A DNA stretch of 42,677 bases, from positions 1 through 42,677 of the forward strand of contig LSCC01000005.1 in the NCBI GenBank assembly GCA_001577215.1, written 5' to 3'. A model generated the notes under the pieces. The model searched no databases. It was not told where the DNA came from and worked only from the letters and a program-made list of their open reading frames with translations. Origin of the DNA: Fidelibacterota bacterium TCS52 (lineage in GTDB: Bacteria > Fidelibacterota > Fidelibacteria > Fidelibacterales > Fidelibacteraceae). This document shows, piece by piece, positions 1 to 42,677 of the stretch. Within the stretch, counting starts at the first letter, position 1. Each line of letters begins with the position of its first letter. The translations under genes and the position numbers were made by a program.

Positions 1-1013
1 TTTGGTTTAGGGAATGTGAAATTTTTTAAATTACCTTCACCGGCAATGGTGGTTTTAAGTGTAACAGCTTGGTTAGCTTCTATCTCTGAATTACTTAACT
101 TTACCGATAAATTAAAGTTACCAACCGCTCCGGTAAATGTATCATAAACACAATTCGGTAACTTTATCACATTGATATTTTTTGCAGGTGCAATAGTATT
201 TACAACATTATTTCTATTTATACTAAAAAACGAATCAAACGGATCATTTGAACGACGATTAGCACTTACTTCTATTCTTAAATTCTGTGGAGGAATTTCC
301 AACTTTCCAATTTCAGTTGGGGTTAAAACCAAATTAAATAAATCAGCTGTTTTATATTGAATTCCATTTATCACTTCTGTTGAAACTTTCGGATTTTTAA
401 TTAAATTTTGCTTCTCGATCATAAATCCGGGAATTGTATTTATTTTGGGAATATTATAATCAATAATATTTATTTTAGTATATAATCGATATGTTATTAC
501 AATTGATTCTCCCAAATAAACGGAAGATTTTTCACAGATAGGATCCACAAATAATTTTTCATCAACTTGACTATTAATTCTCTGACGACTATTATTGCTA
601 TTGCTACTTTTTTTATTTTGTTTTTTTTGTGTTTGACTGGTTACGGTTATAATAATATTATTTGTTTTGTAATTCTTTCCTTTGAATTTTATATCAAAAG
701 ATGGGATTGTTAATTTACCCGTTTTTTTTGCTACAATTTGATATGTCAATTTTTTTGTAGAAGTTGTTTTACCATTTATCCAGCTAAAATTTGACGATCG
801 AGAAGGTCCACCAATTACTTTAAAACTATTATCTAAATCAAAATCAAATTTTGGGAAATCACTAAAATCAGTAAATTCAATAGTAAGATTTATCGGAGTT
901 CGTAAATTTGTAACTGTTTTATCTACAGAAACATCGATTTTACGCTCAGCAAATAAAACCAATGGAATTACTATTAATAATATTGTTATTTTTTTAAAAT
1001 AAATTTTAATCAT
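1..1013 (-). CDS. batD: BatD-like oxygen tolerance protein, N-terminal part (runs off the left edge of the window)
   Basis: Open minus-strand frame from ATG at 1013 to the window edge with no stop; not in the ORF track because it is truncated. Begins MIKIYFKKITILLIVIPLVLFAERKIDVSVDKTVTNLRTPINLTIEF (signal peptide plus BatD-like beta domain). Directly follows batA/batB/TPR genes. Confidence 0.8.
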   Translation of the reverse strand, partial: MIKIYFKKITILLIVIPLVLFAERKIDVSVDKTVTNLRTPINLTIEFTDFSDFPKFDFDLDNSFKVIGGPSRSSNFSWINGKTTSTKKLTYQIVAKKTGKLTIPSFDIKFKGKNYKTNNIIITVTSQTQKKQNKKSSNSNNSRQRINSQVDEKLFVDPICEKSSVYLGESIVITYRLYTKINIIDYNIPKINTIPGFMIEKQNLIKNPKVSTEVINGIQYKTADLFNLVLTPTEIGKLEIPPQNLRIEVSANRRSNDPFDSFFSINRNNVVNTIAPAKNINVIKLPNCVYDTFTGAVGNFNLSVKLSNSEIEANQAVTLKTTIAGEGNLKNFTFPKP

Positions 1014-1062
1014 TTTGTTTTAAGTTCCAAACATATAATAAAATACTAAAAAAATAGATGTT

Positions 1063-1839
1063 TTACCAATCCTTACTTTTCTTTATTTTTTTCCCTTTCA
1101 TTTTATGACGAATTAATTTTTTAATCGATTTAAGTTCTCTCTCTTTTACAGCATCTAAAATATTTTTTGCCTGTTCTTTAGTTATGCTCTTTATTTTCAT
1201 CTCCTGCATTTTCTTTTTGTCTTCATTCTCATTAAATTTTTCACTACCTTTGGATTGCTGTTTTTCTCTATTTTCTTGTTCTTTGTTTTTTGATTTGTCT
1301 TTTTGAGATTCATTATTAGAATCGGATTTTTGTTTTTTGTTTTGCTGTTGATCTTGCTTTTGATCCTTTTGTTTCTGTTGTTTTTTATTTTGTTGTTTCT
1401 GTTTTTCTATTAATTTTCTAACGGTTTCATACATTACTTTATTATCAAAATCGTTCGGATTATACTGAATACTCTTTTTAAAATGCGCCAATGCTTGTTG
1501 AAGATCCTTTTTTTTCAAACTGATCTGACCAAGGTTATATTCTGTTTTAGACAACAAATCTTCATCTTCGCTGTTCAAAGATTGCAAATAATTATTCTCT
1601 GCTTCTTCAAGCTGTCCTAATTTTTGTGCAGCTGCTGCGGTATTATAACTTAAAATTGAATTATCTTTTCTTTCCTTATCTAATTTATATTTATAATAAT
1701 TATATGCTTTTTTATATTTACCGCCTTTATATGCTGCAGTTCCGGGATCTTCGGCGAATATTACATTTATAAATATTAAAATAATAATGGCCAATTTAAA
1801 TAGATTTTTGACAATATTTTCTTTATTTTTAATTTTCAT
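1063..1839 (-). CDS. TPR-repeat protein of the Bat operon (BatC/BatE-like) with a Lys/Gln-rich low-complexity C-terminus
   Basis: TPR-like helices (AAYKGGKYKKAYNYYKYKL..., YNLGQISLKKKDLQQALAHFKKSIQYNPNDFDNK). Overlaps batB by 11 nt. Confidence 0.8.
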   Translation of the reverse strand: MKIKNKENIVKNLFKLAIIILIFINVIFAEDPGTAAYKGGKYKKAYNYYKYKLDKERKDNSILSYNTAAAAQKLGQLEEAENNYLQSLNSEDEDLLSKTEYNLGQISLKKKDLQQALAHFKKSIQYNPNDFDNKVMYETVRKLIEKQKQQNKKQQKQKDQKQDQQQNKKQKSDSNNESQKDKSKNKEQENREKQQSKGSEKFNENEDKKKMQEMKIKSITKEQAKNILDAVKERELKSIKKLIRHKMKGKKIKKSKDW

Positions 1840-2872
1840 TTTTACTAAAACTTTTCTTCTTTAAATAATTTGGTAAAAAATATTCAAACAATAACAAAAC
1901 CAAACCAAATACCAAAAATATTTGAAATAATTCTCTATACTTCGTAAAACCATGTGTTTTGAATTCTTCTTTGTTCAAAGTATTTATGTTTTTATATATT
2001 TTACTTAAAGGTGATCTTGTTTCATTTAAACGTAAATATTTACCATTTGTTTTTCTTGCGATTTGTTTTAATGTACTTTCTTGCAATTCAGTAGTTATTA
2101 CCTTATTTCTACTATCTCTTTTATAATCAATTATTTTATCATTTTTGTTATAAATTGGTATTGGACCACCTTTTAAGGTGCCTACTCCAATAGAATAAAT
2201 AATTATTCCGTTTTCCTTTGCATTTTCAATCGATTTGTTAATTTCCTGTTCATGATCTTCGCCATCACTAATGATTATTAACGCTTTGTCTCTCTTTGAA
2301 TCCTCAGGAAATGATCTTGTTGCAATATTTATAGCGTCTGCAATAGCAGTTCCCTGTACAGGCAATAATTTTTCATCCATAATATTCAATAGCATTGAAG
2401 CAGCTCGATGATCTAATGTCAATGGGCATTGAAGGTGAACAACTCCGGCGAACCCTATCAGACCAATTCTATCTCCTCGCAAATTCCCGATAAATTTTTT
2501 CAATTCAAATTTTGACCTTTCTAACCTGCTTGGAGAAATATCCGTTGCAATCATACTATTTGATAGATCCAACGCAACTATTATGTCAACACCCTCTCTC
2601 TTCAACTCCTCAATATCCGTTCCAATACGTAAACCCGAAGCACCTATTATCAATAGAATAATTACCAATAATTCTATCAAAAAATGAAACTTTTTTAGTG
2701 AGTAATTATTTTTTCCCCTCAATTTTTTGAGCATATTGTTATTAATATGGGAATTAATCATTTTCATCATTCTCTTGTTCTTTAATACACGAAATATGAT
2801 CAATACAGGTACAATAAATAATAACCATAATATTTCAGGATGAGCAAATTCTATCATGGGTAAACTCTCCAA
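1829..2872 (-). CDS. batB: BatB-like VWA-domain membrane protein
   Basis: MIDAS motif DLSNSMIATD, 'GRIGLIGFAGVVHLQCPLT'-type VWA core, N-terminal TM helices and a C-terminal TM. Second of two tandem VWA genes. Confidence 0.88.
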   Translation of the reverse strand: MESLPMIEFAHPEILWLLFIVPVLIIFRVLKNKRMMKMINSHINNNMLKKLRGKNNYSLKKFHFLIELLVIILLIIGASGLRIGTDIEELKREGVDIIVALDLSNSMIATDISPSRLERSKFELKKFIGNLRGDRIGLIGFAGVVHLQCPLTLDHRAASMLLNIMDEKLLPVQGTAIADAINIATRSFPEDSKRDKALIIISDGEDHEQEINKSIENAKENGIIIYSIGVGTLKGGPIPIYNKNDKIIDYKRDSRNKVITTELQESTLKQIARKTNGKYLRLNETRSPLSKIYKNINTLNKEEFKTHGFTKYRELFQIFLVFGLVLLLFEYFLPNYLKKKSFSKNEN

Positions 2873-3825
2873 ATAATTTTTGAAAGAATTAATTCAATAA
2901 TAAATAGCAAAATTGCCGGTAATAGAAACCATAAATATTTTTCCGCCCAGTCAGTATATTTATCAACATTAACTTCCGTTTTTTCCATTTTTGATATTTC
3001 TTCCCAAATATTTTTTAATTTTTCATTTGAATTTGCTATAAAAAACTTTCCGCCCGTGAAATTAGCTATTTTAGTTAAAAGTTCCTCATTTACCGGTGGA
3101 ACTCTTTGAAAACTCCAAAAATTATTATTTAACTTTCCGTCACCTCCTCCCATAGCAATAGTATATATTTTTATGTCGAATTCTTTGGCAAATTTCGCCC
3201 CTGTGATCGGATCAATATCACCTGCATTATTATCTCCATCACTTAATAAAATCACTACTTTACTTTTAGCTTCCGAATCTCGCAGCCGATTAATACTATT
3301 ACTAATTGCTAATCCAATCGCAGTACCATCTAATTCTTTTGGAATTATCTTCATATCAGAAACGATATTTATTAAAACATCATAATCAACGGTCAATGGA
3401 CATTGTAAAAAAGATTCACCGGCAAAAACAACTAATCCAATTCTGTCTGTTTTTCTTCCTTCAATAAATTCTACAGCAACTTTTTTTGATGCTTCTAATC
3501 GGTTCGGTTTGAAATCTTCTATCTGCATTGATCCGGAAATATCCAAAGCAAGAATAATATCAATGCCTTTTTTCTTTATATTTTTAGTTACATTTCCAAT
3601 TTGAGGACGAGCAAGAGCAAAAATAATTAAGACAATAATTATAAATTTTAACAATATTGGTAATTGTGTTTTTACATTTAATTTTGGAGTTATTTGTTCA
3701 ATTATATCTAATGTACCAATGCGCAATGTCTCAAAATTATCATTTTTTTTGAGCCAATATAAAATCGTAATCCCTATCGGGAGAATCAATAATATGAACA
3801 TATATGGAAAAGCAAATCTAAACAT
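2854..3825 (-). CDS. batA: BatA-like VWA-domain membrane protein
   Basis: MIDAS DISGSMQIEDF; RIGLVVFAGESFLQCPLT; ILLSDGDNNAG; N- and C-terminal TM helices. Overlaps batB. Confidence 0.88.
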   Translation of the reverse strand: MFRFAFPYMFILLILPIGITILYWLKKNDNFETLRIGTLDIIEQITPKLNVKTQLPILLKFIIIVLIIFALARPQIGNVTKNIKKKGIDIILALDISGSMQIEDFKPNRLEASKKVAVEFIEGRKTDRIGLVVFAGESFLQCPLTVDYDVLINIVSDMKIIPKELDGTAIGLAISNSINRLRDSEAKSKVVILLSDGDNNAGDIDPITGAKFAKEFDIKIYTIAMGGGDGKLNNNFWSFQRVPPVNEELLTKIANFTGGKFFIANSNEKLKNIWEEISKMEKTEVNVDKYTDWAEKYLWFLLPAILLFIIELILSKIIWRVYP

Positions 3826-3925
3826 AATTTAATTGACTATAATATTTTCCTTTCATTTTTTTCATTATTCTCATTTTTTAGTAATAATTTAATAAAAAGT
3901 TCCAAAAAATCTGATTTGTATTTAA

Positions 3926-4621
3926 TTAATTATTATTAATATTTTTGTTTACAATATCACTTAAGAACCACAATACAATATCAACTATTTCTTTATCCAC
4001 ATCTTTTTGTGATCTTTTGGTATTTGATAGTAATTTTAGTGAATGATCTGTTTCAGGAATGAGCATCAATCTAGCATATGGATTTAAAGCGCCGACTAAC
4101 AATTCAATTTTTTTATTATCTGAATATTTATCGTTCGTTCCTTGAATAAAAAACATTGGTTTTTTTAGAGCAAACAATAATTTACTTGGTAATGGAATTT
4201 TCAAAAATGTTACTTTCTGTGGATAACCTAAAAATAAATAACCTATGATCTTATCGGAAATAATTCTTGAAGAAACAATTGAACTTAGTGATTTTCCACC
4301 TACAAAAAAATAATCATTCTTGAATTCTTCCTTGCTTTGAATGTATCCAAATACCTTTTTATAAATTTTTTTTAAATGACCTATTCCCAAAAAAATTTTT
4401 ATTTTTTTATTTGCAAACGGATAATCAAATTTTATAACATTTACATTTTCAGCAATTAAATAATCGGATAAATAATTTAATAATTCATCATTCATACCTT
4501 TGTAATATCCGGGACCAATTATTAAGGTTACATTTGATTTTTTCTGTTTTGCCTTATTAATTGATACTTTAATAGTTTTTTTATGTGATATTTTTAATAA
4601 TTCGATATTATTTTTATTCAT
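3926..4621 (-). CDS. alpha/beta hydrolase, dienelactone-hydrolase/COG3571-like
   Basis: VGGKSLSSIVSSR nucleophile-elbow-like segment, FIQGTNDKYSD, and a late His (IPETDHSLKLL). Confidence 0.65.
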   Translation of the reverse strand: MNKNNIELLKISHKKTIKVSINKAKQKKSNVTLIIGPGYYKGMNDELLNYLSDYLIAENVNVIKFDYPFANKKIKIFLGIGHLKKIYKKVFGYIQSKEEFKNDYFFVGGKSLSSIVSSRIISDKIIGYLFLGYPQKVTFLKIPLPSKLLFALKKPMFFIQGTNDKYSDNKKIELLVGALNPYARLMLIPETDHSLKLLSNTKRSQKDVDKEIVDIVLWFLSDIVNKNINNN

Positions 4622-4675
4622 AAAATTGTTTTTTATATTTATTTAATATTTATTGATTAGAGAAAATATTTTTGA

Positions 4676-7051
4676 TCAATCTTCATCGAGGTAATCGTAA
4701 TTTTGCTCCAAATAATCCGGTCCTACTAAAACCTCTCTTGCTTTTGAACCTGTAAAAGGACCAACTATCTCAGCATCTTCCAATTGATCTACCATTCTTG
4801 CTGCTCTACTGTATCCTACCTTAAGTCGTCTTTGAATTAATGATATAGATCCCTGCTGATGAGTTACTACAAGTTTTAACGCTTCGCCAAAAAGTTCATC
4901 ACGATCATCATCGCCATCTATACTGATCTTTGCAGAATCTTCTTTTTCTTTTGCTGTTGGAAGTATAAACTCATCTTTTTCACTTGGTTGCTTTTTAATA
5001 TGTCCTAAGACATCTTCAATCTCTTCCAATGTAATATATGCATTATGCACACGAATTGGTTCTGATGTTCCCGGAGATAAAAATAACAGATCACCCTTGC
5101 CCAACAATTTTTCCGCTCCAGCGGTATCCAAAATAGTTCTACTGTCAATTTTTGTAGGAACCTGAAATCCTATTCTCGCCGGAAAATTAGACCTGATCAC
5201 TCCTGTAATAACATCAACAGTCGGTCTTTGTGTGGCAACAACTAAATGAATACCAACTGCTCTTGCCATTTGTGCTAAACGAGCAATGGGAGCTTCAACC
5301 TCTTTACTACCAATTAACATTAAATCTGCTAATTCATCAATAATTACGACAATATAAGGTAAGATTTCTCCATCTTCGTCTTTTTCCATCTTTTTATTAT
5401 ATTCACTAATATTTCTCACAGTTGCATCAGCTAATAAACCATATCTACATTCCATTTCAACCTCAGCACTTCTTAACGCCAACACCGCATTTTTTGCATT
5501 GGTTATCACATATTCATCAATATCTTCACTTGTAATTAAATGATATGGCTCCAGTGCTTTATAAATTGAAAGTTCTAATTTTTTTGGATCTACTAGAATA
5601 AATTTCACTTGTTCCGGTTTGGCTCGATATAAAATAGACATAATCAAGGTATTTATGCATACTGATTTTCCCGACCCTGTTGTTCCGGCTATAAGTACAT
5701 GTGGCATTTTTGCTAAATTGAAAATAAATGGATCACCTTTAGCAGTTTTCCCTAAAGCAACTGTTAAAATATTTTCCGCATTAACAAATTTTTTTGAATT
5801 GACTATTGACCTCAATAATACCAACTCAGGATGTCTATTTGGAATTTCTACACCAACGACTTTCTTTCCGGGAATTGGAGCTATAATTCTAATTCTTTTC
5901 GCGGCCATAACTCTTGCAATATCATCTGATAAAACAGAGATCTTATTTACTCTTACACCAGTAGCTGGTTCTACTTCATACAATGTAACTACCGGTCCTG
6001 GGACAACTCTAACAACCTTCCCTGTAACACTGAAATCTGCTAAAGTTTTAGTCAATAATTCGGCATTCTCCTCCATTTCCTGTGGATCTATTTTTTCACT
6101 ATGATGAGGAACTTTTAACAATTCTACACTTGGTAAAGTATATTTTTGTCGTTTTTTCTTTTCTTTTGTCTCAGCATCATAATTTACTTCTTCATCATCA
6201 ATTTTTTTTGTCACTTTATATTCCGGAATATATTCATCATTAGTATCTTTTTCAGAACCTTTTTCTTTACTTACTAGTTGATGGTCTATTTTTGGAATTC
6301 TATCTCCACTTTTTTGAATAACATCAGATTTTTTTTCTGGTTTTTCAACTTCTGATTCTCTATGTATTTTCACTTTTTCATTTTTAGTGTTTTGTGTTTT
6401 TTTATCTTTTCTCTTGAAAATTTTTCTAAATAATAATTCAAACGGATAATACAAACTCAATCCAAAAAAACCGAAAATGAGAACGATCAAACTAACAGCT
6501 ATAACAATTAATGCAGGAAGTACACCCAACCAATCCATCAATAATGTCGAAATTACACCTCCAACAAAACCACCAAATGAATAATCACCAGGTAAATTAA
6601 ACAAATTATAAACATAAGGCATAGAGAAAGTAATAGATAACAATAATAACACTCCCAAAAAATATAGAGTAAAGCGTATTAATTTCTCTTTATCCTTTTT
6701 GGCAAAAGTCCACCAACCCCATAAAAATATCAGTGGAATAAATCCCCAGGAAAAATATCCCAATCCTAATTTGATAAAAAAATAAGATATAAATACACCA
6801 ACAATTCCCATTGCATTATTAATTAAAAAATGTCTTGAGATAAGCAATTCATCATTGGGAGAATACGAATATAAACTGATTCCAATAAAAATAGAAATTA
6901 TTATCAATAAAACCCCTATGACTTCTAATTGATATTCCGAAAAGTTAAAATATCCTTTTAATTTATTTTTCAATTTTACCTTCCATAATTTAAATTTAAT
7001 CCTATTATTATTATCAATTAGTAATTTAAACAAAAAAATAAAGATATTCAA
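4676..7051 (-). CDS. ftsK: DNA translocase FtsK/SpoIIIE
   Basis: N-terminal TM segments, Walker A AGTTGSGKSVCINTLI, VIIDELADLM, RLAQMARAVGIHLVVATQRPTVDVITGVIRSNFPARIGFQV, C-terminal gamma/winged-helix domain (ISLIQRRLKVGYSRAARMVDQLE). The start codon shown is TTG. Confidence 0.97.
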   Translation of the reverse strand: MNIFIFLFKLLIDNNNRIKFKLWKVKLKNKLKGYFNFSEYQLEVIGVLLIIISIFIGISLYSYSPNDELLISRHFLINNAMGIVGVFISYFFIKLGLGYFSWGFIPLIFLWGWWTFAKKDKEKLIRFTLYFLGVLLLLSITFSMPYVYNLFNLPGDYSFGGFVGGVISTLLMDWLGVLPALIVIAVSLIVLIFGFFGLSLYYPFELLFRKIFKRKDKKTQNTKNEKVKIHRESEVEKPEKKSDVIQKSGDRIPKIDHQLVSKEKGSEKDTNDEYIPEYKVTKKIDDEEVNYDAETKEKKKRQKYTLPSVELLKVPHHSEKIDPQEMEENAELLTKTLADFSVTGKVVRVVPGPVVTLYEVEPATGVRVNKISVLSDDIARVMAAKRIRIIAPIPGKKVVGVEIPNRHPELVLLRSIVNSKKFVNAENILTVALGKTAKGDPFIFNLAKMPHVLIAGTTGSGKSVCINTLIMSILYRAKPEQVKFILVDPKKLELSIYKALEPYHLITSEDIDEYVITNAKNAVLALRSAEVEMECRYGLLADATVRNISEYNKKMEKDEDGEILPYIVVIIDELADLMLIGSKEVEAPIARLAQMARAVGIHLVVATQRPTVDVITGVIRSNFPARIGFQVPTKIDSRTILDTAGAEKLLGKGDLLFLSPGTSEPIRVHNAYITLEEIEDVLGHIKKQPSEKDEFILPTAKEKEDSAKISIDGDDDRDELFGEALKLVVTHQQGSISLIQRRLKVGYSRAARMVDQLEDAEIVGPFTGSKAREVLVGPDYLEQNYDYLDED

Positions 7052-7090
7052 CTAAGAATTATTTTTATTCTAAAATTCCGAGGTAGATAA

Positions 7091-10000
7091 CTAATCTTTC
7101 ATTCCATTCAAATGTGTTTTCAACTTCTCAAAAACTTTCTTCTTTGAAATTTCCGGATATTCCGATTGAATATAGTTTTCTATCTTACTTCTATTTTTTT
7201 CTAAATTCCACCAACACATTTCCATTACTTTATGAAAGATCACTCCAAAATTCCTGTTGAATTCTCCATTTACACTTTGTAAGTCAGGATATTTTATTTG
7301 CGGAAATGTAGAATCCATAATATCATGCGGATTTAATTCTAAATATTTTTTTTTCCATTTGTCAATCTCGAAATTTTTCCACTTCTCTCCTTTTTGCTTT
7401 TGGGTATTATCTAAATATTGACTGACTTCATCAAAAACATCACTTCCGAAATACTTTTCAATTTTTGTTTGTGAATGTGAAGTCGCATCTATGGATTTTT
7501 TTTCAAACTCATTCGAAATATCGTAAATTTTCCTGATTTCTTTATTCCACCAATTATTTGCTTTGGATTCATCTGTCAATTTCGAAATGTCAGCTAAAAA
7601 GTATATCTTATAAATAGCTCTTGTTACTGCAACATAAAATAACCGTTTATTTTCTGCTTCAACTTCTTTCTTATCAATTAATTTAATTTTCTTTAGTAAA
7701 TTTGTCTTTACAAATTCATCTTTTCCATCTGTAAGAGAAATACCAACTTCCTTAATTTCTTTATCGTTATTGTTTTTAATATCACCAAAATGAATTTGCG
7801 ACCTGTCACTATCTCCTTTTCCTGCTAATTCAGGAAGAATAACAATCGGAAATTCCAATCCCTTGGCTTTATGAATTGTCATAATTTGTACTAAATTTTT
7901 ACTTGGCAATTCTGCCTGAGCAATTTTACTATTTTGGCTGATTTGGAATTTGAAAAATTCATAGATCCCATTTAAACTAACTCCATCTAAAACAAGCTGA
8001 AAAATGATATTGATAATTTTATCAAAATTCGCTAATCGTTGCTTTCCACCTATTTCACTAAAATATCCTAATTCTCTATCATTTTCGGATAGAATTTTAT
8101 ATATCAATTTATCAAAAGAATATTTTTTTGATAATTCTCTCCAATTTTTAATTTCCTCAATAACATATTTCAATTTTGGATTATTTTTTAGTTGTGTATA
8201 AACATTTTTATATTTTTTATTTGATAATAATTTATGAATTTGCAAATCACTTACGGAAAAAAACGGACTTCTCAATAATCCAACAAGTGCCAAATCATCA
8301 TACGGATTTATTAGAATTCGTATAAAATGAAAAATATCAGATGCTTCCTGCTGATTAAACAATCCCTTCCCTGATACAATTTCAAAATCAATATTGTGTT
8401 GCTGAAAAATTCTCAAATATTTTTGGATATTAGTAAATTTCCTTAATAAAATTGCAATTACAGGACCTTTTTCATTTGTAAAATTATTTTCTTTTGCCCA
8501 TTTTAAAGCATCTTTAACATTCATTACTGTTTGTAATACTTCCAAATCCTTGATCTTATTATCATCATTATTATTTTTACAAATATTTATTGTGCAACAA
8601 ATTTCCGTATTTTTTGCAATCTCTTTATTTGATTGATTTGGATCAACGAATTTTGTCTGATTAAAAAATGCTTCATAAGGTTTTCTTATTTCAGTAGAAT
8701 TTTTCATTACTTTTGGAAATATTTTATTTATTACATTGTTAATATAATTTTCCGAAGATCGATAATTGTCGTTAAAATCAATTATATTATCATTTGACTT
8801 ATCAATTATTTCGCGTGCAATATTCATAATTTTAACATCGGCATTATTAAAACGATATATCGACTGCTTCATATCACCAACTATAAATAGGCCTTTTTTT
8901 CGTAAATCACCGGAATCATTACTCGCAATTTTTTTAATAATTTTCCAACGAAGATCATTCGTATCCTGAAATTCATCAACCATTATATGAGAATATCTAT
9001 TTCTATATTTTTTGCAAATCTTATTATCTTTTAAAATTTCATTTGTCTTGCAAATTACGTCATTGAAAGTCAAATAATTATGATCATTTTTGTATTTATT
9101 TAATATTTCGACAAATTCTTCATACAAAGTGATCAATGATTTATAGATTGGAATCGATTCACGATCTAAACTATTTGGAGTTGAAATAACTTGTTCAATT
9201 GGAATATCAATTTTTAAATTATTAATAAATTCTTTGATCTCATCTTTAAATTTATTGCCCCAATCATTTTTAGATCCCGGAAATCTGCTTAGATATTTTT
9301 CGTTTTTTTTAGTTAAAAATTCAACTAATACTTCATTTATAAATTTATTTCGCTTTTGAAAATTGGGATATTTTTCAATTTTTGAAATTTTCCTATTAAT
9401 TTCAATTTCTTTTAACTTTATAAACCCTTCGTTATTTACATCTTTAATATTATTCTGAGCATCTATCCATAACATTTTGAATTTATTGTTCCATTTGTCA
9501 ACAGCAAATTTTGGAGTATAATTTTTTAACCAATCTTGCCAAATATCATTCTCAGATTTAAAATTTATTCTTTCGATCCAATCTGATAATTCCTCTTTGT
9601 GTTGATCAAAAAATTCAAAAAATTGTTTAACTTTATTAATTGTTGATTTGTCTAATATTTTTTCTAAATCTTTATTCCAATTTTTAGATTTTTCTTTAAG
9701 AAATTCATCTAATAATTCGTCAAAGTTCTTCTTTGCAATTGATTCATCTTCTAATCTAAACGAAGGGTCTAATCCAATTTTATGAGCATTTTCCTTTAAT
9801 ATTTTATTACAAAATCCATCGATAGTTGAGATCATATTTTGTGAAAATGTTGAACGAAGCCACCCTTTATATTCATTATATTTTTCGGAACGCAAATTTT
9901 CGCCAAACTCGATACCTTGTTCATCTAATGTAACAATTGGATTTTTCGATAATAGAATATTCAAATCCTTATAGATCCTATTTTCCATTTCCGCCGCAGC

Positions 10001-10207
10001 TTTTTTTGTAAATGTAATTACAAGTATATTTTTAACACCGAGCCATTTATTTTTGGGAATGGAGTTTGATCTTTCAGCGAAATCATCTAAAATGGCACAA
10101 TATCTTTTTGCTAGTGTAAATGTTTTACCGGCACCAGCACATGCTTGAACAAACTTATTAGAATTTAAATCTAACGATTTTGATAAATTACTATTTGTTT
10201 TTTTCAT
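7091..10207 (-). CDS. UvrD/AddA (RecB-like) family ATP-dependent helicase, apparently lacking most of the C-terminal nuclease domain
   Basis: Walker A AGAGKTFTLAKRY, DEFQDTNDLRW, VGDMKQSIYRFNNAD, TIHKAKGLEFPIVILPE, ENKRLFYVAVTRA. Only the first nuclease-type motif is visible (NFGVIFHKVMEM) before the stop. Confidence 0.9.
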   Translation of the reverse strand: MKKTNSNLSKSLDLNSNKFVQACAGAGKTFTLAKRYCAILDDFAERSNSIPKNKWLGVKNILVITFTKKAAAEMENRIYKDLNILLSKNPIVTLDEQGIEFGENLRSEKYNEYKGWLRSTFSQNMISTIDGFCNKILKENAHKIGLDPSFRLEDESIAKKNFDELLDEFLKEKSKNWNKDLEKILDKSTINKVKQFFEFFDQHKEELSDWIERINFKSENDIWQDWLKNYTPKFAVDKWNNKFKMLWIDAQNNIKDVNNEGFIKLKEIEINRKISKIEKYPNFQKRNKFINEVLVEFLTKKNEKYLSRFPGSKNDWGNKFKDEIKEFINNLKIDIPIEQVISTPNSLDRESIPIYKSLITLYEEFVEILNKYKNDHNYLTFNDVICKTNEILKDNKICKKYRNRYSHIMVDEFQDTNDLRWKIIKKIASNDSGDLRKKGLFIVGDMKQSIYRFNNADVKIMNIAREIIDKSNDNIIDFNDNYRSSENYINNVINKIFPKVMKNSTEIRKPYEAFFNQTKFVDPNQSNKEIAKNTEICCTINICKNNNDDNKIKDLEVLQTVMNVKDALKWAKENNFTNEKGPVIAILLRKFTNIQKYLRIFQQHNIDFEIVSGKGLFNQQEASDIFHFIRILINPYDDLALVGLLRSPFFSVSDLQIHKLLSNKKYKNVYTQLKNNPKLKYVIEEIKNWRELSKKYSFDKLIYKILSENDRELGYFSEIGGKQRLANFDKIINIIFQLVLDGVSLNGIYEFFKFQISQNSKIAQAELPSKNLVQIMTIHKAKGLEFPIVILPELAGKGDSDRSQIHFGDIKNNNDKEIKEVGISLTDGKDEFVKTNLLKKIKLIDKKEVEAENKRLFYVAVTRAIYKIYFLADISKLTDESKANNWWNKEIRKIYDISNEFEKKSIDATSHSQTKIEKYFGSDVFDEVSQYLDNTQKQKGEKWKNFEIDKWKKKYLELNPHDIMDSTFPQIKYPDLQSVNGEFNRNFGVIFHKVMEMCWWNLEKNRSKIENYIQSEYPEISKKKVFEKLKTHLNGMKD

Positions 10208-10564
10208 TTAACTAATTCCTGTTATCAATTATTTATTTATAAAATTACATAATTTATTACTGAAATACAAGAAAGTATGTGATGACCTTGGGAGAATGAA
10301 AACCAGATAGCGGAGACAGAAAGAAAAATTATGAATTATAAAATGTGAATTATCAATTACGAATTTCCAATTTCCCCACCTGTATGGGCAGGCAATTTCA
10401 AATTCCGTTTTTCAATCTCCATTCTCAGTTTTCCACACCTAATGATTTTGAAAATTTCTTTGACGATATTAATAATATTGATACCAATTACATAAATTTA
10501 TATATCGATTTGTTGGATTTTACGGTCAATTATGAAAAATAATCACTTAATCTGAAAATTTTTC

Positions 10565-10593
10565 TTGACAAAATATTTAAAAAATAGTAAGTT
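10565..10593 (+). promoter_or_regulatory. Putative promoter of the group-4 hydrogenase operon: TTGACA-N17-TAAGTT(TA)
   Basis: Exact sequence ttgaca aaatatttaaaaaatag taagtt, ~120 nt upstream of the first + strand gene, which has RBS-like tggaggt. Confidence 0.5.
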
Positions 10594-10713
10594 TAAAGTA
10601 GATGAAAAAAGATATAGCAAATAAAAGCAAATATATCAAAATCAAAATTAATATTTTAACCATTTTTATTTCAAATTATTTTAATAATTTTTGAACATAT
10701 GGAGGTATATTAA

Positions 10714-11739
10714 ATGATAATAAGGAGAGAAGATTTATTTTTATTTTTTAATAGATGTATTTCTGAAAAAATCGATAATTATGAAGAGATATTACTTCCA
10801 AAGAAAAATAATAAAAAGGATGAAGCACAATTTTCTTTTATAAAATATAATAATGATAAAAAAATTGAATATGATCTAGAATCATTCAGAACAATTGATC
10901 CGATAAAAACTTTTTTCTATTTATCTCGGGAAAATGTTAGTTCTACAAATATTCATTCAAAAAAACGAATTATTGCAGGAATAAAAGCTTGCGATTTAAA
11001 AGCATTAAATATATTGGATAAAGCATTAATTAATGAAGATTTTATTGATCCTGCTTACAAAAATTTGCGTGACAATACTCTTATTATCAGTACTGATTGT
11101 AATCAAATTACCGATAGTTGCCATTGTAATTTAGTTGGTGGCAAACCTTATGCAGAATCAAATTATGATATTAATTTATCAAAAGTTAATAACAATGACT
11201 ATTATTATATAGTAGCGGGTTCAGAAAAAGGTAAAAAATTTATTGATACTATTAAAGATCATGTTGCTGTTAACGATGCTCCGAATGATGTTGTTTCATT
11301 AGTAGAGGAAAACAGAAAAGACATTTTTAATAAATTAGAAAAAGAAAATAAAGAATTTTATCATACAGATAATTTTAAAGAATTAAAAAATAAAAATGAA
11401 AAACTCTGGATAGAAAACTCAGAAGCTTGTGTTGGTTGTGGTGCTTGTACAAATATCTGCCCAACTTGTTATTGTTTCATTTTAAATGATGAAACAGAAG
11501 CGGAAAAATTTGTTAAAGTTCGTAGTTATGATTCATGTCAATATCATGGTTATGCTCGCGTTGCTGGAGGAGATTCACCAAGAGCAAAAATGCACCAAAG
11601 ATTTCGAAATAGATATTTATGCAAATTCTCATATTTCGATAGTAATTTTGATGAAATTGGTTGCGTCGGGTGTGGAAGATGTATTGATGCTTGTGCTGCC
11701 GAAATCGATTTTAGAAAAGTAGTAAAAGAATTAAGTTAG
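10714..11739 (+). CDS. 4Fe-4S ferredoxin-type subunit resembling sulfhydrogenase beta (HydB) / anaerobic sulfite reductase A (AsrA)
   Basis: Two 4Fe-4S motifs (ACVGCGACTNICPTCYCF; GCVGCGRCIDACAAEIDF) and an N-terminal HydB/AsrA-like domain (AGIKACDLKALNILD). Followed by a HydG/AsrB-like gene. Confidence 0.8.
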   Translation: MIIRREDLFLFFNRCISEKIDNYEEILLPKKNNKKDEAQFSFIKYNNDKKIEYDLESFRTIDPIKTFFYLSRENVSSTNIHSKKRIIAGIKACDLKALNILDKALINEDFIDPAYKNLRDNTLIISTDCNQITDSCHCNLVGGKPYAESNYDINLSKVNNNDYYYIVAGSEKGKKFIDTIKDHVAVNDAPNDVVSLVEENRKDIFNKLEKENKEFYHTDNFKELKNKNEKLWIENSEACVGCGACTNICPTCYCFILNDETEAEKFVKVRSYDSCQYHGYARVAGGDSPRAKMHQRFRNRYLCKFSYFDSNFDEIGCVGCGRCIDACAAEIDFRKVVKELS

Positions 11740-11772
11740 ATAAATATTAACCGATTCAAGGAGAATCAATAT

Positions 11773-12594
11773 ATGAAAAATCCCTTTGAAGTCATTCCCG
11801 GAAAAATATTTGAGATAATTCAAGAATCTCCATTAATTAAAACTCTGCGAATTCGCCCTGAAAAATCAATAAAATTCAAGACAGGGCAATTTGTAGAATT
11901 ATCCATTCCCGGAATTGGAGAAGGCCCATTCACCCCATCTTCTTCTCATTTTGTTTCTAACACAATGGACATTACAATTATGAAAACGGGTTTTGTTACA
12001 GACCATGTTCATGAATTACAGGTAGGTGATAGGGTTGGAATTAGAGGTCCTTACGGTAAGGGCTATCCAATTGAAAAATTTAAAAATAAAGATGTAGTAA
12101 TAATGGGTGGAGGAGTTGGATTGGCTCCTACTAGATCATTATTTCTTACATTAATAGATGAAGTTGATAACTATAAAAGTATTACTTTTTTAGGAGGTGC
12201 CAAAACACCTAAAGATTTTATTTATAAAGATGCAATTAGTAAATGGCGAAAGATCGATAGGGTAAATTTTTTGAGAACAGTCGATTTGGTTCCAGAAGAT
12301 CAAAAATGGGATGAAAATACAGGTGTTGTTACAACTTTACTTGAAAAAATTGATATAGATCCTAAAAATAATCCATCTGTTGTTTGTGGTCCTCCAATAA
12401 TGATGAAATTTGGAACATTTGCATTGAAAGATTATGGTTTTACAGATGAAAACATTTATTTGTCAATGGAAAAGAAAATGTATTGCGGATTTGGAGAATG
12501 TCGTCATTGTGTAATTGGAAAATATTATGCTTGTAAAGACGGTCCTGTTTTCACTTATGAAATGATAAAAAACGAGGAGGCAATTTGGGAGTGA
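11773..12594 (+). CDS. FAD/NAD(P)-binding oxidoreductase resembling sulfhydrogenase gamma (HydG) / AsrB
   Basis: FNR-like fold (RIRPEKSIKFKTGQFVELSIPG; GIRGPYGKGYP; MGGGVGLAPTRSLF; VVCGPPIMMKF) with a C-terminal Fe-S motif KMYCGFGECRHCVIGKYYACKDGPVF. Confidence 0.85.
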   Translation: MKNPFEVIPGKIFEIIQESPLIKTLRIRPEKSIKFKTGQFVELSIPGIGEGPFTPSSSHFVSNTMDITIMKTGFVTDHVHELQVGDRVGIRGPYGKGYPIEKFKNKDVVIMGGGVGLAPTRSLFLTLIDEVDNYKSITFLGGAKTPKDFIYKDAISKWRKIDRVNFLRTVDLVPEDQKWDENTGVVTTLLEKIDIDPKNNPSVVCGPPIMMKFGTFALKDYGFTDENIYLSMEKKMYCGFGECRHCVIGKYYACKDGPVFTYEMIKNEEAIWE

Positions 12595-13094
12595 AAAAAC
12601 TATTAATAAATATACCTAAATTAATGGAATCAAATGTTTCTGCAGATAAGATCGAATGCGAGTATTTATTTCATCGAAAAAATGAGGGATTATTTTCTCT
12701 TTTAGAAATTGCTCAATTTGCATCTTATTGTCGCCAGTGTAAATCAGCTTTTTGCGTAGATGCATGTCCTAAAGAAGCTCTTGAACGACAAGATAATGGA
12801 ACAATTAAAAGATTTAATATGAGATGTGTTGGTTGTAAAAGTTGTGTTCTCGCCTGCCCTTTCGGAACTATTCTACCTGAAACAATTAATTATGTTACAA
12901 CAAAATGTGATAATTGTCTTAACCAACTCAAAGAAAATCCCGATTATATTCCACTTTGTGTAAAAACAGCTCCGGAAGGAACTTTTAAAATGAAAGAAAT
13001 GAAAGACGAAGATCCGGATAAAAAATTATTCTTTGTTGGCAAATATTTGGCAGTGATAAATCCTAATTGGTTACAAAAAGAGGGGAAAAAATGA
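12585..13094 (+). CDS. HycB-like 4Fe-4S dicluster ferredoxin subunit
   Basis: Cys clusters YCRQCKSAFCVDACPKEAL, CVGCKSCVLACPFGTI, TTKCDNCLNQ...PLCVKTAPEG. Overlaps the upstream gene. Confidence 0.82.
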   Translation: MGVKKLLINIPKLMESNVSADKIECEYLFHRKNEGLFSLLEIAQFASYCRQCKSAFCVDACPKEALERQDNGTIKRFNMRCVGCKSCVLACPFGTILPETINYVTTKCDNCLNQLKENPDYIPLCVKTAPEGTFKMKEMKDEDPDKKLFFVGKYLAVINPNWLQKEGKK

Positions 13095-14020
13095 AATTAG
13101 AATACTTATTTTTTATATTTATTTTTCCCGGAATATTATTTACATCTATTCTTGGTTTAATAATTGGTTGGGTTGATAGAAAAGTTTCAGCCAGATTCAC
13201 ATTTAGAGTTGGTCCTCCATTTCTACAAAATTTTAACGACTTTTTTAAATTACTTGGCAAGGAAGCAACTCTTATAAAAAACAGCATACATTCATTATTT
13301 ATAGCAGCTCCATTCGTGGCATTCGGTACATTATCACTTCTTGCAACAATGATTGGTGTAACATTATTTTATGGCATTGGTTTCGGTGGAGATATTTTTG
13401 TGATTATGTATTTGATGATGATTTATTCGGTTATGATAGTTTTAGGTGGTGCATCGACAGGAAATATTTATTCCAGTATCGGAGCAGGTAGAGAAGTAAA
13501 ACTCCTTATTGGAGATGAATTGGTTTTTATTCTTGTATGTTTAGTTCCGATTATCAAATCAGGTTATCAACTTAATTTAGAAAGCATTATTAATTTCCAA
13601 GCATCTAATGGCGCCTTTATTGGCTCAGCTTCTGGTATTCTTGCATTTTTACTTAGCATAATTTGTATTCAAGCAAAAATGACAATGCAGCCATTTGATA
13701 TTCCAGAAGCAGAGACGGAAATAGTAGAAGGTCCGTTAATGGAATATAGTGGTCCTCCACTTGCTTTCTGGAAATTAAATCATTTTATGATGTATGTAAT
13801 TTTTCCATTCTTTTTAATTTTAATCTTCTTAGGCGGTTTTAATTTAACTGGTTTGGGAATTTTATGGTTTATTCTAAAATATGTTGGGATTGTCGTTGTG
13901 ATGATAATTATTAAAAATACAAATCCAAGAATTAGAACAGATACCGCTTTAAATTTTTTCTGGAAATATGCTTCACCAATTGGACTATTAGCAATTATTT
14001 TAGCAATATTAGGAGTGTAA
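13091..14020 (+). CDS. Membrane subunit of group-4 hydrogenase (NuoH / EchB / MbhM-like)
   Basis: Multi-TM protein with WVDRKVSARFTFRVGPPFLQNFNDFFKLLGKE and MQPFDIPEAETEIVEGPLMEYSGPPLAFWKL (NuoH signature). The ATG at 13091 (RBS gaggggaa) is preferred over the ORF-track start at 13067. Confidence 0.92.
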   Translation: MKLEYLFFIFIFPGILFTSILGLIIGWVDRKVSARFTFRVGPPFLQNFNDFFKLLGKEATLIKNSIHSLFIAAPFVAFGTLSLLATMIGVTLFYGIGFGGDIFVIMYLMMIYSVMIVLGGASTGNIYSSIGAGREVKLLIGDELVFILVCLVPIIKSGYQLNLESIINFQASNGAFIGSASGILAFLLSIICIQAKMTMQPFDIPEAETEIVEGPLMEYSGPPLAFWKLNHFMMYVIFPFFLILIFLGGFNLTGLGILWFILKYVGIVVVMIIIKNTNPRIRTDTALNFFWKYASPIGLLAIILAILGV

Positions 14021-14021
14021 A

Positions 14022-14441
14022 ATGGGATGGTATAATAAGAGATTAGCGAAATCATTATGGGTTTTTCACATTAGTGGTTCACCTTGTAATAATTGCGATA
14101 TTGAAATATTGGATTTAATCACACCTAAATATGATGTTGAAAGGTTGGGAATAAAATTAGTCGGCTCAATTAGACATGCAGATGTTTTACTTGTAACCGG
14201 AGTATTCAATGAAAAGGTAGCACCTAAAATAAAAAAGATTTATGAACAAGCACCAAAACCAATTTTTGTAGTTGCAATAGGAAGTTGCCCTTCATCCGGA
14301 ACAGTTTTCAAAAATAGTTACAATATAGTTGAAAATAGGGAATCTGTTATTCCAATAGATATGTATATTCCCGGATGTCCTCCAAAACCAGAAGCAATGA
14401 TAGAAGGAGTAGCAAAATTAATGGAGAAATTAAATGGCTGA
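14022..14441 (+). CDS. [NiFe]-hydrogenase small subunit, NuoB-like (EchC/MbhJ-like)
   Basis: SPCNNCDIEILDLITPKYDVERLGIKLVGSIRHADVLLVTG...IGSCPSSG...IPGCPPKPEAMIEG. Confidence 0.92.
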   Translation: MGWYNKRLAKSLWVFHISGSPCNNCDIEILDLITPKYDVERLGIKLVGSIRHADVLLVTGVFNEKVAPKIKKIYEQAPKPIFVVAIGSCPSSGTVFKNSYNIVENRESVIPIDMYIPGCPPKPEAMIEGVAKLMEKLNG

Positions 14442-14859
14442 TTATCAAGAATTTATAAATGAAATGGGATCTAAAATAAAAGTTGAGATCAAAAAGAAAA
14501 GGCGTCTATATTTTCAAGTAAAAAATGACGATATTCTTGAAATTATCGACCATCTTTTTAATAAAATGGGTTGCAGATTATCAACTGCAACTGCAACAGA
14601 GACATATAATGGGGTTGAAGCACTTTATCATTTTTCTGATGACAAAACAGGGAATTATTACTGTCCACGAGTTGTTATGAAAGATAAAGAGAACCCTGAA
14701 ATGAATTCAATAACACCAATTGTAAAAGGTGCCGAATGGATTGAAAGAGAAATGGCAGAATGGTGGGGAATAAAATTTATTGGACATCCGAGACCAATAC
14801 CACTATTATCAAGAAATCATCCAAAAGCTCCAAATAAACCAATGCGATGTGGGAGATAA
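14434..14859 (+). CDS. NuoC-like subunit (EchD/MbhK-like)
   Basis: EWIEREMAEWWGIKFIGHPRPIPLL is a NuoC/30 kDa-subunit-like signature. Lies between the small- and large-subunit genes. Confidence 0.85.
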   Translation: MADYQEFINEMGSKIKVEIKKKRRLYFQVKNDDILEIIDHLFNKMGCRLSTATATETYNGVEALYHFSDDKTGNYYCPRVVMKDKENPEMNSITPIVKGAEWIEREMAEWWGIKFIGHPRPIPLLSRNHPKAPNKPMRCGR

Positions 14860-14865
14860 AATTTT

Positions 14866-16074
14866 ATGAAAACAAAAAGCAATTTAAAAAATATTGTAAA
14901 TAAAAATCAAATTCCACTTGGTCCTTTTCATCCGTTATTAGAGGAAGCTGAATACTTTAATATTACCGTTGATGGTGAAACGGTTGTTGATATTGATATG
15001 GATACCGGTTGGATGCATCGTGGACATGAATTTATTTCTGAGCAGAAGACATTTACACAGTCAATTTATCTAGTTGAAAGAATTTGTGGAATTTGTTCAA
15101 CTTCTCACCCACTTGCTTGTGTTCATGCTGTTGAAGATGTAGACAATATTGAAATTCCGTTGAGAGGTAGATATATTAGAACTTTAGTTGGAGAATTAGA
15201 AAGAATTCATAGTCATCTTCTCTGGGTCGGATTAGCCGGACATTTTATTGGATATGACACAGTTTGGATGTGGGCTTGGAAATATCGTGAACCTGTTTTA
15301 CAAATGTTTGAGATCATTTCAGGAAACCGTAATCATTACGGCATGTTGAGAGTTGGTGGTGTAGGAAAAGATGTTGATCCTGCATCTGTACCTGAATTGA
15401 ATAAAATCCTTGACACATTAGATAAAAAAATGGATATGATAGCTAAAATAGCTAACGATGATCCTGTTTTAAGATCAAGACTGGTTAATGTAGGAATTCT
15501 GTCAAAAAAAGATGCAATTGATTTTTGTGCTGTTGGACCAACTAGCAGAGCTTCCGGAGTAAGAGGAGATATTAGAAAAGATGAGCCGACAGATGCTTAT
15601 GATCTTGTAGATTTTAATGAAATTATTACTAAAAACGGTGATGTCTATGATAAGTTTGTGGTTCGTGTTTTGGAAACATTAGAATCAATTAAAATATGTC
15701 GCCAATGCTTGAATAAATTGAAAATAATTGATGGACCGATTTTAAATAATGTAAAAGAAATATCAGCTGGTGAAGGTATTGGAAGATATGAAGCTCCTCG
15801 GGGTGAAGTTTTCCATTATGTTAGGACAGATGGAACAAATCGTCCGATCAGACATAAAGTTCGTGCCCCAAGTTATAATAATATTCCAACTTTTCAGGCA
15901 AGCTGTAAAGGAATTCCTATCGCTGACGCACTTATAACTTTAGCCGGAGTTGATCCTTGTTATTGTTGCACCGAAAGAGCGATAAGAGTAACCGACAAGA
16001 ACAATAAAAAGAATAATATAGATCTATTAAAATTATCTCGTGATAAAACTTCTAACATCAGGGGGAATTTCTAA
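14866..16074 (+). CDS. Group-4 [NiFe]-hydrogenase large (catalytic) subunit, NuoD-like (EchE/MbhL-like)
   Basis: L1 motif ERICGICSTSHPLACVHAVE and L2 motif AGVDPCYCCTERAIRV, giving both CxxC pairs for Ni-Fe ligation. Confidence 0.94.
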   Translation: MKTKSNLKNIVNKNQIPLGPFHPLLEEAEYFNITVDGETVVDIDMDTGWMHRGHEFISEQKTFTQSIYLVERICGICSTSHPLACVHAVEDVDNIEIPLRGRYIRTLVGELERIHSHLLWVGLAGHFIGYDTVWMWAWKYREPVLQMFEIISGNRNHYGMLRVGGVGKDVDPASVPELNKILDTLDKKMDMIAKIANDDPVLRSRLVNVGILSKKDAIDFCAVGPTSRASGVRGDIRKDEPTDAYDLVDFNEIITKNGDVYDKFVVRVLETLESIKICRQCLNKLKIIDGPILNNVKEISAGEGIGRYEAPRGEVFHYVRTDGTNRPIRHKVRAPSYNNIPTFQASCKGIPIADALITLAGVDPCYCCTERAIRVTDKNNKKNNIDLLKLSRDKTSNIRGNF

Positions 16075-17888
16075 TGTTAAATAACAATCTGCTTTTATTA
16101 ATTTTAATTCCACTTGCTATTTCATTTCTGAATATTTTCTTGCCTACAATTCTAAGAAAAATTCTTGTTTTTGCAACTCTGGTAGTAACTTCAATAATTA
16201 CAATAAATCTTTTTAATGCAAATAATGAAACGTTTACATTATTTTCAAACACCATTCTTTCTCTTGATAAAATGTCTTACTTTGCCTTAGCTGGAATACA
16301 ATTACTTTCTTTCATAATTTTGATATTTTCACTAAAAGGTGTAGAAAATAATATTCAGAAACAATTTTTTGCGTTATATCCCCTAACATTAGCTTTCAGT
16401 AACGGAGTGATCTTAAGTGAACACTCTTTCAGTTTTTTAATTTTCTGGGGTTTGTCCGGATTAACATTATATTTATTCAATTTACTTGGAAAAACAAAAG
16501 ATACTCCTAAAACCGCAAAGAAAACTTTTTTAATTATCGGTGGTAGTGATGCTTTTCTAATTATGGGATTAGCTATTGTTTGGTTTTTAAATCCCGGAAA
16601 CTCTTGGTCATTATTATCAACAAATATTCCACTTGTTGATGGATTATCTTATACGGCATTTTTCTTATTTTTAATCGCTTCATTTTCTAAAGCAGGTGGT
16701 TTTCCATTTCATACTTGGGTTCCGGATTATAGCAAGGATTCCCCTGTGGAAAGTGTCGCATTTTTACCGGCTTCATTAGATAAATTACTAGGTATTTATC
16801 TGTTAGCAAGAATGGTTACTACTCTTTTTGAAATAGATATTTTAGTAAATTTGATTATAGTAACTTTAGGTGCAATTACAATAATTATTGCAGCAATGAT
16901 GGCAATGATACAGAATAATGGAAGAAAACTTCTCGGTTATTCCACCATTAGTCAAGTTGGATATATGATTATGGGAATTGGCAGTGGAAGTATTCTCGCT
17001 TTTGCCGGCGGATTATTTCATATGATAAATCATACAATTTACAAATCCAATTTATTTCTTGCACTCGGTTCTGTAGAGAAACGAACTGGAACAAATGAAT
17101 TAAATAAACTTGGTGGATTAGGAAAAATAATGCCCTTTACTTTTATTATGGCTCTTATCGGCACATTATCCACTTCTGGCGTTCCACCTTTTAATGGATT
17201 TTTCTCTAAGTGGATGATCTATCAAGGTATAATTGAAAAAACTGCGACATTAACTGTAGGATATCAGATTTGGATGTTAATTTGCTTAATTCTCGCTATC
17301 TTTGGTTCTGCTTTAACCTTGGCAGTTTTTATAAAATTCATTCATGCAATTTTTCTTGGAAAATATCAGAAAAAATTTGCTAAGATCAAAAGGACACCAA
17401 TTAATCAAATTCTGGCAACCGGATTGCTTTCTTCACTCTGTATTATCTTTGGAATTTGGGCAGTAAAAATTCCACTAAATAATTTTATTATTCCAGCATT
17501 ACAGGATTTAGGACTTAGTGCTCCACAATTTATTGGTACATATAATCCACAATTAATAATCTTACTATTTGGGTTAACATTTGTTACAGGAATGATTATT
17601 TACTTGTTTACAAAAAAAGTAAAATTTGATAATAATTATCTTGGTGGAATGGATGCAGAAGAAAGATTTAGAATTCTTGGTACAGAATTTTATAATGAAG
17701 TAAAAAATATGAAACCGCTAAATACATTGTATAGTTGGGCAGAAAAAAAATATTTTGATATTTATGATATTACTACTAAATTCACTAATTCTACAGCGAA
17801 ATTATTACAACAAGCACATCCCGGACAATTGCACCTCTATTTATTATACATTGTTGTCGGTTTGCTTATATTTTTATTGTTAATTTAA
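16074..17888 (+). CDS. NuoL/MrpA-N/MrpD-like antiporter subunit (604 aa) with a C-terminal amphipathic stretch plus TM
   Basis: Multi-TM; FSKAGGFPFHTWVPDYSKDSPVESVAFLPASLDKLLGIYLL; NGRKLLGYSTISQVGYMIMGIG; STSGVPPFNGFFSKWMIYQ. Confidence 0.88.
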   Translation: MLNNNLLLLILIPLAISFLNIFLPTILRKILVFATLVVTSIITINLFNANNETFTLFSNTILSLDKMSYFALAGIQLLSFIILIFSLKGVENNIQKQFFALYPLTLAFSNGVILSEHSFSFLIFWGLSGLTLYLFNLLGKTKDTPKTAKKTFLIIGGSDAFLIMGLAIVWFLNPGNSWSLLSTNIPLVDGLSYTAFFLFLIASFSKAGGFPFHTWVPDYSKDSPVESVAFLPASLDKLLGIYLLARMVTTLFEIDILVNLIIVTLGAITIIIAAMMAMIQNNGRKLLGYSTISQVGYMIMGIGSGSILAFAGGLFHMINHTIYKSNLFLALGSVEKRTGTNELNKLGGLGKIMPFTFIMALIGTLSTSGVPPFNGFFSKWMIYQGIIEKTATLTVGYQIWMLICLILAIFGSALTLAVFIKFIHAIFLGKYQKKFAKIKRTPINQILATGLLSSLCIIFGIWAVKIPLNNFIIPALQDLGLSAPQFIGTYNPQLIILLFGLTFVTGMIIYLFTKKVKFDNNYLGGMDAEERFRILGTEFYNEVKNMKPLNTLYSWAEKKYFDIYDITTKFTNSTAKLLQQAHPGQLHLYLLYIVVGLLIFLLLI

Positions 17889-17904
17889 AATAACGGAGGA
17901 ATAA

Positions 17905-18438
17905 ATGCCTATAGAGACCTGGCTTATTTTTATATTAAGCTTTATGATAATCGGATCAATTGTAGCTTTAGAAATTAAAGATATTCTTTCAGCAGTAATT
18001 GCTGTTGGTGTTGTTGGCCTCGGTGTTTCACTTTCATTTATCTTTTTACAAGCTCCAGATTTGGCAATTGTTCAATTCCTATTCGAAATATTCGCATTGA
18101 TCATTATGGTAAGAGCATTTGTAAAAAAAGATTATCATCAAGAAGAACCATCAAAAGTAAATAAAATACTCATTGGAATTACAATTATTACTCTGCTTGC
18201 GATTTTATATTTTACTGCTTCAATATTGAACTTGCTTCCTGAATTTGGTGAACCACTTATGAATACCGCACAATATTATTTGAATAATGGAGCTTCAGAT
18301 ACAGGAGCCGCAAATTTAGTTACATCAATTATTTTGGACTATAGAGCTTACGACACGCTTGGTGAAGTAACTGTATTGTTTACAGCAATTCTTGGTGCAT
18401 TGACAGTTTTACGAATTAAATCAAAATCACATAGATAG
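17905..18438 (+). CDS. MbhD+MbhE-like (MrpA C-terminal, DUF4040) membrane protein
   Basis: FLQAPDLAIVQFLFEIFALIIMVRAF (DUF4040-like) and NLVTSIILDYRAYDTLGEVTVLFTAILGALTVLR (MbhE/MrpA-C-like). Confidence 0.85.
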   Translation: MPIETWLIFILSFMIIGSIVALEIKDILSAVIAVGVVGLGVSLSFIFLQAPDLAIVQFLFEIFALIIMVRAFVKKDYHQEEPSKVNKILIGITIITLLAILYFTASILNLLPEFGEPLMNTAQYYLNNGASDTGAANLVTSIILDYRAYDTLGEVTVLFTAILGALTVLRIKSKSHR

Positions 18439-18448
18439 GAGATATTCA

Positions 18449-18898
18449 ATGGACAATAATTCCGGAATGACAATCATTGTGAAAACAATTACGAGAATTA
18501 CAGTTCCGATAATAATTCTTTATGGATGTTATATTATTTTTCATGGGCATTTGACTCCAGGTGGTGGATTTGCCGGTGGAGTTATTATTGCATTGGCCCT
18601 ATTGAATGTTATGATAGCATTTGGTAGAGAATTCACAAATAATTGGTTAAATATCAATTTTTTAGAAAAATTGGAATCAATAAGTGCTACATTATTTCTT
18701 GTTTTGGGAATTCTTGGATTTTTAATTGGAACCACATTTTTATTAAATTTTATTTCTAAAGGAGAATTATTCAGATTACTTAGTGCAGGAACAATACCGG
18801 TGTTAAATATAATAATCGGAATAAAAGTGGCAATGTCACTATTTCTTGTAGTTTGGGTATTAGCCGGTTTAAAATTAGACGAAGGAGAATCATTATGA
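18449..18898 (+). CDS. mrpB: Na+/H+ antiporter subunit MrpB/MnhB-like (MbhF)
   Basis: YIIFHGHLTPGGGFAGGVIIALALL is the MrpB signature. Confidence 0.92.
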   Translation: MDNNSGMTIIVKTITRITVPIIILYGCYIIFHGHLTPGGGFAGGVIIALALLNVMIAFGREFTNNWLNINFLEKLESISATLFLVLGILGFLIGTTFLLNFISKGELFRLLSAGTIPVLNIIIGIKVAMSLFLVVWVLAGLKLDEGESL

Positions 18899-19233
18899 TC
18901 CTATATTTATTATGTTTTACTTTAATGTTAGTGGGATTATATGGAATTTTAACTAAAAGAGATTTGATCAAAATAATTCTTTCTGCTTCAATTATGGGAT
19001 ATGCTACAAATTTATTACTAATTTTATTTGCCTATAGAAATGGAAGTATCTTTCCAATATTGAGAAAGGGAGTTGAAATAATACCAATGGTTGATCCACT
19101 TCCACAAGCATTAGTTCTTACATCAATCGTAATTGAATTAGGAACCACTGCACTACTTGTTGCATTGGCATTAAAATTATTTCAAAAATATAAAACTTAT
19201 GACATAACAAAAATAAGGAAGCTATCAGGATGA
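18895..19233 (+). CDS. mrpC: Na+/H+ antiporter subunit MrpC/MnhC-like, NuoK-like (MbhG)
   Basis: LVGLYGILTKRDLIKIILSASIMGYATNLLLI; DPLPQALVLTSIVIELGTTALLVALAL. ATG at 18895 chosen, overlapping the mrpB end. Confidence 0.92.
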   Translation: MILYLLCFTLMLVGLYGILTKRDLIKIILSASIMGYATNLLLILFAYRNGSIFPILRKGVEIIPMVDPLPQALVLTSIVIELGTTALLVALALKLFQKYKTYDITKIRKLSG

Positions 19234-20705
19234 TCTTACCATTTTTTATTATTATTCCTTTATTGACTGCCTTTTTAATTGCAATTGTTGCAGGGAAAAA
19301 AGATAATTTCGCTAACGGATTATCAATTTTTTCGTCACTATTACTTCTGTTGGGAGCAATTTATAATTTCTTTACACAAAACCAAGAAGTAATTGTTTAC
19401 AAAATTGGAAACTGGAAAGCACCGATTGGTATAAATTTAGTACAAGATTCGCTCACTATTTTTATGCTTATAATTGTTGGATTGATCTCACTTACATCGC
19501 TTATTTACTCGAGACAATATATTCGTCATATTTCTACAAATTGGAAATATTATGCTCTATTTATGTTTCTTATTACAGGAATGAATGGTGTTATTGTTAC
19601 GGGAGATCTTTTCAACCTGTTTGTTTTTATGGAGATTGCATTAATTTCTGCATTTGCCCTTGTTGCTTACGGAGGAAAAGCAGAAGAATTCGAAGCGGCT
19701 TTCAAATATGCAATTATGGGTGTCGTTTCTTCCACTTTTATATTAGTCGGAATTGCTATTCTTTATTCAGCAACTTCCACACTGACATTAGCAAAAATTG
19801 CCGAACAAATTCCAAATATCAGTTATAAAATAGTATATTTGGTAGGTGGAATATTTCTCATGGGATTTGGTTTAAAAGCAGCTATTATTCCATTCCATAC
19901 TTGGTTACCGGATGCTCATTCATCGGCTCCAGCTCCAATCTCAGCGATGTTATCAGGTGTATTGATCAAGGTTCTCGGAATATATGCTATAATTAGGATC
20001 TTTTTTAATGTATTCGGAGCACCCGAATTTTTCCTTAATATTTTTATGACATTGGGCGTTATTTCTATTTTAATTGCAGGATTTCTTGCAATTGCTCAAT
20101 GGGATATGAAAAGATTACTTGCTTACAGTAGTATCAGTCAAATAGGTTATATTCTTTTAGGACTAGGAATTGGTTCAACTTTAGGAATATTAGGTGCAGT
20201 TTTTCACTTATTTAATCATGCAATTTTCAAATCACTTCTTTTTTATAATGCAGGTTCAGTTGAAATGACTACCGGAACTCGCGACTTAAAGAAAATGGGA
20301 AAGCTTACAAAATTAATGCCTGTTACTTCAAAAACATCTATGATCGCTTCTCTTGCAATTTCAGGAATCCCACCTTTTAACGGATTCTTTAGTAAACTTA
20401 TTATTATTATTGCTGCTATTCAATCTGGACATCCATTCTTAACTGCTTTAGCCGTGATAGGAAGTATTCAGACATTAGCCGCTTTACTAAAAGTACAACG
20501 CTTTGGATTTCATAGTGAAAATAAAACAAAAATTACAAAAAATATAACGAGTTTCGGCATGAAATTTGCGATGATAACTCTAGCTTTTTTATGTTTCGCA
20601 GGAGCAATTGTAATCATTCCAGAAATTAAAGAAGTAACTTTAGATCCAATCGTTGAAGTAATTAACAATAATAGTGAATATATGAAAATAGTACTCGGGA
20701 GGTAA
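19230..20705 (+). CDS. mrpD: Na+/H+ antiporter subunit MrpD/MnhD-like (MbhH)
   Basis: GDLFNLFVFMEIALISAFALVAYGG (TM5 Glu present), AAIIPFHTWLPDAHSSAPAPISAMLSGVLIKVLGIYAI, DMKRLLAYSSISQIGYILLGLG. Confidence 0.94.
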   Translation: MILPFFIIIPLLTAFLIAIVAGKKDNFANGLSIFSSLLLLLGAIYNFFTQNQEVIVYKIGNWKAPIGINLVQDSLTIFMLIIVGLISLTSLIYSRQYIRHISTNWKYYALFMFLITGMNGVIVTGDLFNLFVFMEIALISAFALVAYGGKAEEFEAAFKYAIMGVVSSTFILVGIAILYSATSTLTLAKIAEQIPNISYKIVYLVGGIFLMGFGLKAAIIPFHTWLPDAHSSAPAPISAMLSGVLIKVLGIYAIIRIFFNVFGAPEFFLNIFMTLGVISILIAGFLAIAQWDMKRLLAYSSISQIGYILLGLGIGSTLGILGAVFHLFNHAIFKSLLFYNAGSVEMTTGTRDLKKMGKLTKLMPVTSKTSMIASLAISGIPPFNGFFSKLIIIIAAIQSGHPFLTALAVIGSIQTLAALLKVQRFGFHSENKTKITKNITSFGMKFAMITLAFLCFAGAIVIIPEIKEVTLDPIVEVINNNSEYMKIVLGR

Positions 20706-20711
20706 AAATAT

Positions 20712-21218
20712 ATGTCTCTAAAAAATAGAAGTAGGATAACTGTTTTTTTCTTATCATTGCTTGTCTGGTTTGCACTTACTGATATTACAAATCTACAAGA
20801 GGTAATTCTTGGTATTATTATTGCTATTTTTGTTGCCTTAATAGCCGGTCATTTTTTGATAACAACAGAAAAAAGAAAACATATTTTTAAAAGGATCGGA
20901 TATGCGCTTTTGTATATTATTAAATTCTTATGGGAAATTATAAAAGCAAATGTTCATGTTGCATATTTGGTTGTACATCCAAAAGTACCGATTAATCCCG
21001 GTATTGTTAAAATTAAAACTAAGCTTACAAAAGAATCAGCAATGACCATTCTTGCAAATTCAATAACACTTACACCCGGAACATTAACAGTTGATATCAA
21101 TCTAGAAAAACAAGAATTGTATATTCATTGTATTGATGTACATTCAAAAAAAATAGAAGACAACACAAAAGATATTGGTAATCGATTTGAAAAAATCTTA
21201 ATGGAGGTATTCGAATGA
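20712..21218 (+). CDS. mrpE: Na+/H+ antiporter subunit MrpE/MnhE-like (MbhA)
   Basis: ESAMTILANSITLTPGTLTVDINLEKQELYIHCIDV is the MrpE signature. Confidence 0.92.
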   Translation: MSLKNRSRITVFFLSLLVWFALTDITNLQEVILGIIIAIFVALIAGHFLITTEKRKHIFKRIGYALLYIIKFLWEIIKANVHVAYLVVHPKVPINPGIVKIKTKLTKESAMTILANSITLTPGTLTVDINLEKQELYIHCIDVHSKKIEDNTKDIGNRFEKILMEVFE

Positions 21219-21553
21219 AAATATTTCGTTGGATACTTGGAATAATTATTTTAGGCATTTTAGCATATTGTAATTTCTTTGTATACAAAGGTGAAATCAT
21301 ATTTAAATTAATTAATGTAATCCTATTTGCTTCATTGTTCGTTCTATATAGAGTGATTTTTGGGCCATCTGCCGCAGATAGAATTGTAGCTGTTGATATT
21401 TTCGGTATATTAATTATTGGATTATTAGCTATTATTGGATTATTTTATGATGAATCATTTTATATGGATATTGCACTTATTTGGGGGTTATTAAGTTTTA
21501 TTGCTTCACTTGCATTCGCAAAAATTTTAGAAAGGAGGCATCTTGATGATTAG
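21215..21553 (+). CDS. mrpF: Na+/H+ antiporter subunit MrpF/MnhF-like (MbhB)
   Basis: YRVIFGPSAADRIVAVDIFGILIIGLLAIIGLFYDESFYMDIALIWGLLSFIASLAFAK. Confidence 0.92.
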   Translation: MKIFRWILGIIILGILAYCNFFVYKGEIIFKLINVILFASLFVLYRVIFGPSAADRIVAVDIFGILIIGLLAIIGLFYDESFYMDIALIWGLLSFIASLAFAKILERRHLDD

Positions 21554-21881
21554 AGAAATAATTGGATTTGGTTTGATATATATTGGCGTTGTATTTGATT
21601 TTTTCGGTGTATTAGGATTAATTCGACTTCCTGACGTTTATAACCGTTTACAGGCTGCTACTAAAAGTGTTACTTTCGGCACTGGTGGAATTTTACTTGG
21701 AATATTTGTTCTTCAAGGGTTCAATAATTTTGGATTTAAGGCAATTTTAGGAATAATATTCATCTTCCTCGCCTCTCCTACCGCAGCTCATGCAATTTCA
21801 CATGCTTCTCACCGTAGCAATATCAAATTAGACGAAAAAACAGTCGTCGATCAATATGCAGAAGATAACGAAAATAAATAA
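21543..21881 (+). CDS. mrpG: Na+/H+ antiporter subunit MrpG/MnhG-like (MbhC)
   Basis: GVLGLIRLPDVYNRLQAATKSVTFGTGGILLG...SPTAAHAISHASHRSN. Confidence 0.92.
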   Translation: MMIREIIGFGLIYIGVVFDFFGVLGLIRLPDVYNRLQAATKSVTFGTGGILLGIFVLQGFNNFGFKAILGIIFIFLASPTAAHAISHASHRSNIKLDEKTVVDQYAEDNENK

Positions 21882-21908
21882 TTATTCTTTTTATAAATGG
21901 AGTAAAGA

Positions 21909-22511
21909 ATGTTTTTACCAAAATTACGAGAAGTAAAAGAAGCATTAACCTCTTTTTTTACAGCACCTTATACAACAAAATTTCCCAAAGAACCATTTGA
22001 ACCATCAAAACATTATCGTGGTTTTCCAAGATATGACGAAGAAGAATGCATTGGTTGTGGTGCTTGTGTTCAAGTTTGTCCGGCAACTGCTATCGAATTA
22101 TCTGACGATAAAGAAAATTTAAAACGTGTTCTAAGGGTAAACTATACATCCTGTATTCAATGTGGACAATGCGAAGAACATTGTACCACAGAAAAAGGTA
22201 TTATATGTACGACTGAATATTCGCACTCCACAAGCGATCTCAATGATCCTGACACTGTAGAAACAATCGAAAAAGAAATTGTTTTCTGTGAAGTATGCGG
22301 TGAAGTTATCGGATGTCGTGATCATCTTAACTGGATAAAGGAAAGATTAGGAGCAAAAGCTTATGCACATCCTAATTTCTTATTGGAAACACAAGCTCAA
22401 TTTTTTGATTTAGATCCTTCTAAACCAAAAGATAGAATACGAAGAGAAGATCAAATAAAAGAAGTATGCCCTAAATGCCGTTACAAAATCGTAGTTTCGG
22501 ATGAATTTTAG
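21909..22511 (+). CDS. NuoI/MbhN-like 4Fe-4S ferredoxin subunit with an extra Cys-rich C-terminal region
   Basis: EECIGCGACVQVCPATAI and TSCIQCGQCEEHCTTEKGI, then CEVCGEVIGCRDH...CPKCRYK at the C-terminus. Confidence 0.85.
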   Translation: MFLPKLREVKEALTSFFTAPYTTKFPKEPFEPSKHYRGFPRYDEEECIGCGACVQVCPATAIELSDDKENLKRVLRVNYTSCIQCGQCEEHCTTEKGIICTTEYSHSTSDLNDPDTVETIEKEIVFCEVCGEVIGCRDHLNWIKERLGAKAYAHPNFLLETQAQFFDLDPSKPKDRIRREDQIKEVCPKCRYKIVVSDEF

Positions 22512-22965
22512 TACTCTTGATAAATTACTTTTAAAATATAATAAAAAAGAAATCGTTTTTGTTGGATTGGGAAATCATGATCGTGGTGATGATGCAGCAG
22601 GTCTAATACTGCTTGATAAATTAGAAAATATTACGGATTATTCTAATTCCAACTTTATAAATGCAGGTAAAAATCCAGAAAATCATTTACAAGAAATACT
22701 TGATCATAATCCAAAAATCGTTGTTTTTATTGACAGCACTGAATTTAACAAAGACCCGGGAACAATTTCATTAATTGAATCGGAAAAAATTGATAAGTTT
22801 GATTTTAGTACTCATACATTTTCTATCGCTCTAATTGAAAAATATTTACTTAAACATAAAGATTTAAAAACCATTTATATTGGAATTCAACCAAAATCAA
22901 TGAATTTTGGTGATAAAGTTTCGAATGTTGTAAAAAATGAAATTGATATTTTTTTTAGTAAATAG
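22501..22965 (+). CDS. Hydrogenase maturation protease (HycI-like)
   Basis: FVGLGNHDRGDDAAGLILLDKL, IDSTEFNKDPGTI, FSTHTFSI, IYIGIQPKSMNFG. Overlaps the upstream gene. Confidence 0.85.
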   Translation: MNFSTLDKLLLKYNKKEIVFVGLGNHDRGDDAAGLILLDKLENITDYSNSNFINAGKNPENHLQEILDHNPKIVVFIDSTEFNKDPGTISLIESEKIDKFDFSTHTFSIALIEKYLLKHKDLKTIYIGIQPKSMNFGDKVSNVVKNEIDIFFSK

Positions 22966-22986
22966 ATAATAATTATTTTCTTTATA

Positions 22987-23625
22987 TTAAAAATTATATT
23001 TCATATTAATTATTAAAACATTCGTATTATTCCAAGTGTCTTTTTTGTTGCTTTCAAATAAGTAATAAATATTACCACTAAAATCATATATTATTGGAAA
23101 TGATAATCCCAAATAAATTCTATTCTTATTTAACTCATTTACCTTAAAATCATAAAATATTTCTTCATATATAGATGGCTGTAAATTAGAAAAATAATTT
23201 GTTAGTTTAAAACCAACTTTATTTCTGTACCTTAGTGAATTATCATCACTCTTTAATCTTAGCTCAATTCTACTTCTATTGCTTAAATTACATTTATTGA
23301 ATTGTTTTATTAATTTTAGATCAAAGTATGGACGATATTCTTGCTTCCATTCATTTTCTTTTTTAAAAAATATATGTTTATAACTTTCGCTAATAGAAAT
23401 CCACGAATTAATTTTTTTTCTAATACCAAAACCTAAAAAATTATAATGATTTTCCATATCATCTCTAAATCTAAATTCAGAAAATAGTTTAATTTCACAA
23501 TTATTTTTTAAAGTTGCACTCGTTTCTAAGTAATTCCAATATTCCTGATCTGCTTCAGCAAATAAAAAATTGTTACTAATAAAGTAATTTAATTCCATAA
23601 TTGATTTTATATGTTCTAATGCCAA
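22987..23625 (-). CDS. DUF2490-like putative outer-membrane beta-barrel protein
   Basis: EYWNYLETSATLKNNCEIKLFSEFRFRDDMENHYNFLGFGIRKKINSWISISESYKH; alternating beta pattern ending in an aromatic (MKYNF). The start is uncertain (TTG in the track). Confidence 0.6.
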   Translation of the reverse strand: MALEHIKSIMELNYFISNNFLFAEADQEYWNYLETSATLKNNCEIKLFSEFRFRDDMENHYNFLGFGIRKKINSWISISESYKHIFFKKENEWKQEYRPYFDLKLIKQFNKCNLSNRSRIELRLKSDDNSLRYRNKVGFKLTNYFSNLQPSIYEEIFYDFKVNELNKNRIYLGLSFPIIYDFSGNIYYLFESNKKDTWNNTNVLIINMKYNF

Positions 23626-23724
23626 AATTAATAATGTTAATGACCTTAACTAAATTTTACAGGACGATTTACAAAATACCACGATCAATCCTTAATATCG
23701 ACTCATATTATTTATCATTTTCCC

Positions 23725-23753
23725 TTGACTAAATAATAAATAAATGCTAAATT
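23725..23753 (+). promoter_or_regulatory. Putative promoter of the hypB-hox operon: TTGACT-N17-TAAATT(TA)
   Basis: Exact sequence ttgact aaataataaataaatgc taaatt, ~92 nt upstream of hypB; architecture matches the 10565 promoter. Confidence 0.5.
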
Positions 23754-23845
23754 TATGTTTTATAATGAGGGTATGTTTTATAAATAAAGTAAATTTATAA
23801 ATAGAAAAACTTTCTAATTATTAATGTTTAGGTGATTGAAAAAAA

Positions 23846-24505
23846 ATGCAAGAAAAAGAAATCAAAGTAATGAAAAAGATTTTAGCCACAAATGACAAAA
23901 TGGCCATGGAATTAAGAAATATTTTAAAAGAAAAGGGCGTTTTATTTATAAATTTAATGAGTTCACCCGGATCCGGAAAAACCACATTATTGGAAAATAC
24001 TGCAAAAAATTTTAATGGTAAATTAGCAGTAATCGAAGGTGATATTGAAACTACACTTGATTCTCAAAGAATATCAAACGCTGGAATGCTTTCTTATCAA
24101 ATAAATACCGGTCCTTTTGGTGGCGATTGTCATCTTGAATCAGGTTGGATCAAATCAGCTTTAGAAGAAATTGACTTGACTAATATTGATATTTTATTTG
24201 TTGAAAATATTGGAAATCTTGTTTGCCCTGCAGAATTTGATGTTGGTGCTCATTTTAACGTAGTTGTTTTAAGTACTACTGAAGGTGAAGACAAACCATT
24301 AAAATATCCTCTCGCTTTTCAAAATTCTTCTGTTTGTATTATTACAAAAACCGATCTAACACCTTACTTAGAAATAGATCTAAAACAATTAAAAGAAAAT
24401 ATTAAAAAAGTTAATCCAAAATTGAAAATATTGGAATTATCCTCAAAAACCGGTAACGGAATGGAAAATTGGTTTAATTTTTTAAATAAAAATAAATTAT
24501 CTTAA
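23846..24505 (+). CDS. hypB: Hydrogenase nickel incorporation GTPase HypB
   Basis: SSPGSGKTTLLENT, GDIETTLDSQRI, GPFGGDCHLESGWIKSAL (metal-site CH), VENIGNLVCPAEFDVG, KTDLTPYL. Confidence 0.95.
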   Translation: MQEKEIKVMKKILATNDKMAMELRNILKEKGVLFINLMSSPGSGKTTLLENTAKNFNGKLAVIEGDIETTLDSQRISNAGMLSYQINTGPFGGDCHLESGWIKSALEEIDLTNIDILFVENIGNLVCPAEFDVGAHFNVVVLSTTEGEDKPLKYPLAFQNSSVCIITKTDLTPYLEIDLKQLKENIKKVNPKLKILELSSKTGNGMENWFNFLNKNKLS

Positions 24506-24521
24506 ATGGGAGAAGAACAAT

Positions 24522-26324
24522 ATGGAAAAAACCGTAAATAATATTATTACCCATCACGCAAATGATAAAAAACGTCTCATGGATATGTTACTGAATATTC
24601 AAGAACAATTCAACTATATACCTGATGATGCAATTGATATTTTAGTTGAAAAATTAGATCTACCAAAGGTGCATATTTTAGAAACAATCTCTTTTTATCA
24701 TTTTCTTACACTAAAATACACCGGTAAATATACAATTTATTTAAATGACAGTGTTTCAGCATATATGAATGGTCGTAAAGAAGTAGCAAAAGCTTTTGAA
24801 GAAGAAATTGGGATTAAATTCAATTCGGTAACAAATGATGGACTGATTGGACTTTTCGACACTTCTTGTATTGGAATGAGCGATCAGGAACCATCAGCTT
24901 TAATTAATAATAAAGTTTTTACAAATCTTTCACCTGAAAAAGTAAAAGAGATTGTAAAAAACATGAAAGATGGAAAAGATATTAACAATTTAATGAAAGC
25001 AAATCTTGGCGATGGGAAAAACAGTCACAAACTTATTCATTCTATGGTCAATAACAATATTCATATAAAGAAAGCAATTTTATCTGACGATTATATACCT
25101 GGTTCGGCATTGTTGAAAATAATTGAACAAGAGAGAATGGAAGTTGTGAATGAGATAGAAAATGCTGAGCTTCGTGGTCGTGGTGGAGCAGGTTTTCCAA
25201 CTGACCTAAAATGGAAGTTTACAGCAAAAACACCTGAAGGTAAAAGATACATATTTTGTAATGCAGACGAAGGAGAGCCTGGGACTTTTAAAGATCGAGT
25301 AATACTAACTGAAAAACCTGAACTCATATTTGAAGGAATGGCTATATGTGGATATGCAATAGATTCTGATGAAGGAATACTTTATCTTCGTCATGAATAT
25401 AAATATTTGAAAAAATATTTAGAAAATATCTTAGATAAAATGCGTAAAAGAAATCTGCTTGGTAAAAATATTCTAGGACAAGATGGATTTAATTTTGATA
25501 TAAGAATTCAATTAGGCGGTGGAGCTTATGTCTGTGGTGAAGAAACTGCTTTACTTGAATCTACTGAAGGCAACAGAGGTGAACCTCGCTACAAGCCCCC
25601 CTTCCCTGCTGTTAAAGGATATTTAGATAGACCAACAGTAATTAATAATGTAGAAACACTTTGCTCCGTTGTGAAAATATTAAATAAAGGTAATTATTGG
25701 TTCAAAAAAATGGGAACAGAAGAGTCCCGGGGAACAAAATTATTAAGTATTTCAGGTGACTGTGAAAAACTGGGAATTTACGAGGTTGAATGGGGAATAA
25801 CAATAACTGAAATGCTTCATATGGCCGGAGCAAGTAATGTACAGGCAGTACAAATCGGTGGACCTTCCGGAAACTGTATTTCACAGGATGAATTTGAAAA
25901 TCAAATTCGTTATTCAGACCTCGGAACAGGTGGCTCAATTGTGATAATCGGCAATAAACGAGATTTATTAAAAGATATAGTTTTAAATTATACAAATTTC
26001 TTTATTGAAGAATCTTGTGGATCTTGTGTACCATGTAGAAATTTAATAGTTATCTATCGCAATACATTACAAAAAATTATTAATGGTAAAGGTGTCCAAG
26101 CTGATTTAGATAATATGTTAGAATGGGAAAAAGTAATGAAAATGAATAGGTGTGGATTAGGGCAAACTTCATTTCATCCAATTGTTACAACATTGAAAAA
26201 TTTTCCGAAACTTTATGAAAGCAAAATCCTTGAAGATTCAGACATAATCTCAACTTTTGACATTAATTCTGCAATTAAAGAATATTGTAATGCAACCGGA
26301 AGAAAACCAAATATTGAGGAGTAA
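24522..26324 (+). CDS. hoxF: HoxF-like NuoE-NuoF fusion, diaphorase subunit of an NAD-linked [NiFe]-hydrogenase
   Basis: N-terminal NuoE-like domain; RGRGGAGFPTDLKWKFTA (NAD/FMN); CGEETALLESTEGNRGEPRYKPPFPAVKGYLDRPTVINNVET; 4Fe-4S ESCGSCVPCRNL...MNRCGLGQTS. Confidence 0.93.
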   Translation: MEKTVNNIITHHANDKKRLMDMLLNIQEQFNYIPDDAIDILVEKLDLPKVHILETISFYHFLTLKYTGKYTIYLNDSVSAYMNGRKEVAKAFEEEIGIKFNSVTNDGLIGLFDTSCIGMSDQEPSALINNKVFTNLSPEKVKEIVKNMKDGKDINNLMKANLGDGKNSHKLIHSMVNNNIHIKKAILSDDYIPGSALLKIIEQERMEVVNEIENAELRGRGGAGFPTDLKWKFTAKTPEGKRYIFCNADEGEPGTFKDRVILTEKPELIFEGMAICGYAIDSDEGILYLRHEYKYLKKYLENILDKMRKRNLLGKNILGQDGFNFDIRIQLGGGAYVCGEETALLESTEGNRGEPRYKPPFPAVKGYLDRPTVINNVETLCSVVKILNKGNYWFKKMGTEESRGTKLLSISGDCEKLGIYEVEWGITITEMLHMAGASNVQAVQIGGPSGNCISQDEFENQIRYSDLGTGGSIVIIGNKRDLLKDIVLNYTNFFIEESCGSCVPCRNLIVIYRNTLQKIINGKGVQADLDNMLEWEKVMKMNRCGLGQTSFHPIVTTLKNFPKLYESKILEDSDIISTFDINSAIKEYCNATGRKPNIEE

Positions 26325-26326
26325 TA

Positions 26327-27040
26327 ATGAAAAAGAAATTTAAAATATTAATTGATGGAAAAGAGTTATCTGTAAAGCATGGTCAAACAATACTTGAAGT
26401 TGCAAGTAACAATGGAATATATATTCCAACGTTATGCAATTATGTAAATCTTGAGCCACAAGCTTCATGTAGAGTTTGCAGTGTAAAAGTAAATGGACGC
26501 CCAATGACTGCTTGTACTACAACAGTCAGACCTAAAATGGAAATTGAAAACGATACAAAAGAAATGAATGAACTTAGAAAAATCATTATTGAAACAATGT
26601 TTATTACAGGAAATCATTTTTGTCCATCTTGCGAAAAAAGCGGCAATTGTGAATTACAAGCACTTGCTTATAGATTGAAAATGGATGTTCCACAATTTTC
26701 ATATTCATTTTCTAATAAAGATATTGATGCTTCAAATCCAAAATTAATGATTGATCACAACAGATGTATAAAATGTAAAAGATGCGCTCGTGGAATAAAA
26801 ACTGATGATGGTAAAGATATCTTTGCATTCAAAAATAGAGGTAAAAAAATTATGATCAGTATCGATAACGAATTAGCAAAAAATATTTCAGATGAAAAAG
26901 CTCAAGAAGCAATGGACATCTGCCCTGTTGGTGCTATTCTGAAAAAAGAACGCGGGTTTATCGACCCTATCGGAACTCGCAAATATGATAATAAACCAAT
27001 CGGTAGTGATATAGAAAAACTTATGGAGGTTCGATCATGA
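26327..27040 (+). CDS. hoxU: HoxU-like Fe-S subunit (NuoG N-terminal type)
   Basis: 2Fe-2S TLCNYVNLEPQASCRVCSVKVNGRPMTACTT; NHFCPSCEKSGNCELQ; RCIKCKRCARG...CPVGAI. Confidence 0.93.
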   Translation: MKKKFKILIDGKELSVKHGQTILEVASNNGIYIPTLCNYVNLEPQASCRVCSVKVNGRPMTACTTTVRPKMEIENDTKEMNELRKIIIETMFITGNHFCPSCEKSGNCELQALAYRLKMDVPQFSYSFSNKDIDASNPKLMIDHNRCIKCKRCARGIKTDDGKDIFAFKNRGKKIMISIDNELAKNISDEKAQEAMDICPVGAILKKERGFIDPIGTRKYDNKPIGSDIEKLMEVRS

Positions 27041-27585
27041 GTAAACCGATAGTAGCAACCACAGCTTTAGCAAGTTGTTTTGGATGCCACATGTCTTTTT
27101 TAGATATTGATGATAGAATTTTGCAATTAATTGACTTGGTTGATTTTAATAAATCTCCAATTGATGACATAAAGACATTTACAAAAAAATGTGACATTGG
27201 AATAATTGAAGGTGGCGTCGCAAATTCTGAGAATTATCATGTCCTAAAAGAATTCCGTAAAAATTGTAAAATATTAATTTCATTAGGTGAATGTGCAATA
27301 ATGGGTGGCTTACCGGCAATGAGAAATAATAAAGACAGTATTGAAAGCTGTTTAAAAGAAGCTTATCAAGATTCACCATCTACAATCAATAAAAATAATA
27401 TTCTACCAAATGATGAAGAATTGCCTATGATTTTAGATAAAGTTTATCCTTGTCATGAGGTTGTAAAAATTGATTATTTTCTTCCGGGCTGTGCACCAAG
27501 AGCTGATTTAATTTGGGACGCACTTGTAGCTCTATTGAATGGCAAAGAAATTGATCCTGAATACAAAACATATAAATTTGATTAA
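27037..27585 (+). CDS. hoxY: HoxY-like [NiFe]-hydrogenase small subunit
   Basis: LASCFGCHMSFLDIDDRILQLIDLVDF, IIEGGVAN, SLGECAIMGGLPAMRN, FLPGCAPRADLIWDAL. Confidence 0.95.
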   Translation: MSKPIVATTALASCFGCHMSFLDIDDRILQLIDLVDFNKSPIDDIKTFTKKCDIGIIEGGVANSENYHVLKEFRKNCKILISLGECAIMGGLPAMRNNKDSIESCLKEAYQDSPSTINKNNILPNDEELPMILDKVYPCHEVVKIDYFLPGCAPRADLIWDALVALLNGKEIDPEYKTYKFD

Positions 27586-27597
27586 TAAGAGGTAAGA

Positions 27598-29052
27598 ATG
27601 GGTAAAAAAATCACAATTGAGCCGGTAACACGAGTTGAAGGTCATGGAAAAGTAACCATACATTTAGATGATAATAATAATTTCAAACGGAGTAGATTGC
27701 ATATTGTAGAATTTCGTGGATTCGAGAAATTTATCCAGGGAAGACCTTATTGGGAAGCACCTGTGACGGTACAACGATTATGTGGAATATGTCCGGTTAG
27801 CCATCACTTGGCAGCAGCAAAAGCAATGGATGTTATTGTGGGAGCTGGAACTGGAGATGGGTTAACACCAACCGGTGAAAAAATGAGACGTTTAATGCAT
27901 TTTGGCCAGGTTTTTCAATCTCATGTTTTACATTTCTTCCATCTCGCTTCACCAGATTTGTTATTTGGAATTGATGGTGATCCGGCTATCAGAAATGTAA
28001 TTGGTATTGCAAAAATGCATAAAGAATTGGCAGTACAGGCAGTAATGATGCGTAAATATGGACAAGAAATTATCAAAGTTACAGCCGGTAAAAAAATTCA
28101 TGGAACAGGTGCAATTCCAGGTGGAATAAATAGACATCTTGAAATTCACAACAAAATATCATTGATCAACGGCCCTGATCCAATGAATATTGATAAAATG
28201 ATAGAATGGTCACTTGGTGGACTTGATTTTTTCAAAAACTATCACAAAGATCATAAAGATGTCATTGATAATTTTGCAGCATATCCTTCTAAACATCTTA
28301 GTATGGTACGAAAAGACGGTGCATTAGATCTTTATCATGGTGTTTTAAGAGCAATTGATTCTGAAGGAAATAAAATATTAAATGATGTTGATACGCAGGA
28401 TTATTTAAAACATATTGCTGAAGAAGTACGAAGTTGGAGCTATATGAAATTTCCTTATTTGAAAAAATATGGACCTAAAGACGGTTGGTATAGAGTTGGC
28501 CCTTTAGCTCGTTTGAATACCGTTGATTTTATTCCATCTCCATTGGCTCAAAAAGAATTTGAGATATTTCAGGCATATACTGATGGAAAACCTAATAATA
28601 TGTCAATGCATTATCATTGGGCTCGTTTGATCGAAATTCTTCACTGTGCAGAAATGATGAAAGAATTACTAAATGATCCGAATTTAATGAAAGGTGAATT
28701 AGTTACAAAAGGTAAAAAAGGAAATGAAGGGATTGGAGTATTGGAAGCACCTAGAGGAACACTATTTCATCATTATAAAATCAACAAAGATGACCAAATC
28801 ACAATGGCCAACTTGATTGTTTCAACCACAAATAACAATATACCTATGAATCTCGCTGTAGAAAGTGCAGCCAAACAATTCATTTCTGGACAAGAAAAAA
28901 TCGATGAAGGAATGTTAAATGCAGTTGAAGTTGGTATTCGTGCTTATGATCCATGTTTGAGTTGTGCAACTCACGCAATCGGAAAATTACCATTACAAGT
29001 CAAACTTTATGATTCAAACAATAATTTGTTAGATATTAAAACAAAGGATTAA
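27598..29052 (+). CDS. hoxH: HoxH-like [NiFe]-hydrogenase large subunit
   Basis: N-terminal ITIEPVTRVEGHGKVTIHL, L1 RLCGICPVSHHLAAAKAMD, L2 AYDPCLSCATHAIGKLPLQV. Confidence 0.97.
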   Translation: MGKKITIEPVTRVEGHGKVTIHLDDNNNFKRSRLHIVEFRGFEKFIQGRPYWEAPVTVQRLCGICPVSHHLAAAKAMDVIVGAGTGDGLTPTGEKMRRLMHFGQVFQSHVLHFFHLASPDLLFGIDGDPAIRNVIGIAKMHKELAVQAVMMRKYGQEIIKVTAGKKIHGTGAIPGGINRHLEIHNKISLINGPDPMNIDKMIEWSLGGLDFFKNYHKDHKDVIDNFAAYPSKHLSMVRKDGALDLYHGVLRAIDSEGNKILNDVDTQDYLKHIAEEVRSWSYMKFPYLKKYGPKDGWYRVGPLARLNTVDFIPSPLAQKEFEIFQAYTDGKPNNMSMHYHWARLIEILHCAEMMKELLNDPNLMKGELVTKGKKGNEGIGVLEAPRGTLFHHYKINKDDQITMANLIVSTTNNNIPMNLAVESAAKQFISGQEKIDEGMLNAVEVGIRAYDPCLSCATHAIGKLPLQVKLYDSNNNLLDIKTKD

Positions 29053-29570
29053 TGAATAAATTACCTAAAATACTTTTCTATGGTTATGGAAATCCTGGAC
29101 GCCAAGATGATGGGGTTGGAGTTGCATTTACAGAACAAATAAGTGAATGGGTAAAAATGAAAGCTTGGCACAATATTGATTTTGATTCAAATTATCAACT
29201 TAATATTGAAGATGCAGATAATATTTCATCTTATGATTTAGTTATTTTCGCTGATGCTACGCAAGAGAAAAACATTTCAGATTTTGATATTGATTTAGTG
29301 AAGCCAAATCCTGAAGTTAACTTTACAATGCATGCAGTATCTCCCGGATTTATTCTTAATTTATGTTCTGAAATGAAAAAACAACTACCTCAAACATTTC
29401 TGCTACAAATCAAAGGATACGAGTGGGAATTTCAACAATCAATAAGTGAAAATGCAAAAGCAAATCTTCAAAAAGCATTAAAATTTATTAAAACAATTTT
29501 ATCAGATTTTTTAGTTAAATATAAGTATGGAACTGTTAATTTTAAAACATTTTTAAATCAAAAAACTTAA
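29052..29570 (+). CDS. Hydrogenase maturation protease (HoxW/HyaD family)
   Basis: ILFYGYGNPGRQDDGVGVAFTEQI, VIFADATQ, TMHAVSPGFIL, LLQIKGYEWEF. Adjoins the hoxH stop. Confidence 0.88.
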   Translation: MNKLPKILFYGYGNPGRQDDGVGVAFTEQISEWVKMKAWHNIDFDSNYQLNIEDADNISSYDLVIFADATQEKNISDFDIDLVKPNPEVNFTMHAVSPGFILNLCSEMKKQLPQTFLLQIKGYEWEFQQSISENAKANLQKALKFIKTILSDFLVKYKYGTVNFKTFLNQKT

Positions 29571-29585
29571 TAAAGGAGAATTAAA

Positions 29586-30044
29586 ATGGAAGTTCAAGAT
29601 ATTCTTAAGAAAAAAGGGACAAAAATATACACAGTTGGACCTGACGATGAAATTTGTAAAGCATTAAAAATTATGAACAAGCATAATATTGGTTCTGTTA
29701 TGATCGTAAAAGATGAAGAAGTGTATGGAATTATTACTGAAAGAGATATTCTTCGTTTTTTATATTACAAAGATTGTCGTAAAGCTAATAGTGATACAAG
29801 TGAAATAAGTATGAAAGTTTCAGATCATATGACTAAAAGGGACAACCTTATTACTGCCAAATTAAATGCTAAAATCGATACCGTAATGGAACAAATGAAT
29901 AAACATAAAGTACGCCGTATTCCAGTAATGGAAAATGGTAAACTTTTTGGTATAGTTGGTATTCGTGATATTCTAAAAGCAGTGCTTTATATTACAGTTA
30001 AAAGAAGAGAAATCTTAGAAGATTATATTACATCAGTATATTAG
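29586..30044 (+). CDS. Tandem CBS-domain protein
   Basis: Two CBS repeats (NIGSVMIVKDEEVYGIITERDILR; VRRIPVMENGKLFGIVGIRDILKAVL); RBS aaaggag. Confidence 0.9.
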   Translation: MEVQDILKKKGTKIYTVGPDDEICKALKIMNKHNIGSVMIVKDEEVYGIITERDILRFLYYKDCRKANSDTSEISMKVSDHMTKRDNLITAKLNAKIDTVMEQMNKHKVRRIPVMENGKLFGIVGIRDILKAVLYITVKRREILEDYITSVY

Positions 30045-30132
30045 AACACAACTTTTCTAATAATTTTATAAAAATAATCAACTATTTTTCTCCAAAGTAT
30101 TTTTTTTGGAAAAAAAATTGATAATCATAAAC

Positions 30133-30160
30133 AAAACAAGGGAGTATACTCCCTTGTTTT
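30133..30160. terminator. Bidirectional hairpin terminator between convergent genes
   Basis: Perfect 28-nt palindrome AAAACAAGGGAGTATACTCCCTTGTTTT with A/T tracts on both sides, between the CBS gene (+) and the DDAH-like gene (-). Confidence 0.85.
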
Positions 30161-30182
30161 TATAATAGTGTGATTTATAAAA

Positions 30183-30941
30183 TCAAAATCTAAGCGATAA
30201 ACAAGTTAATCCGCCATCCATTTTCATAAATTCAGACATTCCCAATTCGATGATTTCATTGTTCAATTTTTCTAATTTCTTTTTTGTTTCCTCATATCCT
30301 TTTGGAATCAATATTTTCCCATTAATATTTAAACAATTAGCAGAATAATTTTCGTTTTCTGATACAATTATTTTTTTATAAGAATTGAAAATAGGCAAAC
30401 TAACCAATTTTTCTTGTATAATTATTACTCCATTACCTAAATAATTTATACCTGACTTTAAATGTAAAATTTCATCAACTTGGACAACTGATGAAGTATA
30501 ACCATATTTAGAAAATAGTAATCTTAATTGATCAATTCCATTCAAATTAGTTCTCTTAGAGTATCCAAGATAAAAATGGTTATCTATTCTTAGAATATCA
30601 CCCCCATCAACTTTGCCACGAGGAGTAATTTGTTCAATTTTTCTAAAATCAGCTAATATATATTTAATTTCTTTTGTTTCATTGCGTCTTTTAATTTTAC
30701 CAGGTCTGGTAATAATTGCCATTTTTTCGGTTATAATTGCCGTATCTTCAACAAATTCTGCATCAGGATACCGCAAATCAGGTTTAAGTATAATTAATTT
30801 TAATCCACACTTTTCTAATATTTTACAATAATTGTCATGTTGAAATAGCGCTTTCTCATAATCAGGTGTTTGTGATTGAGATGAAATTCCATCAGCAAAA
30901 TTTATCCCTGGCTGTCTGACTATTGCATTTGATAAATTCAT
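30183..30941 (-). CDS. Dimethylarginine dimethylaminohydrolase / amidinotransferase-fold hydrolase
   Basis: NAIVRQPG, PDAEFVEDTAII, KVDGGDILRI, DEILHLKSGINYLG, and terminal Cys in DGGLTCLSLRF. Confidence 0.85.
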   Translation of the reverse strand: MNLSNAIVRQPGINFADGISSQSQTPDYEKALFQHDNYCKILEKCGLKLIILKPDLRYPDAEFVEDTAIITEKMAIITRPGKIKRRNETKEIKYILADFRKIEQITPRGKVDGGDILRIDNHFYLGYSKRTNLNGIDQLRLLFSKYGYTSSVVQVDEILHLKSGINYLGNGVIIIQEKLVSLPIFNSYKKIIVSENENYSANCLNINGKILIPKGYEETKKKLEKLNNEIIELGMSEFMKMDGGLTCLSLRF

Positions 30942-31062
30942 AAATTTTATCTGTGTTTAAAACTATTATTAAATATTTGTTTCTTGGATTCATTCTCTAA
31001 TTCTTATTTTAAAATTTCTTAAGTGCTTTTTTCGGCATATTCGATGATAAACATTTTTGTTA

Positions 31063-34056
31063 TCATCTTCCACAACACTTTTTATATTTCTTCCCACTTC
31101 CACAAGGACACGGATCATTTCTACCAACTTTTTTCGTTTTTCTTACAAAGGGTTGTTTTTTCTTTTTATCAGAGCTGTTAGAATTATTTTGACCTGTATT
31201 TTGGAAACCCATATTTGTTGAGGCTGCATGTTGAGTTGAAATTCTTTTATCTTGATCTGTATCCGGTTTTCCTTCCGTTTTTATTTCAGTTCTAAAAATT
31301 AATTGTAAAGAGTCATGATTAATTTTATCTAATAATTCTTTAAATAATCTAAACGCTTCCGATTTATATGCGATTAATGGATCCTTTTGCCCATAAGCTT
31401 GTAAACCAATCCCCTCTTTTACTTGGTCTAATTCAAAAAGATGTTCTTTCCATAATTTATCAATAGTTCTTAAATATGCCCATCTCTCCAGCTGTCTCAT
31501 TATTTCAGATGGAATAATTTCATTTTTTCTTTTATATGTATCTTTTGCCTTTTCAATTAATTTTTTCTTTAATAATTCCCTATTTATCTTTTTATCAAAT
31601 TCATCTTTGTGAATATCAGTCATTAATACACTTATCGCTTCTTGTCTTAATGCTTCCCAATTCCAATATTCCGTTTCAGGATGATCTGTAAATTGCATAA
31701 CAATTGCATCAATATATTCATTGATCATTGTATCTATTTCTTCCTGTAAATTACCTCCGTGTAATGCATAATTTCTCCTGTCATACACCACTTCTCTTTG
31801 TTGATTCATTACATCATCATATTCCAACAAATGTTTTCTAATTCCGAAATTTCGTTCTTCAACTTTTTTTTGTGCCTTTTCAATTGATCTTGAAATCATT
31901 GAATGTGTAATTACTTCACCATCGGAAATTCCTATTCTATCCATAATATTGCTTACTCTTTCACTACCGAATAGACGCATTAAATTATCTTCGAGTGATA
32001 GAAAAAATTGTGATTCACCGGCATCTCCCTGCCTTCCTGATCTACCTTTTAACTGCAAATCAATTCTTCTTGATTCATGTCTCTCAGTACCAATTATTTT
32101 TAATCCACCTAATTGTTTTACTTCATCGGTAATTTTAATATCGGTTCCTCTTCCAGCCATATTCGTAGCAATTGTAACTGCTCCGGAATTTCCTGCTCTT
32201 AAAACTATTTCTGCTTCTCGTTGATGTTGCTTTGCATTAAGTACATTATGAGGAATTTTTGTCCTTTTTAAAATCCTACTTATTGTTTCTGATACATCAA
32301 CTGTAATTGTTCCAACTAATACCGGCTGCCCCTTTTTATAACATCTTGATATTTCATTAATTATAGCAGTATATTTTTCTCTTTTTGTCTTATATATCAT
32401 GTCTTCTTTGTCATCACGAACACACGGCTTATTTGTAGGAATACTAACTACTTCTAATTTGTATATTTCCTGAAATTCATCTGCTTCAGTTATAGCCGTT
32501 CCTGTCATTCCGGCAAGTTTGTCATACATACGAAAATAATTTTGTAATGTAATGGTAGCTAATGTTTGATTTTGACCGGCAATTTTCACATTTTCTTTTG
32601 CTTCTATTGCTTGGTGTAAACCCTCACTATAACGCCTTCCTGGAAGTATTCTACCTGTAAACTCATCAACAATTAAAACCTTACCATCTTTGACAACATA
32701 ATCGACATCTTTTTCATGAAGTGAATACGCTCTTAATAATTGCTGCAAATTATGAATTGTTTCACTTCTTTTACTATGAAGACGTTGAATTTCATTCTTT
32801 TTTTCTTCTTTTTCCTTATGAGAAAGATCATTTTGTTCATCGATTTTCGCAAATTCATCTCCAATATCCGGAATAATAAATTGATTGGGATCATTCGGTG
32901 AAAGCAAATGTCTTCCCTTATCTGAAATATCTATTATATTACTTTTTTCATCAATTGAATAATAAAGTTCTTCTTCAACCTTTTCAATTTTTTTCTCTTG
33001 TAGATAAAACGATTCGGTATCAAATAAAAGTTTTTGCATTCCCGGTTCTTGCAATTTTTTCATTAATCTTTTATTTTTGGGTAAACCCTTGTGAGCAATT
33101 AACAATTTTGTTCCACGCTCAATCGCATCTGAATCTTCATCCATATCCTCAAACTCGGTCAGAATTTTAGATACTAATCTTTGCTGCGCTTTTACTAAAC
33201 CATTTATTGTTGGATTAAGCTTTTTAAACAATTCATTTGTATTTGATTTTACCGGACCGGAAATAATTAATGGAGTTCGCGCTTCATCAACAAGAACAGA
33301 ATCAACCTCATCAACAATAGTATAACAATAATCACGCTGAACCGTACCTTTTAGATCAACAGCCATATTATCACGCAAATAATCAAAACCAAATTCGTTA
33401 TTTGTTCCATATACAATATCACAATTATAATTCTCTTTTCTTAATTCATTAGGCATAGTATTAAGAATTTTTCCAACAGATAAACCTAAATATTTATAAA
33501 TTAAACCCATCCATTCGGCATCTCGTTCTGCTAAATAATCATTTACTGTAACTAAATGTACTCCTCTTTTTGTCAATGCATTTAAAAATATTGGCATTGT
33601 TGCAACTAGTGTTTTGCCTTCACCGGTTTTCATTTCTGCAATATCTCCTCTGTGCAATACTACTGCTCCTAACAACTGAACATCAAAAGGAACCATTTCC
33701 CATTTCATTTTATTTCCAACAACCATGAATTCTTTACCAAGAAGTTGTTTACAAGCAGTTTTCACCATTGCAAATGCCTCAACCATTAATTCATCTAAAA
33801 CAGATTGTTCGGCTCTATATATCTCTTTATCTATTTTTTCAGATTCAAAATTTTCTGCTTCAGCTTTTTCCCTAGCCTCTTCCCTTTTATTATCAATATA
33901 TTCTATCATCTCTACAGTACGATTTTTTAAATCGTCTTGATTCCAATCAGCAATTTGTTCATACTTACTATTTATTTCATTAATATAATGTTCAATATCC
34001 TTTAAATATCTCTCTGAACTTGTACCAAACATTTTTTTTAATAAATTATTAAACAT
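31063..34056 (-). CDS. secA: Preprotein translocase ATPase SecA
   Basis: [74 protein letters not shown]-terminal SEC-C motif [17 protein letters not shown]. Confidence 0.98.
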
Positions 34057-34084
34057 AAATTATCCTTATTCAAATACTTTTAAA

Positions 34085-34546
34085 TTATTCTTTTTCTTCT
34101 AAATCAATTTCGGGTAATAATTTGCCTTCTTTAATAAAATCATGATAGATGCTGTCAAGCATCCCATTAATAAATATATGACTATCATCTGTAGAATAAT
34201 TATTTCCTAATTCAATTGCTTCAGCGATCGTAACTCTTGATGGAACATCATCACAATATAATAATTCAGCAATTGATTGTCTTAATATTATTTTATCTAA
34301 TAAAGCAATTCTATCAAAATTCCAATTTTTGGCTCTTTGCTTAATTTTATCATCAATTATTTCCATATTTCTAATCGTTTTAATGACCAAAAAGTTTAAA
34401 AATTCTTCATCATATTCTTTTGCTATTTCTGAATCTATATTAGTAATAGTATTATTAATTATCTGGTCAATTGGATTTGAAGTCATTATATAAGAATATA
34501 ATACTTGCAAACATAATTCTCTTGAGTGGCGTCTATTAATTTTCAT
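34085..34546 (-). CDS. nusB: Transcription antitermination factor NusB
   Basis: RRHSRELCLQVLYSYIM; NWNFDRIALLDKIILRQSIAELL; VTIAEAIELGNNYSTDDSHIFINGMLDSI. Confidence 0.9.
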   Translation of the reverse strand: MKINRRHSRELCLQVLYSYIMTSNPIDQIINNTITNIDSEIAKEYDEEFLNFLVIKTIRNMEIIDDKIKQRAKNWNFDRIALLDKIILRQSIAELLYCDDVPSRVTIAEAIELGNNYSTDDSHIFINGMLDSIYHDFIKEGKLLPEIDLEEKE

Positions 34547-34681
34547 TGATCATTCCTAAAATATATTTTTAATTAAAATAGCATATAATATCTTTTCATA
34601 TTTACAATTTTACAAAAATTCATTCAATAAAACAATACACATTTTATTTTTTTATTATTTGACAAAGTAGAATTCTGTTGA

Positions 34682-34709
34682 ATTATAAATAATAATTTAA
34701 CTTTGTCAA
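34682..34709 (-). promoter_or_regulatory. Putative promoter reading toward nusB-secA: TTGACA-N16-TATAAT (minus strand)
   Basis: Reverse complement reads ttgaca aagttaaattattatt tataat; ~136 nt upstream of the nusB start. Confidence 0.55.
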
Positions 34710-34718
34710 TAATAACAA

Positions 34719-35987
34719 TTATTTTGATCTATTAATTTCACCTGCTTTTGTTAGAGCATATTTTGTTAATATCGGACCAATGATCTCAAAGAATATACAA
34801 GTCGCAGTAATTGTTGTAATTACTACCGCTCCAATGTAATCTCCAGATGCCATCTCTTTCCCATTAATTATTGCACCCAATCCTTTAAAATCGTGTTTTA
34901 CAATAAGAGCTAAACCAATTGCAACACCCGCTTGCGATAAAATTCCTAATCCTACATATTTTCTAATATTTTTATTTACTTTGCCAAAATATGCACCAAG
35001 TTTTGAGCCAAAAATCAACCCGCCTGACCTTGCAATCACATATAATATTCCCAATATTCCTAATGAAGGAAGTGCTTTAATATGTAAATTTGCCCCTGCT
35101 AAAGTAAAAAATAAAATGAAGAGTAATGGCATAAAAACAGGTAATCTTTCACTAATTTTACGCACAATGGAAAATCCCTGTGTATTTACAATTATCATTC
35201 CAACAACCATATTAGTTAGTATTATTGATATATGAAAAATATGACTTATTCCAACAGAAATAAAAATAAAAGCAAGCAATATTATCAGAATATCACTTGA
35301 ATTTTCTAGTTTTCTCACTAATAAACTTATGATGATAGAAAATCCGCCACCAATAGCCAAACTAATTAATATCTCTTTAAATGGTGGCCAGATCAATTCA
35401 AAAAAATTAACAGTATCTATTCCTGTTTGATGCATTAAAATTGAGCGGGCAATTGCTGCAGCAAAACCAAAAATAATTATTCCAAGTCCATCATCAAATC
35501 CAACAATTGCATAAAGTGACTTTGTCAATGTTCCTCTTGCTTTGTATTCATGAATAACGGCAACAGTTCCGGCAGGTGCACTTGCCGGAGCAATTCCTCC
35601 GAAAATCAAAGCCAATGGTAAATTTCCTGTATATAATAAAACAGCTGTAAAGACCAAAATAAATGCTCCGAACGATTCAATAAAAATTACCCAAACAATT
35701 CCACTTCCTAATTTTTTAAGCGAAGATAATTTTAATTCAAGACCAATTGATAATGCAACTAATGCTAATGCTATTTCCGTAATAAATGACAATGATAATT
35801 GAACTGATTCATTTAATAAATTTAAAAGCGAAGGTCCAAAGACCACACCTAAGATCATATATCCAATTAATGAAGGTAGTTTAATATATTTCATATTTCT
35901 ACCAATATAGAAACTTATCAATACAACTATTCCAACTATCAATAATATCGGTAATGACAAATTTAAATCAGCAAAAAACGACTGCAT
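34719..35987 (-). CDS. CPA2-type cation:proton antiporter (NhaP/KefB-like membrane domain)
   Basis: ~12 TM; YIKLPSLIGYMILGVVFGPSLLN, IALALVALSIGLELKLSSLKKLG, GGIAPASAPAGTVAVIHEY, VGFDDGLGIIIFGFAAAIA. Confidence 0.85.
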   Translation of the reverse strand: MQSFFADLNLSLPILLIVGIVVLISFYIGRNMKYIKLPSLIGYMILGVVFGPSLLNLLNESVQLSLSFITEIALALVALSIGLELKLSSLKKLGSGIVWVIFIESFGAFILVFTAVLLYTGNLPLALIFGGIAPASAPAGTVAVIHEYKARGTLTKSLYAIVGFDDGLGIIIFGFAAAIARSILMHQTGIDTVNFFELIWPPFKEILISLAIGGGFSIIISLLVRKLENSSDILIILLAFIFISVGISHIFHISIILTNMVVGMIIVNTQGFSIVRKISERLPVFMPLLFILFFTLAGANLHIKALPSLGILGILYVIARSGGLIFGSKLGAYFGKVNKNIRKYVGLGILSQAGVAIGLALIVKHDFKGLGAIINGKEMASGDYIGAVVITTITATCIFFEIIGPILTKYALTKAGEINRSK

Positions 35988-36005
35988 TATTTCCCTTTAA
36001 TAATT

Positions 36006-36818
36006 TTATAAATTTATTGAACCGCTGATATAAGAAATTTCTTGCGATAGAATCAATACACCTGTATCTTTATCAAGTGAATCAATAATTAAATTTAATT
36101 TTCTTAATGTGTCATTAGCAAAGGTGTTATTAACAATTGCTAAAACAATTCTATTGAATCCTTTTTTTTCTTCATTCCAAAAATGAGAAAATAGTGGCAT
36201 AGAATACAAATATTTACTTGCATTTTCAGCATCTATAACTGACAAAAAACAATCATGTATTTCTGTGAAAATATTCATAATATCATAAAAAGCATCTTCA
36301 TTTTGAATAATTATTGTAAATTTTGTGTACTTTTTTTCTTTTTGTCCATCTTTCTCTTTACCTAACACTTTAGAAAAAATATTAATTATTTGCTCAGACG
36401 AACTTGATTCTAATATTTTTTTAATATTTTCAGATTGTTGTAAAATTTTTGAAATATTTGATAAAATTCTAATGTGTTCATTTTTCTTTTCTTTTGGAGC
36501 TATTATATATGATAATATTTTCGCTTCTTTTCCATCAATAGAATCATAATCAACTCCATCGGGGACAACTAATACACCTATAACAAAATCAGAAATATTT
36601 TCAATTGTACAATGTGGAATAGCAATTCCATTTCCAAAACCGGTTGAACCGACATTTTCCCTATCTGCCAATGCTTTATAAATTGTTTTCTCTTTAACAT
36701 TTTTTAATATTGGATCACTTTTTGCTAAACGAGCAATTTCTTTTAGTACTTCATCTTTTTTGTCTGCTTTAAAATTCAATTTAACACAAGGATCTTTTAA
36801 ATAATTTGAGAAATTCAT
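36006..36818 (-). CDS. PTS EIIA (PtsN/fructose-type)-like protein with a C-terminal domain of unidentified type
   Basis: ALADRENVGSTGFGNGIAIPHCTIE (EIIA active-site His region). ATG at 36818 has RBS aaaggaa and is preferred over the track start at 36845. Confidence 0.8.
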   Translation of the reverse strand: MNFSNYLKDPCVKLNFKADKKDEVLKEIARLAKSDPILKNVKEKTIYKALADRENVGSTGFGNGIAIPHCTIENISDFVIGVLVVPDGVDYDSIDGKEAKILSYIIAPKEKKNEHIRILSNISKILQQSENIKKILESSSSEQIINIFSKVLGKEKDGQKEKKYTKFTIIIQNEDAFYDIMNIFTEIHDCFLSVIDAENASKYLYSMPLFSHFWNEEKKGFNRIVLAIVNNTFANDTLRKLNLIIDSLDKDTGVLILSQEISYISGSINL

Positions 36819-36832
36819 AATTATTCCTTTTT

Positions 36833-37183
36833 TTATTTTCCCCACTCTTTTATAAATTTAATCTCAATAAACTGATGAATCGGGTAGAACACAAATAATA
36901 TTAAAATAAACGGAATTGGTTTTACTACACCAAAATGAATTAATAAATATGTAGATAATATTATAAATACTATTCTTACTAAAATACTTTTAAAAATCAA
37001 TTTCATCATTCGATGGAATTCTTTTTTCGATAACATAATAAAAATAAAATATCCAGAAATAGCATTAATTAAGCTAACAATTCCGGCTAATAATACATCT
37101 ATGAAATATTTACTGCCAAAAATCACAGTTACAAGGATAATAATTATTACTGTAATTGTGAAATTAATTATATTCAGTTTCAT
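36833..37183 (-). CDS. Small 4-TM protein, possibly AtpI/ATP-synthase-I-like
   Basis: 116 aa, hydrophobic; adjacent to V-ATPase subunit K; pattern DVLLAGIVSLINAISGYFIF...IFKSILVRIVFIIL. Confidence 0.5.
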   Translation of the reverse strand: MKLNIINFTITVIIIILVTVIFGSKYFIDVLLAGIVSLINAISGYFIFIMLSKKEFHRMMKLIFKSILVRIVFIILSTYLLIHFGVVKPIPFILILFVFYPIHQFIEIKFIKEWGK

Positions 37184-37184
37184 T

Positions 37185-37631
37185 TTATTTAGGTAATGCA
37201 GTCATGGCAAAAACCATAACAAATAGTGCAACAGTTTCAATTACACCTAAAACCATGATATAGTTTCCGAAACCTTTGCCTGTTTCACCTAATGCATCAG
37301 ATGCCCTTGCTCCTGCTTTTCCTTGAAAAAATGCACTTAACCCCATCGCAATTCCACTAAATATTCCAATCAATATACCGTAAATCACAGTATCTGCAGT
37401 CCAATGTACCTTTTGAATTGCATTTCTTAATATCATACCATAAATAGTTTGAGATAATGGTGCACCAACAAACGCAATTAAAATAAAAGGAGCTGCTTTA
37501 TTATTAATAAATGCCTTTTTCCAAGCTCCTATTGCTGCCATTCCTGCCACACCTGTTCCTAATGCAGATCCCATCGCTGCTAATGTTAACGAGGTATTTA
37601 AATCCCCGATTTTCTGAAAAAATAAATCCAT
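37185..37631 (-). CDS. ntpK: V-type ATP synthase subunit K (rotor ring proteolipid)
   Basis: Two-hairpin proteolipid: AAMGSALGTGVAGMAAIGAW, GAPLSQTIYGMIL, GLSAFFQGKAGA, LGVIETVALFVMVFAM. Confidence 0.92.
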   Translation of the reverse strand: MDLFFQKIGDLNTSLTLAAMGSALGTGVAGMAAIGAWKKAFINNKAAPFILIAFVGAPLSQTIYGMILRNAIQKVHWTADTVIYGILIGIFSGIAMGLSAFFQGKAGARASDALGETGKGFGNYIMVLGVIETVALFVMVFAMTALPK

Positions 37632-37659
37632 TACTACTCCTTAATTAATAATTACTTTT

Positions 37660-39471
37660 TTACTCTGAAAATGGTCTATATTTTATTCCCGACCATTCCA
37701 TATTTAAATGTCCTGAAAATTCTAACATATTTAACCTAACTCCATGAACAATTATTGCCATTGCTCCTAATAAAATATTTAATGAATGTCCTAAAAGAAG
37801 AATTAATGCTGCAATAATGCCAGATATTACACTATTGATACCACTACCAATTGCCATTTGATTAAAACTATGAGCAACTACAACAGAAGCATAGCCAACA
37901 GCAAATAATCTTAAATATGATACTACATCGGAAAATCCACTAATAATATCAAGTGGTAAGCTACCCAATGTAGCTCCCAATCCTTTTAATATTCCTTTTT
38001 CAGCATTACTAAATAATAAGGTTAAAACAAAACTTATAATAAATAAATAAATTCCAATTTGAGGAAATTCTTTTCCTAATACAAGATTTCCTGCAATTAA
38101 ATATAAACTCCAAATTATTCCAATCCATCCAATTTGAGATATCATTTTTAGTGATTTTATATTTTTAATTGCTATAAGTAAATGAGCAATTGTCAGATGA
38201 ATAGCTCCTATTAAAAAACATAAACTTATCATAAATACTTGATTATCATTAAAGCCGGAAGATGATAGAGCAAAACTCGAAATATTTGGATTCACCAACT
38301 CTTTCAATATAGGAAGCTGAGCAATAGCTTCAGATCCGAAATATGTACCACTTAAAACTCCCCAAATAATAGTTGCACCACTCAACACATACATTAATAC
38401 AAAAGGTTCAAAAGGTGATTTTTTTAATTTTCTCCGAACAAAAAATGTAATAGCTAAAAAAGTCAAACCATACCCTGCATCACCAATTAACATTCCGAAA
38501 AACAAACTGAAAAACAATAAAAACCAAATGCTGATATCATATTCGTGATAACCGGGTGTAGTACCCATAAAATTAAATATTGGCTCTATTATTCTTATCC
38601 ATTTTGGATTTTTTATTAATACTGGCGGCTCATCCGATTCTTTGGGTTTTTCAAACACATATCCCCAACTATTTTTTTTCGCTTCTTTTTCAACATCATC
38701 TTTTTTATCTGTTGGAAAATAACCATTTAAATAATAAATTGACTCAGAATCTCCCATTCCATATTTTACTTGTGAAAATTCTAATCTCTTTTCCAGCTTC
38801 TCTTTATAAAATTTTATGCTGTCCAAATATGAAGAATATTTACCGATCTTTGATTCAATATTTTTGAGTTTATTTGTAATCTCATTAATTTCAATTTGTG
38901 TTTGTTTATATTCCAAATCGGGAAGATGAATTTGTTTTAAATTTAATTCCTCTTTATTTTCAGATCCAATTTGAGCTAATTTTACACTATGTTTATCCTT
39001 ACTAACTATAAAGAGGTTTCTCATTTTGTCAATATCGATTGTCTTTAAATAGGAAACAGGTTGTGAAAATAATTTTACATTGTAACCCGCATTTTGAATT
39101 TGTTCAATATCTTTTAACGAAATTACTCCCCAATTATCATACCAATTTTTGATCTTTTCTAATTCATTTTTTTTAGAAAGTAATTCTTTTTTTTCTTTTT
39201 TCAAATCGATTATTTCATCAATTATTTTTTGGGGATCTTTATCTTTTTTCTGTTTTGTCGGTTCTTTTTTGGTAAGGATATTTATTACAGAATTATTTTT
39301 ATCAATATCTGATGTCAACTTGTCAATATCTTCAGATACAGGTTTTTTTATCTCTTTTATATGGATCACACCAAGTTTACGTAATTTTTTGATGGTATCA
39401 TCGATGTTGGATTTTATCACCAATAACGTAAGTTTTGACATTTCAGAAATCATTATATTCTTTCCATCCAA
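37660..39471 (-). CDS. ntpI: V-type ATP synthase subunit I
   Basis: Coiled-coil N-terminus plus C-terminal TM domain: FFSLFFGMLIGDAGYGLTFLAI, SDVVSYLRLFAVGYASVVVAHSFNQMA, HSLNILLGAMAIIVHGVRLNMLEFSGHLNMEWSG. Confidence 0.94.
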   Translation of the reverse strand: MDGKNIMISEMSKLTLLVIKSNIDDTIKKLRKLGVIHIKEIKKPVSEDIDKLTSDIDKNNSVINILTKKEPTKQKKDKDPQKIIDEIIDLKKEKKELLSKKNELEKIKNWYDNWGVISLKDIEQIQNAGYNVKLFSQPVSYLKTIDIDKMRNLFIVSKDKHSVKLAQIGSENKEELNLKQIHLPDLEYKQTQIEINEITNKLKNIESKIGKYSSYLDSIKFYKEKLEKRLEFSQVKYGMGDSESIYYLNGYFPTDKKDDVEKEAKKNSWGYVFEKPKESDEPPVLIKNPKWIRIIEPIFNFMGTTPGYHEYDISIWFLLFFSLFFGMLIGDAGYGLTFLAITFFVRRKLKKSPFEPFVLMYVLSGATIIWGVLSGTYFGSEAIAQLPILKELVNPNISSFALSSSGFNDNQVFMISLCFLIGAIHLTIAHLLIAIKNIKSLKMISQIGWIGIIWSLYLIAGNLVLGKEFPQIGIYLFIISFVLTLLFSNAEKGILKGLGATLGSLPLDIISGFSDVVSYLRLFAVGYASVVVAHSFNQMAIGSGINSVISGIIAALILLLGHSLNILLGAMAIIVHGVRLNMLEFSGHLNMEWSGIKYRPFSE

Positions 39472-39483
39472 TTTTTATTTTTA

Positions 39484-40104
39484 TCATCCGGCATTATTTA
39501 CCTCGGTGATTCTCTTTTTTTCTAATTTTGACTTAGATATTTTACCTCTAACTACTGCAGCCGTCTGTTGATCTCCTAAAAATATACGAATTCTTCTTAT
39601 ATTTTCACGCGATTCTGGAATTTTTATTTTCTCAAATAAATTTATCCTTTGGATAGTTATTCGCAATTCCTTTTCCAAAATATTTTTCTGTTCTAGCAAA
39701 ACATTAATTTCTGTTTTTAATTTAATAATTTTTTTAACGGCTTCCAGACCAAAATCAACCCATAACGGATATTCCATAAGATCATATTCTTTTGTCTCGA
39801 TCTTTAAATCTTTAAATATCGGCACATCAATTCCGGCAATATTATCCATAGTGATATCTACTTCTTTTATTTCAAACAAATCTTGAATTCCAACATCTTC
39901 ATTAAATACATCAATCCATTTTTCTATATCATTTTCCAATCTCTTGATCTTGTTTTCAATCTCACGAACTTTCTTATGAATATTTCTAACTTCCACTAAT
40001 AACTGTTGCTTTTTTAATTCTAATGTAGGTAAATATCTCGTAAATCGCTTTAACGATTCTTTCTGTTTTTTTAGTTCATTCTTTGTTAATTTAATTTTTG
40101 CCAT
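39484..40104 (-). CDS. ntpD: V-type ATP synthase subunit D
   Basis: KIKLTKNELKKQKESLKRFTRYLPTLELKKQQL (subunit D N-terminus), coiled-coil, ...NIRRIRIFLGDQQTAAVVRGKISKSKL. Confidence 0.92.
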   Translation of the reverse strand: MAKIKLTKNELKKQKESLKRFTRYLPTLELKKQQLLVEVRNIHKKVREIENKIKRLENDIEKWIDVFNEDVGIQDLFEIKEVDITMDNIAGIDVPIFKDLKIETKEYDLMEYPLWVDFGLEAVKKIIKLKTEINVLLEQKNILEKELRITIQRINLFEKIKIPESRENIRRIRIFLGDQQTAAVVRGKISKSKLEKKRITEVNNAG

Positions 40105-40164
40105 ATTTTTTTATTCAACCAAAATAATCACGAAATTTGCTTGAACCTCTAATCCCCTAAACTC

Positions 40165-41463
40165 CTAAACCTTTTCAGGCCAATATTTTTCTATTAGTGA
40201 ACTGCGAAAGTTCGTCTCATCCTTATTAAAACATTCTGATAGAATTTTCCAACCATTATCCAAAGCATTTTCTAAAGAAACATTTACTTTCAGATCCATC
40301 ATCTCAGATTCAAACATTCCACCATATTTTAATAATTTTTCATCCCAATCACTCATTCTAAATCCCATAGAACGCTTCTCTTCTGTTTCTTTATAATTGG
40401 CATAAAGCTGGATCATTCCGTCCATAATGGCCCTATGATCTTCTCTCGTATCCTTATTTACCTGTTGCTTCAATCTACTTAATGAACCAAATGGCTCAAT
40501 TCTGCCATTGCGTAGATAAAATTGTCCCTCTGTAATATAACCCGTATTATCAGGAACCGGATGAGTCACATCGTCTCCGGGCATTGTAGTTGCTGCCAAA
40601 GTTGTTATCGAACCGGCGTCATCAAAATCAACTGCTTTTTCATAACGTGAAGCAAGCTGACTATATAGATCTCCCGGATAACCTCTATTTGACGGAACTT
40701 GCTCCATCGTAATGGCAATTTCTTTCAGAGCATCGGCGAAATTTGTCATATCTGTTAAAAGCACTAAGACATCTTTACCTTGTAGAGCAAATTTTTCAGC
40801 AACTGCAAGACATAGATCGGGAACCATCAATCCTTCAACAATTGGATCTGCAGCTGTATGCATAAAAAATATAGAACGATTTAAAGCACCGCCTTTTTCC
40901 AATTCATTTCTGAAATACATATATTCATCATATTTTAAACCAATTCCACCAAGAATTATCATATCAACTTCTGCCTGCAATGCGATCCTTGCCAATAACT
41001 CATTATATGGTTCACCAGATACGGAAAATATCGGCAACTTTTGAGATACGACCAATGAATTAAATACATCGATCATAGGAATATTTGTTCTGATCATTCT
41101 ATTTGGAATTATTCGCTTTGCAGGATTTACCGAAGGTGTACCGATTTCTATCAAATTTTCCTGTAAAGAGGGACCATTATCTCTCGGCTCACCACTTCCA
41201 TCAAAAATCCTACCTAACATATCTTCTGAAAATGAAACTTTCATCGGATGACCTACAAATCTTATCTCATCATTCGTAGCAACTCCTTTACTACCGGAAA
41301 AAACCTGCAACGACACCAATTCATCTTCAATTTTTATTACCTGTGCTAATGTCTTACCACGATCTGTAGAAACTTCCGCCAATTCTTCGTTTGTAACATC
41401 TTTCGCTTTAACGGTTATCACATTACCTACAACGCTTAATATTTTATTATACACTTTTTTCAT
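40165..41463 (-). CDS. ntpB: V-type ATP synthase subunit B (non-catalytic)
   Basis: [44 protein letters not shown] (no canonical P-loop GKT), [40 protein letters not shown]. Confidence 0.96.
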
Positions 41464-41675
41464 TTATAGTTCCTTTTCATTTTTTTTCATAATTAGTAAG
41501 ATAATGATAATATTGTTCAATTTCAAAATAAATTTTTATAATTTAAAAATAATATTAAACAGAAATATAATGGTTATTTATCATAAATATATTATATTAA
41601 GAAAGAGTTGAGAAATGGTTTTTAATTTGCAAAGTTGAGTAGATTGTAAAAGTTAAATAAACAAATATAAAAATT

Positions 41676-42365
41676 ATGGAAAACAAAACATACACAGTTA
41701 GCGATTTACCAATTGAAGACCGACCTAGAGAACGGTTGCAAAAAGTTGGCGTGGATAATCTTTCTATTCAAGAACTTTTGGCATTAATAATTGAAAAAGG
41801 CAGTAAAGGACAATCGGTTTTGACGGTTGCTCAGAATTTACTCGCCCATTTTGGTAACCTTAATGAGATGAAAAATGCGAATATTGAAGAATTAAAAAAA
41901 GTAAAAGGTATCGGATTTGCTACTGCCTGTAAACTACAAGCTACATTCAAACTTAGCGAAAAAGCAGAACTTCAAGTTAAAAAATTTGGAGAAAAAATAG
42001 AAAACCCTCAAGATGTTTTCAATCTCTTAAAAAAAGAAATCAGAAATAAGAAAAAGGAAAGTTTTTACATCCTTTCATTAACTACAAGAAATAATTTAAT
42101 ATATATCGACAAAGTTTCAACAGGCACATTAAGTGCAAGTTTAACTCACCCTAGAGAAGTATTTATCTCTGCGATAAAAAATTCTGCATCAACTGTAATT
42201 GTTGTTCATAACCATCCTTCGGGTGATACTGAGCCTTCAGAAGATGATCTAAAAATTACCCAAAGATTAGTTGAAACAGGCAAAATTCTGGGAATTGAGA
42301 TAGTTGACCATATTATTGTTTCAAAAGATTCTTACTGTAGTTTTAATGAAAAAAATTTATTGTAA
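41676..42365 (+). CDS. radC: RadC/JAB (MPN+) domain protein
   Basis: IEDRPRERLQKVGVDNLSIQELLALIIEKGSKGQSV; JAMM motif VIVVHNHPSGDTEPSEDDLKITQRL. Confidence 0.95.
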   Translation: MENKTYTVSDLPIEDRPRERLQKVGVDNLSIQELLALIIEKGSKGQSVLTVAQNLLAHFGNLNEMKNANIEELKKVKGIGFATACKLQATFKLSEKAELQVKKFGEKIENPQDVFNLLKKEIRNKKKESFYILSLTTRNNLIYIDKVSTGTLSASLTHPREVFISAIKNSASTVIVVHNHPSGDTEPSEDDLKITQRLVETGKILGIEIVDHIIVSKDSYCSFNEKNLL

Positions 42366-42379
42366 GATAAAAATTAATT

Positions 42380-42677
42380 ATGAGGTGGAAAATCATAAAT
42401 AAAGCAACCAGATTAAAACAACAAAATGAAACAAATACAACATATCAAAACATAAAAAATATTCTTGATGAAGCAAGAAATAAAGCCTATCGTTCTGTAA
42501 ATTTTGCAATGGTTCAAGCCTATTGGCAAATTGGAAGGATAATCGTTGTAGATGAACAAAAAGACAAAGAAAGAGCAGAATATGGAAAAGGACTTCTAAA
42601 AGAACTCTCTAAAAAATTAATAAAAGATTATGGAAGAGGATTTGATGAGTCAAATTTAAGAAACATGAGAATGTTTT
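42380..42677 (+). CDS. DUF1016 (YhcG-type, PDDEXK nuclease family) protein, N-terminal fragment running off the window
   Basis: My translation from ATG at 42380: MRWKIINKATRLKQQNETNTTYQNIKNILDEARNKAYRSVNFAMVQAYWQIGRIIVVDEQKDKERAEYGKGLLKELSKKLIKDYGRGFDESNLRNMRMF. AYWQIGR...YGKGLLKELS...GRGFDESNLRNMRMF is characteristic. Confidence 0.85.
   Translation, partial: MRWKIINKATRLKQQNETNTTYQNIKNILDEARNKAYRSVNFAMVQAYWQIGRIIVVDEQKDKERAEYGKGLLKELSKKLIKDYGRGFDESNLRNMRMF

Follow-up and report, generated by a model that had tools for sequence, protein, structure and literature searches.

A conserved operon combining sulfhydrogenase-type diaphorase genes with an Mrp-linked group-4 [NiFe] hydrogenase in Candidatus Neomarinimicrobiota

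Structure of the operon

The window analysed here (contig LSCC01000005.1 of assembly GCA_001577215.1, 42,677 nucleotides) comes from an uncultured, marine-type member of the phylum Candidatus Neomarinimicrobiota. Our ORF listing places 17 genes at positions 10714-22965 of the + strand, all running in one direction and overlapping or separated by short gaps, in the 5' to 3' order AsrA, AsrB, CooF, NuoH, NuoB, NuoC, NuoD, NuoL, MbhD+E, MrpB-G, NuoI and HycI (Table 1). A first-pass annotation made from the DNA letters had described the ORFs of this cluster, their strand, order and short spacing correctly, but counted 16 genes where its own list named 17, and each of its family assignments that we tested was upheld by family searches. 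The identities of MrpC, MrpD, MrpF and MrpG are based on their ORFs and conserved place in relatives. Relatives and gene overlaps suggest later starts than those of the mechanical ORFs for CooF (GTG), NuoH (ATG) and MrpC (ATG); stop/start overlaps connect AsrB, CooF and NuoH in most loci, and a Shine-Dalgarno-like GGAGG precedes the ATG of AsrA. A chance neighbourhood or assembly artefact is excluded by recurrence of the arrangement in approximately 60 loci from many genomes, and a search for a plasmid origin gave zero matches in PLSDB.

Table 1 Features of the operon, with the basis of each assignment
Feature	Position	Strand	Basis
AsrA/HydB (sulfhydrogenase beta)-like Fe-S subunit, 341 aa, first operon gene	10714..11739	+	family search; fold of P. 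furiosus SHI beta
AsrB/HydG (sulfhydrogenase gamma)-like FAD/NAD(P)/2Fe-2S subunit	11773..12594	+	family searches; 2Fe-2S Cys conservation
CooF/HycB-like ferredoxin (mechanical ORF start TTG 12585)	12591..13094	+	family search; Cys conservation
NuoH/MbhM-like membrane anchor (mechanical ORF start TTG 13067)	13091..14020	+	family search; relatives
NuoB/MbhJ-like hydrogenase small subunit, one 4Fe-4S cluster	14022..14441	+	family search; closest solved chain MbhJ
NuoC/MbhK-like subunit	14434..14859	+	family searches
NuoD/MbhL-like [NiFe] large subunit	14866..16074	+	NuoD and NiFeSe_Hases family matches; both CxxC motifs
NuoL/MrpA N-part-like antiporter subunit, 604 aa	16074..17888	+	family search; best solved chain MrpA 7qru_A
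MbhD+MbhE (MrpA C-terminal part)	17905..18438	+	family searches
MrpB	18449..18898	+	family search
MrpC (mechanical ORF start 18853)	18895..19233	+	position and conservation
MrpD antiporter subunit	19230..20705	+	position and conservation
MrpE	20712..21218	+	PF01899
MrpF	21215..21553	+	position and conservation
MrpG	21543..21881	+	position and conservation
NuoI/HycF-like 2x[4Fe-4S] ferredoxin, C-terminal CxxC...CxxC site	21909..22511	+	family search; Cys conservation
HycI-type hydrogenase maturation protease	22501..22965	+	PF01750

The hydrogenase core

Both Ni ligand motifs (RICGIC and DPCYCC) are present in the large subunit, whose residues C74, C77, C365 and C368 are found in 57/57 sequences and are invariant in a 12-row alignment (A1); a C-terminal tail of approximately 31 aa extends beyond DPCYCCTER. 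Given that both CxxC motifs are intact, the protein is by sequence a true hydrogenase, and we reject its interpretation as an Mbx/Ehr relic. Together with the Complex-I-like NuoH/B/C/D/I subunits, the Ni-binding motifs place the enzyme in [NiFe] group 4. The closest solved chain to the small subunit is MbhJ (6cfw_J, 155 bits), and the Mrp-type subunits that belong to an Mbh (HydDB 4d) are present, with MrpB, MrpE and MbhD/E recognised by HMM and MrpC, D, F and G by conserved place. The large subunit is 68% identical to that of locus L098; the hydrogenase of the MAG carrying L098 has been reported to be 4g, and on the basis of this identity the enzyme may belong to HydDB subgroup 4g. ORFs and family searches revealed no formate dehydrogenase catalytic subunit in the operon.

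Two further clusters were observed in the same genome. A second Mrp-linked NuoBCDH cluster lies elsewhere (G000:C41), and a complete group-3d Hox cluster, with its own fused HoxEF diaphorase, lies approximately 900 bp downstream of the operon.

AsrA, AsrB and CooF

In family searches the AsrA/HydB-like product scored 147 bits against ShyB, 140 against HydB and 126 against AsrA, while the AsrB/HydG-like product scored 223 bits against AsrB and 192 against HydG. AsrA shares its fold (TM approximately 0.75) with the beta subunit of sulfhydrogenase I from Pyrococcus, an NADPH-dependent enzyme, and matches that subunit in sequence as well. AsrB has a sequence match to the gamma subunit, and the closest solved relative of AsrAB is the group-3b NADPH diaphorase. 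Nevertheless, the operon does not encode a group 3b sulfhydrogenase (HydBGDA), as only the beta and gamma homologues are shared and the catalytic subunits are of group 4. Inspection of the AsrB sequence did not distinguish a preference for NAD from one for NADP.

Cysteine ligands are near-invariant across relatives in AsrA, AsrB, CooF, NuoB and NuoI, and those of the AsrB 2Fe-2S cluster are kept in 45/45 sequences. The ferredoxin that follows AsrB is of the HycB/CooF/DmsB type, with 12 conserved cysteines and three predicted 4Fe-4S clusters. Because its AlphaFold model is of low confidence (mean pLDDT 70.7) and lacks a global match (query-normalised TM below 0.4 against every solved chain), we assign the CooF fold from sequence.

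Conservation and co-occurrence

Within the phylum, 11 genomes show the same gene order, and the approximately 60 loci span about ten phyla. Among the 43 relatives with enough upstream DNA, again from about ten phyla, CooF lies upstream of NuoH in every case, AsrA occupies its expected place in 41 and AsrB in 40, and AsrA and AsrB genes or their remnants are present on the same contig in all 43. Apparent exceptions proved not to be losses: in L093 and L098 the AsrAB genes are separated from CooF by an inserted Mbx/Ehr-like complex, and in L112 the AsrB gene is split into two pieces.

Across 149 Neomarinimicrobiota genomes, an AsrA orthologue (at least 47% identity; the next AsrA-like matches are mostly at 28-33%, with E no better than 6e-44) occurs in 19 of the 20 genomes with the large subunit and in 0 of the 129 without it. 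The remaining hydrogenase-bearing genome, in which AsrA was not found, is 70% complete (G094). The composite cluster pointed to in the first-pass annotation is thus borne out as a conserved unit of HydB/HydG-like and HycB-like genes with the Mrp-linked group-4 hydrogenase, and the pattern that it had named as contrary, HydBG-like genes occurring mostly apart from the hydrogenase, was not observed. The distances of AsrA, AsrB and CooF track those of NuoD (Mantel r 0.80-0.89) about as closely as the core subunits do (0.66-0.93), although common descent alone would raise these values.

A 483-aa molybdopterin-domain protein is encoded only in relatives of the L106/L108 type, so that the molybdopterin-bearing variant comprises two loci here and one published (Saganbacteria). 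The gene is present in the deepest relatives and missing from the window's clade, as is one CooF Fe-S site. The clade shows a step of module change, in which an extra CooF cluster site is kept by the molybdopterin-bearing relatives and is absent from the rest.

A proposed NAD(P)H-H2 oxidoreductase

We consider it probable that the operon encodes one membrane complex that acts as an NAD(P)H-H2 oxidoreductase and couples this reaction to H+/Na+ transport. In it, a pyridine-nucleotide input would be added to a [NiFe] hydrogenase of the Mbh type carried by a full Mrp antiporter arm; here we infer the physical assembly of AsrAB-CooF with the hydrogenase, NAD(P)H as the donor, the direction of flow and the ion moved. 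NAD(P)H would pass hydride to FAD in AsrB. From the AsrB 2Fe-2S cluster, electrons would cross in turn the clusters of AsrA, CooF (three), NuoI (two) and NuoB and reach the [NiFe] site for the reversible reduction of protons to H2, with NuoH and the Mrp arm coupling electron flow to H+/Na+ movement. We expect the enzyme usually to run towards H2, reoxidising NAD(P)H from fermentation. Weighing against this reading, textbook potentials put the NADH-to-H2 driving force at approximately zero for typical H2 levels, and consequently pumping would be weak or reversed: little energy would be conserved at low H2, and the ion gradient would be drawn on at higher H2.

A plain ferredoxin-driven Mbh (in the style of HydDB 4d/4g) is the strongest alternative, albeit an unlikely one. 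Ferredoxin would dock on NuoI or CooF, H2 would be made and Na+ pumped, and AsrAB would be only a side branch that uses ferredoxin or H2 to form NAD(P)H. The core is indeed closest to P. furiosus Mbh, and ferredoxin use is assumed by HydDB and, for close published relatives, in metagenome work (PMC8542988). However, AsrAB tracks the hydrogenase almost perfectly, whereas an Mbh (HydDB 4d) has ferredoxin as sole donor and no diaphorase subunits, and the HycB- and HycF-like subunits, being of the FHL type, point to a docked partner in preference to free ferredoxin. Moreover, an RnfC match was found in 14/14 genomes checked (12 full-length, two as partial pieces), and therefore ferredoxin has another outlet.

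The presence of Rnf, and of two possible entry points (the AsrB flavin and the NuoI/CooF clusters), would also suit a confurcating or bifurcating complex, which would use NAD(P)H and ferredoxin jointly to form H2, or run backwards, whether or not ions are pumped. This idea, raised in the first-pass annotation, gained no support and seems improbable: the only FAD protein is of the DHODB type, positions 10714-22965 hold no gene for a bifurcating flavin subunit (NfnL, HdrA, EtfAB or HydB/NuoF-type) nor any known bifurcating cluster module, and the ion gradient could take the place of confurcation. The HydB and HydG subunits of sulfhydrogenase I are not known to bifurcate.

Sulfhydrogenases reduce sulfur in vitro, and the family names AsrA and AsrB likewise recall a module for reducing sulfite, sulfur or polysulfide, which the hydrogenase would feed with electrons from H2, yet this is very improbable given that the nearest solved relative is an NADPH diaphorase; membership of an anaerobic sulfite reductase AsrABC is ruled out, as catalytic AsrC is missing from all 14 genomes checked. 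Least probable of all is that AsrAB is a mere neighbour serving another soluble hydrogenase, since, although HydB/HydG usually belong to group 3b enzymes and the Hox cluster lies close by, the latter has its own diaphorase, AsrA co-occurs near-perfectly with the group-4 enzyme, and in five of the 14 genomes (G041, G050, G056, G059 and G082) the only [NiFe] large subunit at E 1e-5 is that of the group-4 enzyme.

With regard to wider significance, the gene set appears to give a concrete role to hydrogenases of about ten bacterial phyla whose electron donor was previously guessed. Should electrons enter through AsrAB-CooF, metabolic models of Cloacimonadota, Neomarinimicrobiota, Ignavibacteriota and KSB1 lineages would need to treat the enzyme as reoxidising NAD(P)H rather than oxidising ferredoxin, and a complex I-like pump would be linked to NAD(P)H in modular fashion by a sulfhydrogenase-type diaphorase in place of NuoEFG. 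More tentatively, at somewhat under even chances, these operons may define, across those phyla, a physiological class of group-4 hydrogenases with a direct link to pyridine nucleotides and coupling to an ion gradient. One complex would interconvert NAD(P)H and H2 against a Na+/H+ gradient, and fermenters and syntrophs could then produce H2 from NAD(P)H with no need for ferredoxin, formate or bifurcation.

Relationship to known systems

The first-pass annotation knew of no characterised complex of this composition, and we likewise found none, but the gene set itself had already been published. Matheus Carnevali et al. 2019 (PMC6349859) describe group-4 NiFe hydrogenase and Mrp genes, cooF, asrA and asrB in one region of the Saganbacteria RX5A genome, together with a molybdopterin oxidoreductase, for a single lineage; the authors proposed an Mbh-like role with an oxidoreductase module and called the cluster enigmatic. 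Consequently, the gene set is not wholly new, and the window and its clade represent a variant without the molybdopterin gene. The Celaenobacter antarcticus MAG 3300025698_8, which carries L098, offers a likeness to HydDB group 4g, although this is a loose group to which HydDB assigns no role beyond putative ferredoxin coupling (PMC5037454).

Escherichia coli formate hydrogenlyase (PDB 7z0s) shares the HycB- and HycF-like ferredoxins, including the C-terminal Cys pairs of HycF, and a group-4 core, but it has a formate dehydrogenase input and lacks both Mrp B-G and AsrAB. Pyrococcus furiosus Mbh (PDB 6cfw) provides the nearest solved relatives of the NuoD and NuoB products and has an Mrp-type arm; in the operon, by contrast, MrpA is complete, split over two genes, giving two antiporter-like subunits. 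The Pyrococcus complex is not known to have an AsrAB/CooF input. The counterpart of that input is found in the beta and gamma subunits of P. furiosus soluble hydrogenase I, for which an NADPH-bound structure exists (PDB 9nez, 9nf0), and which resemble AsrA and AsrB in homology, AsrA fold and cluster motifs. Whereas those subunits feed a soluble group-3b enzyme, their homologues here would feed a membrane group-4 enzyme, presumably via CooF.

Association of AsrA, AsrB and CooF with the hydrogenase

The diaphorase pair AsrA/AsrB belongs to the hydrogenase operon. AsrA-AsrB-CooF holds the same position in 11 genomes of Candidatus Neomarinimicrobiota whose large subunits are 73-90% identical (AsrA being truncated at a contig end in one, G053), and a contig scan across genomes recovered 60 loci from the Neomarinimicrobiota, Ignavibacteriota, KSB1, Calditrichota, Aminicenantota, Cloacimonadota, Thermotogota, Latescibacterota, Planctomycetota and Omnitrophota. 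Among the 43 loci with at least 4.3 kb of upstream DNA, CooF was always present, and AsrA and AsrB were in place in 41 and 40, respectively; in loci L093 and L098 the contig still carries AsrAB, but a CxxC-less Mrp-linked complex is inserted before CooF, and in L112 AsrB is split in two pieces. Across 149 genomes, orthologous AsrA occurs in 19 of the 20 that bear the hydrogenase and in none of the remainder, further AsrA-like matches being far weaker; it lies on a separate contig from the hydrogenase in genome G068, and was not found in G094, a 70% complete hydrogenase-bearing genome. Pairwise distances of AsrA, AsrB and CooF correlate with those of NuoD (r 0.80-0.89) about as closely as the core subunits do (0.66-0.93), to which shared ancestry contributes. 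The proposal in the first-pass annotation that HydBG-HycB is tied to an Mrp-linked group-4 hydrogenase is supported.

Loci L053 (contig C41 of the window's own genome), L121 and L122 encode a second NuoBCDH complex linked to Mrp, which includes a fused NuoI-like protein of ~610 aa. In L121 and L122, whose NuoD copies lack any CxxC, this complex separates AsrAB from CooF, hinting that AsrAB might work with both complexes. At L091, an NfnS/NfnL-like pair lies immediately 5' of NuoD and NuoH/B/C are missing, reflecting either an odd contig or a real rearrangement.

Operon content and hydrogenase core

The co-directional cluster described previously was recovered by ORF and HMM searches, although its 16 genes are in fact 17, as in the original list itself. 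HMM searches gave the order AsrA/HydB, AsrB/HydG, CooF/HycB, NuoH, NuoB, NuoC, NuoD (with NiFeSe_Hases), NuoL/MrpA-type, MbhD+E, MrpB, MrpE, NuoI and HycI, while MrpC, D, F and G were assigned by expected position and conservation in relatives. The surrounding genome is 1.18 Mb and 70% complete, and a MAG of Candidatus Neomarinimicrobiota, with 90% identity in the large subunit, is its closest named relative.

Features of the window and of related loci
Feature	Coordinates	Strand	Remarks
Hydrogenase operon	10714-22965	+	17 ORFs, overlapping or nearly touching
NuoI-like protein	21909-22511	+	
Complete group-3d [NiFe] Hox cluster	23846-29570		Adjoins operon; HypB, fused HoxE-HoxF, HoxU, HoxY, HoxH, HoxW-type protease
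Fused HoxE-HoxF	24522-26324		
CBS-domain-like protein	29586-30044		Beside hydrogenase cluster; possible nucleotide sensor
CBS-domain-like protein	L098:7099-7485		Beside hydrogenase cluster; possible nucleotide sensor
V/A-type ATPase-like subunit genes	37185-41463	-	Identified by eye
NfnS/NfnL-like pair	L091:249-2488		

Judged by sequence, the hydrogenase is a true Mbh-type enzyme. Ni ligand cysteines are present in 57/57 relatives, and the best solved chains are Mbh L for the large subunit (288 bits, followed by FHL HycE at 221) and Mbh J for NuoB (155 bits; runner-up 113). Alignment to 6cfw_L (380 residues) stops at that chain's end and at R371 of the query, which would be the expected HycI cleavage point for a 31-residue tail. 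Since the top solved match of the 604-aa NuoL-like protein is MrpA, and the following ORF is the C-terminal part of MrpA, the operon seems to encode the full set of Mrp subunits A-G, MrpA being split.

In 9 Neomarinimicrobiota-type loci, the gene immediately 5' of AsrA encodes a CheY-only response regulator; in 15 of 23 assessable loci, HycI is followed directly by a PilS-like histidine kinase (loci with either or both include L067, L083, L084, L086 and L079). The window has neither. These proteins possibly regulate the operon.

Electron input and energetics

AsrA matches sulfhydrogenase I beta (E 8e-35), and its model (pLDDT 86) aligns with 9nf0_B and 9nez_B at TM 0.73-0.77, well ahead of the next match; AsrB matches sulfhydrogenase I gamma (E 1e-53). 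The module's cluster-type cysteines are all conserved, and the 12 invariant cysteines of CooF would be enough for three clusters. AsrC was absent from the 14 genomes checked, five of which yielded no second [NiFe] large subunit at E 1e-5.

The earlier reading of an NAD(P)H-linked Mbh-like complex, perhaps with bifurcation or confurcation, is supported as regards the AsrAB-CooF-hydrogenase linkage, whereas electron bifurcation is unsupported; we infer the physical assembly, electron donor, direction and ion moved. By textbook potentials, NADH-dependent H2 formation would be near equilibrium at ~10 Pa H2, and NADPH would be somewhat better. Consequently, an ion-coupled complex could conserve a little energy at low H2 or, when H2 is higher, draw on the gradient. 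RnfC matches occur in 14/14 genomes checked (partial pieces in two), providing a separate route from ferredoxin to NADH. FeFe hydrogenases in 8/14 genomes, together with the window's neighbouring Hox cluster, make H2 metabolism redundant in some genomes, not all. HypB-HoxEF likewise follows the Mbh operon in genome G001 (L055).

Comparison with known systems

In formate hydrogenlyase, HycB and HycF are placed between formate dehydrogenase and the core. The NuoI-like protein resembles HycF, including its C-terminal Cys pairs (C127, C130, C187 and C190, almost invariant at 31/32 or better), a putative extra metal site. By analogy, AsrAB would take the place of formate dehydrogenase, with CooF (HycB-like) and NuoI (HycF-like) wired to the core.

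Two loci branching outside the window's clade, L106 and L108, encode, between AsrB and CooF, a protein of 483 aa that contains a molybdopterin Fe4S4 domain. Their CooF retains both the CxxCxxHxxxC motif near the N-terminus and the final cysteine of CVATCP; the remaining 47 CooF sequences lack that cysteine, and those aligned also lack the N-terminal motif. On the evidence of these two loci, the fourth CooF cluster site therefore occurs only where the molybdopterin partner does, and both are missing elsewhere, as though the loss of one had accompanied that of the other, a direction of change that we infer.

Searches of open-licence papers turned up no description of the gene set without the molybdopterin gene, of how widely it is distributed, or of an assignment to NAD(P)H. 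Celaenobacter antarcticus MAG 3300025698_8, the source of L098, has been listed with a group 4g Mrp-linked hydrogenase, ferredoxin being the assumed donor for such enzymes (PMC8542988); HydDB gives the role of group 4g as undetermined. Saganbacteria RX5A has been reported to combine a group-4 hydrogenase, Mrp, molybdopterin oxidoreductase, cooF, asrA and asrB, nearest to Zixibacteria and Omnitrophica, and the authors suggested an Mbh-like role (PMC6349859); in contrast to that set, the operon described here is molybdopterin-free.
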